Shown one piece after another: positions 1 to 45,954 of a DNA stretch of 45,954 nt. The stretch is taken from assembly GCA_902780385.1 (NCBI GenBank), contig CACZFF010000039.1, positions 1 to 45,954 of the forward strand, read 5' to 3'. The first letter of the stretch is position 1; each line of letters begins with the position of its first letter. This stretch comes from an uncultured Lachnospiraceae bacterium (lineage in GTDB: Bacteria > Bacillota > Clostridia > Lachnospirales > Lachnospiraceae). The position numbers and the translations under genes are program-made. The notes beneath the pieces were generated by a model, which was given only the letters and a program-made list of their open reading frames with translations, was not told the DNA's origin and did no database searches.

Positions 1-63
1 GGCTGTATGGAGGAAAGGCAGTCCGAACCCCGAAAGGGGGACCTGCCGCAAGGCAGGCAGTAG
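1..63 (+). pseudogene. tnpB: C-terminal tail of a TnpB-like protein, cut by the window edge
   Basis: The frame is open from base 1 and ends at the TAG at 61-63, giving 20 residues rich in Arg, Gly and Gln that end in KGDLPQGRQ. This resembles the loosely conserved tail that follows the zinc ribbon in Firmicutes IS200/IS605 TnpB (RNA-guided nuclease) proteins. The hairpin directly after the stop is what one expects at the right end of such an element. The catalytic domain lies outside the window, so it cannot be said whether the gene is intact. Only the tail and the context support this call. Confidence 0.45.
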
Positions 64-99
64 GAAGCACGCGACTTAAGTCGTGTGAGGCTTCACCAC
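64..99 (+). mobile_element. Right-end hairpin of an IS200/IS605-like element
   Basis: Right after the putative tnpB stop there is an imperfect palindrome, CACGCGACTT followed by AAGTCGTGTG (69-88), flanked by GGAAG and GAGGCTTCAC. Subterminal hairpins directly after tnpB are the transposase (TnpA) recognition structures of IS200/IS605 elements, and they overlap the 3' end of the omega RNA guide. The exact cleavage point was not determined. The 13-base core GACTTAAGTCGTG recurs near 32072. Confidence 0.45.
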
Positions 100-198
100 A
101 TACCCATCCTGTGTATAGGGATAGGTTGAAAAACTTTGATAAAGAGCGGCTGCAGGCAGTCATGCTCTCTTTTGCAGAAAGGAGAATACAGGCGATTT

Positions 199-1476
199 AT
201 GAAAACAGTCAAATTTTTTTATGCACACACAACACAGGATCTGCAGGTACCGGACGACACACCGGTCCTGACCAGCAAGGTGGATCAGCTTACCAGTGAA
301 CGGACAGGCATTGAGATCGTGCGTGAGGCCATGGAGAATCCGATTGACAGCCCTCGTCTGAGCGAACTCGCAAAGGGAAAAGATGACTGCGTTATCATTA
401 TCAGTGATCACACAAGGCCTGTACCCAGCAAGGATATTCTGCCCAATATGATCCGTGAACTGCGCGAAGGCAGCCCCGACATCAAGATTACCTTGCTGGT
501 CTCCACCGGTTTCCATCGTCCTACGACGATCGAGGAACTCAGGAACAAGCTGGGCGATGCGCTTTATGAGGAGTTTAAGGACAACATCGTCGTCCATGAT
601 GCACATGATCCTTCCCGGAACGTCAAAGTCGGCTCTCTGCCCAGCGGTCCCGACTGCATCATCGATAAAGTGGCGATCGACACACAGCTGCTGGTATCAG
701 AAGGTTTCATTGAGCCTCATTTCTTTGCGGGCTTTTCCGGCGGCAGAAAGAGCATCCTGCCCGGCGTAGCGGATGCCGTCACGGTCATGGGCAACCACTG
801 CTCCAAGTTTATCGACAGCCCCTATTCCCGCACCGGTATTCTGGACCATAACCCCATGCATGAGGATATGCTCGCCGCCGCGAGAATGGCAAAGCTCGCT
901 TACATCGTCAATGTCGTCATCGATGAGGACAAAAACACCGTCGCTGCCTTTGCCGGCAATTTCGAGACTGCTCACCGCAAGGGCTGCGATTTTATCGCGG
1001 ATTATGTGTGCGTGAAGCCGGCCTACGCGGATATCGTCATTACCACCAACGGCGGTTATCCCCTGGACCAGAACGCTTATCAGTCACCCAAGGGCATGAC
1101 CGCGGGCGAGGCGACCGCAAAGGACGGCGCAGTCATTATCATGCTGGCTTCCTGCTCGGACGGAACGGGCGGTGATTTCTTCTATCATATCATTGCGGAT
1201 GAGCCGGACATCGAGACTGCCTATCAGAAATTCCTCGCCACACCCCAGGAAGAGACGGCTCCCGACCAGTGGTGCAGCCAGATCCTGGCCCGTATCGTCC
1301 GCAAGTACAAGGTCATCTTTGTGGCCAATGAAGACCAGAAGGATATGATCGAGGGACTGAAGATGGAATACGCCCCTAGCCTCGAGGCAGCCTACAAACG
1401 CGCCAGAGAGATCAAGGGAGAGGATGCTTCCCTGACCTGCATCCCCAACGGTATTTCCGTTGTTGTCAGAGAATAA
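199..1476 (+). CDS. larA: LarA-family nickel-dependent lactate racemase homologue
   Basis: A 425-residue protein of the DUF2088/LarA family, whose characterised member interconverts D- and L-lactate using a nickel-pincer nucleotide cofactor. It shows SDHTRPVPS (about residues 69-77), STGFHRPTT (102-110) and EPHFFAGFSGGRKSILPG (172-189). His174, Lys184 (the lysine that holds the cofactor in Lactobacillus plantarum LarA) and His200 fall at the same residue numbers as in that enzyme, and His106 is close to its catalytic His108. Several LarA homologues act on other 2-hydroxyacids, so the substrate is not certain. The ATG at 199 was chosen because homologues begin at MKT; GGAG at 180-183 is rather far upstream. 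No larB, larC or larE cofactor genes are visible. The HTH gene follows after 4 bases. Confidence 0.85.
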   Translation: MKTVKFFYAHTTQDLQVPDDTPVLTSKVDQLTSERTGIEIVREAMENPIDSPRLSELAKGKDDCVIIISDHTRPVPSKDILPNMIRELREGSPDIKITLLVSTGFHRPTTIEELRNKLGDALYEEFKDNIVVHDAHDPSRNVKVGSLPSGPDCIIDKVAIDTQLLVSEGFIEPHFFAGFSGGRKSILPGVADAVTVMGNHCSKFIDSPYSRTGILDHNPMHEDMLAAARMAKLAYIVNVVIDEDKNTVAAFAGNFETAHRKGCDFIADYVCVKPAYADIVITTNGGYPLDQNAYQSPKGMTAGEATAKDGAVIIMLASCSDGTGGDFFYHIIADEPDIETAYQKFLATPQEETAPDQWCSQILARIVRKYKVIFVANEDQKDMIEGLKMEYAPSLEAAYKRAREIKGEDASLTCIPNGISVVVRE

Positions 1477-1480
1477 AAAC

Positions 1481-1993
1481 ATGGCCAGAGTTTCAACAAA
1501 AGAAAACAAGAATATCTATTTCCGGAGCAGGGAGGAGCGCGGTCTTACCCGGGAAGAGGCGAGTGAGCTTCTGAACGGCCTGACGGCGGACCGGATCGAG
1601 AAAATAGAGAATGAGAGGTCGCTTCCGCATCCGGATGAAGTCCTGATGATGGCGGAAGGGTATAAGGCGCCCCATCTGTGCAATTACTACTGTGCGAATG
1701 AGTGTCCGATCGGGCATCAGTATGTTCCGGAGATCCAGGTCAAGGATCTGTCCAGGATCGTTCTGGAAATGCTTGCATCACTCAATACTGCACAGAAGAT
1801 GAAGGAGCGGCTGATCGAGATCACTGCGGACGGAGAGATCCAGGAAGATGAGGTCGGGGACTTCGTGCAGATCCAGGATACGCTGGAAAAGATCTCCATC
1901 ACCGTGGAGACACTGCAGCTGTGGTCGGAGCAGATGATCGCCGACGGGAAAATTGACCGCGCACTTTACGAGAAATATAAATCCCAAATCTAA
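1481..1993 (+). CDS. HTH (XRE-like) protein with Cys-containing centre
   Basis: A 170-residue protein. Residues 1-55 look like a degenerate XRE helix-turn-helix (REERGLTREEASELL, then RIEKIENERSLPHPDEVLMMA). A short Cys cluster follows (CNYYCANECPIG, about residues 67-78), then a helical C-terminal half. The start lies 4 bases after the larA stop with only a weak ribosome binding site, so it is probably translationally coupled to larA. The Cys cluster could bind metal or simply be structural. It may regulate larA, but nothing in the sequence proves that. Similar proteins are common in Lachnospiraceae and have no assigned function. Confidence 0.6.
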   Translation: MARVSTKENKNIYFRSREERGLTREEASELLNGLTADRIEKIENERSLPHPDEVLMMAEGYKAPHLCNYYCANECPIGHQYVPEIQVKDLSRIVLEMLASLNTAQKMKERLIEITADGEIQEDEVGDFVQIQDTLEKISITVETLQLWSEQMIADGKIDRALYEKYKSQI

Positions 1994-2068
1994 TTAAACA
2001 GGTGCGGGATCCGTTTCCCATACGATATACCGGGACAGATAAATCGGGACAGATATAGAGGAACACAC

Positions 2069-2101
2069 ATGCCGGGCGGCGGGAAGCTGCCCGGTATTTT
2101 T
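2069..2101 (+). terminator. Terminator of the larA-HTH unit
   Basis: The stem ATGCCGGGC (2069-2077) pairs with GCCCGGTAT (2089-2097) and is followed directly by a T run to 2101. It lies about 75 bases after the HTH gene. Confidence 0.8.
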
Positions 2102-2283
2102 ATGACACGGCACCTGTAATGTATTTTTCCGTTTTTGCAAAAATAAAGGGGGTTAATTCTCTGATGCGGCGGTTTTACCTGCCGGTCTGCTGTCTTATGA
2201 TGTGTTCAGAGCAGCAAAGAACAAAAGACTTGATGAAAAAGCCGATGAAAAGCCTGAAAAAGGAATCGGCTGAGGATAAGACC

Positions 2284-2493
2284 ATGAATGTTAAAAACAG
2301 GATCCTCCTCATCCGGCTGTCGGAGAAGCTCAGCAAAAATCCTGCATATTCACAGCAGCTTGGATTGAGCGCACAGCTTCAGAGAAGCCGGATCAAGGCA
2401 AAGCCGCTGTATAGTGACTGCGGCGGGAAAGATTATCGGAAAAATGACCAGGTAAGATTACCGGGAAAAAGTGACGGAAAGTCAGAAAGGTGA
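2284..2493 (+). CDS. Small basic hypothetical protein
   Basis: I do not recognise this gene. From the ATG at 2284 (GAGG upstream at a plausible distance) it encodes 69 residues starting MNVKNRILLIRLSEKL, basic and probably helical at the N-terminus with a polar, low-complexity C-terminus. The same frame is open back to 2119, but that stretch looks non-coding. It ends 6 bases before the small membrane protein gene, which suggests a two-gene unit. It could be spurious. Confidence 0.35.
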   Translation: MNVKNRILLIRLSEKLSKNPAYSQQLGLSAQLQRSRIKAKPLYSDCGGKDYRKNDQVRLPGKSDGKSER

Positions 2494-2499
2494 GATAAA

Positions 2500-2715
2500 A
2501 TGATTACATTGTTTGCCATTATTGTGTTTGTTCTGTTTCTGAAGGTGGTTGGCTTTATCTTCAGTGCCGGATTCCGTATCCTGGGCTGGCTGTTAAGCGG
2601 AGCGGGATTTATTATTTCCATCCTCCTGGCAGTTACGGTATTGGGATTCATATTTGATCTGCTGCCCATTCTCCTGATCGTCGGCGTGATCATGATCGCG
2701 GCCAAACCGGCATAG
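2500..2715 (+). CDS. Small two-segment membrane protein
   Basis: A 71-residue, very hydrophobic protein with two likely membrane spans (about residues 2-36 and 37-68) and almost no charged residues. The start is supported by AGAAAGGTGAG upstream. No family motif is recognisable. It follows the small basic gene by 6 bases and is followed by the repeat-rich region at 2752. Confidence 0.55.
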   Translation: MITLFAIIVFVLFLKVVGFIFSAGFRILGWLLSGAGFIISILLAVTVLGFIFDLLPILLIVGVIMIAAKPA

Positions 2716-2751
2716 TTGATTGGAATATTATTGCTTGTTCATGTCTTCGAC

Positions 2752-2922
2752 GGGGCGTGTACAGTAAAGACCTGATGGTCACACTAAAGACCCACCTGAA
2801 ATTCGAGGAGTTTTGCGCGTGTTTTCCGCGCAAAACCCGAGTTGTACGGCGCGCGGCGTGGAATCGCCGCGCGCAGCGTTGCATGTACACGCCCCTCGAG
2901 GGGCGTGTACAGCAACGACCTG
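2752..2922 (+). repeat. Dispersed structured repeat, copy A, flanked by direct repeats
   Basis: Bases 2788-2849 (62 bp) are identical to 12353-12414, and similarity continues to about 2889. The element contains GTTTTGCGCG pairing with CGCGCAAAAC (2810-2836), then GCGCGCGGCG pairing with CGCCGCGCGC around GGAAT-type loop bases (about 2849-2874), then GTACACGCCCC pairing with GGGGCGTGTAC (around 2886-2910). It is bracketed by a 23-bp direct repeat (2752-2774 and 2900-2922) with two mismatches. There is no coding potential beyond accidental frames. It looks like a non-autonomous intergenic element or a structured RNA. Confidence 0.75.
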
Positions 2923-2949
2923 CTGTGTTAAGGCGGCAGGTCTTTTTTT
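2917..2949 (+). terminator. Terminator after repeat copy A
   Basis: GACCTGC (2917-2923) pairs with GCAGGTC (2936-2942) and is followed by seven Ts. It would end transcripts from the small membrane protein unit or from the repeat itself, just before the tetR promoter. Confidence 0.75.
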
Positions 2950-2955
2950 CTGTTA

Positions 2956-3002
2956 TTGACGGCATTGACTGCCTTGCCTATAATTCTTACCAACACGTGT
3001 TG
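2956..3002 (+). promoter_or_regulatory. tetR promoter with palindromic operator
   Basis: The -35 box TTGACG (2956-2961), a 17-base spacer and a perfect -10 TATAAT (2979-2984) form a strong sigma-A promoter. A perfect 12-base palindrome CAACACGTGTTG (2991-3002) sits at the expected transcription start. This is a typical place for TetR-family autorepression, so it is the likely operator of the gene at 3048. Confidence 0.7.
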
Positions 3003-3047
3003 AACAGGCAGCTATGGGACATCAGAAGTGTTGATTAAGAGGTTGAA

Positions 3048-3629
3048 ATGGATAAATCGGAAAACAAACGAGTTGTATTGACAAAGCAGCTGCTCAGGTC
3101 GGCGTTATTGGAAATGCTGAAGGAAGTGCCGATCCGGGATGTTTCTATTCGCGAATTATGTAATCGGGCCGGCATCAACCGGACAACTTTTTACAATCAT
3201 TACGCAAGCCAGTACATTCTGTTTGACGATATATGTCAGCAGTTTCTGAACGCCATATCGAAAAGGCTGAAAGATGTAAAGGCAGAGGACGTTGAACTGG
3301 TGCATAAACGGGTTTCTGCAGTTTTGGAATATTTTGAAGAAAACAGAGAGTGCTCTGTACTGCTTTTGAACAATAACAGTGAATCGAGTTTTGCAGAACG
3401 TATCTTTGACCTGCCGGAGATCGGAGATCTTCTGGATGAGACTCTGGCGGACTTCAAAGATCAGAGAAAAAAGGAGGCCGTCAGATCTTTTACGATTTTC
3501 GGGAGCCGGCGGCTTCTGCAGGAGTGGATCAAACAGGATGAGCATATCAGTCCCGAAGAGGAGGCTGCACTGATACTGGAGATCGGGAGACAGGTCTGTG
3601 CGGACTCTCAGGGAGCGGAAGAGACATGA
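3048..3629 (+). CDS. TetR/AcrR family transcriptional regulator
   Basis: A 193-residue regulator. The N-terminal TetR DNA-binding domain (about residues 10-60) shows the typical pattern, with VSIRELCNRAGINRTTFYNHY as helix-turn-helix (positions about 37-57). The C-terminal ligand and dimer domain (about 75-190) resembles the TetR_C_8-type domain common in Firmicutes. The start follows GAGGTTGAAATG. The stop overlaps the start of the Nudix gene by ATGA, so the two are translationally coupled. The ligand and targets are unknown; the palindrome at 2991 suggests autoregulation. Confidence 0.85.
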   Translation: MDKSENKRVVLTKQLLRSALLEMLKEVPIRDVSIRELCNRAGINRTTFYNHYASQYILFDDICQQFLNAISKRLKDVKAEDVELVHKRVSAVLEYFEENRECSVLLLNNNSESSFAERIFDLPEIGDLLDETLADFKDQRKKEAVRSFTIFGSRRLLQEWIKQDEHISPEEEAALILEIGRQVCADSQGAEET

Positions 3630-4021
3630 AAACGATACGAGTGACAGCTGCCGTGATCCGGAAAGATGACCGCGTCTTTGCGACGGCACGGGGATATGGC
3701 GATTACAAGGGAGGATGGGAATTTCCCGGGGGCAAGATTGAGCCCGGTGAGACGCCGCGGGAGGCTCTGGCGCGGGAAATCCGCGAAGAACTGGATACGG
3801 ATATCCTTGTAGGAGATCTCATCGAAACGATCGAATATGATTACCCCTCTTTTCATCTGTCTATGGATTGCTTCTGGTGCAGTATCCGGAGCGGAAGCCT
3901 CACACTCAGGGAGGCGGAGGCTGCAAGGTGGCTGACAGCGGATTCACTGGACAGCGTGAACTGGCTGCCTGCGGACCGTAGTCTGATCGGGAAGATCCGA
4001 CAGGGACTGATGGATAGATAA
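3626..4021 (+). CDS. Nudix hydrolase, MutT-like (8-oxo-dGTP diphosphatase type)
   Basis: A 131-residue Nudix protein with the complete Nudix box from about residue 36 (GGKIEPGETPREALAREIREEL: G-x5-E-x7-R-E-x2-E-E). The short length and the WEFPGGK entry fit the MutT/YeaB-like clade that hydrolyses oxidised nucleoside triphosphates and keeps them out of DNA. It overlaps tetR by four bases. The substrate cannot be fixed from sequence; 5-methyl-dCTP or other nucleotides are possible. Confidence 0.85.
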   Translation: MKTIRVTAAVIRKDDRVFATARGYGDYKGGWEFPGGKIEPGETPREALAREIREELDTDILVGDLIETIEYDYPSFHLSMDCFWCSIRSGSLTLREAEAARWLTADSLDSVNWLPADRSLIGKIRQGLMDR

Positions 4022-4055
4022 TGGACAGATAAGGGCGGCGGGAGGCACAGACACC

Positions 4056-4085
4056 CTGAGCTTTGGCGGGAGCGCCAAAGCTCAG
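4056..4085. repeat. Perfect 13-bp intergenic hairpin
   Basis: CTGAGCTTTGGCG (4056-4068) and CGCCAAAGCTCAG (4073-4085) form a perfect stem with a 4-base loop, GGAG. There is no T run on either strand, so it is not a standard intrinsic terminator. It lies between the Nudix and rhomboid genes and may be an mRNA-stability or REP-like element. Confidence 0.6.
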
Positions 4086-4157
4086 AGCAATACGCAGGTT
4101 ATTCAAAGGTATCTGCGGGCGCCGGACCATAGCCGCAAGTACAGGAAAGGGCAAAAA

Positions 4158-4733
4158 ATGAGTTTGGCAGTGAACTATATGTCGGTCACCTATATTCTGA
4201 TCGGGATCAATCTTCTTGTCTTTGCGGCGGAGACCCTGGCAGGAGGCTCCCTGAACAGGGAGACCGCCCTGAAATTCGGCGCTATGTACCCGCCTTATAT
4301 AAAGAGGGGACAGTGGTACAGGATGTTCACATCCATGTTCCTGCATTTCGGATTTTTACATCTGATCTGCAATATGTACTCCCTCTACAATCTGGGACCG
4401 GGACTGGAGCATTTCCTGGGACTGCCCCTGTTTCTTCTGCTCTATGTGATCTCCGGACTGTCCGGGAATATGCTGAGCTATCTGGCGGAGACCCGGAGCG
4501 GCAGCTATAAACTTTCCGCCGGTGCTTCGGGTGCGATCTTCGGACTTCTGGGCGCTTATCTGCTCTTCGCCATTCTGCCCGGATACGGCGGGGTTTCTCT
4601 GTACGGGATCCTGCGCGTGCTTGCGGTCAATGCCGTATATACAATGTCGAACCGGAGCATCAATGCCATGGCCCATCTGGGCGGTCTGATCGGAGGTATC
4701 CTTACCACACTGGTCATTCTGTTTATTTTTTGA
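4158..4733 (+). CDS. Rhomboid family intramembrane serine protease
   Basis: A 191-residue membrane protein with about six spans. The rhomboid hallmarks are present: the GQWYRMFTSMFLHFGFLHL region with its loop 1 WR motif (about residues 51-71), the catalytic serine motif GASGAIFGLLGA (about 122-133) and the second catalytic residue in NAMAHLGGLIGG (about 168-179). Rhomboids cut transmembrane substrates within the bilayer. The start is the ATG at 4158 after AGGAAAGGG. It is probably transcribed alone or with the upstream Nudix gene. The substrate is unknown. Confidence 0.9.
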   Translation: MSLAVNYMSVTYILIGINLLVFAAETLAGGSLNRETALKFGAMYPPYIKRGQWYRMFTSMFLHFGFLHLICNMYSLYNLGPGLEHFLGLPLFLLLYVISGLSGNMLSYLAETRSGSYKLSAGASGAIFGLLGAYLLFAILPGYGGVSLYGILRVLAVNAVYTMSNRSINAMAHLGGLIGGILTTLVILFIF

Positions 4734-4791
4734 TTTATCTGGTCTGTCTGATAAACCATGATTTGAAGATCAATTGAAGATCGATGGATGA

Positions 4792-6063
4792 TCATTTGAG
4801 GATCACGCCTTGTTGGTGGAGCGCATTATATCTGCTGCGGAAGAGGTTGAGGTCAAAGAGGCGGATCGTTCCGGTATCGGGATCGGCGATCTTGACCTTG
4901 CCGTTGGGAAATCCCAGCAGGACCATGCAGTGCTCCGGGGAAATCCAGACGAGTTTTTCCCCGTTTATATACCAGGTCGCGCTTACATAAGGCGTTCTGC
5001 AGTCAATGGTTCCCCAGACTATGACCGGAATGTCTGCATTGGTATAGGCAGAAAGGGCTTTGAGTTCTTTGCCGGAAATGTCGGAAGCTTTCATTTTTGA
5101 TTTCTGCGCGGCAAGATAGCTGTTAGCTGTTTTCACAATAGCCGGCGCCCAGCAGCCGCGGGACCAGCTGTTGCGGGGATCGCCGAGAAATGCCTTGCGG
5201 AAGTCGGTGCTGCCGACAGGACCCTTGGGGAGGTATTTGTTGGCAAGGTCGAGCTTTTTTGCCAGAAAGCCGTAATAATTGAGGACCATGGTCAGGGAAG
5301 TGACTTCACAGCCTGTCGGGAGCTCGGGGTGCTGATGGATGACGACAAAGTCAGCCAGTGAACGGGAGTAGCCGGGTTTGGCGCTGTCTGCCACCGTGCC
5401 CAGAAGCCTGCCGCTGGAGTCGAAGCGGTAGAACTTCTGACCGATTTTCTGGACCCCGGTCAGCAGGGCGCCGTAATGTCTCTTCTTGTTGCAGCTCGCG
5501 TAATAAGTGCTGCTGCCGGCCTTGAACCAGCCTGTGACCATATGGCCTTTCTGGTCAAAATGATAGCGTCTTCCGGATGCCTTCTGAAAGCCGGTGCAGA
5601 TAGCGCCCGGACAGGGAGAGGAAGCCGGATCCATGAAATAATAGAGCCCGTTGACATAGACGATCCCTGTCAGGATCTGTCCTTTCCCCATAGCTCCTTT
5701 GACATTGCTGGCAAACCAGGTTTTTCCTTTGGCAGTGAAAAAACCGGTCTTCATATTGCCTTTGGAATCAAAATAGTAGTATTTGCCGTCCTTTTTCACA
5801 AAACCGGTCTTGTACTTTCCGTTTGAACCCATCAGACGGATCTGGCTGCCGACCTTTTCCCAGGTGGATCCTGATGTGCCGGCTGGTATCTGCTCCAGAC
5901 GGTTTTTGTCCACCAGAGCGCCTGCGCCCCTGGCGGGTTGGGTGATCGTGCCTGCCGCTGCATATGCGGGCACAGCCCATGCACCTGCCAGAAGAACGAG
6001 TATCAGAACACGGGCAAGAGCCTGCCGGATCCGGAGTGTGAAGATCGTTTTTTCTGAATACAT
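4792..6063 (-). CDS. Secreted C39-like cysteine peptidase with cell-wall-binding-type repeats
   Basis: A 423-residue protein. A signal peptide (residues about 15-36, ending AVPAYAA) is followed by an SH3-like or linker segment. Next come several choline/cell-wall-binding-type repeats rich in Tyr, Gly and Phe, such as GKYYYFDSKGNMKTGFF, over about 80-230. The C-terminal Peptidase_C39_2 domain has a catalytic Cys in ELPTGCEVTSL, a His in PEHCMVLLGF and an Asp in ADPDTG. It is probably exported and held at the cell wall. AAGGGGG precedes the ATG. It is divergent from the gene at 6216. The substrate is not predictable. Confidence 0.8.
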   Translation of the reverse strand: MYSEKTIFTLRIRQALARVLILVLLAGAWAVPAYAAAGTITQPARGAGALVDKNRLEQIPAGTSGSTWEKVGSQIRLMGSNGKYKTGFVKKDGKYYYFDSKGNMKTGFFTAKGKTWFASNVKGAMGKGQILTGIVYVNGLYYFMDPASSPCPGAICTGFQKASGRRYHFDQKGHMVTGWFKAGSSTYYASCNKKRHYGALLTGVQKIGQKFYRFDSSGRLLGTVADSAKPGYSRSLADFVVIHQHPELPTGCEVTSLTMVLNYYGFLAKKLDLANKYLPKGPVGSTDFRKAFLGDPRNSWSRGCWAPAIVKTANSYLAAQKSKMKASDISGKELKALSAYTNADIPVIVWGTIDCRTPYVSATWYINGEKLVWISPEHCMVLLGFPNGKVKIADPDTGTIRLFDLNLFRSRYNALHQQGVILK

Positions 6064-6215
6064 GATTTCCCCCTTATGTTGTTGATTTTATCTTGTTCTT
6101 TACCTTATTTATGAAGCTTGACAAGTGATTATATTTCATTGACTCAGCCGGAAGAGGCCGGCGGACGGTATTTTTTTACTATTTTATATTCTAACAGAAA
6201 TGGAGAAAAACAGAT

Positions 6216-6659
6216 ATGGAGTATTTGTTTTATGGGAGCGAAAATGCGAATGTCACCGCGGTCAGTCAGGAGTATCCCGGAATCCGCACGCCCCTGGATC
6301 TCTATGATGTGCTCTCCGGTGTTTGGTGCGAATATACTTGTGCCCCCCGCCTTCGCCTGAACTATCCCCTTAAGCACGTCACCTGGGGACAGTGCTCGAT
6401 CACATCCTTCCTGGTGCAGGATATTTTCGGCGGAAAGGTTTACGGCGTCCCGCGTCCGGGCGGTACATTCCACTGTTATAATGATGTGGACGGACATGTT
6501 TTCGATATCACAAGTGAGCAGTTCGCAGGCGAAGAGCTCTGCTATGAGGGAAATCCCGAGCAGTTCAGGGAAGTGCACTTTGCAAAGACGGAGAAATACG
6601 AGCGTTATCAATACCTCTGCAAGGCACTGAGGCGCGCCTGCGGGGTGAAGCCCGACTAA
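6216..6659 (+). CDS. YunG-like protein of unknown function
   Basis: A 147-residue soluble protein resembling the YunG family: a conserved Cys in WGQCSITSF, followed by FGGKVYGVPRPGG, then FHCYNDVDGHVFDITSEQF. The ordered Cys, His and Asp are reminiscent of a papain/transglutaminase-type fold, but no activity is established for the family. GGAG at 6203-6206 supports the ATG at 6216. The nrdG start follows after 26 bases, so the two may be co-transcribed. Confidence 0.6.
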   Translation: MEYLFYGSENANVTAVSQEYPGIRTPLDLYDVLSGVWCEYTCAPRLRLNYPLKHVTWGQCSITSFLVQDIFGGKVYGVPRPGGTFHCYNDVDGHVFDITSEQFAGEELCYEGNPEQFREVHFAKTEKYERYQYLCKALRRACGVKPD

Positions 6660-6685
6660 GGTTATATTTGGCAAGGAGGATAAAT

Positions 6686-7222
6686 GTGAGTGCGCAAGGT
6701 GTAAATACCTGCCGTGAAAATACACTCTGCAGGATCGCGGGGACAGTCCGCCATTCCAGCGTGGATGGTCCCGGCGTACGATACGTGGTCTTTTTTCAGG
6801 GATGTCCCCATCACTGTCCCGGCTGTCAGAATCCGGAGACCTGGGATCCCGCAGGCGGAGAGGAGACCACGGCGGAGGAACTGGCCGAAGAGATGCGCTC
6901 GACACGCTATCTGGACGGCATCACGCTCTCGGGCGGCGACCCCCTTCTGCAGCCCTCGGCTGTGATCGTCATGGCCGACGCGGCCCATGAAAAAGGACTT
7001 TCTGTCTGGTGTTATACGGGCTGGACATTTGAGGCTCTTTTGAAGGGGGCGGCGGGCGAGAGTGCTCTGGAGGCTCTGCGGCATATCGATGTCCTTGTGG
7101 ACGGTCCCTTTGTGCAGGACCTGCTCTCCAAAGAGCATATTTTCCGCGGCAGCAGCAACCAGCGCCTGATCGACGTGCCCGCCAGCCTTGCAGCCGGAGC
7201 GGCAGTCGAGGCCATAATCTGA
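6686..7222 (+). CDS. nrdG: Anaerobic ribonucleotide reductase activating protein (radical SAM)
   Basis: A 178-residue radical SAM enzyme that generates the glycyl radical on NrdD using S-adenosylmethionine and a [4Fe-4S] cluster. The CxxxCxxC cluster motif is visible in FQGCPHHCPGCQNPETWDP, with VDGPGVRYV before it and SGGDPLLQP after it, as in known NrdG proteins. GTG at 6686 was chosen because AAGGAGG (6673-6679) lies at the right distance; an upstream TTG would place the ribosome binding site inside the gene. Its partner nrdD follows but is separated by a terminator and its own promoter, and nrdG precedes nrdD, the reverse of the common order. Confidence 0.92.
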   Translation: MSAQGVNTCRENTLCRIAGTVRHSSVDGPGVRYVVFFQGCPHHCPGCQNPETWDPAGGEETTAEELAEEMRSTRYLDGITLSGGDPLLQPSAVIVMADAAHEKGLSVWCYTGWTFEALLKGAAGESALEALRHIDVLVDGPFVQDLLSKEHIFRGSSNQRLIDVPASLAAGAAVEAII

Positions 7223-7401
7223 ACTCGTAATCTGATCCCGTAATCTGATCCCGGGTATACATCATGTAGATCAGGCCATACAGGATATGGTAGGCGGGAT
7301 AGCTGTTAAAGACCCCGAAAAGAGCCTTAATAAAGCCGGAAAAGATCCGGAACGGGGCCCCGAAGACGTTAGTATTTCAAAACTGTCAAACAAATACAGA
7401 C

Positions 7402-7456
7402 AAAAACAGGAAAGTATCAGAGAGAAAATTATTTTCTGAGATACTTTCCTGTTTTT
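7402..7456. terminator. Strong bidirectional terminator between nrdG and nrdD
   Basis: A perfect 17-bp stem (7402-7418 with 7440-7456) contains AACAGGAAAGTATC and its complement. It has A-rich and T-rich ends and further pairing inside the loop. This separates nrdG transcription from the nrdD promoter that follows. Confidence 0.9.
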
Positions 7457-7472
7457 TATACACATAAAGACC

Positions 7473-7524
7473 ACACAATATATTGTATTTGGATATTGCA
7501 TTTTCATCTAAATATGGGTATAGT
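7473..7524 (+). promoter_or_regulatory. nrdD promoter with two NrdR boxes
   Basis: ACACAATATATTGTAT (7473-7488) matches the NrdR box consensus acaCwAtATaTwGtgt almost completely. A weaker second box starts at 7505 (CATCTAAATATGGGTA), 32 bases downstream, the usual three-turn spacing. The promoter TTGCAT (7496-7501), 17-base spacer, TATAGT (7519-7524) overlaps the second box. NrdR is the (d)ATP-sensing repressor of ribonucleotide reductase genes. The 200-base leader that follows begins with GCACG/CGTGC and a T run, a possible early attenuator or 5' cap hairpin. I see nothing else in 7555-7720. Confidence 0.8.
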
Positions 7525-7728
7525 AGTAGTGCACGCGAAAAACGTGCTGTTTTTTACCCTGCGTTCTGCCTTCCGGCTGCAATGAAAATGGCGGTCGGGC
7601 CGGCGGAAAACAGCGGTGCAGTATTTCGATTTTTAACATCGTCAATATAGATTGAATGTTTAAAATTCAGATATCAGACAATTAAGACAATAAACTTGTA
7701 CAGACTGTACGGAAAGAAAGGGAGTAAG

Positions 7729-10236
7729 ATGGGAATCACAAAGATCAGGAAACGCGACGGGCGCATCGTGGAATTTGACATTACAAAGATCGAGAATGCG
7801 ATCGCAAAGGCATTCATCGCGTCCGGAGAGGTCGACGCCAGAGACGTGTCGGCAGTCTCACGCGCCATCGGTCTGCTGCTGATGAGCGGCCGTGAGGACG
7901 TGGACAAGATGCCTGAGGTTGAGGAGATCCAGGACCGCGTCGAGAGCGCGCTGATGAAGGCGGGCTATCCCAAGACCGCCAAGAGCTACATCCTCTACCG
8001 CAGCCAGCACCAGAAGGTCCGCGAGACCAAGCAGACCCTGCTGGACTACAAGAAGCTGGTGGACGGCTATATCGGCGCTGAGAAGGACTGGCGTGTAAAG
8101 GAAAACTCCACGGTCACCCTGAGTGTCGGCGGCCTCATCCTGTCCAACTCCGGTGCCATCACAGCCAACTACTGGCTGACAGAGGTCTATGATGACGAGA
8201 TCGCCCAGGCCCACCGCAAGTGCTTCATCCACCTGCATGATCTGTCCATGCTGACCGGCTACTGCGCGGGCTGGAGCCTGAAGCAGCTGATCCAGGAAGG
8301 TCTAGGCGGTATCCCCGGAAGGATCACATCCGCCCCCGCCAAGCATCTGTGCACCCTGTGCAACCAGATGGTCAACTTCCTCGGCATCATGCAGAACGAG
8401 TGGGCAGGCGCACAGGCTTTCTCTTCCTTTGATACCTATCTCGCGCCTTTCGTAAAGGTCGATAACCTTTCCTATAACGAGGTTCTGCAGTGTGTGCAGT
8501 CCTTTATCTACGGTGTCAATACACCCTCCAGATGGGGCACACAGGCTCCCTTCACCAATGTCACCCTGGACTGGACTGTCCCCTCTGACATGAAGGATAT
8601 GCCCGCCATTGTCGGCGGCAAGCCTCAGGATTTCACCTACGGCGACTGCAAGAAGGAAATGGACATGGTCAACAAGGCCTTCATCGAGACCATGATCCAG
8701 GGCGATGCCAACGGCCGCGGCTTCCAGTACCCTATCCCCACCTATTCCATCACCAAGGATTTCGACTGGAGCGAGACGGAGAACAACAAGCTTCTCTTCG
8801 AGATGACCGCCAAATACGGCACCCCTTATTTCTCCAATTACGTAAACTCCGACATGGAGCCCTCGGATGTCCGCTCCATGTGCTGCCGTCTCCGCCTCGA
8901 CCTGCGTGAGCTGCGCAAAAAGGGCGGCGGCTACTTCGGTTCCGGCGAGAGCACCGGCTCCATCGGTGTTGTCACCCTGAACCTGCCCCGCATGGCTTAC
9001 ATGTCCAACAACGTGGATGAGTTCTATGCCATGCTGGACCGCTACATGGACATTGCGGCCAGATCCCTGCGCGTCAAGCGCCAGGTCATCACCCGCCTCA
9101 TGAACGAGGGCCTGTATCCCTATACACAGCGTTACCTGGGTTCCTTCGAAAACCACTTCTCCACCATCGGGATTGTGGGCATGAACGAAGCCATCGAGAA
9201 CGCCTCCTGGGTCCCCGGCGATATCACAGGCCGTCAGGGCCGTGCTTTTGCCATGGAAGTCCTGCAGCACATGCGCGACCGTCTCTCCGACTATCAGGAG
9301 ACATACGGTGACCTCTACAATCTGGAGGCGACACCTGCAGAGTCCACGACCTATCGTTTTGCCAAGCACGATACAGAGGAATTCCCCAGGATCATCACTG
9401 CGGAGAAGAACGGCGGAGCTCCCTACTACACAAACAGCACCCACCTTCCCGTCGGCTATACGGACGACATCTTTGACGCCCTGGAGATGGAGGACGACAT
9501 GCAGACCATGTACACCTCCGGCACTGTATTCCACGGCTTCCTGGGCCAGGAGCTTCCGGACTGGCGCGCAGCGAGCGCTCTGGTCAGGAAGATCGCAGAG
9601 AACTTCCGTCTGCCCTATTACACGCTGTCCCCCACTTATTCGGTCTGCGTGAACCACGGCTACATTTCCGGCAAGCACTTCGAGTGCCCTTACTGCGGTA
9701 AGGACGCGGAAGTCTACTCCCGCATCACCGGCTACTATCGCCCGGTCCGCAACTGGAACGACGGCAAGGTCTCCGAATTCAAGAACCGCCGCACCTATGC
9801 GGAGAAGAAGATGTCCAAGCCCATCCGCGGCCTTGCCGGCAAGGGCGGGATCAGCGGACAGGCATGGGCTGCTCAGGAGCGTCAGATGGCCAAATCCTTT
9901 GCCACAGCCCCTGTGACAGGAACAGAGGCGGCAAAGGCCTCGATCGAAGCGGCCGCAACGAAAAAAGCAGCCGGGATCTCTGCCGATGATATGGCTGTTC
10001 TCGTAGCTACAAAGACCTGCCCCAACTGCGGCATGGCCAAAAAGATGCTTGATAAGGCAGGCATCAGCTACCAGGTGATCTATGCGGATGACGCCAGGGG
10101 CGCCGCGTTTGCCGAACAGAACAATATCCTGCAGGCACCTACCCTGCTGATTCCTGATGAGGAAGGCTATCACAAATACACCAATATCGGTGAGATCTCT
10201 GCTTTCACAAAGAAGAGGACCCTGATGATGGCCTGA
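7729..10236 (+). CDS. nrdD: Anaerobic (class III) ribonucleotide reductase with fused glutaredoxin-like domain
   Basis: An 835-residue protein that reduces ribonucleoside triphosphates to deoxyribonucleotides without oxygen. An ATP-cone (about residues 1-90, starting MGITKIRKRDGRIVEF) is followed by the NRDD catalytic barrel. A zinc-site region has CVNHGY and CPYCG, and the glycyl radical loop RITGYYRPVRNWNDGK follows. Beyond the usual end there is a linker of about 90 residues and a C-terminal thioredoxin-fold segment with CPNC at residues 764-767 and APTLLI later, like NrdH or glutaredoxin. This suggests that the reductant is built in. AAAGGGAG precedes the ATG. Regulation is by the NrdR boxes upstream. 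Confidence 0.95.
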   Translation: MGITKIRKRDGRIVEFDITKIENAIAKAFIASGEVDARDVSAVSRAIGLLLMSGREDVDKMPEVEEIQDRVESALMKAGYPKTAKSYILYRSQHQKVRETKQTLLDYKKLVDGYIGAEKDWRVKENSTVTLSVGGLILSNSGAITANYWLTEVYDDEIAQAHRKCFIHLHDLSMLTGYCAGWSLKQLIQEGLGGIPGRITSAPAKHLCTLCNQMVNFLGIMQNEWAGAQAFSSFDTYLAPFVKVDNLSYNEVLQCVQSFIYGVNTPSRWGTQAPFTNVTLDWTVPSDMKDMPAIVGGKPQDFTYGDCKKEMDMVNKAFIETMIQGDANGRGFQYPIPTYSITKDFDWSETENNKLLFEMTAKYGTPYFSNYVNSDMEPSDVRSMCCRLRLDLRELRKKGGGYFGSGESTGSIGVVTLNLPRMAYMSNNVDEFYAMLDRYMDIAARSLRVKRQVITRLMNEGLYPYTQRYLGSFENHFSTIGIVGMNEAIENASWVPGDITGRQGRAFAMEVLQHMRDRLSDYQETYGDLYNLEATPAESTTYRFAKHDTEEFPRIITAEKNGGAPYYTNSTHLPVGYTDDIFDALEMEDDMQTMYTSGTVFHGFLGQELPDWRAASALVRKIAENFRLPYYTLSPTYSVCVNHGYISGKHFECPYCGKDAEVYSRITGYYRPVRNWNDGKVSEFKNRRTYAEKKMSKPIRGLAGKGGISGQAWAAQERQMAKSFATAPVTGTEAAKASIEAAATKKAAGISADDMAVLVATKTCPNCGMAKKMLDKAGISYQVIYADDARGAAFAEQNNILQAPTLLIPDEEGYHKYTNIGEISAFTKKRTLMMA

Positions 10237-10310
10237 GTACAGTGAAATTGTCCAGTATTATATTGATCGGCATTATAAATTTTTTTGATCAGCATTATAA
10301 TAAAGGAAAA

Positions 10311-10351
10311 AACAGAGACCCGGAGCAGCCTGGCTCCGGGCCTCTGTTTTT
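10311..10351. terminator. Bidirectional terminator between nrdD and the MgtC-like gene
   Basis: ACAGAG-A-CCCGGAGC pairs with GCTCCGGG-C-CTCTGT around the loop AGCCTG. An A run lies on the left and a T run on the right, so it can end both convergent transcripts. Confidence 0.88.
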
Positions 10352-10417
10352 TCTGTTTTATGGATTTTCGGACAATTTGATCTGCCGTTTCCGGGATCCG
10401 TGCCGGATCACATGGGG

Positions 10418-11173
10418 TTAATGGATTTCCATATAAAGCGTGCCCATGGTCACGGAGATAATGACATCTCCCTGGCTCTTGACAAATTTTTTGATCATCC
10501 TGTAGTCGAGGTCTTCCTTGCGGCGGATGACTATGTCATATTCCGCTGTTCCGTCTTTTTTGTTGAGCTTGATCCTGCTCTGTGTCACCTGAGCATTCCA
10601 TTTTTTGATCTGCCTGTCCAGGATATTATCAAAATTGGCATCGCTCCTGACCACGAAGAGGAGATGATTTCCGCCGTTGTTATCGGAATAGAAGGGGAAG
10701 TAGGAGATCAAATGCTGAAGGATATACAGCAGAAACAGCATGAAGACGGAGGGAATATACATTCCTGCGCCGATTGCCAGTCCCAGTCCGGATGTCAGCC
10801 AGATTCCGGCGGCGGTGGTCAGACCCTTGATACTGCTGCCTACTTTAAAAATAACACCTGCACATAGGAAGCTTATGCCGCTGACGACCTGGGCCGCGAC
10901 ACGGGCGGAGTCAGCGCCGCGCGCACCGAAGCGGGCAGCGCCTTCACCCCATGTCAGATCCGCGAAGCCGTATTTGGAGATCAGCATGATCAGTGCCGCT
11001 GTACAGCAGACTATGATGTGCGTCCGGATACCGGCCTCCTTCAGACGGTGGCTCCGCTCGATACCGATCAGGGCTCCGACGATGAAGGCGACGAGGAGAC
11101 GTATGCAGAAGTCAAGGTTCATTCCCAGGGTGATCTGCTGATGATAGAATTGTGTCAGAATAAAAGGATTCAC
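10418..11173 (-). CDS. MgtC/SapB family membrane protein
   Basis: A 251-residue protein. The N-terminal half has about four membrane spans with the MgtC signatures GALIGIERSHRLKEAGIRTH and, later, GVIFKVGSSIKGLTTAAGIW, then SGLGLAIGAG. The C-terminal cytoplasmic part (about 165-251) looks like an ACT-type regulatory domain. MgtC proteins are linked to magnesium limitation and to control of the F-type ATPase, but the function in commensal Clostridia is not established. The start is GTG at 11173 with GAGG six bases upstream; an ATG 17 codons later is the alternative. It is convergent with nrdD. Confidence 0.85.
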   Translation of the reverse strand: MNPFILTQFYHQQITLGMNLDFCIRLLVAFIVGALIGIERSHRLKEAGIRTHIIVCCTAALIMLISKYGFADLTWGEGAARFGARGADSARVAAQVVSGISFLCAGVIFKVGSSIKGLTTAAGIWLTSGLGLAIGAGMYIPSVFMLFLLYILQHLISYFPFYSDNNGGNHLLFVVRSDANFDNILDRQIKKWNAQVTQSRIKLNKKDGTAEYDIVIRRKEDLDYRMIKKFVKSQGDVIISVTMGTLYMEIH

Positions 11174-11302
11174 AGGGCTACCTCACATTTCTGAAAGAGA
11201 GTGTTGATGCAGCTGACAAACATTGATCATGAATATGCAGACTGACAGGACAGGCACCTTGCTTGTCCGGCATTTGACAGGGTGCGTGCAGGAAATTGGT
11301 AT

Positions 11303-12319
11303 CTACAGTTCATGTTCGCTCCAGTCGTCGTTGAGGACGAGTTCCCGCCAGCTGACACTTTTGTCTGCCGCTTTCTGGCGGTGGAGTTCGCCGACCATAT
11401 GGCGTATAAGCTTTTTCTGATCTTCCGTGTGGAAACGCCTCAGATAGGGAACATCTCCCTGGATGTCTGTGAAATAGTAGAGGACATCCGGACGCTGGAC
11501 GGAGGTGTAGACCGCCAGCTTGCCCATCAGGTTATCTTCCTGGTAGATGTTGTATCCCCGCACAAGCTCTGACGCATCTGCCTGAAGAAGGACTGCCGCC
11601 TTTTCTCCCTCCACTTCCTCGGCACTCGTATCCATCCGGTCAAGGTTGAAATTGAGATTTTCCGCAATGAGGGCGTTGATATCTGTGCGGCCGCCGGCTG
11701 CTGCCCGGATGGCCTGCAAGGTCACGCGCTCTCCGTTTTTGCGGCAGAGGATCTGCTTTACGGACGGGCTGACCTCCATGCCTTCCGCAGCCAGGGAAAG
11801 GCAATAGCCCAGAAGATGTTCGTCATGTTCGGACTGCACCAGATTGAGCAGCGTTCCGCCTTCACGCAGATTCCTCCGCAGAATCCCCGCGGTTTTTTCG
11901 AAGTATTCCATGAATAGGGATGCGCGGTGAAGATAGAAAGCGCCCCTGTTAAACTGCGGACAGGGAATATCTGCCTGTATCCATTTGTGGGAAGAAGCGG
12001 AAGAACTGTCCGGATCTTTGTCGGCGGGACTGAGGAGCCGGGGCGTAACGGCGATCACTGTGTCAAACATGCCGCCGTCATAGTCTTCGAGATCTGTCTG
12101 GATCACAAGAGGCTGAACGAGGCCGCTTTGAGCCTCCGCGGGAGTCTCTTTGGTCAGAACTACGATTGAAGCGTCAGGGAAAACATGCGCGATATGCGCT
12201 GCGGCCTTCATGTCGAGACAGACACAGAGGATTTTGCGTCCGAAAGCATCCCGGTTTTTGTCCAGCCAGTTGATGATTTTTTCGTTGGCGTTGTCCATGT
12301 GCGGGTTTTCAGAAGTCAT
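11303..12319 (-). CDS. Unrecognised protein, possibly methyltransferase-like
   Basis: I do not recognise this 338-residue soluble protein. Residues about 25-160 alternate strands and helices like a Rossmann fold (KILCVCLDMKAAAHIA, then ASIVVLTKE, then DTVIAVTPRLL). The later segment AGILRRNLREGGTLLNLV is of the kind seen in class I methyltransferases, but a clear glycine-rich SAM loop is missing. The C-terminal 100 residues (GYNIYQEDNLMGKLAVY, then LYYFTDIQGDVPYL) resemble no domain I can name. AAAGGA precedes the ATG. It stands alone, with repeat copy B directly upstream. Confidence 0.6.
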   Translation of the reverse strand: MTSENPHMDNANEKIINWLDKNRDAFGRKILCVCLDMKAAAHIAHVFPDASIVVLTKETPAEAQSGLVQPLVIQTDLEDYDGGMFDTVIAVTPRLLSPADKDPDSSSASSHKWIQADIPCPQFNRGAFYLHRASLFMEYFEKTAGILRRNLREGGTLLNLVQSEHDEHLLGYCLSLAAEGMEVSPSVKQILCRKNGERVTLQAIRAAAGGRTDINALIAENLNFNLDRMDTSAEEVEGEKAAVLLQADASELVRGYNIYQEDNLMGKLAVYTSVQRPDVLYYFTDIQGDVPYLRRFHTEDQKKLIRHMVGELHRQKAADKSVSWRELVLNDDWSEHEL

Positions 12320-12352
12320 TTTTTTCCTTTCTTGGACAGGACGTTACAGTAC

Positions 12353-12468
12353 AGACCCACCTGAAATTCGAGGAGTTTTGCGCGTGTTTTCCGCGCAAAA
12401 CCCGAGTTGTACGGGGCACGGCGGCGCATATGCGCATTGGAATCGCTGCGCGCAGCGTTACATGTAAC
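12353..12468 (+). repeat. Dispersed structured repeat, copy B
   Basis: Bases 12353-12414 are identical to copy A (2788-2849). After a variable block (12415-12437) similarity resumes with TGGAATCGC(T)GCGCGCAGCGTT to about 12468. The GTTTTGCGCG/CGCGCAAAAC hairpin is kept, while the second hairpin differs in sequence. It lies just upstream of the minus-strand gene at 11303-12319. Same orientation in the window as copy A. Confidence 0.75.
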
Positions 12469-12704
12469 AACCAGATTCCTTTTGACGGAATCCGGACATA
12501 TTGTATCTCCCAATATAGCATAGTCTGTCTTATCTGTCACGATAAGCGGCGGCAATTCATGCACGATCCGGGCAGGTCTGCCGTGAACTGCCGGATTTGT
12601 ACAAGTTAGTTAACGGTAATGGAGGAAAATTGCACATTTTTACACACATTGCAATAAAAAACTAAAATGAAGGGTAAAAATACACAAATCTGAGATTGCG
12701 GGAA

Positions 12705-12733
12705 TTGAAGCATTTGTAAAAAAGTTATATAAT
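12705..12733 (+). promoter_or_regulatory. Predicted promoter of the lut operon
   Basis: TTGAAG (12705-12710), a 17-base spacer and TATAAT (12728-12733) lie in an AT-rich stretch 115 bases upstream of lutC. Apart from repeat copy B and this promoter I see nothing definite in 12469-12830. GTTAAC occurs twice, near 12608 and 12754, and could be regulator half-sites. Confidence 0.6.
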
Positions 12734-12847
12734 TTTGAGTAATATATACTATTGTTAACCGTCGGGGAATTCGGTGAATTATGAATGATTTAAAGAAGAA
12801 ACAGTAATCGCCGGAGGAGGTAGTGGTAACAGAAAGGAGTGAGCTGT

Positions 12848-13396
12848 ATGAGTACAACGGATGCGCTGTATGAACGTTTCAAAGCGAACCTGGAAGCGGT
12901 CAACGGAGAATGTTCATTGGCAGCCAAAGCAGACGCAGGAAAAGTGGTAGCAGATCTTTTCCAGGCAAAAGGCATCAAGACAGCCTGCGTGGCAGAGACT
13001 GATTTTCTCCGTGAGATTGGAATTGTTCCTGCACTGAGAGAGGCAGGTGTTGAGGTCTTCACGGATCACATCCGTCTTCATGCGGAAACTGCGCAGGGAG
13101 GAATCTCGGAAGCGCAGTATGGCGTTGCAGATCTGGGAAGCATTCTGCAGGTCGGAGACGAGATTGATGCGAGGATCGTTGCGACCATGTCTGCAGATTA
13201 TTTCGGCATCCTCAAGGAGTCAACGATCGTCGATGATTATGATGCCATGTTTGATGTGATCTGCGCGCTGCCGGAAATGCCGAATTTTGTCGGATTTGTA
13301 ACCGGACCCAGCAGAACTGCCGATATCGAGTGTGTCAGTACAGTCGGTGTCCACGGTCCCCTCAGACTCAGCATCGTTATCATTCAGGATGCCTGA
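12848..13396 (+). CDS. lutC: LutC-like LUD-domain lactate utilisation protein
   Basis: A 182-residue LUD-domain protein of the LutC/YkgG family, a subunit of the LutABC iron-sulfur complex that oxidises lactate to pyruvate. Recognisable parts are TACVAETDFLREIGIVPALREAG in the N-terminal third (interrupted motif), then QYGVADLGS and the C-terminal GPSRTADIECVSTVGVHGP, typical of LutC. ATG at 12848 was chosen because AGAAAGGAG (12830-12838) lies nine bases upstream. The lutB-lutA fusion follows after 85 bases, so this is the first gene of the cluster that extends to 22040. Confidence 0.85.
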   Translation: MSTTDALYERFKANLEAVNGECSLAAKADAGKVVADLFQAKGIKTACVAETDFLREIGIVPALREAGVEVFTDHIRLHAETAQGGISEAQYGVADLGSILQVGDEIDARIVATMSADYFGILKESTIVDDYDAMFDVICALPEMPNFVGFVTGPSRTADIECVSTVGVHGPLRLSIVIIQDA

Positions 13397-13481
13397 TGAC
13401 GGGTACGGACAGAGAATGCGGTGCATGAGTTCATGGCACTGCTGACTGCGCACCGGTTTTTAGGAAAGGAGAGAATCAATC

Positions 13482-15638
13482 ATGGCTAGTCTGGAGCTGA
13501 AGCAGGAAATTCAGGAAGCTTTGAAGAATCAGACTCTCAGCAGAACACTGGGAACATTCTGTGCGACTTATCCTGCGAAGAGAGAAAAATCATATGCCGG
13601 CGTCGATTTCGAGTCGACACGTGACAGCATTAAAGAAGTTAAGAGCTATGCAGCAGACCACATCGATGAGATGATCGATGATTTCACAAAGAACTGCACA
13701 GCCCGCGGCGGACATGTTTTCCACGCGAAGAGCGGCGAAGAGGCTATGGAGTATATCCGTAATCTCGTAAAGGAAAAAGGTGTCAAGACCATCGTCAAGT
13801 CCAAATCCATGGCTTCTGAGGAAATCCACATGAACCATGTCCTGGGCGATGACGGCGTACAGGTACAGGAGACCGACCTCGGCGAGTTCATCATCGCTCT
13901 TGAGGGCAACACTCCCGTCCATATGGTCATGCCTGCCCTGCATCTGAACAAGGAGCAGGTCGCCGACTATTTCACAGAGTATACAAAAGAGAAGAACGAG
14001 CCCATCATCGCCGAGGAAGTCAAGACCGCCAGGAAGATCATGCGCGACAAGTTCATCCATGCTGACATGGGTGTTTCCGGCGCAAACGTGGCTGTCGCCG
14101 ATACGGGCACCGTTTTCACAATGAGTAACGAAGGCAACGGCCGTATGGTCGGTACACTGCCCAAGATCCATCTGTATGTCTTCGGTATCGAGAAGTTCGT
14201 CAAGAGCCTGTCCGATGCCCGTTACATCTTTAAGGCCCTTCCCCGCAATGGCACGGGCCAGCGTATCACTTCTTATATTTCCATGTACACAGGCGCTTCC
14301 GAGGTGACCGTGGACAAGGATACCGATGAGAAGGCTAAGAAAGAATTCTACGCAGTCATTCTGGACGATCCGGGACGCCGCGCCATCCTCGCGGATCCTG
14401 ATTTCAGGGAAGTCTACAACTGCATCCGCTGCGGCGCATGTCTTGACGTATGTCCTGCATTCGCTCTGCTGGGCGGCCATGTATATGGCTCCAAGGTCTA
14501 CACCGGCGGTATCGGCACCATTCTGACCCACTTCCTGGTCTCCGAGGAGAGAGCGGATGAGATCCAGAACATCTGCCTGCAGTGCGGACGCTGCAAAGAG
14601 GTCTGCGGCGGCGGACTTCACATCCCCGAGATGATCATGAAACTGCGTGAGCGCAGCTACGAGGCAAATCCGAATCCCGTTTATAAATTCGCTCTGGATG
14701 CAGTCAGCGACAGAAAGCTGTTCCACTCCATGCTGCGTATCGCCTCCGTGGCACAGGCTCCGTTCACAAAGGGCACCAACTTCATCCGTCATCTGCCTAT
14801 GTTCCTGTCCGGTATGACAGAGGGCAGAAGCCTGATGAGCATTGCTCCCGTGCCTTTCCGCGACATCTTCCCGACCATCCAGCAGAAGGTCGACAATCCC
14901 AAGGGCAAGATCGCTATGTTCACCGGATGTCTGCTTGACTTTGCTTATGTAGACATCGCCAAGGCAGTCATCGCGGATCTGAACTCCATCGGCTATATTG
15001 TCGATATGCCTATGGGTCAGTCCTGCTGCGGCGCTCCCGCAACCTTCATGGGCGACCGCGAGAACGCAAAGAAGACCGCAGAGCTCAATGTCGAAGCAAT
15101 GCACGCGGAAGATTACGATTATGTCGTATCCGCATGCCCGACCTGTACACACCAGCTGCGAGTCTACAAAGACTTCTTCGAGGAAGGCTCCGAGATGTAC
15201 AAGAAGGCAGAGGAACTGGGCCGCAAGTCCTTCGACTTCTGCAAGCTCTTCTATGATCTGGGCGGACTGGCAGAGGAAGGCGACGAGACACCTCTTACCA
15301 TCACTTACCATGATTCCTGCCACCTCAAGAGAGAGCTGGGCGTCTTCCAGGAGCAGAGAGAACTCCTCAAGGCAACCAAGGGCATCAACCTGGTCGAGAT
15401 GGAAGAGTCCGACGTCTGCTGCGGTTTCGGCGGCACATACAGCATCAAGCTTCCCGAGGTCGCTGCACCCATCCTGGCCAAGAAGATCAGCCACATCCAG
15501 GATACCGGCGCTTCTGTCGTCGCTGTCGACTGCCCCGGCTGCCTGATGCAGATCCGCGGCGGTATGGACGCACACGGTCTTCCTACCGAAGTCAAGCACA
15601 CTGCTGTGATCATCGCGGAGAAACGCGGCCTGATCTGA
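13482..15638 (+). CDS. Fused LutB-LutA lactate oxidation iron-sulfur protein
   Basis: A 718-residue protein joining two usually separate subunits. Residues 1-300 are a LutB-type LUD domain. Two ferredoxin-type [4Fe-4S] sites follow (C314-C317-C320-C324 and C365-C368-C371-C375). From about 455 to the end there are two CCG domains as in LutA (GQSCCGAP, ACPTCTH, then YHDSCHLKR, DVCCGFGG, DCPGCLMQ), the heterodisulfide-reductase-like cysteine motifs. Together with LutC this should oxidise L-lactate, or a related 2-hydroxyacid, to the keto acid. A strong AAAGGAGAG precedes the ATG. The electron acceptor is not shown; the quinone and FixCX genes downstream are suggestive. Confidence 0.88.
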   Translation: MASLELKQEIQEALKNQTLSRTLGTFCATYPAKREKSYAGVDFESTRDSIKEVKSYAADHIDEMIDDFTKNCTARGGHVFHAKSGEEAMEYIRNLVKEKGVKTIVKSKSMASEEIHMNHVLGDDGVQVQETDLGEFIIALEGNTPVHMVMPALHLNKEQVADYFTEYTKEKNEPIIAEEVKTARKIMRDKFIHADMGVSGANVAVADTGTVFTMSNEGNGRMVGTLPKIHLYVFGIEKFVKSLSDARYIFKALPRNGTGQRITSYISMYTGASEVTVDKDTDEKAKKEFYAVILDDPGRRAILADPDFREVYNCIRCGACLDVCPAFALLGGHVYGSKVYTGGIGTILTHFLVSEERADEIQNICLQCGRCKEVCGGGLHIPEMIMKLRERSYEANPNPVYKFALDAVSDRKLFHSMLRIASVAQAPFTKGTNFIRHLPMFLSGMTEGRSLMSIAPVPFRDIFPTIQQKVDNPKGKIAMFTGCLLDFAYVDIAKAVIADLNSIGYIVDMPMGQSCCGAPATFMGDRENAKKTAELNVEAMHAEDYDYVVSACPTCTHQLRVYKDFFEEGSEMYKKAEELGRKSFDFCKLFYDLGGLAEEGDETPLTITYHDSCHLKRELGVFQEQRELLKATKGINLVEMEESDVCCGFGGTYSIKLPEVAAPILAKKISHIQDTGASVVAVDCPGCLMQIRGGMDAHGLPTEVKHTAVIIAEKRGLI

Positions 15639-15648
15639 TAGCAGGCGG

Positions 15649-15748
15649 CAGTCCGGATCCCTGCATTTCTGCAGGAAATCTCTGCAGGAAATCTTTACAG
15701 GATATTTCTGCAGTGGATGAAACTGCAATGGATGGAACTGCCGGACTG
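15649..15748. repeat. Degenerate 13-14 bp tandem repeats in the lutBA-menA spacer
   Basis: TCTGCAGGAAATC is present twice in tandem (15668-15680 and 15681-15693). Degenerate units follow up to 15748. The block is bounded by the inverted pair CAGTCCGG (15649-15656) and CCGGACTG (15741-15748). No terminator is visible, so read-through into menA is likely. Confidence 0.55.
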
Positions 15749-15783
15749 TTTACAAATAAATAGATAGAAAACGAGTTGTAATC

Positions 15784-16779
15784 ATGACGACAAGCATGAA
15801 TGTCAAGACAGGGACATCGAAAAAAGGGCAGGCAGCGCCTGACCCGGTCAAATATGAACGGATGACGGCCAAGATGGCTTTCCAGCTTGCCATGATCCAT
15901 ACCTGGCCGGCGTCTGTATGCCCGGCGCTGTTCGGCATTTTCTGGTGCCTGTTCAGGGGGATTTCCCTCACACCGGCCCAGTGCATCCTGCTGGCAGCGG
16001 CTTGTATCCTGTCACAGTCTTCGGTCAACACGCTGAATGACTATGTGGACTACGTCAACGGAACCGACAGCGAAGAGGACAATGTGGAAGTCAGTGACGC
16101 GGTGCTGGTCTACAACCACCTGAATCCGCGGCACGCCCTGATCCTGGGACTTGTCTACCTGGCAAGTGCCGCGCTCTGCGGCGTGACTGCCGCCTGGCAC
16201 TCGGGCCCTGCGCCCTATGTTGTCGGGATCATCGGCGGTCTGACGGTGCTGGCCTACAGTGTCAGCCCGGTATCTGTGGCTTCTCTCCCTCTGGGAGAAC
16301 TTGTTTCCGGATTTGTCATGGGCGGCCTCATCCCCCTGGGAACCGCGGCCGTCGCTGACGGGACCTTCCACTGGGAGATCCTTCCGGAATGCCTTCCGCT
16401 GATCATCGGTATCGCGCTGATCATGCTTAGCAATAACGGAAGCGATATAGAAAAAGATCGTATCGCAGGGCGCACGACCCTTCCGGTCGTGCTGGGCCGT
16501 CCCCGTTCCCTGGTCCTGTATCGGACAATGCTGGGGGTGTGGATCGCACTCCTGATCCTCCAGCCCCTCCTGCAGGTCGGGTGGATTGCCATCGCGGGCA
16601 TCCTGCTGACGATTGCCCTCGGGCATAAGCCCTTCGGATTTATCCTCCGGGCAAAGCTCGATCCTTCGGACAGGATCCGCCAGATGAAAAGCATCACGGC
16701 ATCCAACATGATCGGAAACGGTTTCCTGGCCCTGACCTACGGGGCTGCCTGGCTTCTGCGGATCCTCAAAGTCTTCTGA
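15784..16779 (+). CDS. menA: UbiA-family prenyltransferase, MenA-like
   Basis: A 331-residue membrane protein with about eight spans. The first Asp-rich motif is NTLNDYVDYVNGTDSEED (about residues 81-98) and the second is SNNGSDIEKDRIAGRTTLP (about 218-236), both as in UbiA/MenA enzymes that attach a polyprenyl chain to an aromatic acceptor. The adjacent UbiE-type methyltransferase points to 1,4-dihydroxy-2-naphthoate as the acceptor (menaquinone route). The rest of the men pathway is absent from the window. The ribosome binding site before ATG 15784 is weak. Another aromatic acceptor is possible. Confidence 0.85.
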   Translation: MTTSMNVKTGTSKKGQAAPDPVKYERMTAKMAFQLAMIHTWPASVCPALFGIFWCLFRGISLTPAQCILLAAACILSQSSVNTLNDYVDYVNGTDSEEDNVEVSDAVLVYNHLNPRHALILGLVYLASAALCGVTAAWHSGPAPYVVGIIGGLTVLAYSVSPVSVASLPLGELVSGFVMGGLIPLGTAAVADGTFHWEILPECLPLIIGIALIMLSNNGSDIEKDRIAGRTTLPVVLGRPRSLVLYRTMLGVWIALLILQPLLQVGWIAIAGILLTIALGHKPFGFILRAKLDPSDRIRQMKSITASNMIGNGFLALTYGAAWLLRILKVF

Positions 16780-16849
16780 CACATTTGGGGCTGCAGAGTG
16801 CATCTGTTTTCAATCGAAATCCGTATTTGAATTGTTTTTACAAAAACAT

Positions 16850-17551
16850 ATGAAGAAAGAGCAGGGGCGCGCCCATGTCTATGAGATCTTCGAGACACTG
16901 GCTCCGCGCTATGACAGGGCCAATGCCCGTATCAGTCTCGGCCTTGAAAAGGGCTGGAAGAGGCTGTTGGTAAAAAGAGTGCTGGCACAGGCCGGCAGCG
17001 GAGGAGACATCCTGGATGTCTGCTGCGGCACGGGAGATATCGCAATCGCTCTCGCACAGAGAGGTCCGGGCTTTTGTGTCACGGGACTTGACTTTTCCCC
17101 CGCTATGCTGGAAGTCGCCGGGAAGAAGGGACAAGGTATCAGCAACCTGCAGCTGCTTCAGGGAGATGCCATGAAGCTTCCCTTCGCGGACGGAACGTTT
17201 GATGCCGCCTGCATCTCGTTCGGTCTCAGGAACACGCCGGATTACCGCCGTGTCCTGAGGGAGATGAGACGCGTGGTGCGGACGGGCGGAAAGGTCTACT
17301 GCCTGGATTCCTTCGTTCCCGACAATCCGGTCATCCTGCCGGCATACCGTCTCTACTTCCGGTATATAATGCCGGTCCTGGGAGGCGGACGAAAATACAG
17401 AAAACAATATACATGGCTTTACCAGTCGACAGAACAGTTTCCCAGGAGGAGAGAACTGATGAAACAGTTCGCCTGCGCCGGCCTCGGGCAGGTGCAGAGC
17501 CGCAGCAGAATGCTGGGCGCCTGTGTTCTGATCGAAGGGACCAAAGCCTGA
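16850..17551 (+). CDS. menG: UbiE/MenG-type quinone C-methyltransferase
   Basis: A 233-residue class I SAM methyltransferase. SAM motif I is DILDVCCGTGDIA and motif II is VTGLDFSPAML. The UbiE signatures are YDRANARISLGLEKGWKR near the N-terminus and ISFGLRNTPDYRRVLREM near residue 130, which marks demethylmenaquinone/demethylubiquinone methyltransferases. In the usual pathway it follows MenA directly. ATG 16850 was chosen for fit to the family; a TTG at 16832 is possible, and neither has a good ribosome binding site. It ends 22 bases before the fixC start. Confidence 0.88.
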   Translation: MKKEQGRAHVYEIFETLAPRYDRANARISLGLEKGWKRLLVKRVLAQAGSGGDILDVCCGTGDIAIALAQRGPGFCVTGLDFSPAMLEVAGKKGQGISNLQLLQGDAMKLPFADGTFDAACISFGLRNTPDYRRVLREMRRVVRTGGKVYCLDSFVPDNPVILPAYRLYFRYIMPVLGGGRKYRKQYTWLYQSTEQFPRRRELMKQFACAGLGQVQSRSRMLGACVLIEGTKA

Positions 17552-17573
17552 CAGATTACAACAGGAGAAAACT

Positions 17574-18816
17574 ATGAGCGAAGAAAATTCTTGCCAATGC
17601 CGGAATGGAAGTCCTTCTGGCAGACCGCGGTGACTTCTGCGGCTCCAAGAACGTGACCGGCGGCCGCCTCTATGCGCACAGCCTGGAGAAGGTTTTCCCC
17701 GGCTTCGCTGAGGAGGCTCCCATTGAGCGCAAAGTCACGCACGAGAAAATCTCCCTGATGACCCCCAAGAGCTCGCTGGATATCGGATTCAGCTCCGAGA
17801 AACTCGGCGAGGATCCCGAGAGTGCATCCTACACGATCCTGCATTCCAAATTTGATCCCTGGCTCGCGGAGAAATGCGAGGAGGCAGGCGTTATGCTTGT
17901 TCCCGGCATCCGCGTTGACAGCTGTGTCGTCGAGGACGGCAAGGTCGTCGGTATCGATGCCGGCGGCGAGATCATGTATTCCGATGTCGTCATTATCGCG
18001 GACGGTGTCAACTCTCTGCTTGCCCAGAAACTCGGCATGAAGAAGGAACTGACCCCTCACGAAGTCGCGGTAGGTGTCAAGGAAGTCATCAAACTGGATG
18101 AGGAAGTCATCAACCAGCGCTTCGGCGTCCGCGGCAACGAAGGTGTCGCATGGCTGTCCGCAGGCGACGCAACTGCCGGAGCATTCGGCGGCGGTCTCCT
18201 CTACACCAACAAAGACACCATCTCCATCGGTATTGTTGCGACACTGGCAGACATCGGCTATACCGATATTTCCATTCCGGATCTGCTCGACCGCTATAAA
18301 GAGCATCCCGCCATCAAGCCTTATATCGAAGGCGGCGAGACCATCGAGTACAGCGCACACCTTGTTCCCGAGGCAGGCGTTCACATGATCCCTGAACTCG
18401 TCCGCGACGGCGTTCTCGTGACCGGCGACGCGGCAGGCTTCGTTGTAAACCTCGGCTTCACTGTCCGCGGTATGGACTTCGCAGTGGAGTCCGGCCGTCT
18501 GGCTGCAGAGGCAGTCATCCGTGCCAAAGAGGCAGGCGACTTCAGCAAGGAAGGCCTCTCTTCCTATGTAGATGCCCTGAACGAGAGCTTCATCATGAAA
18601 GACATGAAGGCCCTCAAGGGATTCCCCGCAATCCTCTCCCGCAGAGAAGTCTTCAAGGATCTCCCGGAGATGGTGGACGACATCTGCACGAAGCTTTTCA
18701 CGGTCAGCGGAAAACCCAGCATGGACTTCATCATGTATGTGATCAATTCCATGGCTTCGCACCTGAGCGTTGCACAGCTCACGAGCCTGGTAGGAGACAT
18801 CATGGACGCATTCTGA
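17574..18816 (+). pseudogene. fixC: FixC-like ETF:quinone oxidoreductase, 5' end frameshifted by a small deletion
   Basis: AACAGGAGAAAACT leads to an ATG at 17574 (MSEE), but that frame stops after 19 codons. From 17578 another frame gives KKILANAGMEVLLADRGDF and runs to 18816 as a standard FixC flavoprotein: GSKNVTGGRLYAHSLEK, a GDAAGFVVNLGFTVRGMDFA FAD-binding motif in the C-terminal part, about 410 residues. Missing between MSEE and KILANAG are roughly 17-18 residues that in the family contain the first GxGxxG FAD motif. The gap is not a multiple of three. Translation from ATG 17605 would give a 403-residue protein without that motif. Either the gene is inactivated or the assembly lost about 50 bases. 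Confidence 0.8.
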
Positions 18817-18899
18817 TCCGTGCGTACCTTTGCGCATGAGACCGGAGCGGTACCATGAAAATACTGTTTCTGTATACTGACTGATGATATGTGAAGAGC

Positions 18900-19028
18900 G
18901 AAAAATATTGCCGATGCAATATTTTTCACTCCAGAGGTTTGTGTTGCGAGGCGGCCCAAACCTCCGATGATCGCATCGGAGAAACCCGTTCCGGGCTTTC
19001 TCCTCGCGCTGCCGCTCTGGAGAGCGGC
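18900..19028 (+). ncRNA. Highly structured fixC-fixX intergenic region
   Basis: A chain of near-perfect stems fills the spacer. GAAAAATATTGC/GCAATATTTTTC has loop CGAT (18900-18927). GAGGTTTG/CAAACCTC spans 18934-18964. CTCCGATG/CATCGGAG has loop ATCG (18962-18981). GGAGAAACCCG/CGGGCTTTCTCC has one bulge (18978-19003). GCCGCTC/GAGCGGC spans 19011-19028. Neighbouring stems share bases, and CTCCAGAG (18929-18936) can instead pair with CTCTGGAG (19015-19022). It could be an mRNA processing or attenuation element, or a REP-like repeat. Confidence 0.5.
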
Positions 19029-19051
19029 ATGTCGGAAAAGAGGATAAAAAA

Positions 19052-19336
19052 ATGGCTAAAATGAGTGTAGATGATAAATTGGGACTGGATCTGTTCCACA
19101 CCGACGAACATAATCCCCACATCACGGTCAATGAAGATTATGATGATATGGAAGAGATCCGCAAAGTTCTTCTTGCCTGCCCTGCCGGCCTTTATCACTA
19201 TGAGAACGGCAAGGTGACCTTCAGCCACGAGGGCTGCCTGGAGTGCGGCACCTGCCGTGTACTCTCCATCGACAAGGTCGTCAAGAGCTGGGATCACCCC
19301 ATGGGCGGCGCAGGTGTTCAGTTCCGTCAGGGCTGA
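19052..19336 (+). CDS. fixX: FixX-like ferredoxin partner of FixC
   Basis: A 94-residue ferredoxin-like protein. It shows LACPAGLYHY and, later, HEGCLECGTCRVLS, the reduced Cys pattern of FixX and of the C-terminal cluster domain of ETF-ubiquinone oxidoreductase. It should carry one [4Fe-4S] cluster and pass electrons between FixC flavin and quinone. AAAAGAGGATAAAAAA precedes the ATG. It is separated from fixC by 235 bases holding the structured region. No etfA or etfB gene is present in the window. Confidence 0.85.
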   Translation: MAKMSVDDKLGLDLFHTDEHNPHITVNEDYDDMEEIRKVLLACPAGLYHYENGKVTFSHEGCLECGTCRVLSIDKVVKSWDHPMGGAGVQFRQG

Positions 19337-19384
19337 TGCTTTTGCTAAAGCAGCACAAATGTGCTGTAAATAATTGAAACACAC

Positions 19385-19440
19385 GGGCTCTTATGCCGCT
19401 CTTTTGCACGGCGCGGCATAGGAGCCCTCTTGGTTTTGTA
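19385..19440 (+). terminator. Hairpin after fixX, probable terminator
   Basis: GGGCTCTTATGCCGC (19385-19399) pairs with GCGGCATAGGAGCCC (19413-19427) over 15 bases with one G-T. It is followed by TCTTGGTTTT, an imperfect T tract. Partial termination would separate the ATPase genes from the upstream operon. Confidence 0.6.
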
Positions 19441-19593
19441 CAAGATCGTGACGAAAAAGGCCGGGGCAGCGTCGTGCCCGCACGAACGCTCCTAAAGCCT
19501 TGACGCAAGCCGCCTGCGGTTTGCTGCGTCCGGACATGAGAAAGAGGCCGGCAGCCTTGTGCCACCACAAAAGCTCCGGCAGGAAAGGCAGCC

Positions 19594-20787
19594 ATGAGCA
19601 GAATCTACATCATCACAGGCAAGGGCGGTGTCGGAAAGACCAGCCTTGCGGCGGCTCACGCTGTGCGCAGTGCGCGGGAAGGACACAATACCCTCCTTGT
19701 CAGCGCGGATATGGCGCACAATCTGGGGGATATTTTTCAGACAAAGGCAGGCGGATATGTGCAGGAAATCGCCCCCTCTCTGTCTGTACTGGAGCTGGAT
19801 CCCTACATGCTGATGAGGGAGGAGTATCCCAATATCAACAAGACCATCGCGAATCTTTCCGGAACTGTCGGCGCGGCTATTGATTCGATCGGGGAGACCT
19901 ATATGATCCCGGGACTGGAGAACCTTTTTTCCCTCCTCAAGATCCGGGATCTGTATCTGAGCGGCACCTACGACAGGATCATTGTGGACTGTGCGCCGAC
20001 GGGGGAGACGCTCTCCCTCTTAAAGCTTCCGGAACTGCTCTCCTGGTATGTGGAGAAGTTCTCTCCGGTTGGAAGGACGATGACAAGAGTGCTTACGCCG
20101 GTCGCAAAGCTCCGCTATCGGATGGAACTGCCTGACAAGGCCGCCATGGATGAGTTCGGGCAGCTCTACACCAAACTTGTAAAGCTGCAGGATCTGCTCA
20201 AAAACCCGGAAAGCAGCCGCGTTCGTCTGGTCTGCATCCCCGAGAGGATGGTCGTCGAGGAGACGCGGCGCAGCTATATGTATCTGAACCTGTATCATTA
20301 TCCGGTGGACGGAGTCTTTATCAACCGTATTCTGCCCGACCATACCGGCAGCAGCTTTATGGAGAACTGGCAGAAGATCCAGAAGGGCTATCTTGAGGAG
20401 CTGGAGAGTGTTTTCACAGAGCTTCCCATCACAAGGATTCCCTGGTTCCCTGCGGAGATCCGGGGTATGGAAGCCGTGGAGCGCCTGAGCCGGGATGCCC
20501 TGTCAGAAGAGAATCTCTTCGACAGGCCGGTGCGGACAGACAACGAGATCTACGCCCCGATCGAGGGGGGCTACAGTCTCACCATCCGTGTTCCCGGAGC
20601 CTCTCAGGCGGATGTGGAGGTCTTTATGCGGGAAATGGATGTGGATATACGGATCCGGAACTTCATGCGCAGCATACCCCTCCCGGGCGTCCTGCGCGGG
20701 GCGAAGATGATCTCCGCAGTCGTGGAGAATGATGCACTTACCATCTGCTTTGAAGTGAAAAAAGTCGAAAAAGAAGCCGATGGATAA
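19594..20787 (+). CDS. ArsA/Get3-like ATPase, first of a tandem pair
   Basis: A 397-residue SIMIBI-class ATPase. The deviant Walker A is GKGGVGKTSL (residues 9-18), the switch I region is SADMAHNLGDIF, and DCAPTGETLSLL starts at residue 132. The C-terminal 75 residues form an ArsA_HSP20-like beta domain (YSLTIRVPGASQADVEVF). Family members drive arsenite export (ArsA) or tail-anchored protein insertion (Get3); bacterial forms with this C-terminal domain are poorly characterised. No arsB, arsC or arsR is nearby, so arsenic resistance is unlikely. A paralogue follows after 62 bases. The link to the fixCX-quinone genes is positional only. Confidence 0.85.
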   Translation: MSRIYIITGKGGVGKTSLAAAHAVRSAREGHNTLLVSADMAHNLGDIFQTKAGGYVQEIAPSLSVLELDPYMLMREEYPNINKTIANLSGTVGAAIDSIGETYMIPGLENLFSLLKIRDLYLSGTYDRIIVDCAPTGETLSLLKLPELLSWYVEKFSPVGRTMTRVLTPVAKLRYRMELPDKAAMDEFGQLYTKLVKLQDLLKNPESSRVRLVCIPERMVVEETRRSYMYLNLYHYPVDGVFINRILPDHTGSSFMENWQKIQKGYLEELESVFTELPITRIPWFPAEIRGMEAVERLSRDALSEENLFDRPVRTDNEIYAPIEGGYSLTIRVPGASQADVEVFMREMDVDIRIRNFMRSIPLPGVLRGAKMISAVVENDALTICFEVKKVEKEADG

Positions 20788-20849
20788 AATAAGGCGATGG
20801 CTGATCGCAGCCTGGCAGCAGAATAATCGGCAAGAGGGAAGCGGGACAG

Positions 20850-22040
20850 ATGAGGATTCTGATTTATACCGGAAAAGGCGGCGTCGGTAAGACAAGTATC
20901 GCGGCGTCGACAGCAGTAAAGATCGCAAGGACGGGTAAAAAAGTGCTGGTGATGAGCACAGACCAGGCGCACAGCCTGGGGGATTCACTGTGCATGAAGC
21001 TGGGGACGGAGCCCGGGGAGGTCTTTCCCGGCCTGGATGCCATGGAGATCGACCCCACCAGGGAGAGCCGAAGGGCCTGGGGCACCTTGCAGGATTATCT
21101 GCGGCAGCTCATTTCGCAGAAGGCCAACGGAGGCATTGAGTCCGATGAAGTGCTGCTCTTTCCCGGCCTGGAGGAGCTGTGCTCGCTGATCCGTATTCTG
21201 GATCTCTATGAAGAGGGAAACTATGACGTGCTTGTCGTGGACTGCGCGCCCACAGGGGAGACTTTGTCCCTCCTGCGCTATCCGGAGCGCCTGTCGGTCC
21301 TTGCGGACCGACTCCTGCCCATGGTCCGCGGCGTGACCAGCATCTTCGGAGGACTGATCTCCAGGAAAACCACAGTCCCCAAACCCAGGGACATGGTCTT
21401 TGCCGAGTTTGATACTCTGGTAAAGCGCCTCAACGCCCTTCAGAAGATCCTGAGGGACAGGTCTGTGACCAGCATGAGGATCGTGACGACACCGGAGAGG
21501 ATCGTCCTGGAGGAGGCCAGAAGGAGCTTTACCTGGATCAACGAGTATGACTTCGGTGTGGACGCCGTCTGCATCAATAAAATCTATCCGGAAGAGGCCA
21601 TGAAGGGCTACTTTGAGGGATGGCAGCAGATGCAGCGGGAGAGTCTGCAGCTGGCGGCAGAGAGCTTTCCCGGACGCAGACAGTTCTCACTGCTTTTGCA
21701 GGACGCGGAGATCAGAGGTATTCCCGCCCTTGAGAAGGCGGGGGATGAGCTCTATGAAGGGGATGACCCCGCGCAGATCTACTGCAGGGAGGAGGCTTTC
21801 CGCATGGAGTATGATCTGAAGACCGGAATCCGCAGCCTGATCATTTCGCTCCCCTATGCGGATGCGGAAGAGATCCGGACGGAGAAGGAGGGTGATGACC
21901 TGATCCTGTTTGTCCGCAATGAGGTGCGGCGCCTGCGCCTGCCGGATATTCTGTGCCGGCGTGACCTGGACGGGCAGACCTTTGAAAACGGGGAATTGAC
22001 GATCCGTTTCGGATATCCCTATCAGAGGAAGCAGAATTAA
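20850..22040 (+). CDS. ArsA/Get3-like ATPase, second of a tandem pair
   Basis: A 396-residue paralogue of the preceding gene. It has GKGGVGKTSI (residues 8-17), STDQAHSLGDSL (closer to the Get3/ArsA switch I than copy one), DCAPTGETLSLLRYPE, and the C-terminal beta-rich domain (YDLKTGIRSLIISLPYADAE). The two copies are clearly diverged, which suggests an old duplication and perhaps a heterodimer or a pseudo-dimer arrangement like two-domain ArsA. GGGAAGCGGGACAG lies before the ATG. The 3' end carries three imperfect 17-bp tandem units (22026-22076) that include the stop codon. Confidence 0.85.
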   Translation: MRILIYTGKGGVGKTSIAASTAVKIARTGKKVLVMSTDQAHSLGDSLCMKLGTEPGEVFPGLDAMEIDPTRESRRAWGTLQDYLRQLISQKANGGIESDEVLLFPGLEELCSLIRILDLYEEGNYDVLVVDCAPTGETLSLLRYPERLSVLADRLLPMVRGVTSIFGGLISRKTTVPKPRDMVFAEFDTLVKRLNALQKILRDRSVTSMRIVTTPERIVLEEARRSFTWINEYDFGVDAVCINKIYPEEAMKGYFEGWQQMQRESLQLAAESFPGRRQFSLLLQDAEIRGIPALEKAGDELYEGDDPAQIYCREEAFRMEYDLKTGIRSLIISLPYADAEEIRTEKEGDDLILFVRNEVRRLRLPDILCRRDLDGQTFENGELTIRFGYPYQRKQN

Positions 22041-22179
22041 ACAGGAAGCGGAATTGAACAGGAGCCGGATTTACCCATGAAACGGAATTGATACCGGGAG
22101 AATGGCAGCCCGCTGCCCTCGCAGCCGTCGTCTGCCGCAATGCAAAATCCTTTCTGCAGCGGACATCTGAAAAAAAGAG

Positions 22180-22215
22180 ACACGGCAGGGAATCGTTCAA
22201 TCCCTGCCGTGTTTT
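22180..22215. terminator. Terminator between the ATPase genes and the symporter
   Basis: ACACGGCAGGGA (22180-22191) pairs with TCCCTGCCGTGT (22201-22212). It is preceded by an A run and followed by Ts, so it serves both convergent genes. Confidence 0.88.
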
Positions 22216-22264
22216 CTATAGTTCGGATCCGATAATTGTTGTCAAAATGTATACTGTGCCGCGA

Positions 22265-23803
22265 TCACTCGTCTTCGAGGGAGTGGGATTTGCGGACCAG
22301 GACCTTCTGCTCGTATACGGAGAAGACGTCGTCGACGAACTTCCTGTCGGGAGAAGGAGTGACTGCACTGACGATCGGGACGATGATCAGGCCTGCGATC
22401 ATGGCGAAGGCACCGGCGTTGATGGGGGACTTGATGAAGTGCAGGAACATGTTGGAAACAGTGATGCCTACACCTGCGATGTAGCTTGCCCATACAGCGG
22501 CTGTGCTGATCCGTTTGGAGTACAGACCGTACATAAACGGAGCCAGGAATGCGCCTGCGAGTGCGCCCCAGGAAATACCCATCAGCTGAGCGATGAAGGT
22601 GGGCGGATTGAGGGCGATGACGACGGACAGGATGATGAAGAAGGCGACCAGGGCACGCATGACGACAAGCTGGGTCTTTTCAGTCATATCCTTTACGACA
22701 GTCTCTTTGAGGAAGTCCAGGGTCAGTGTGGAGCTCGATGTGAGGACCAGCGAAGAGAGCGTGGACATGGAAGCCGAAAGTACCAGGACGATGACGATAC
22801 CGATCAGAAGATCAGGCAGGGTGGAGAGCATCTGGGGAACGATGGAGTCGTATGCGATGCTGCCGTCTGCTTTGTAGATCTCGGGGCAGTCGAAGAGACG
22901 TCCGAAACCGCCGAGGAAGTAGCAGCCGCCTGCCACGATCACTGCGAAGAAAGTGGAGACGATGGTACCGGTCTGAACAGCTTTTTCATCTCTGATGGCA
23001 TAGAATTTGTGCACCATCTGGGGAAGTCCCCAGGTACCGAGGGATGTCAGGATGACAACGCCCAGGAGGTTGAGAGGGTCGGGACCGAAGAAGCTGGCCA
23101 GGAGACCCTGGCTTCCCTGCAGGGCGGGAACCGCCACATCGTCCGCGGGGATCAGGGACAGCTCATGGATCGCGTTCAGGAATCCGCCGTTGCTCTTGAG
23201 GACGGCCAGGATGACTGCTGTGATACCGAAGAGCATGATGATGCCCTGAATGAAGTCATTGAGCGCTGTGGCCATGTAGCCGCCTACGATGACGTATACA
23301 CCGGTCAGGACTGCCATGACGATCAGGCAGACTTCGTAGGGAATATCAAAGGCCATTCCGAACAGACGGGAAAGACCATTGTAGATCGAAGCGGTGTAGG
23401 GGACCAGGAAAATGAAAGCGATGACGCTGCCTGCGATCTGCAGGGGCTTGGACTGGAAGCGCTTGCCGAAGAAATCGGGCATTGTGCGGGAGTCCAGCTT
23501 CTGGGTCATGACGCGGGTGCGTCTGCCCAGGATCAGCCATGCAAGGAGAGATCCGATAAAGGCATTTCCAAGTCCGATCCAGGTTGAAGAAAGACCGTAT
23601 TTCCATCCAAACTGTCCTGCGTAGCCAACGAATACGACAGATGAGAAATAGGAAGTGCCGTACGCGAAAGCGGTGATCCAGGGTCCGACCTCGCGGCCGC
23701 CCAGGACGTAATCAGTGACGTTGCCGGCTTTTCTGCGGCTATAGAAGCCGACGCCGATCATGACACTGAAAAATATCAGGAGCAGCAGGATTTTAAGAAA
23801 CAT
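22265..23803 (-). CDS. Sodium:solute symporter (SSS family, PutP/PanF-like)
   Basis: A 512-residue membrane protein with about 13 spans. N-terminal VTDYVLGGREVGPWITAFA and SSVVFVGYAGQFGWKYG, and central SSLVLTSSSTLTLDF, are SSS-family features that couple uptake to sodium. It is closest by eye to the proline or pantothenate type, but the substrate cannot be assigned. The start was set at 23803 because GGAGGAAAAAGTC precedes that ATG; the upstream open frame is not coding-like. Its promoter on the minus strand is TTGACA (24005-24000), 17 bases, TTTAAT (23982-23977). It could import a carboxylate for the lut cluster, but this is speculation. Confidence 0.85.
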   Translation of the reverse strand: MFLKILLLLIFFSVMIGVGFYSRRKAGNVTDYVLGGREVGPWITAFAYGTSYFSSVVFVGYAGQFGWKYGLSSTWIGLGNAFIGSLLAWLILGRRTRVMTQKLDSRTMPDFFGKRFQSKPLQIAGSVIAFIFLVPYTASIYNGLSRLFGMAFDIPYEVCLIVMAVLTGVYVIVGGYMATALNDFIQGIIMLFGITAVILAVLKSNGGFLNAIHELSLIPADDVAVPALQGSQGLLASFFGPDPLNLLGVVILTSLGTWGLPQMVHKFYAIRDEKAVQTGTIVSTFFAVIVAGGCYFLGGFGRLFDCPEIYKADGSIAYDSIVPQMLSTLPDLLIGIVIVLVLSASMSTLSSLVLTSSSTLTLDFLKETVVKDMTEKTQLVVMRALVAFFIILSVVIALNPPTFIAQLMGISWGALAGAFLAPFMYGLYSKRISTAAVWASYIAGVGITVSNMFLHFIKSPINAGAFAMIAGLIIVPIVSAVTPSPDRKFVDDVFSVYEQKVLVRKSHSLEDE

Positions 23804-23954
23804 GACTTTTTCCTCCAAAAACAATAAATACAATTTGTAGTGACATGACGCCTGAGCAGTGTTCTGCAATCCCTTCTGAAAATATCTTTTGGATCGCCCG
23901 TAAACGATTTTCGGGAAATTTTTCATCCGGGCACTTTTACACTTAAACGCTTAG

Positions 23955-24005
23955 ACGCTTTAAAGTTCTGAAGCGTATTAAAACACAAAGTGACAATGAT
24001 GTCAA
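23955..24005 (-). promoter_or_regulatory. Symporter promoter with inverted repeat downstream
   Basis: Minus-strand -35 TTGACA and -10 TTTAAT with a 17-base spacer. ACGCTT-N10-AAGCGT (23955-23976) lies at the start of the transcript and is a plausible operator. The remaining part of 24006-24187 shows no clear feature besides AT-rich promoter-like DNA. Confidence 0.6.
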
Positions 24006-24187
24006 CACCAAATTTTTTAAAAATTCTCCGCGGTCACTCCCCGGCTTATCGGGACTGCGAAGTATCCTGATTCCCGCAGAATGCCTTTTTTGCTGTTTTA
24101 TCCATGTTTTTGCGTATTAAACTCGTTTTTGAACCGGTCAAAACTGTGCCAACTTCTTATAATTCTGTGAAAAATCCCGAAGACGGG

Positions 24188-24272
24188 TTGAGAAAAGGCC
24201 TTTTAGTCGTTATAATCCTTTTCACTAAAAAGGCACCCGGTAATCAGGACATTTATGCCTGATCGGTTTTTT
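24188..24272 (+). promoter_or_regulatory. Promoter followed at once by a terminator, leader of the LCP gene
   Basis: TTGAGA (24188-24193), 17 bases and TATAAT (24211-24216) form a strong promoter. About 15-50 bases after the expected start lies a terminator: CCG and ATCAGG pair with CCTGAT and CGG (24237-24266), followed by six Ts (24267-24272). The LCP gene starts about 145 bases later, so this looks like an attenuator or a very short RNA. Confidence 0.6.
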
Positions 24273-24417
24273 GCTTTTTTGCGAAACGCGGCATAAAAAC
24301 TGTACGTAAAAAAATACACATTTTACAGTGCTTTACCGATAAAAACCATGTTTTACATCCGTTTTTTTGGGAATAATATTTTTGGAAAATAAATTCAGGG
24401 ACAAAGAAATAAAGAAT

Positions 24418-25896
24418 ATGAATAACAAGAGAAATAACAGAGGATCCCGCGGTCCGGTTCAGGACGGCGGGGCACGATACAGAGACAGAGATGCCTTTTC
24501 CCCGGACTTCGATGAAAATGAAGAGGAGTACTGGGAAGACGAAGAGGACTATGAGGAGTTTGCCCGTTCCATGGACCGTGAATACGGATATGAGGACAGC
24601 CGGCAGAGCAGTGCCCGCAGCGGCAGGACAGGCCGCGCGCAGAACAGCCGAAGCAGCGCAGGCGGCAGCAGCACGGGCGGCAGGCAGCAGGGCCGGGGGG
24701 CAGGCCGCAGCGGGGATAGCCGGGCGCGCTACGGCAGAAGCGGCAATGAATCCTCTCCGGTGAGGAAAACACAGACCCGGAGCCAGGCCGCAGCCGGCGG
24801 AACAGGTGCCCCGGCGCCCAAGAAAAAGCGCAGAAAAAAGAAAAAGGGCATTTTCGCCATTATTCTGCGGCTGATCGTGATCCTTCTTCTTATCGCAGTG
24901 ATCGTGGCGGGCGTTGTTGCCTACAAACTCAAAGATGTGCTTGACGTTCTCGAAATGCAGCGCGTCGATTCCGTGGACCTCGAAGAGGAACTGCGGCAGA
25001 ATATGAATTATCAGGCCAAAAACGACCAGATGATGGATGGATACCTCAATATCGCCCTGTTTGGCGTGGATTCCCGTTCCGGAGACCTTCTGGAGGGAGA
25101 CAACCGAAGCGATACGATCATGATCGCCTCGATCCATCAGAAAACGGGCGAGATCCGTCTGGTCTCTGTGTATCGCGATACGGTCCTGGATGTGGGCGGG
25201 GGCTATTATACTAAGGCCAATACTGCCTATGCCCTGGGCGGCCCCGCGCAGGCCATCAACATGCTCAATCAGAACCTGGATCTGAATATCCTGGATTTTG
25301 TGACGGTCGGATTTGAGGGACTGGCGCATACGATCGATGCACTCGGCGGGATCGAGCTTGAAATCGACGAAGAGGAGCGAGGATATCTCAACCAGTATCT
25401 GCACGATATGCACATTGAACTGGGAACGGACGATACTCCTGTCGAGACGACCGGCACAGTTACAGTCACCGGAATCCAGGCGACGGCCTACAGCAGAATA
25501 CGATACACGGCAGGAGATGATTTCCGCCGCGCAGAGCGTCAGCGTATAGTGCTGGAAAAGACCCTCCAGAAGGCGAAATCCGCATCCCCGACCACGCTGG
25601 TAGACGTAGCCAATAACGTGATCGGAGATATGGCAACTTCCCTTTCCTCCGGTGAGATCGTCAATCTGATCCTCATGGCGTCAAGGCTGGAGCTGAAAGA
25701 TACCGGCGGCATCCCGCAGGAGGATTATAGAAATTTCACCAATATTGAAGCGGGTTCCGCTGTTATGCCCGATACACTCGAGGACAATGCGGTATGGCTC
25801 CACAAATTCCTGTTTAATGACGAGAATTACAGTATTTCCGAAGAAGTGGAGGAGAGAAATAACTGGATGATCTACAACCTGCAGCCTGCTTATTGA
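24418..25896 (+). CDS. LytR-CpsA-Psr (LCP) family cell envelope protein
   Basis: A 492-residue protein. A long charged cytoplasmic N-terminus (acidic DENEEEYWEDEEDYEEF, then Arg/Ser/Gly-rich and Lys-rich) precedes one membrane span (about residues 143-167, IFAIILRLIVILLLIAVIVAG). The extracellular LCP domain follows: LNIALFGVDSR, then NRSDTIMIASI, then LVSVYRDT, and YSRIRYTAGDDFRRAERQR. LCP enzymes transfer teichoic acids or capsule glycans from lipid carriers to peptidoglycan. The low-complexity N-terminus is longer than usual. ATG 24418 was preferred; an earlier in-frame start at 24367 has no better ribosome binding site. Confidence 0.9.
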   Translation: MNNKRNNRGSRGPVQDGGARYRDRDAFSPDFDENEEEYWEDEEDYEEFARSMDREYGYEDSRQSSARSGRTGRAQNSRSSAGGSSTGGRQQGRGAGRSGDSRARYGRSGNESSPVRKTQTRSQAAAGGTGAPAPKKKRRKKKKGIFAIILRLIVILLLIAVIVAGVVAYKLKDVLDVLEMQRVDSVDLEEELRQNMNYQAKNDQMMDGYLNIALFGVDSRSGDLLEGDNRSDTIMIASIHQKTGEIRLVSVYRDTVLDVGGGYYTKANTAYALGGPAQAINMLNQNLDLNILDFVTVGFEGLAHTIDALGGIELEIDEEERGYLNQYLHDMHIELGTDDTPVETTGTVTVTGIQATAYSRIRYTAGDDFRRAERQRIVLEKTLQKAKSASPTTLVDVANNVIGDMATSLSSGEIVNLILMASRLELKDTGGIPQEDYRNFTNIEAGSAVMPDTLEDNAVWLHKFLFNDENYSISEEVEERNNWMIYNLQPAY

Positions 25897-25967
25897 TCTT
25901 AACTCCCCGGAGACCCTGAAACGGGTGCTGACATGCAGAAAAATTGTACAGAACGGAGACAGGCAGA

Positions 25968-26345
25968 ATGGACATCAGAGAATTTTACGACAGGACGGGA
26001 GGCGATTTTGAAGCTGCAATGAAGCGTTTAATGAAGGAAACCCGTGTGGAGAAATTCGTCCGCATGTTCCCCGACGACCCCAGTTACAGAGAACTGGAAT
26101 CGAATCTTGCGCTGAATAATGTGAAGGAAGCGTTTCGGGCTGCACACACGCTTAAGGGTGTGTGTATGAACCTGAGCTTCACGAAGCTTTACAGATCAGT
26201 AAATGAGGTGACAGAGTCTCTTCGCAGCGCAGATCCTGACAAGGCGGAAGATATGGAAAAGGCTGCTGCCGGCATGGAACCGCTTCGGAATGACTATAGG
26301 GAGATCATTGAGGCGATTCAATGTCTTGATCCGCAGCTTTTATAA
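25968..26345 (+). CDS. HPt (histidine phosphotransfer) domain protein
   Basis: A 125-residue helical protein with the HPt phosphoacceptor motif AAHTLKGVCMNL (His at about residue 60) inside a four-helix bundle. It is a stand-alone HPt protein that can relay phosphate between a hybrid kinase and a response regulator. No kinase or regulator gene is next to it. The ATG at 25968 was chosen because ACGGAGACAGGCAG precedes it; the upstream ATG at 25944 lacks a site. Confidence 0.8.
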   Translation: MDIREFYDRTGGDFEAAMKRLMKETRVEKFVRMFPDDPSYRELESNLALNNVKEAFRAAHTLKGVCMNLSFTKLYRSVNEVTESLRSADPDKAEDMEKAAAGMEPLRNDYREIIEAIQCLDPQLL

Positions 26346-26402
26346 ATTTTGATAAATTTAATAAATTCACACTGCAAATCTAAAAAATGCATAAAATCCC
26401 CG

Positions 26403-26430
26403 TTGTGGTTTTGAGAAAACCTGCTACAAT
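26403..26430 (+). promoter_or_regulatory. Predicted mscL promoter
   Basis: TTGTGG (26403-26408), a 16-base spacer and TACAAT (26425-26430) lie about 145 bases before mscL. Confidence 0.5.
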
Positions 26431-26575
26431 ATATGTCGGATGCGGTAAGCATCAGTAGCAATGTATGGCATTTGTGAAAAGGGGATTCTTTCAGCTTCTG
26501 CATAAGACCGCTGCCGGCTTTTTCGGAAACTTTAAAGACAGATCACAATGCCGGATACAGAAAAGAGGTAAACAG

Positions 26576-27007
26576 ATGAAGAGTTTTATGAAGGAGTTTA
26601 AAGAGTTTATCAGCCGCGGCAATGTCATGGATATGGCAGTTGGTATCATCATCGGCGGCGCGTTCACGGCGATCGTCACTTCTCTGGTTGAAGATGTGAT
26701 CAACCCGATCCTGGGCTGCTTCGGCGGCGTGGATTTCAGCAATATTGTGATTCCGCTTGTTGGCGAAGCTTCTCTGAAGATCGGTAACTTCATCAATGCG
26801 ATCATCAATTTCCTGATCATGGCGTTTATCCTGTTCTCGATCATCAAGGCAATGAACCATGCAGCGGACAAGCTGAAAAAGGAAGAGGAGGATGCTCCTC
26901 CCACAACCAAGATGTGCCCTTACTGCAAAAGCGAAGATGTTCCGATCGAGGCAACAAGGTGCCCTCACTGCACTTCCCAGCTCGATGCAGGGCAGCAGGC
27001 AGGCTGA
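26576..27007 (+). CDS. mscL: Large-conductance mechanosensitive channel with C-terminal zinc ribbon
   Basis: A 143-residue MscL that opens under membrane tension to release solutes during osmotic downshock. The N-terminal [23 protein letters not shown] is followed by TM1. The second span is [22 protein letters not shown]. The C-terminal bundle is replaced or extended by a CPYC-x13-CPHC zinc ribbon (about residues 116-135), a variant found in Clostridia. GAGGTAAACAG precedes the ATG at 26576. Confidence 0.93.
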
Positions 27008-27074
27008 TCGGCAGTATGCCCCCATATATTGATAAAAATAATTGAACGTTCCACAGAGTAAATACTGTGAACAT

Positions 27075-27105
27075 AAAAGGCGGAGGCGGAAACCTCCGCC
27101 TTTTT
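27075..27105 (+). terminator. mscL terminator
   Basis: AAAAGGCGGAGG (27075-27086) pairs with CCTCCGCCTTTT (27093-27104) and ends in a T run. Confidence 0.9.
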
Positions 27106-27241
27106 ATGACACTGTCCCTGCAGAGTATTTTCCGCCTTGAGGGCGGAAGGGCCGTCCCTGCCTGATATACCATTGCCGTCATGCCGGCAGAAAAGGGACC
27201 CTTCATGCATGCAGGGAGGAGGAAAGGATAAGGAAAGCCGG

Positions 27242-28858
27242 ATGCAGGAAAAGCAGGACACAATCAGAGAGTTACCCACGCCGGGAGGCAGTCCGGACCC
27301 GGATGACAGGCACATTCTGCAGTCGCAGCTGGAAGAATATGCCGCAAAGGGTCTTTATCCCTTTCACATGCCGGGACATAAAAGACGCTGTGAGCCCGCC
27401 CCCGGACTTCCCTTTGGCTGGGATGTGACGGAGGTCCCGGGAACGGATGACCTGCATGACGCATCGGGCATTCTGCGGGAGGCCATGGAGCGCACCGCCG
27501 CTCAGTGGGGCGCAGACAGGACCTGGTATCTGGTCAACGGAAGCACCTGCGGCCTTCTGGCGGGCATAAGAGCACTGGCCAGAAGGGGAAGCGAGGTGCT
27601 GTGTGCGAGAAACTGCCACAAAGCCGTCTATCACGCTCTTGAACTTGCCGGCTGCAGGGTACATTGGATCATGCCCCCAATCGACCCCGGGTGGGGAATA
27701 TGCGGCGGGATCAGCGCCCGGCAGATCAAGGATGCGGTCCGCAGACACCCTTCTGTGAGTGCCCTTATCCTGACGAGTCCCACATATGAAGGAGTTTTCT
27801 CGGATATCAGGGGGATCTGCGGGATCTGCCATACCAGGCATATCCCTGTTCTGGTCGATGAGGCACACGGTGCCCATCTGATGCCCATGTCTGAAAAGGA
27901 AGGCTTTCCTGAGGGAGCCCTTGCATGCGGCGCGGATATTGTCGTCCAGAGTCCCCACAAGACCCTGCCCAGCCTCACACAGACCGCTCTTCTGCACCTG
28001 CAGGGGGATCTGGTCGATCCGGAACTTATTGAAGATGAGCTGGATATATTCGAGACAAGCTCTCCCTCATATCCGCTGATGGCTTCACTGGACGGCTGTA
28101 CGGGAATACTTCGGACCCAAGGGGAGGAACTCTTTGCCGGGTGGGCTGCCAGGATCGGCCGCTTTGATGCGGCGGTCCGTCTCCTGCGCAGGATGAGGAT
28201 CCTTCATCACACTCAGCCTCCTGCAGGGGACAGTCCGGTGCAGCAGGATATGTCATCTGCTGTTTATGATCCCGGGAAGATACTGATGGATGCCTCTTCG
28301 ATCGGGATGACAGGCCCTGAACTTGCAGAGGTTCTCAGGAATGACTGGAAAATGGAGACGGAGATGGCACGGGGAAAGCTTGTGCTTGCCATGACAAGTC
28401 TGTGCGACGATGAAGATTCGCTGGACAGGCTTGCCCTTGCCCTGGCCGGGATCGAAAAGGCTGCAGAGGACAGGCAGATACGGGGACTGTCGGATTCGGA
28501 TCCTTTCCCGGAATCTTCGAAGGCTGCAGATTCTGCGGCATCTGAGGCTCCCTCCCATTCTCCAGACAGCAGCAGAGTATGGCCGTCCGGGGTCAGCCGC
28601 GCGCTGGCACAACTAAAGCCCGTCACCGTCTGCACTCTTGCACAGGCCCGCGAACAGGATACCATGCGGATCCCCCTTTCGGACGCTGCCGGAAAAATCT
28701 GTGCCCGGTACCTGTATTTTTATCCTCCGGGGATCCCTTTTCTGGCGCCGGGTGAGCTCATCACAAGAGAGCACCTGCAGCTCCTCGCGGCTGCGCAGCA
28801 GTCCGGCGAGACAGCCTTCCGCTCCACGGACGGGACGATTTTATGTCTGCGGGAATGA
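27242..28858 (+). CDS. Orn/Lys/Arg decarboxylase-family PLP enzyme
   Basis: A 538-residue fold-type I PLP protein of the short (non-wing-domain) Orn/Lys/Arg decarboxylase family. FHMPGHKRR near the N-terminus, VNGSTCGLLAG, VDEAHGAHL (cofactor Asp) and the PLP lysine in SPHKTLPSLTQ are clear. The C-terminal domain contains FYPPGIPFLAPGE. It probably decarboxylates lysine, arginine or ornithine to a polyamine; the exact substrate is not readable. A Ser/Ala/Pro-rich insertion lies near residues 410-445. Homologues often sit next to tmk or holB, but that is not so here. Start at ATG 27242. Confidence 0.85.
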   Translation: MQEKQDTIRELPTPGGSPDPDDRHILQSQLEEYAAKGLYPFHMPGHKRRCEPAPGLPFGWDVTEVPGTDDLHDASGILREAMERTAAQWGADRTWYLVNGSTCGLLAGIRALARRGSEVLCARNCHKAVYHALELAGCRVHWIMPPIDPGWGICGGISARQIKDAVRRHPSVSALILTSPTYEGVFSDIRGICGICHTRHIPVLVDEAHGAHLMPMSEKEGFPEGALACGADIVVQSPHKTLPSLTQTALLHLQGDLVDPELIEDELDIFETSSPSYPLMASLDGCTGILRTQGEELFAGWAARIGRFDAAVRLLRRMRILHHTQPPAGDSPVQQDMSSAVYDPGKILMDASSIGMTGPELAEVLRNDWKMETEMARGKLVLAMTSLCDDEDSLDRLALALAGIEKAAEDRQIRGLSDSDPFPESSKAADSAASEAPSHSPDSSRVWPSGVSRALAQLKPVTVCTLAQAREQDTMRIPLSDAAGKICARYLYFYPPGIPFLAPGELITREHLQLLAAAQQSGETAFRSTDGTILCLRE

Positions 28859-28875
28859 TGGGGGATACAGGTCGG

Positions 28876-28920
28876 GAGACAGCGGGAGACAGGGGACGGT
28901 TCTGTGTCTCCCGCTGTCTC
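28876..28920. repeat. REP-like perfect hairpin with GGGGACGGTTC loop
   Basis: GAGACAGCGGGAGACA (28876-28891) and TGTCTCCCGCTGTCTC (28905-28920) form a perfect 16-bp stem around GGGGACGGTTCTG. From memory, GGGGACGGTTC-type loops are common in Firmicutes REP elements linked to REP-associated Y1 transposases. No transposase is nearby and no T run follows. Confidence 0.6.
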
Positions 28921-28928
28921 TCAAGGCG

Positions 28929-28957
28929 TTGACTTTTATCCTCGTTATCCATATAAT
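28929..28957 (+). promoter_or_regulatory. SCIFF locus promoter
   Basis: TTGACT (28929-28934), a 17-base spacer and TATAAT (28952-28957) form a strong promoter about 100 bases before the SCIFF peptide gene. Confidence 0.75.
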
Positions 28958-29060
28958 AAACCAAGGTATAGGTCCGTTTTACGCCAGGACTCATACGTGT
29001 TTAAAAACATAAGAAACAAAGACTACAATTATAGAATTGCATTTCAGAAAGGAATTGATC

Positions 29061-29210
29061 ATGAAACATATCGTGACTCTGAATACCCGTGATATGGCTA
29101 AGAGTGCTGTCAAGGGCGGCTGCGGCGAGTGCCAGACTTCCTGCCAGAGCGCATGCAAGACCAGCTGCGGCGTTGCAAACCAGCCCTGTGAGAACAAGGA
29201 CGCTGAATGA
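29061..29210 (+). CDS. scfA: SCIFF ranthipeptide precursor (six Cys in forty-five)
   Basis: A 49-residue peptide, MKHIVTLNTRDMAKSAVKGG followed by a core with six cysteines (Cys21, 24, 28, 32, 36, 43) in the SCIFF arrangement CGECQTSCQSACKTSC. SCIFF peptides are near-universal in Clostridia. Their partner radical SAM enzyme installs thioether bonds from Cys to a non-alpha carbon (ranthipeptide class), and a role in quorum-type signalling has been proposed. AAAGGA lies seven bases before the ATG. The maturase gene follows 214 bases downstream, with a GGCCATGC/GCATGGCTC-type hairpin (29273-29301) between. Confidence 0.95.
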   Translation: MKHIVTLNTRDMAKSAVKGGCGECQTSCQSACKTSCGVANQPCENKDAE

Positions 29211-29424
29211 TTTCGCGCATAAATCGCGGTCATTACGGCATGTTTAATGTATTCTGAACAAACGCATACTATGGGCCATGCACTCGTCGAGCGCATGGCT
29301 CATTGCGCGTGAAGAGATAAAAAGTTCAAATAATCGCGGTCACAGTGTACACACTCGTAAGGGCTCACTGAGCATATTCCCGGGGGTGGACAGAATGTGA
29401 CTGATCACAAAGCAGAAAAACAAT

Positions 29425-30816
29425 ATGATTCATCAATATAAACTCAATGGATACAACATTGTCCTCGATATCAACAGCGGCAGCATCCATGTCCCGGACC
29501 CGCTCGCATATGAGGCGATCCGCCTGATCGACGAGAGCGCCGGACAAAAAAGCGATGAGGAGATCGGAAGGGAACTTCTGCATATTTTTTCCGGGCAGGG
29601 TGTCACGCAGGAGGAGATTCAGGAGACCCTGGACGATATCAGGGAGCTCCGTGCACAGGGAAAGCTTTTTTCCGAAGAGACATTTGCGGACAAGGCCTTT
29701 GACCTCAAAAAGCGCAATACAGTGATCAAGGCGCTCTGTCTTCTGGTCGCCCACACATGCAATCTCAACTGCAATTACTGTTTTGCCGCCCAGGGAAATT
29801 TCCTGGGCCAGCACGGGCTGATGTCATTCGAGACCGGAAAGCGCGCCCTGGATTTTCTGGTGGAAAATTCCGGTATGCGCAGAAATCTGGAAGTTGACTT
29901 TTTCGGCGGAGAGCCGCTGATGAACTTCCAGGTCTGCAAGGATCTGGTCGCCTATGCCCGCTCGATCGAGCAGGAGAAAAAGAAAAATTTCCGTTTTACG
30001 CTGACTACCAATGGGATCGGTGTGACAGATGAGGTCATAGAATGGGCCAATAAAGAATGCCATAATGTCGTACTCAGTCTCGACGGCCGCAAGGAAGTCA
30101 ACGACCGCTTCCGCAGGGATTATACCGGCCGCGGCAGTTACGACAGGATCGTTCCCAATTTCAAAAAGTTTGTTGAGAAGCGCGGGGGAAAGGGCTATTA
30201 CATGCGCGGTACCTTCACCCACTTCAACACCGATTTTACAAATGATATCTTCCACATGGCGGATGATCTGGGATTTGCGGAACTGTCCATGGAGCCGGTG
30301 GTCGCTGACCCGGACAGCCCTTCCGCACTGAAGGAGGAGGATCTTCCCGTAATCTTTGAGCAGTATGAGATCCTTGCCAAAGATATGCTTCGCCGTGAGC
30401 GCGAAGGAAAGCCCATCACCTTCTACCATTACATGCTCGATCTGGAGCACGGCCCCTGCATCTACAAACGTATTTCCGGATGCGGCTCGGGCACGGAGTA
30501 TCTCGCCGTGACGGCATCCGGCGATCTCTATCCCTGCCACCAGTTTGTCAATGATCCGGAATACAAAATGGGGGATATCTGGAAAGGCGTCACCAACACG
30601 GAACTGCGTGATTCCTTTAAACTCTGTAATGTCTACTCAAGGCCCGAGTGCGCGGACTGCTGGGCAAAGCTCTACTGCGCAGGCGGCTGTGCTGCCAATG
30701 CCTACCACGCCGCGGGCGATATTCACGGCACCTACCGGATGGGCTGTGATATCTTCAAAAAGCGGATAGAGTGCGCGCTGATGATCAAAGTGGCCCAGGC
30801 CATGGAAGGAAACTGA
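29425..30816 (+). CDS. scfB: SCIFF radical SAM maturase (thioether-forming, SPASM)
   Basis: A 463-residue enzyme. Residues about 1-90 form a peptide-recognition (RRE-like) domain. The radical SAM motif is C112-NLN-C116-NY-C119, with FFGGEPLMNF after it. The C-terminal SPASM domain has many Cys (ISGCGSGTEY, LYPCHQF, PECADCWAKLYCAGGCAAN, MGCDIF) for two auxiliary [4Fe-4S] clusters. It installs thioether crosslinks on the SCIFF peptide encoded upstream. The ribosome binding site before 29425 is weak. Length and order match the family. Confidence 0.95.
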   Translation: MIHQYKLNGYNIVLDINSGSIHVPDPLAYEAIRLIDESAGQKSDEEIGRELLHIFSGQGVTQEEIQETLDDIRELRAQGKLFSEETFADKAFDLKKRNTVIKALCLLVAHTCNLNCNYCFAAQGNFLGQHGLMSFETGKRALDFLVENSGMRRNLEVDFFGGEPLMNFQVCKDLVAYARSIEQEKKKNFRFTLTTNGIGVTDEVIEWANKECHNVVLSLDGRKEVNDRFRRDYTGRGSYDRIVPNFKKFVEKRGGKGYYMRGTFTHFNTDFTNDIFHMADDLGFAELSMEPVVADPDSPSALKEEDLPVIFEQYEILAKDMLRREREGKPITFYHYMLDLEHGPCIYKRISGCGSGTEYLAVTASGDLYPCHQFVNDPEYKMGDIWKGVTNTELRDSFKLCNVYSRPECADCWAKLYCAGGCAANAYHAAGDIHGTYRMGCDIFKKRIECALMIKVAQAMEGN

Positions 30817-30833
30817 TCCTGCAGGGCTCAGCA

Positions 30834-31091
30834 TCAGCATTTGGGGAATTCCTCCTCCAGATTGGTCACGCCGCAGATGAAATCGACGCTCACATTGAGG
30901 AGTCTGGCCAGACAGAGGAACTCTTCGATGTGCATCACGGATTTCCCGCGTTCGTATTCCGAGTAGGTCTGCTGTGTGATTCCCATATAGGCAGCGACCT
31001 CTTTCTGGGTGAGATGATTGTTCTTCCTGTAGCGAGCGATACGTGCCAGGACAAAAGCGGGGTAAGGGAGTGTTCTTTCTGCATGCGCCAA
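30834..31091 (-). CDS. XRE-family HTH regulator
   Basis: An 85-residue single-domain regulator with a classic XRE helix-turn-helix: LARIARYRKNNHLTQKEVAAY, split as helices 1-2, then GITQQTYSEYERGKSVMHIE and LLNVSVDFICGVT. TTG at 31091 was chosen as start because AAAGGAG ends eight bases upstream; the frame upstream (to 31124) is unlikely to be translated. It converges on scfB, with 17 bases between the stops. The target is unknown. It may report on the SCIFF locus only by proximity. Confidence 0.8.
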   Translation of the reverse strand: MAHAERTLPYPAFVLARIARYRKNNHLTQKEVAAYMGITQQTYSEYERGKSVMHIEEFLCLARLLNVSVDFICGVTNLEEEFPKC

Positions 31092-31241
31092 TTGGTAAGC
31101 TCCTTTACAGTATGTGCTGCACAATGCTGAAAATGTTATTACCTGACCATCATAGCAGATATGTTAAAAAATATCAAATATGAAATGCATATATTCAAGT
31201 ACATACACAATATAATGATGTAGAAAGACGGGCATAATCAG

Positions 31242-32045
31242 ATGCGAAACCGGGAAGATGAATCCCTGTTTGCCGGGAGGATCAGAGATCTGGCAAGGCA
31301 GGCGGAGCAAAACGGATATGTGACACATACGGGTTTTCTTTCCCTTTCCGAGCAGTCTTCTGCCTCGTCGGTGCTTGCCGGGCCCGATATCCCGCAGAGC
31401 GGAAAGCGCGGCGTGTTTTTCGGCGGAACAGAAGAGGCGGACAGAAAGGTCCTCTTTTTCCTGCCCTCTTATGTGTCAGAGGAGGACCTGCGAATGCAGG
31501 AGGAAGCGGGCGAGGGTATCCTGTCCTGCCTGAAAGTACAGGTGCGGGGCGCCCGTTTCACGAAGGAGATCAGTCACAGGGACTGCCTGGGAGCACTGAT
31601 GCATCTGGGGATCGGGCGTGAACAGATCGGGGACATCCTCCTGGAAAAGGACGGGACCTGCGCCTGGGTCTTTGTCCTGGGCGGTATGGCGGAGCATATA
31701 TGCCGGGAACTGACGACGATCGGGCGCGCCCATGTGAATGTTGAGACCGCGGCGCCATCGGCATGCACTGCCCGTCCTGTGCTCGTTTCCAGAAACGGCA
31801 GCATAGCCTCAGTCCGGATCGACAGCCTGGTCGCCATGGTCTTCCGCATTTCACGCTCTGCAGCACAGGAACTCGTGGCGAGGGAGGAAGTATTCGCAGA
31901 CGGTAGGACAGTGACATCGTCGTCTTTTTCACCTCCTGCCGGAAGCAGGATCTCCGTCCGCGGCCACGGGAAATTTATCTTTGAGGGAGAAGAGAAAACC
32001 ACGAAGAAGGGACGGATTTTCGTCCGGACGAGTGTTTTTTCCTGA
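31242..32045 (+). CDS. ylmH: YlmH-like S4-domain RNA-binding protein
   Basis: A 267-residue protein with the YlmH layout: a N-terminal domain (GVFFGGTEEADRKVLFFLPSY, broken here), a middle domain with HRDCLGALMHLGIGREQIGDI, and a C-terminal S4 RNA-binding domain (SLVAMVFRISRSAAQELV, then SRISVRGHGKFIFEG). In Bacillus, YlmH (RqcP2-like) acts in ribosome-associated quality control. In many Firmicutes it lies in the division/ylm cluster, which is not present here. Start at ATG 31242. Confidence 0.88.
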   Translation: MRNREDESLFAGRIRDLARQAEQNGYVTHTGFLSLSEQSSASSVLAGPDIPQSGKRGVFFGGTEEADRKVLFFLPSYVSEEDLRMQEEAGEGILSCLKVQVRGARFTKEISHRDCLGALMHLGIGREQIGDILLEKDGTCAWVFVLGGMAEHICRELTTIGRAHVNVETAAPSACTARPVLVSRNGSIASVRIDSLVAMVFRISRSAAQELVAREEVFADGRTVTSSSFSPPAGSRISVRGHGKFIFEGEEKTTKKGRIFVRTSVFS

Positions 32046-32071
32046 AATCGCAAAAGCAGGCGGCGCATTCT

Positions 32072-32084
32072 TGTGACTTAAGTC
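32072..32084. repeat. Palindromic motif shared with the tnpB-end hairpin
   Basis: GACTTAAGTCGTG, including the palindrome GACTTAAGTC, repeats the core of the hairpin at 73-85. It lies between ylmH and the pyrophosphorylase gene. It may be a remnant of a related transposon end or a coincidence. Confidence 0.3.
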
Positions 32085-32210
32085 GTGCACCAGCTTTATT
32101 ATTGAATAGATAAACAAAATGATATTGCAAACAGGACAGTTATAGTAAAGCAGAAGAAAAAAAGGAAAGGAGGAAGGCGCCGGTACTTACCGCCGGCAGC
32201 CGAAGAGATC

Positions 32211-33437
32211 ATGACCTATCAGGAGGCTTACAGCAAGCTGGAGGAGTACGGACAGCTTCATGTTCTCAAATATTATGACGAGCTGGATGACGCTCAGAAG
32301 GAACAGCTGCTGCAGCAGGTGGATGAGACGGACTTTTCCGTTCTGCAGTACATAGACCACAAGGATGCAGCGCTCGAAGTCAAAGAAATCTCCCCCCTTG
32401 CAGCTATGGAACTGGATGAGATCAACAGGCGCAAAGATGAGTTTACCCGGATCGGCCTGGACGCCATCCGCCGGGGAAAGGTCGCGGCAGTCCTTCTTGC
32501 GGGCGGCATGGGAACACGTCTGGGATCCGATGATCCCAAGTGCATGTATGACATCGGCATCACGCACCCTGTCTATATCATGCAGAGACTGGTTGAGAAC
32601 CTGATGGAAGTCGTCGATGCTGCAGGCGTTCCTGTTCCTTTCTTTATCATGACCAGCGACAAGAACCACGACAAGACGGTCTCTTTCATGAAAGAGAAGA
32701 ACTATTTCGGCTATGACCCTTCCATGATCTGGTTCTTCAAGCAGGAAATGGCACCGGCGGCCGATTACAGCGGCAAGGTGTACATGGAAGAAAAGTACAG
32801 GATCTCCACATCTCCCAACGGCAACGGCGGCTGGTTCCTGTCCATGAAGCGCTGCGGTCTGATCGACAAGGTCCATGAGCTCGGCATCGAATGGCTCAAC
32901 ACCTTTGCTGTTGACAATGTCCTGCAGCGGATCGCCGACCCGGTCTTCGTGGGCGCGACGATCGCTTCCGGCTGTGCTTCGGGTGCCAAGACCGTCCGCA
33001 AGGCTCACAGGGATGAGCGTGTCGGTGCCATCTGCCTTGCTGACGGAAAACCTTCCGTCATCGAATACTATGAGATGACTCCCGAGCTTCTGGACGCCAA
33101 AAATGAAAATGGTGATCCCGCTTACAATTTCGGCGTCATCATGAACTATCTCTTCCGTGAAAAAGACCTCGAGCGCATTGTGGACGAGGTGCTCCCGGTC
33201 CATATCGTTGAGAAGAAGATAGCATGCCTCGATGAGAAGGGAAATCCCGTCTCTCCGGAAGAGCCGAACGGATATAAGTTTGAACAGCTCGTACTGGACA
33301 TGGTCCGGGAACTGGATACCTGCCTTCCCGTGGAAGTGGATCGCTCCAGGGAGTTTGCACCGATCAAAAACAAGACCGGGATCGACTCCGTTGAGAGCGC
33401 GCGGGAACTCTGCAAAGCCATTGGAATAGAACTGTGA
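32211..33437 (+). CDS. UDPGP-family (UAP1/AGX-like) UDP-sugar pyrophosphorylase
   Basis: A 408-residue nucleotidyltransferase of the eukaryotic-like UDPGP family. The UTP-binding loop is LLAGGMGTRLGSDDPKCMYD (about residues 97-116). FFIMTSDKNHDKT, then WFFKQEMAPA, and NGNGGWFLSM are as in UAP1/AGX, which make UDP-GlcNAc or UDP-GalNAc; UDP-glucose is also possible. The only good Shine-Dalgarno, AAGGAGG near 32164-32170, is separated from ATG 32211 by a hairpin GCCGG/CCGGC that may bring the two together. Confidence 0.85.
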   Translation: MTYQEAYSKLEEYGQLHVLKYYDELDDAQKEQLLQQVDETDFSVLQYIDHKDAALEVKEISPLAAMELDEINRRKDEFTRIGLDAIRRGKVAAVLLAGGMGTRLGSDDPKCMYDIGITHPVYIMQRLVENLMEVVDAAGVPVPFFIMTSDKNHDKTVSFMKEKNYFGYDPSMIWFFKQEMAPAADYSGKVYMEEKYRISTSPNGNGGWFLSMKRCGLIDKVHELGIEWLNTFAVDNVLQRIADPVFVGATIASGCASGAKTVRKAHRDERVGAICLADGKPSVIEYYEMTPELLDAKNENGDPAYNFGVIMNYLFREKDLERIVDEVLPVHIVEKKIACLDEKGNPVSPEEPNGYKFEQLVLDMVRELDTCLPVEVDRSREFAPIKNKTGIDSVESARELCKAIGIEL

Positions 33438-33514
33438 TCATAAAAGAACCGCTGCTGCCCGCAGCCTGAGGGACCGGGCAGCGGCGGACGGCCAGATCCG
33501 CGGAGAGGAGCTAA

Positions 33515-33781
33515 ATGTTTCGTTTATGGGTAAGAGAATGGAAGGATAATCATCTCATCAAAGATACAGTGATCGAGGATGCATCCGACGATACCAGGAC
33601 ACATAAGGTTTTCCGCGCCCTTGAGAAGGCCTGTGTGGAGTTTGACCTGGCCGTCCCGGTCTGGCTGGACGCCACCATCCGGGATTTTCAGAGACATGCC
33701 AGGGCGCGCTTTACCAAAGATGCCTTTGTGGAGGAGATCGATTTCGACTATCTGGAGATCTACGTGATCGAAGAGGATTAA
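33515..33781 (+). CDS. Conserved-looking small acidic protein of unknown function
   Basis: I cannot assign a function to this 88-residue soluble protein. It is rich in Asp and Glu near the ends, with an amphipathic helix around THKVFRALEKACVEFDLA and a C-terminal strand DFDYLEIYVIEED. GGAGAGGAGC directly precedes the ATG, a strong site that supports real translation. It follows the pyrophosphorylase gene by 77 bases with a GC-rich hairpin between, so it is probably in the same operon. Confidence 0.65.
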   Translation: MFRLWVREWKDNHLIKDTVIEDASDDTRTHKVFRALEKACVEFDLAVPVWLDATIRDFQRHARARFTKDAFVEEIDFDYLEIYVIEED

Positions 33782-34065
33782 AGAAGAATAAAGAAGACTA
33801 AAGAAGAGGATTCAATGTGCGGGGCAGGCGCCCGCAAGAAGTGAATAAGCCCTGCCTTGTTCCCCGGTTTTGGCAGTATTTTCCGCAGGTTTTTTACAAT
33901 TTGGTTCGTAAAAACACACAGAAACAACACATTTCAAGCCTACACTGAAAAATATAAGAGATCAGAACATGATTATGATTACAGTTCTGCGGCTATATGT
34001 TTCAGATGTTTTTTTATGTTTGAAAACAGCGGCAGAAGAGTTTTAGAAGTGAAAGGGCGGAAAAT

Positions 34066-35991
34066 ATGTCAGACGAAAGATTCTATTCCGAAGATACTTT
34101 TGAAGACAAGCACTCAGGAAATCCGGAAGATGCCGGGCAGCATGATGCCGGGCAGGATCGGACACAGGAAATACAGGATCAGACAAAAGACACGGCTCAG
34201 AATACCCCCCATTATTCCAAAGGCGGATATTTTTACAGCACAACGAATTTGAATGATTCCGGAAATAACAGCTCCTATGAAAGTGACGGCAGCATAAGCA
34301 ACAGCTCTTATGAAAACGGCAGCTATAACAGCTACAGTTCCTATGAGGGCGCAAGCGGAACTTCCTACACCGGTGCGGCCGCAGGCGGCACTCCTTATAC
34401 TGAAGCAGCCGGAAGCAGCACTTCTTACACTGGAGCAGCCGGAAGCAGCACTTCTTACACCGGCACGGCTGCAGGCAGCAGCTCTCACGAGAAGGCGGAG
34501 AGCGGACCTGCTGCAACCGGAAACGGCCGCTATTACAGCTACAATAGGACCGGGACAGACAGCGGAGCGCCTTCCGGCAATAACAATAACCGAGGCGGAG
34601 ACTATCGCAGGCGCAGAAGCCGCAGGGGCGGCGGACGTCTAGCAGTCGTCCTCGCTGTGATCCTGGTGTTTGTGATCGGAGCGAGCGTCGGTGCGCTGGC
34701 ATCCGGACGCTTGTCAGGTGCTTCCCTGCAGGGCGGAAATTCTTCCTCGCAGAGCCGGAATGAAGCAGCCGTCAAAGAAACAGAAAAAGAATCGGACAAG
34801 GAAGCAGAAAGTGCAGGTTCTTCTTTGCAGAGCGGGCAAACATCCGGCGGAGGCACGATCTCCACAGTGAAGGAGGCAATGGGACAAAGTTCTCTCGCGG
34901 ACACAACTGTTGCCGACGTTGCCGAGCAAGTCATGCCTGCCATTGTTTCTGTCTACAACAAATATACAGAAGAGAGCCAGTTTTTCGGCAGGACATATAC
35001 ACAGGAAGGTGAATCCGCAGGCTCCGGAATTATCATTGAGGAGACAGCCGATGAGCTTCTGATCGTCACCAACAACCACGTGGTTGAAGGTGCGGACAGC
35101 CTCAGTGTCCAGTTCATCGATGAGACGAACTGTGAAGCTTCGCTGAAGGGAACGGACGCCAGCTCAGACCTGGCGGTGATCGCGGTTTCTCTCGACTCCC
35201 TCACGGAAGGGACAAAATCGAATATTGCCATTGCAGAACTCGGGGATTCCGACAGTCTTCGTATCGGTGAGCATGCGATTGCCATCGGCAACGCCCTCGG
35301 CTACGGCCAGTCCCTCACGGTCGGTTACATCAGTGCCCTCAACCGTGAGATCACCAGTGAAGACGGCATCACGGGAACCTTTATCCAGACAGATGCGGCG
35401 ATCAACCCCGGCAATTCCGGCGGTGCCCTGCTGAATTCCAAGGGGCAGGTCATCGGTATCAACTCCAACAAGATCGGCGGAAGCGCCGTAGAAGGTATGG
35501 GATTTGCGATCCCGATCTCCAAGGCAATCCCGATCATCGACGGCCTCAAGACTCAGGAGAGCAGGACCAAGGTCGCGGAAGAGGAACAGGGCGTGCTGGG
35601 AATCTACGGTATTTCCGTCACCTCGGATGTTGCCAGCGCTTATGGCCTCCAGGTCGGTGCTTATATTGAGGAGATCATCGAGGGCACCGGCGCTGCGGAC
35701 AGCGATCTGCAGCAGGGAGATATCATCACTGCCATCAACGGACAGACGATCACAGGCATGGAGGACCTTCAGAATCAGCTCGCCTATTACACTGCAGGTG
35801 AGGAAGTGACCCTGACAGTACAGCACCCCATGGAGGGAGGCGAATATGAAGAGCGCGAGATCAAGCTGACGCTGTCAAAGAAAAGCGATGTCAGCAGCTC
35901 CTCCGGCGACGGCAGGCAGGGAGCCGGGCAGAGGCAGCAGCCTTCCGAGGAAGATGATTACGGACTTTTCTCCTTCCCCTTCGGTTTCTGA
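34066..35991 (+). CDS. htrA: HtrA/DegP-like membrane-anchored serine protease with PDZ domain
   Basis: A 641-residue S1C protease. A long disordered cytoplasmic N-terminus (1-190, Ser/Tyr/Gly-rich with tandem GAAGSSTSYT units near 104-136, then RRRRSRRGGG) precedes one membrane span (191-212). The trypsin-like domain has the triad His338 (TNNHVVEG), Asp368 (SSDLAVI) and Ser451 (NPGNSGGAL), and a PDZ domain covers about 525-605. It degrades or refolds damaged exported proteins. The N-terminal extension is unusually long. It stands alone, with 284 bases of AT-rich upstream DNA. Confidence 0.93.
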   Translation: MSDERFYSEDTFEDKHSGNPEDAGQHDAGQDRTQEIQDQTKDTAQNTPHYSKGGYFYSTTNLNDSGNNSSYESDGSISNSSYENGSYNSYSSYEGASGTSYTGAAAGGTPYTEAAGSSTSYTGAAGSSTSYTGTAAGSSSHEKAESGPAATGNGRYYSYNRTGTDSGAPSGNNNNRGGDYRRRRSRRGGGRLAVVLAVILVFVIGASVGALASGRLSGASLQGGNSSSQSRNEAAVKETEKESDKEAESAGSSLQSGQTSGGGTISTVKEAMGQSSLADTTVADVAEQVMPAIVSVYNKYTEESQFFGRTYTQEGESAGSGIIIEETADELLIVTNNHVVEGADSLSVQFIDETNCEASLKGTDASSDLAVIAVSLDSLTEGTKSNIAIAELGDSDSLRIGEHAIAIGNALGYGQSLTVGYISALNREITSEDGITGTFIQTDAAINPGNSGGALLNSKGQVIGINSNKIGGSAVEGMGFAIPISKAIPIIDGLKTQESRTKVAEEEQGVLGIYGISVTSDVASAYGLQVGAYIEEIIEGTGAADSDLQQGDIITAINGQTITGMEDLQNQLAYYTAGEEVTLTVQHPMEGGEYEEREIKLTLSKKSDVSSSSGDGRQGAGQRQQPSEEDDYGLFSFPFGF

Positions 35992-36040
35992 ACTCCGCGT
36001 CAATTCTGATCAACAGGAATATTAAAATATTAAAAGGAAT

Positions 36041-36090
36041 GCATTTGGCTTGCAGTTCACGTCCCCGGCGGGACGTGAACTGCAAATGCT
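36041..36090. repeat. Perfect 16-bp hairpin between htrA and the clpX-like gene
   Basis: TTGCAGTTCACGTCCC (36050-36065) and GGGACGTGAACTGCAA (36070-36085) pair perfectly around CGGC. The helix can extend with GCATT/AATGC past a small bulge. There is no T run on the plus strand. It resembles the hairpin at 4056-4085 in style (long stem, 4-base loop). Confidence 0.6.
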
Positions 36091-36093
36091 CTT

Positions 36094-36151
36094 AATAAAT
36101 ATGATGTAGAGGCTCCTTGAACCGACTTTTGACCTCAACATCATAAATATT
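36094..36151. repeat. Imperfect 19-bp inverted repeat around a 20-base core
   Basis: AATAAATATGATGTAGAGG (36094-36112) pairs with CCTCAACATCATAAATATT (36133-36151) with a few mismatches. It encloses CTCCTTGAACCGACTTTTGA. It looks like a short palindromic intergenic element and lies 130 bases before the clpX-like start. A second, weaker GC-rich hairpin follows at about 36212-36243. Confidence 0.5.
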
Positions 36152-36280
36152 TGTACAGGCGTGTATCTCAGTGCATGCAAAGTGCTTCAACAATGAGACA
36201 AGTGTAAATCGGCCCCGCTCTGCATTTTTTGCAGGACGGGGCATCATGGCATACAGAGAATGTGGAGACGGTATTTGAAT

Positions 36281-38104
36281 ATGGCACAAAATAATGGAAA
36301 TGATAATGGAAATTCACATGTAACAGAGTATTGCGTCATGTGCAGACGTCCGGATACCACTGCGGGAAAAATGATCCATATGCCCGGAAATCTGTGTGTC
36401 TGCAGTGATTGTATGCAGAAAATGATGAACTTCGCAGGCACCATGGATTTTTCGAAAATAACAGGCGACTCCGGGATGACGCAGAATCTTTTCAATATGT
36501 TCTACGGAGGAAACCAGGGCGGGGGTGCACAGGACAGCCGGAAGGACTCCCCTGATTCCGGAGACAGGTCTTCTGCGGACAATTCCGGCCATTCCGGTGC
36601 AGACCATGGAGCCCGGGCAGAGGCTGAGGATACCGGAAAGGATACTGTGGAAGTCATCACGGAAACTGTTCCGGCCGCAGATGCCGCGGACAGTGATCCG
36701 GATGACGGCGCGCAGGAGGACGGAGTGGAGATTGAACGGGGGATCGATGCATCTGTCATCCTCCGGGCCCTGGGACTTACCGCCGGCACATCCTCCGGGG
36801 ACAGTGATGAAGAAGACGGAGACGAGGGAGACCCGGATGGCGGAAAAGGTTCCGGCGGCAAAGGCCGCAAGGGCCCATCTGTCAGTTTTCTCAATCTGGG
36901 GGACATCTTCGGAACCGGCGGAGGCTTCGGCCAGTCGGGTCCCAAAGTCAAAAAGAAAAAGAAAAGCAATCGGAAACCTGTTTTTTCCATCGATCACATT
37001 CCGGCTCCCCACAAGATCAAGGAAGAACTCGACCGCTATGTGATCGGTCAGGACCGGGCAAAGAAATTTATTTCTGTTGCTGCCTACAACCACTATAAAC
37101 GTGTCAAGACAGGCACAATGGATGAGATTGAGATCGAGAAGTCCAATATCCTGCTGATCGGTCCCACCGGCTGCGGCAAGACTTATCTTGTCCGCACACT
37201 GGCAGAGCTTCTGGACGTTCCGCTCGCCATTTCCGATGCCACATCCCTCACTGAGGCCGGCTACATAGGAGATGATATCGAGAGCGTGATCTCAAAGCTT
37301 CTGGCGGCTGCAGACAATGATGTCGAAAAGGCAGAGAAGGGTATTGTTTTTATCGACGAGATCGACAAGATCGCCAAAAAGCGCAATACCAATTCCCGCG
37401 ATGTCAGCGGAGAATCTGTACAGCAGGGGCTTTTGAAGCTTTTGGAGGGCGCGGAGGTCGAGGTGCCTGTCGGGGCCAGCAGCAAAAACGCAATGGTCCC
37501 TCTGGCAACGGTCAATACCCGCAATATCCTCTTTATCTGCGGCGGCGCCTTCCCCAACCTTGAGACCATTATCCGCGAGCGGCTGCAAAAGCAGACATCC
37601 ATGGGGTTCAGTGCCCAGCTCAAAGACCATTTTGACAACGACAAAAATATTCTGGACAATGTGACCAACGAGGATCTGCGAAGATTCGGAATGATCCCCG
37701 AATTCATCGGCCGCCTGCCGATCACCTGTGTCCTGCAGGGCCTTGATACGGACATGCTCGTCCGTATTCTCCGTGAGCCCAAAAACGCGATCCTCAAACA
37801 ATATCAGAAGCTTCTTGCCCTGGACGAGGTGGATCTTCAGTTTGAAGAGGACGCCCTGGAGGCGATTGCCTCCAAAGCTCTTGAGCGGGATACCGGCGCC
37901 CGCGGCCTCCGCTCCGTGATCGAGGGATTCATGATGGATATCATGTACGAGATCCCCAAGGACGAAAATATAGGCAGAGTGACGATCACCCGCGCATTTG
38001 TGGAGGGGAAGGGAGGTCCAGTCATCGAAATCCGGACGGATACACCCAGGCAGATCCCCATGAACACAGCTGAGACAGCAGCTCCTGTGGCAGCCCCTGT
38101 GTAA
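36281..38104 (+). CDS. Divergent ClpX-like AAA+ unfoldase with long acidic insertion
   Basis: A 607-residue protein, about 190 longer than standard ClpX. The N-terminal zinc domain is CVMC and CSDC (about residues 18-53). An acidic, low-complexity Gly/Ser/Asp linker of about 150 residues follows, then the ClpX AAA+ module: Walker A IGPTGCGKTYL, GYIG pore loop, Walker B GIVFIDEIDKI, DVSGESVQQGLLKLLEG, and GARGLRSVIEGF near the end. The RKH loop of ClpX is replaced (GASSKNAMVPLATV) and the ClpP-docking IGF loop reads MGF. It may therefore have its own substrates. GGAGACGG lies upstream of the ATG at 36281. Confidence 0.85.
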   Translation: MAQNNGNDNGNSHVTEYCVMCRRPDTTAGKMIHMPGNLCVCSDCMQKMMNFAGTMDFSKITGDSGMTQNLFNMFYGGNQGGGAQDSRKDSPDSGDRSSADNSGHSGADHGARAEAEDTGKDTVEVITETVPAADAADSDPDDGAQEDGVEIERGIDASVILRALGLTAGTSSGDSDEEDGDEGDPDGGKGSGGKGRKGPSVSFLNLGDIFGTGGGFGQSGPKVKKKKKSNRKPVFSIDHIPAPHKIKEELDRYVIGQDRAKKFISVAAYNHYKRVKTGTMDEIEIEKSNILLIGPTGCGKTYLVRTLAELLDVPLAISDATSLTEAGYIGDDIESVISKLLAAADNDVEKAEKGIVFIDEIDKIAKKRNTNSRDVSGESVQQGLLKLLEGAEVEVPVGASSKNAMVPLATVNTRNILFICGGAFPNLETIIRERLQKQTSMGFSAQLKDHFDNDKNILDNVTNEDLRRFGMIPEFIGRLPITCVLQGLDTDMLVRILREPKNAILKQYQKLLALDEVDLQFEEDALEAIASKALERDTGARGLRSVIEGFMMDIMYEIPKDENIGRVTITRAFVEGKGGPVIEIRTDTPRQIPMNTAETAAPVAAPV

Positions 38105-38143
38105 TATTGCCGCATGTCTGCACCCTCTGCAGGATTTAGAGAA

Positions 38144-38165
38144 CACGCCCTTGACAGGGCGTGTA
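38144..38165. repeat. ACACGCCC hairpin related to repeat copy A
   Basis: ACACGCCC and GGGCGTGT pair around TTGACA. The same stem sequence, with a different loop, forms the last hairpin of repeat copy A (2888-2909). It may be a solitary piece of that repeat family. Confidence 0.45.
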
Positions 38166-38306
38166 CAAGTAACAACGGAGGTTTCAACAGATATCCAATA
38201 ACTTCTTCGAATCCTTTTTTTACTGGCTGTGAATATGCTATACTAAGACATAGTTGTGACAATCGGTTTGGCAAAATGCTGTTTGATGGACGGGAAAGGG
38301 CGATAT

Positions 38307-41300
38307 ATGATCAAAAAGGAAAAAAGGACAGATAAGTCCGGAACCGGCCGGAAGGACTCTGCATACGGCAGAGCGGCAGGGAGACGAAAATGCCTGCTTT
38401 TGGCCAGCCTGTTTCTGGCAGTGCTCGTAACCGCGGCAGGCTTGTGCTGCATGCAGACTTATGCAGACACTTCGGATAACAAGACAAAAACGGTCGTGAT
38501 CCGGACGGATTCGGAAGACAAATTTGCGGCTGAGACAGCAAAACTGGCCAAGAAAAGCCGCGGACTGACAATACAGAGCACAGGTGCGGCAAAGGCATAT
38601 TCTTCCGGCCGTCTGATTGTGTGCGTTAAGAAAGGCAGCCGGGTTGATTTTTCCAAATACAATGCCGCGACAGTGGTCGAGAGCAATTTCGGCATATCTC
38701 TTGTCCAGTTCAGCTCCGGAAGTGAGGCAAAGAAAGCCGCAAAGAAGATCGCGGCACTCTCTTCTGTATCTTATGTGGAGCCGGATGACTGTGCTGTCAA
38801 TCTCGGCGACACGAAGGTGGAACACATTTATCTGGAAGGAAGCTCAATGCAGCAGGGCGAGGATGACGGTCTTTCCGGCGATGAAAGCGGTGCGGTGATG
38901 CCCGCATCTTCCGGTATGACAGAGGACCAGGCCTATCAGCAGACGCTGCAGGCGTCGGGAGTAACCGTTTCTTCCAATGCCATGTCATGGGGCGCCTCCT
39001 ATATCCAGGCGGACAAATATGCCGCATTTGTCAAAGCAAATACAAAGAAGTCGATTACAGTTGCCGTTGTCGACAGCGGTGTGTCCTATCATGTGAAAAT
39101 GAAGGGCAGGATTCTACCAGGCAAAGATTTTGTGGACAATGACAGTAATCCCTCGGACAAAAACGGCCATGGAACACACGTGGCCGGAACCATAGTGGAC
39201 TGCACACCGGGGATCAATGTCAAGATCCTTCCGGTGCGTGTCATCAATGCATACGGCAACGGAAGCCCTTCTGTGGTCGGAAACGGCATCCGCTACGCAG
39301 TGAACAAGGGAGCAAAGGTCATCAACCTGAGCCTGTCCGCATTCCGGCATTACAACTACATCGAGCAGTGCATCACCTATGCCTTCAATAAAGGTGTCAC
39401 GGTCGTTGTCGCCGCGGGAAATGAGAGCCAGAATACACAGTATGTGTGCCCTGCCCATATGGACACCCCCATTGTTGTGGGAGCGATCAATTCCAGCGGA
39501 AAAAGGGCATCTTTTTCCAATTACGGTTCTTCTCTGGATATCACAGCACCCGGTGTCGATATTACAAGCTGCTGGCTGAACGGACAATACGCGACAGCCA
39601 CCGGGACTTCCATGGCGGCACCGCATATTTCAGCTGCGGCAGCCATGTACAGGCTGATGAATCCATGGATCAAAGGCGTCAAGACACAATATTTTGTGCG
39701 CTGCTATGCCAAGGATCTGGGTGCCAAGGGGACAGACAAGTATTACGGAAGGGGTGTACCCCGCATGGCGGGCTCCATCACACCCAGCAAGGTCACGCTT
39801 TCGAAAACAAGCCTGTCTCTGCAGGTCAAAAAGACCGCGACGCTCAAGGCAGCGATCACGCCCTACTATGCAGGCAAAAACAAACTGACCTGGACTTCCA
39901 GCAATAAAAACGTTGTGACAGTGTCCGGCGGAAAGATCACCGCCAAGGGCAGAGGAACAGCCACTATCACGGTCAAGACGGTGAACGGCAAAAAGGCTTC
40001 CTGTAAAGTGACTGTGACGTCCGCTTCATCTGCTTCCTCAGCCGGCACCATCAAAGGGCTGGCAAAGAAAGTGACTGCTGCGTCAGACCAGGCTGATACA
40101 TCTTCCGAAAACCAGACAGACAGGGCACCTGGCAGCGGAACACCCCAATCCCCGGCTGCAGAGGACACCCTTACCGCAGCTGCGGCGCAGGAGACGGTCA
40201 GGATTTACATTTATCCTTCCGAAAAAGCCGGCAATACGCCGGTACAGGACGGAAGCATTGTTGAGGGCTCCCGTCTGGCACTCGAAGCGGAGATCGTCCC
40301 GGCACAGACGGGGACTGCCGCGCTCCGGTGGAAGAGCAGCTGCCCGGAAATCGCAGAGATTGATGAAAACGGCCTGGTAACTGCCCTTTCTGCGGGTGAA
40401 ACGCAGATCACAGCCCGGCTTTCCTCTGCTGAAGAAAATGGATCCGCAAGAACTGACGCCACTGACGCTGCTGAGGCTTCTGACCTTGCTCTCGGAACTT
40501 TTACGATCAAGGTCGTCAAACCTTCCATTCTGACAAGATGGGCTTCCTATGGGGGAGGAAACGACAGTGAGGTGAAGATGGATGCAGTTGTCCGTCTCCC
40601 TTCAGCGATCAATGAAAACAGTCAGGACAGTGAAGACGATGCCGGCCGGATCAATCCGCAGGCTGACTATGTACTTGCGCTCCTCAGCAGAAAAGACGAG
40701 GGCTGCACCCTTCTCGGGGCTGTGAACCTGGGCGGCGAAGACAACGGGACAGTCCACTCCCACAACAAAGAAAACGGGAAAGCGCGTACAGATATTAAAG
40801 AACCGAAAGATGTATCAGATCCCATGCTGGGTGATCTTTCTTCAGGCAAACAGGATACCGAGGCAGGAATTCTATATCTGAACTCGGTAAAATCCGAAGG
40901 CTGTAAGGCTGATATGTCTCTCAAGGCAAATCTCGACGCCCTTCGGGTGCTCGCCAGAGCCGGTTCCTCCTCCGGGGAAAGGGTTACAGACTGTGTTCTC
41001 GCGGTCTATACAGACAGCGCTTTTGAAGAAAGAGAAGAGGCGGTAAAAGAAAAAGATAAGGAGAAGATCCTGCATATTGACCAGGAAGCAGTATGTTCAT
41101 GCAGCTTCCATCTCTCCTATGACCTTCCCGATGCTCCCGGAAAGGCTGCTGAAGAGGCGGCTCCTTCTGACAGTACTGATACTAGTACAGTCGATGAGAC
41201 ACAGCCCCGGACCGGATCCGACACAGACCATGACAGCACCGGGACCCCTGAGGACAAGGGCGATCCTTCCGGGGAAAAAGCCGAAGAAAAGGCTGATACT

Positions 41301-41636
41301 GAAGAAGACAGCGGCTCCTCTTCCAGTGAGAAAAATACTCAGGCTGAGCCAGCATCAGACGAAGAAGCGGTCGATGCAGCTGACGACAAGACGGAAGCTG
41401 AGGATGGCAGGGAAGATACGGAGAAATCAGATGTGACACCGGATGAAAACACCGGTGCGGCAGAAGACAAAGCGAGCGTCTCCGCGGAGGCCGATTCCGC
41501 AAAAGACAGCGGCTCCGCTGAAAGAAACAGTGAAGACTGCCTACTGAAGAAAACTTCTTCTGAAGGGGAGACCTCTGATCATGCCGGACAGACAGAGGAC
41601 ACGGACATGAGCAAAAACAGCCCGGCTGCAGATTGA
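38307..41636 (+). CDS. Large secreted subtilisin-like (S8) protease with Ig-like domains and acidic tail
   Basis: A 1109-residue exported protein. A signal peptide (about 28-53, ending QTYA) and an inhibitor-like propeptide (about 95-165) precede the S8 catalytic domain. The triad is Asp256 (AVVDSG), His288 (NGHGTHVAGT) and Ser435 (GTSMAAPH). Two BIG2-type Ig-like domains follow (about 495-580 and 625-740). The last 150 residues are a highly acidic Glu/Asp/Ser/Thr-rich tail without sorting motif. It probably acts outside the cell or at the cell surface. Start ATG 38307, chosen before the basic signal-peptide N-region. Confidence 0.9.
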   Translation: MIKKEKRTDKSGTGRKDSAYGRAAGRRKCLLLASLFLAVLVTAAGLCCMQTYADTSDNKTKTVVIRTDSEDKFAAETAKLAKKSRGLTIQSTGAAKAYSSGRLIVCVKKGSRVDFSKYNAATVVESNFGISLVQFSSGSEAKKAAKKIAALSSVSYVEPDDCAVNLGDTKVEHIYLEGSSMQQGEDDGLSGDESGAVMPASSGMTEDQAYQQTLQASGVTVSSNAMSWGASYIQADKYAAFVKANTKKSITVAVVDSGVSYHVKMKGRILPGKDFVDNDSNPSDKNGHGTHVAGTIVDCTPGINVKILPVRVINAYGNGSPSVVGNGIRYAVNKGAKVINLSLSAFRHYNYIEQCITYAFNKGVTVVVAAGNESQNTQYVCPAHMDTPIVVGAINSSGKRASFSNYGSSLDITAPGVDITSCWLNGQYATATGTSMAAPHISAAAAMYRLMNPWIKGVKTQYFVRCYAKDLGAKGTDKYYGRGVPRMAGSITPSKVTLSKTSLSLQVKKTATLKAAITPYYAGKNKLTWTSSNKNVVTVSGGKITAKGRGTATITVKTVNGKKASCKVTVTSASSASSAGTIKGLAKKVTAASDQADTSSENQTDRAPGSGTPQSPAAEDTLTAAAAQETVRIYIYPSEKAGNTPVQDGSIVEGSRLALEAEIVPAQTGTAALRWKSSCPEIAEIDENGLVTALSAGETQITARLSSAEENGSARTDATDAAEASDLALGTFTIKVVKPSILTRWASYGGGNDSEVKMDAVVRLPSAINENSQDSEDDAGRINPQADYVLALLSRKDEGCTLLGAVNLGGEDNGTVHSHNKENGKARTDIKEPKDVSDPMLGDLSSGKQDTEAGILYLNSVKSEGCKADMSLKANLDALRVLARAGSSSGERVTDCVLAVYTDSAFEEREEAVKEKDKEKILHIDQEAVCSCSFHLSYDLPDAPGKAAEEAAPSDSTDTSTVDETQPRTGSDTDHDSTGTPEDKGDPSGEKAEEKADTEEDSGSSSSEKNTQAEPASDEEAVDAADDKTEAEDGREDTEKSDVTPDENTGAAEDKASVSAEADSAKDSGSAERNSEDCLLKKTSSEGETSDHAGQTEDTDMSKNSPAAD

Positions 41637-41727
41637 TGCATTGAATCCCGGACAGACCGCTGCAGCTGATCTTTACTGCGGCGATTTCAGGATTAACAGC
41701 GATATCAACATTATCAAAGCAGAAAAA

Positions 41728-41774
41728 CACCCCCTCTGCACGGACCATCATCCGGCAAAGGGGGTGCTTTTTTT
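41728..41774. terminator. Bidirectional terminator after the subtilase gene
   Basis: CACCCCCT (41728-41735) pairs with AGGGGGTG (41759-41766). It is followed by seven Ts and preceded by an A run, so it serves both convergent genes. Confidence 0.8.
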
Positions 41775-41780
41775 ACGTGA

Positions 41781-42497
41781 TCACTGCTGCCCTGACATCA
41801 TATCTTTATAAAAAGCGGTGACACTTGCGTACTGGCAGCAGGAGGCCCATACATTGGCGATCCCCAGGGAAAACAGTCCCAGCAGGTGGAGCGGAAGCAG
41901 GCGGAGATAAAGTCTGAAAAGCCGCATCCTGTTTCCGCGCATCATGGTGCGGGCTGCCCGCAGGATTCTGTCGGAATTCATCTCCGGAAAATCAAGCAGC
42001 AGGTAGTTGGCCATGGCGAAAGTGAGGGTCCAGTACATGTAACCTGCCAGACAGAATACGGTCAATGCAGCGGTCACCGGAATGATTTCGGCAAGAGTAT
42101 CTGTCGGGACCAGGAACAGAAAGATCTGAAGCGGAAGAAGACAGACATATTCTCCGAAAGTTATATAAAATCTGACCCGGATACAATTGTCCGGGTTTTC
42201 CAGAAATCCGGTCAGCAGTCCCCGTATGGAAGCGGGCTGTTCATACAGAAGATTCAGAAAAATCGAAGAGAGACCTACACCGAAAAGGCTGACCGCCAGC
42301 GTTGCGACAAAACGGGAAACTATGTATATGATCAGACGCAGATAGGTGTTGGAGATATTTACAGACGAAGAAAACTGAGTCAGAAAGAGCGCGATCGCAA
42401 AATATAGAAGCAGACTCCACACCGCAGTGCTCAGGTGCCCGAGCAGTGCTTTCCTTGCGTCTGCAAAGAGCTGGGCATTTGTTTTGTAGTATTTCAT
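41781..42497 (-). CDS. DUF975-like integral membrane protein
   Basis: A 238-residue protein with about five or six membrane spans, resembling the DUF975 family: YYKTNAQLFADARKALLGH at the N-terminus, GLSSIFLNLLYEQPASIRGL in the first third, and YLLLDFPEMNSDRILRAART after the middle spans. The family function is unknown. It follows the gene at 42517-42912 by 19 bases on the same strand, so both are probably one operon. Confidence 0.7.
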   Translation of the reverse strand: MKYYKTNAQLFADARKALLGHLSTAVWSLLLYFAIALFLTQFSSSVNISNTYLRLIIYIVSRFVATLAVSLFGVGLSSIFLNLLYEQPASIRGLLTGFLENPDNCIRVRFYITFGEYVCLLPLQIFLFLVPTDTLAEIIPVTAALTVFCLAGYMYWTLTFAMANYLLLDFPEMNSDRILRAARTMMRGNRMRLFRLYLRLLPLHLLGLFSLGIANVWASCCQYASVTAFYKDMMSGQQ

Positions 42498-42516
42498 TTG
42501 TATTACTCCGGGTTTT

Positions 42517-42912
42517 TTACTGGAACAGGGGGATCACCGAGAGCTGAGGGAGCAGCTCATCCAGCGTCATTCCATATTGATGATAAAGCATATCACTGAG
42601 CTGCTGCCGGCCGGCGGGATCTGCCAGCATGCCCTTCAATGTGGAAAGGACTATGCCCAGATAGACGACATTGACAATGATCGCCACGGCTCCCAGAATT
42701 GCCGCGGTCCTGCCGCGGCGTGAAAAATGCAGGCTGCCGCCCTTGGATAAAACGGCAAACATGATCGCCATGGAACCCAGAATGGAGGGCACTGCAATAG
42801 GGGTGATAAAAGTGCAGGGAATAGCTGCCGCCCCCAGAAAAAAAGCAAATTTTTCCAATCGCAGCATATAATATTGTTCCCAACTCAAAGATTCGTTATT
42901 TTGAAGATTCAT
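42517..42912 (-). CDS. Small membrane protein, DUF4190-like
   Basis: A 131-residue protein with a polar N-terminus (MNLQNNESLSWEQYYM), two spans around AFFLGAAAIPCTFITPIAV and GSMAIMFAVLSKGG, a third near AAILGAVAIIVNVVYLGIV, and a short extracellular or cytoplasmic C-terminus with a helix YGMTLDELLPQL. I do not recognise a defined family with certainty. Its promoter is visible on the minus strand at 43006-42978. First gene of a two-gene unit. Confidence 0.6.
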   Translation of the reverse strand: MNLQNNESLSWEQYYMLRLEKFAFFLGAAAIPCTFITPIAVPSILGSMAIMFAVLSKGGSLHFSRRGRTAAILGAVAIIVNVVYLGIVLSTLKGMLADPAGRQQLSDMLYHQYGMTLDELLPQLSVIPLFQ

Positions 42913-42977
42913 GATTGACCTCGACGACTTACATAAATGCCATGGTCTTCCTGGTGCGTAAATGTGTTCTTTTCACT

Positions 42978-43006
42978 ATAATAGATTACATTTTTTGATT
43001 TCGCAA
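42978..43006 (-). promoter_or_regulatory. Promoter of the two minus-strand membrane protein genes
   Basis: Read on the minus strand, TTGCGA (43006-43001), a 17-base spacer and TATTAT (42983-42978) lie 65 bases before the ATG at 42912. Confidence 0.6.
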
Positions 43007-43121
43007 CGCAAAGAAAAACGGACATTATAGTAGAGACATTTATGGGTAAAAGGGAAATGAAGTCTGACAATTGTATTAAAATAATGGATGAAAAAGCCTT
43101 TTGATTTGTCAGATTTTTATG

Positions 43122-43150
43122 TTGACAGGCAAATGCCCTTGCTCTATTAT
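43122..43150 (+). promoter_or_regulatory. metK: metK promoter
   Basis: A perfect -35 TTGACA (43122-43127), a 17-base spacer and TATTAT (43145-43150) lie about 100 bases upstream of the SAM riboswitch. Confidence 0.75.
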
Positions 43151-43259
43151 ACATATACCTGATTCCGGACAGTAAAAAAAACATTAAACGGAAGAAGGAC
43201 GGAAAGAAGGACGGAATAGTTTAACAGCAGTTTTTCCGCAGAATTTCATATTTTTTTCT

Positions 43260-43437
43260 CTTATTCAGAGTGGTGGAGGTACATAGGACCTGTGAAGCCA
43301 CGGCAACCCCTTGGCCGGGGGAAGAGCAGATGCTTATTCCGGCAAGGAAGGTGCCTCCCTGAGCGAGAGCCGTAGACGGCGTTTCGAACAATAAGGGTAT
43401 GTTGTTTTTTCCACATGCCCGCCATGTGGTTTTTTTT
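43260..43437 (+). promoter_or_regulatory. SAM-I (S-box) riboswitch with terminator
   Basis: The S-box core is visible: CTTATT (43260-43265) pairs with AATAAG (43390-43395) as P1, with AGAGTGGTGGAGG, CCTGTGAAGCCACGGCAACC and AAGGTGCC inside. Downstream, CCACATG (43411-43417) and CATGTGG (43423-43429) plus eight Ts form the terminator. GGGTATGTTG (43395-43404) can pair with CCACATGCCC as the anti-terminator. SAM binding should stabilise P1 and stop transcription of metK. After the terminator there are 150 bases of leader before metK. Confidence 0.92.
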
Positions 43438-43587
43438 ATCCCCTTTTTGCAGGAGCTGTTTGGACACGCGCTAAAGGGCGCATGCTTAACGGCAGCGGAG
43501 CCTGCAGGACGGAATTGTGATCAGAAAAACCGCAGACGGAAAACGGATAGTATTTAACCTGCGTTTTTTTCGGAAAGAAAGGTGTAT

Positions 43588-44772
43588 ATGGATAAGTTTA
43601 TTTTTACGTCGGAATCCGTGACAGAAGGACATCCCGACAAGGTATGCGACGCGATCTCAGATGCCATCCTCGATGCCTGCATCGAGCAGGATCCCATGAG
43701 CCGTGTTGCCTGTGAGACGATGGCTTCGACCGGTTTTGTTGTCATCTGTGGTGAGATCACAACCAATGCAGTCATCAATTATCAGGATATCGTGCGAAAG
43801 ACCATCCGCGAGATCGGTTATACCAGCTCCGATATCGGGTTCGATGCAGACACCTGTGCGGTTATGGTCGCTCTCGACAAACAGTCTCCAGATATTGCCA
43901 TGGGTGTCAACAATGCGCTTGAAAAACGTCACCTCGAGGACACCATGGAGACCGGAGCGGGAGATCAGGGTATGATGTTCGGCTATGCCTCCAATGAGAC
44001 GGAAGAATATATGCCCATGCCCATTTACCTGGCACACGCTCTGACACGCAGACTTGCCCAGGTCCGCAGGGAAGGGATCCTTCCTTATCTGCGCCCGGAC
44101 GGCAAAGCCCAGGTCTCTGTCGAGTATGATGAAAACGGCAGGGCTTTCCGGGTTGAAGCAGTTGTTCTCTCTACGCAGCATAACCCTGATATCACCCAGG
44201 ACCAGATCCATGCTGATATGAGAAAATATGTCATTGATCCTGTGATCCCGGATGGAATGGCGGATGCGGACACCAAGTACTATATTAATCCGACCGGGCG
44301 GTTTGTCGTCGGCGGCCCCAACGGCGATGCCGGTCTCACCGGCCGGAAAATCATCGTCGACACCTATGGCGGATACGCGCGTCACGGCGGCGGTGCTTTC
44401 TCCGGCAAGGACTGCACCAAGGTTGACCGCAGCGCAGCTTATGCAGCCCGCTATGTTGCAAAGAACCTTGTGGCGGCCGGCTATGCGGACCAGATGGAAA
44501 TCGAGCTCGCCTACGCCATCGGCGTCGCCCGCCCTATGTCCATCATGGTCGATACCTTTGGCACCGGAAAGATTTCAGATGAGAAGATCGTCAGGATCAT
44601 CGGAGAGGAATTCGACCTGCGCCCGGACGGCATCATCAAGATGCTCGACCTGCGCAGACCCATTTACCGCCAGACTGCAGCCTACGGACACTTCGGCCGT
44701 CCCGACCTCGACCTTCCCTGGGAGAAACTCGACCGTGTCGACAGCCTGCGTGCCCGCCTTGCAAAGATTTGA
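43588..44772 (+). CDS. metK: S-adenosylmethionine synthetase
   Basis: A 394-residue MetK that makes S-adenosylmethionine from ATP and methionine. It has [20 protein letters not shown] at the N-terminus, [12 protein letters not shown] (about residues 115-126), and the P-loop-like [19 protein letters not shown] (about 265-283), all standard. Start ATG 43588 follows AAAGG; an in-frame GTG at 43582 is less likely. It is controlled by the SAM-I riboswitch upstream, a feedback loop by its own product. Confidence 0.98.
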
Positions 44773-44825
44773 CATCTTTCTATAAGCCTGTTGGTCTATA
44801 AGTCTGTAAATCAATAGAGCTATAA

Positions 44826-44853
44826 ACTTATAAGGCTTATTTGGCTTATAAGT
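44826..44853. repeat. Inverted repeat in a TATAAG-rich stretch after metK
   Basis: ACTTATAAG (44826-44834) and CTTATAAGT (44845-44853) form a perfect 9-bp inverted repeat within a stretch (44780-44860) where TATAAG-like words recur six times. Function unknown. The rest of 44773-44930 shows nothing definite. Confidence 0.4.
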
Positions 44854-44933
44854 CCAAAAGCGCTGATAAGCTGATCAGATGCCGGCCAGCGGTCATAGGA
44901 TCATTGTTGGATCATTGGATTGAGAAAAGACGG

Positions 44934-44968
44934 AAAAGCCGGATATCCCCCGGGATGCCCGGCTTTTT
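44934..44968 (+). terminator. metK terminator
   Basis: AAAAGCCGG (44934-44942) pairs with CCGGCTTTT (44959-44967). An inner ATCCC/GGGAT helix extends the stem, and Ts follow. Confidence 0.85.
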
Positions 44969-45095
44969 CGCTGCTTATTTTCCTTTTTTATACATCGCTC
45001 ACTTTTCTTTTTTCGGATTTTTGATGACAAAAACGTATTCGTAATTTCGCTTATTGATTATCGTAAATAAAAAATAAAAAAATCCCGAAAAGTCA

Positions 45096-45124
45096 TTGAC
45101 ACCGGCAGACCTTTTTGTTAATAT
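45096..45124 (+). promoter_or_regulatory. tRNA-Ser promoter
   Basis: A perfect -35 TTGACA (45096-45101), a 17-base spacer and TAATAT (45119-45124) lie 54 bases before the first tRNA gene. Confidence 0.8.
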
Positions 45125-45178
45125 ATCATTTGTTCGCGCGAGACAGCAGCGTCTCGACTGGGAACGAAAAAACGATAC

Positions 45179-45264
45179 GGAGAGGTATCGAAGCGGTCAT
45201 AACGAGGCGGTCTTGAAAACCGTTTGTCCTAACGGGCACATGGGTTCGAATCCCATCCTCTCCG
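45179..45264 (+). tRNA. tRNA-Ser (anticodon TGA)
   Basis: Acceptor GGAGAGG (45179-45185) pairs with CCTCTCC (45257-45263) and the discriminator base is G. The anticodon loop CTTGAAA gives TGA. A long class II variable arm precedes the T-arm GTTCGAATC. CCA is not encoded. Confidence 0.95.
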
Positions 45265-45323
45265 CTAAAGACACTTCTTTGTGTTGTATAAATCACATAT
45301 ACCACATTGGTAGGTATCTTTTT

Positions 45324-45412
45324 GGAGAAATACCCAAGAGGCCGAAGGGGCTCCCCTGGAAAGGGAGTAGGTCGGGAGAACCGGCGCGAGGGTTCAAATC
45401 CCTCTTTCTCCG
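45324..45412 (+). tRNA. tRNA-Ser (anticodon GGA)
   Basis: Acceptor GGAGAAA (45324-45330) pairs with TTTCTCC (45405-45411) and the discriminator base is G. The anticodon loop CTGGAAA gives GGA. The variable arm is long, as expected for serine, and the T-arm is GTTCAAATC. CCA is not encoded. Same transcript as the previous tRNA. Confidence 0.95.
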
Positions 45413-45421
45413 CTCAAAAAG

Positions 45422-45468
45422 ATGAAATGAACCGACGTGATCGACAAAATGGTTCGTTTCATTTTTTT
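45422..45468 (+). terminator. Terminator of the tRNA-Ser unit
   Basis: ATGAAATGAACC (45422-45433) pairs with GGTTCGTTTCAT (45451-45462), with one G-T, followed by a run of Ts. Confidence 0.88.
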
Positions 45469-45542
45469 GTCCCAAAAAAACTTTATACAGGCTGCTTTGT
45501 AAACAGCTTCTGAAAACTTTCTTAAAAAAGTATAAAAAGCTG

Positions 45543-45571
45543 TTGACAAGAGCGAGATGCTGTGATAAGGT
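45543..45571 (+). promoter_or_regulatory. Strong promoter facing the window end
   Basis: A perfect -35 TTGACA (45543-45548), a 17-base spacer and TAAGGT (45566-45571), preceded by an A/T-rich stretch with AAAAAAG and TATAAAAAG that could act as an UP element. This is typical of stable-RNA promoters. Confidence 0.7.
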
Positions 45572-45577
45572 TATGAA

Positions 45578-45954
45578 GTTGTCGCGCAAGACAAAAGCGC
45601 GTCGGCGAAAGATGAAGACCTGCCCTGCAGGCTTCGGAAAAACATTTCCAATCTTATATGAGTACTAGACAGAAATGCAACCCTGAATATATTCCTTTAT
45701 ATTTGAGGTCACAAATGAACAGCTTACGCAGTTCATGACCAGCGGTCTTACTTAATGGACCGTGCCAATAAATGGCAAATTTGAGGAAATTCAGAGGACA
45801 TTGAATTGTAAGAATGATTTGAGCGATCGAAAGATCAGCATCAATTCTTCGGACAACCCAATTCAGTAAAAGGATAAAAATGGAAAGCCAAGTCCATTTT
45901 GACCATGAGAATTTCTTTCGTATTAAGATCTTAACATCTCCTGAGGGAGATGAA
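45578..45954 (+). ncRNA. Structured RNA leader, possibly of an rRNA operon, running off the window
   Basis: No open frame fits. Stems seen: GGTCA..TGAAC with GTTCATGACC (45707-45740), GGTC/GACC (about 45744-45761), GCCA/TGGC (about 45764-45776), a helix TGAATTG/CAATTCA (45802-45865) enclosing AAGAATGAT/ATCAATTCTT and GATC-GAAA-GATC with a GNRA loop, AAAATGGA/TCCATTTT (45877-45900), and CATCTCC/GGGAGATG near the end. The strong promoter and the tRNA neighbours suggest an rRNA operon leader, but the 16S start is not in the window. Confidence 0.45.

Follow-up and report, generated by a model that had tools for sequence, protein, structure and literature searches.

Among the systems that most resemble the locus described here, the lactate dehydrogenases of the LdhGH, LldEFG and LutABC types share with it a LutC partner and an LdhH-type fused LutB-LutA protein, here above the curated cut-off, to which the present cluster adds genes for a quinone reductase, for the late steps of quinone biosynthesis and for two paired ATPases. 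None of these additions is, to our knowledge, part of LutABC or of the Desulfovibrio LdhGH, and we know of no system in which FixC and FixX are not linked to an electron-transfer flavoprotein (ETF). The FixABCX or EtfABCX complex (7koe) has homologues of the FixC and FixX found here, whereas the cluster of the source genome lacks FixAB/EtfAB and is tied to lactate oxidation. The Anaerobutyricum lct cluster, another case of lactate use by Lachnospiraceae, comprises a permease, D-iLDH, EtfAB, Bcd and a racemase and relies on ETF and Bcd, with no quinone genes described in the part of that source drawn on here (PMC11406415). Its dehydrogenase differs from that of the present cluster, and an lct-like set stands directly upstream of lutC in three relatives of the latter (loci L089, L129 and L117).

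The window analyzed here is the whole stretch of 45,954 nucleotides from the contig of an uncultured member of the Lachnospiraceae, a family usually regarded as purely fermentative and without quinones. Genes were identified by comparing the bit scores of profile models with curated cut-offs, complemented by Pfam domains. At the level of sequence, the eight-gene set proposed in the initial annotation (lutC, ldhH, ubiA, ubiE, fixC, fixX, arsA-1 and arsA-2) was borne out by these profile matches, with all genes on the + strand within 12848-22040. These genes and their neighbors are as follows:

136..1476, +, larA, nickel-dependent lactate racemase, same contig, 11 kb upstream (NF033504, 578 bits, cut-off 460)
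12639-12668 and 12705-12733, +, promoter-like sites upstream of lutC (consensus scan)
12848..13396, +, lutC / ldhG-like LUD-domain protein (PF02589 LUD, 97 bits, cut-off 22.6)
13482..15638, +, ldhH, fused LutB-LutA (NF045670 LdhH, 1016 bits, cut-off 800)
15784..16779, +, UbiA-family prenyltransferase, MenA-like (PF01040, 95 bits, cut-off 34)
16850..17551, +, ubiE/menG methyltransferase (TIGR01934, 222 bits, cut-off 158)
17574..18816, +, fixC, EtfC/ETF-QO-type flavoprotein, 5' end interrupted (open frame from 17605)
19052..19336, +, fixX, ferredoxin-like (NF011993, 89 bits, E 1.5e-25, below the cut-off of 166)
19594..20787, +, arsA-1, Get3/ArsA-fold ATPase (TIGR00345, 239 bits, cut-off 135; PF02374; PF17886)
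20850..22040, +, arsA-2, paralogous Get3/ArsA-fold ATPase (TIGR00345, 215 bits, cut-off 135; PF17886 ArsA_HSP20)
22265..23926, -, sodium:solute symporter beside the cluster (PF00474)

The ATG of lutC lies 9 bp inside its ORF and is preceded by the ribosome-binding-like AAAGGAG, and the gene, which encodes the LUD small subunit, adjoins ldhH 85 bp upstream of it, while TTG 16832 is an alternative possible start of ubiE. The promoter consensus scan returned 8 sites against 5.6 expected by chance, which is no evidence of function, and found none further on the + strand between 12705-12733 and 19880. The large subunit combines, in Pfam terms, LUD, a 4Fe-4S dicluster and two CCG stretches, and LutC and LdhH would together form an LdhGH-type iron-sulfur lactate dehydrogenase that converts L-lactate to pyruvate.

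The joint reading of these genes had been made to depend on the lut, men, fix and arsA genes staying together in related genomes, and the linkage is kept. A UbiA of the cluster type occurs in 22 of the 62 genomes of the genus, and in all 22 ldhH and ubiE lie no more than 1.5 kb from it, with fixC equally close in 21 (the contig of the remaining one ends), even though the identity of UbiA among these loci falls to 45%. The comparison was extended to named genomes through the best 80 UbiA loci, 50 from Bacillota and 30 actinobacterial, of which the 22 Bacillota loci with enough flanking sequence are referred to as full-context loci. The order and strand lutC-ldhH-ubiA-ubiE-fixC-fixX are preserved in all 22 of these, which is far beyond chance, and arsA is present in 20. 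Where at least 4.5 kb of upstream sequence was available, 35 of 39 Bacillota loci carry ldhH, and a lutC-type LUD small subunit beside it was likewise counted in 35 of the 39, whereas four loci have UbiA without ldhH despite enough upstream sequence; of the 34 Bacillota loci that extend 3.5 kb or more downstream, 32 contain fixC and fixX. The linkage was seen in loci of Lachnospiraceae, Oscillospiraceae, Megasphaera, Eubacterium yurii and Pseudoramibacter, and with the baits used no cluster partner was detected at any of the 30 actinobacterial loci. Among the 50 Bacillota loci, a polyprenyl-diphosphate synthase is inserted between ldhH and ubiA in 30, an LctP-type lactate permease joins the cluster in 12, and a PF00474 symporter follows it in seven; the symporter of the window is a possible route of monocarboxylate uptake.

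Given this linkage, the reading that we consider rather probable is a lactate-oxidation module tied to the membrane quinone pool, in which LdhGH would pass electrons, through FixCX and either directly or by way of ETF, to a menaquinone-type quinone finished in the cell. It is the linkage of the genes that suggests the delivery of electrons from LdhGH to quinone, with FixX and FixC taking up the electrons of lactate and reducing the quinone in the membrane. Less in favor of this reading, the divergence of LdhH tracks that of UbiA and UbiE only weakly (rho 0.30 and 0.18). The lactate-to-quinone module proposed earlier for this supposedly quinone-free group is thus retained in outline, in agreement with the linkage, the permease, the polyprenyl synthase, the lct-like set and larA, with two of its parts amended.

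The assignment of FixC is central to this proposal. Its protein reaches 466.8 bits with NF007450 (cut-off 466) and misses the FixC-named NF007542 (444 of 610), its best PDB match is the FixC chain of 7koe (7koe_C, 252 bits, against 84 for ETF-QO), and the quinone-binding domain of ETF-QO, PF21162, is above its cut-off (31.6 versus 27.7). These scores also bear on the suggestion that FixC and FixX form a reductase that draws on ferredoxin to saturate the isoprenoid tail, like MenJ and the geranylgeranyl reductases, so that the cluster would make a modified quinone. The position of FixC next to the prenyl synthase, UbiA and UbiE and its 70 bits with the model of the geranylgeranyl reductase superfamily (cut-off 159) are in keeping with such a role, but the MenJ model yields 26 bits of 700 and the geranylgeranyl reductase structure 30, far below the values for the FixC-like model and structure, and tail saturation is considered very improbable.

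In the source genome, fixC lacks 53 bp just after ATG 17574 in comparison with four relatives (41 bp in comparison with L033, which carries a 12-bp gap of its own), and the gap shifts the frame. Because it removes the FAD-binding GGGLAG, the gene may be non-functional in this genome or the assembly may be wrong here. The GxGxxG pattern is present in 34 of 39 FixC rows and, by eye, also in L082, L083 and L121, leaving the source genome and L105 without it.

The partner of FixCX may be something other than LdhH. No etfBA or fixAB was found in the window, and etfA genes of the source genome lie on two other contigs (C21 and C19), one pair about 29 kb from a second FixC. Upstream of the cluster, etfBA occurs in three of the best 80 named loci, equivalent to three of the 39 Bacillota loci with an upstream flank of 4.5 kb or more, where a permease, etfBA and an acyl-CoA dehydrogenase directly precede lutC, the latter two lying between the lactate permease and lutC; L089 and L129 also carry a FAD-linked lactate-dehydrogenase-like oxidase, which is all that L117 lacks of this set. 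Since etfBA adjoins the cluster in these relatives and is absent from that of the source genome, the partner of FixCX may be ETF and not LdhH, FixCX acting as a co-regulated, general ETF:quinone (or, in reverse, quinol:ETF) oxidoreductase, with the electrons of LdhGH going to another carrier, such as NAD or ferredoxin, and the quinone connecting the ETF pools with, for instance, a molybdoenzyme or the butyryl-CoA dehydrogenase that reduces crotonyl-CoA. The occurrence of FixCX and UbiA with a molybdoenzyme and without lactate genes at a second locus fits this alternative, and the weight given to it was raised slightly because etfBA was found beside the cluster in the three loci. Against it stand the rarity of etfAB next to the cluster, the joint presence of lutC, ldhH and fixCX in every full-context locus, and the divergence of LutC and LdhH, which tracks that of FixC (rho 0.75 and 0.71). 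We regard it as possible, though on the unlikely side.

The quinone itself was expected to be made by MenA and MenG, an account that is incomplete. The prenyltransferase is classed by its profile matches as UbiA-family and MenA-like, since it falls short of all MenA equivalog cut-offs (at best 120 of 277; TIGR00751, 42 of 102); residues N82, D86, D89, D221 and D225 are the same in all 15 homologues aligned; these form N-D and D-D motifs, which we take to have the roles of the Asp-rich motifs of the UbiA superfamily. UbiE passes the MenG/UbiE subfamily model and misses the equivalog NF001243 (212 of 235). The searches for ring-making enzymes covered MenD, MenB, MqnC and MqnA/D. Not one of the 62 genomes of the genus has MenD, MenB or MqnC over the cut-off (sub-cut-off, weak matches number 61, 59 and 37, respectively), whereas 14 control genomes gave seven, seven and two. 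The MqnA/D family PF02621 is absent from the source genome and from ten of ten in a further set, and is barely to weakly over its cut-off in two of the 62, neither of which holds the cluster.

Given the lack of MenD, MenB and MqnC, the naphthoquinone nucleus is probably scavenged, presumably as DHNA, and the cell, apparently unable to make the ring by a known route, may depend on its neighbors for the precursor. UbiA, UbiE and the polyprenyl-diphosphate synthase, which is in the cluster in many relatives and at the second quinone locus in the source genome, would then finish it, by adding the prenyl tail to the naphthoate nucleus and methylating the latter. External DHNA can supply quinones to bacteria without their own synthesis, as reported for Lactiplantibacillus plantarum (PMC10746273), which puts it to extracellular electron transfer, whereas the present cluster ties the quinone to lactate oxidation; gut isolates fed with quinones (PMC5738691) are a further precedent. 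The missed MenA cut-offs and the missing ring enzymes could also mean that UbiA and UbiE act on another aromatic ring, from another precursor or ring pathway, to give a novel redox lipid. This is judged improbable, as those of the best 80 UbiA relatives that fall outside Bacillota come from Eggerthellaceae and further Coriobacteriia, MenB is present in both Eggerthellaceae tested with a homologous UbiA (against none of eight cluster holders), and UbiE is above its subfamily cut-off.

The second locus, where ubiA-fixC-fixX is joined to a Tat-signal molybdo-reductase of the DMSO-reductase family, with neither lactate genes nor arsA, is a possible electron exit, and this enzyme could reoxidize the quinol in the source genome and in eight sister genomes. 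A close homologue of it is lacking in 13 of the 22 cluster genomes; cytochrome bd was found in none of 28 genomes, and a fumarate-reductase-like flavoprotein over the cut-off in seven of 28. Both the molybdoenzyme and this flavoprotein are absent from 11 of the 22 cluster genomes, and no acceptor was identified in that half of the genus holders.

The tandem ATPases resemble Get3d (8egk, 8elf; PMC10248533) in their Get3 fold, deviant P-loop, lack of CxxC and C-terminal alpha-crystallin-like ArsA_HSP20 domain (PF17886), which is present in both, and differ from it in being two regularly paired paralogues, in separate clades, whose hosts, by their names, are non-photosynthetic anaerobic Bacillota. 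The predicted model of arsA-1 (mean pLDDT 75.8) aligns with 8egk at a TMq of 0.67 over 404 columns, and the query aligns with Get3 through the region of the hydrophobic client-binding insert, where model residues 156-167 and 170-177 have pLDDT below 50. The absence of CxxC and the deviant P-loop hold in all 57 rows longer than 320 aa (two shorter rows were dropped); the switch I and II patterns are kept in most rows, another point of difference from Get3d. The mycobacterial BagA/BagB (6bs3) is also a pair of Get3-like ATPases, but arsA-1 gives just 53 and 38 bits with the BagA and BagB models. Its gene context presumably differs as well.

It was suggested that these ATPases help to insert or assemble a membrane component, which the data do not show: in a simple scan UbiA alone of the cluster proteins has a hydrophobic membrane window, and arsA is absent within 10 kb of two Megasphaera loci and from the second FixCX-UbiA locus. 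Probably, the two would work as a heterodimer that uses ATP to target or hold a membrane-associated part, FixC being the likeliest client. The same absences, and the position of the pair at either end of the cluster, would also suit a mere neighbor, arsenic-related or otherwise foreign to the module. Its presence at 20 of the 22 full-context loci speaks against this, as do the scores with the arsenical-pump model TIGR04291 (99 and 93 bits of 650, for arsA-1 and arsA-2) and the scanned subset of window ORFs, in which no arsenic-resistance family was reported besides the ArsA models and weak UbiE matches to ArsM methyltransferase models; such an unrelated pair is somewhat doubtful.

In its fullest form, the proposal would be of a widespread and previously undescribed lactate respiration in gut Bacillota, in which obligate scavengers of the quinone nucleus finish the quinone with this operon, lactate reduces it via FixCX, and a two-subunit Get3d-like ATPase places or loads the quinone reductase at the membrane; taken as a whole, this is speculative and rather unlikely. 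Lactate is a main cross-feeding product in the gut and in the rumen, where acidosis results when it accumulates. If these bacteria need an outside naphthoquinone precursor for its oxidation, lactate removal would hinge on quinone-making neighbors, and DHNA would offer an easy means of probing this. The proposal, if true, would also give a physiological setting for studying the roles of alpha-crystallin Get3 proteins outside photosynthetic organisms, and would place quinone-based anaerobic electron transport in the Lachnospiraceae, which are usually called purely fermentative.

All eight genes named in the initial annotation, namely lutC, ldhH (a fused lutB-lutA), ubiA, ubiE, fixC, fixX, arsA-1 and arsA-2, are present on the plus strand at 12848-22040 of the window, as established from ORFs and profile models. 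The window makes up the entire contig C39 of a 3.3 Mb genome with an estimated completeness of 92%.

Features of the window and their profile scores
Within 12848-22040, plus strand: ldhH (LdhH), NF045670, 1016 bits (cut-off 800)
Within 12848-22040, plus strand: ubiE, UbiE/MenG subfamily model, 222 bits (cut-off 158)
Within 12848-22040, plus strand: fixC, FixC-like flavoprotein model, 467 bits (cut-off 466)
Within 12848-22040, plus strand: fixX, 89 bits (below the cut-off of 166)
Within 12848-22040, plus strand: arsA-1 and arsA-2, Get3/ArsA family, 239 and 215 bits (cut-off 135), each with an ArsA_HSP20 domain
136-1476: LarA, nickel-dependent lactate racemase, 578 bits (cut-off 460)

The UbiA of the cluster is MenA-like, yet falls under every MenA equivalog cut-off of the curated models. 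None of the scanned ORFs neighbouring larA was assigned to LarB, LarC or LarE. Upstream of lutC, a divergent gene (11303-12319), which has no Pfam or NCBIfam match, also adjoins the cluster in several close relatives. The window further carries a SCIFF peptide maturase (29425-30816; TIGR03974, 734 bits, cut-off 425) and a minus-strand ORF (4792-6063) with repeats like those of choline-binding surface proteins, far under the cut-offs.

Compared with four relatives, the fixC of the window lacks 53 bp directly after the start, a gap (in the region 17574-17610) which causes a frameshift and the loss of the FAD-binding glycine motif, and which measures 41 bp when set against a fifth relative, locus L033 (identical to L076), where a 12-bp in-frame gap lies at the same place and the motif is retained. 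Locus L105 has a nearby gap with the motif lost, so that 5' gaps of differing size are found in three assemblies, two of them deprived of the motif. These are metagenome assemblies, and the three gaps near one site may stem from the assembly, from variation among strains or from genuine decay. Between fixC and fixX, a segment with inverted repeats (18818-19050) has an 80-bp part that matches at 81% near the arsA-2 end of loci L040/L087, and another part matched by the closest kin only.

The search with UbiA covered 117 relatives, among which all 62 genomes of the genus are taken to be included, as read from the genome handles, and UbiA was present in 22 same-genus genomes, that of the window included. 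In all 22 loci, ubiA has both ldhH and ubiE no more than 1.5 kb away, and fixC likewise in 21, the contig ending in the remaining one. In longer stretches, arsA was seen in 16 of the 21 other cluster genomes of the genus; four of the five loci without it are accounted for by contig ends and the fifth, L046, is not, and in two loci (L044 and L049) the arsA pair lies upstream of lutC instead.

Among named genomes, a UbiA alignment yielded 203 relatives; the analysis covers the best 80 (50 Bacillota and 30 Actinomycetota), weaker relatives falling outside it, and these 80 overlap in part with the genus set, some of whose genomes appear there under public names. Among these best 80 of 203, ldhH and lutC occur in 35 of the 39 Bacillota loci having at least 4.5 kb upstream (the exceptions being L107, L113, L147 and L154), and fixC and fixX in 32 of the 34 having at least 3.5 kb downstream, with fixX absent from L086 and L154. 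Where both flanks were available (4.5 kb up and 6.5 kb down), lutC-ldhH-ubiA-ubiE-fixC-fixX follow one order on one strand in 22/22 Bacillota loci, and arsA accompanies them in 20, the two exceptions being Megasphaera. The holders include Sarcina sp. DSM 11001, Frisingicoccus caecimuris, Megasphaera, Eubacterium yurii, Pseudoramibacter and Oscillospiraceae, and in Frisingicoccus the adjoining genes almost touch or overlap by ORF coordinates, an operon-like arrangement. Loci L107 and L113 present UbiA-UbiE beside an opposite-strand LctP-type permease, without ldhH or lutC, the parts being differently arranged.

The initial annotation had made the joint module dependent on a linkage of the lut, men, fix and arsA genes, and this linkage is conserved in the same-genus and the named Bacillota loci; given that the gene order persists in divergent genomes, chance or an annotation artefact is ruled out. 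With the same baits (E 1e-10), the 30 actinobacterial loci (21 with both flanks) gave no partner gene, and the linkage therefore does not simply follow from the presence of this UbiA. The divergence correlations (0.84 for LdhH-LutC, 0.79 for ArsA1-ArsA2 and 0.18 for LdhH-UbiE) were set aside as proof of a single unit, given that they are mixed and have no species-tree control.

With midpoint potentials of about -190 mV for lactate/pyruvate and about -74 mV for menaquinone, electron transfer would run downhill, and bifurcation is not needed. FixC matches the FixC chain of an EtfABCX structure at 252 bits, as against 84 for ETF-QO and 30 for geranylgeranyl reductase, scores on which a role as tail saturase is rejected. 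The window's genome has two etfA genes, both outside the cluster, and the proposed direct passage of electrons from LdhH to FixX and on to FixC is inferred. The main rival, in which FixCX serve ETF, appears rather unlikely, and it is strengthened by three of the 80 named loci (L089, L117 and L129), where etfBA lies upstream of lutC, so that a general absence of etfAB from the clusters does not hold. The order in L089 and L129, within the first 6.4 kb, is lactate permease, FAD-linked oxidase, EtfB, EtfA, acyl-CoA dehydrogenase and lutC, and L117 has the same set without the FAD-linked oxidase; the upstream set of L089 and L129 has the make-up of the Anaerobutyricum lct lactate cluster, as presented in passages of a review (PMC11406415). 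This lct-like set upstream of lutC ties the quinone module to lactate use. An LctP-type permease is also found in 12 of the 50 Bacillota loci; against TIGR00795 (cut-off 341), one such permease scored 414 bits and another 338, just under.

Of the 50 Bacillota loci, 30 have a polyprenyl diphosphate synthase, whose best model is a heptaprenyl synthase (under cut-off), placed between ldhH and ubiA, and another five have it at a different position. Eleven members of the genus, the window's genome included, have no synthase in the cluster, and eight of these hold a second quinone locus, its synthase being seen in seven, with the eighth contig ending before it. This second locus, on contig C21 in the window's genome (handles L032 and L160) and found in eight sister genomes, comprises a Tat-signal molybdopterin oxidoreductase with iron-sulfur and NrfD-family membrane partners, a histidine kinase, a response regulator, TatA, TatC, FixC, FixX, a second UbiA, a prenyl synthase and a radical-SAM protein. 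Among the models run, only the Tat-signal domain passed its cut-off for the molybdoenzyme, and none assigned a substrate. Close homologues (E <=1e-100) occur in 11 of the 62 genus genomes, the match in genome G005 being partial, and in 9 of the 22 cluster holders. Genome G060, not listed as a UbiA holder, has a molybdoenzyme (C46:17384-19978) reported as 100% identical to that of the window's genome, which may reflect bin contamination or recent transfer. As for other electron exits, cytochrome bd was found in 0/28 genomes and a flavocytochrome-c-like reductase passed its cut-off in 7/28, with a partial copy in the window's genome; counting these two exits, molybdoenzyme and reductase, 11 of the 22 holders, whose genomes are incomplete, have neither.

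Two arsA copies are present in 28 of the 31 arsA-bearing loci (exceptions L078, L108 and L129). From 59 sequences of the named loci and the window, the 57 over 320 aa form two clades in agreement with gene position, separated by long branches (SH-aLRT 100%), with one misplaced row (L099_ArsA1_15002), the second copy of its locus, labelled from its best bait. The P-loop is intact and CxxC absent in 57/57, and 52 and 50 show the switch I and switch II patterns, respectively. For arsA-1, the predicted structure (mean pLDDT 75.8) matches Get3 structures, NosGet3d having the top query TM-score (0.67) among the 50 matches listed. Given the two clades, the retained P-loop, the lack of CxxC and these matches, the pair is Get3d-like in its predicted build, and the two proteins perhaps form a heterodimer. 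An arsenic role is unsupported, the pair failing against the arsenical-pump model. The proposal that the ATPases assist a membrane component stands as speculative, given that simple hydropathy (rather than a topology predictor) gave no hydrophobic window beyond UbiA, and so no classical tail-anchored client in the cluster, and that the pair is missing from two Megasphaera loci and from the C21 locus.

MenD, MqnC and MenB were over cut-off in none of the 62 genus genomes (best 77, 57 and 171 bits against cut-offs of 244, 428 and 343), with controls positive in 7/14, 2/14 and 7/14, respectively; sub-cut-off matches in 61, 37 and 59 genomes are as expected, since related enzyme families exist. 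PF02621 (MqnA/D) was not found in the window's genome and passed its cut-off in two genus genomes, neither holding the cluster. Seven named holders and the window's genome gave MenB over cut-off in 0/8, two of two tested Eggerthellaceae with a homologous UbiA had it, and PF02621 was absent from all ten. A complete menaquinone pathway encoded elsewhere in the genome is rejected, since none of these four models gave a convincing hit. Of the proposal that MenA and MenG make the quinone, the MenA-like UbiA and the UbiE/MenG stand, and ring uptake is the likelier reading for the remainder; on the ring genes searched, DHNA uptake would be the simplest reading.

Such uptake has precedent in gut isolates whose growth is induced by quinones or DHNA (PMC5738691) and in the quinone auxotroph L. 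plantarum, which contains MK-6 and MK-7 once grown in DHNA (PMC10746273). In a survey of 254 gut genomes, Men pathways were often incomplete, and reductases occurred where quinone synthesis was lacking (PMC4746308); the available passages of a gut lactate review name menaquinone once, for Desulfovibrio (PMC11406415). No description of the cluster was found in the titles, abstract starts and passages of the searchable open-licence literature. The cluster is real, with support stronger than the initial annotation could have known, and it brings known parts together in a conserved arrangement, with a presumed and testable dependence on an outside quinone precursor.
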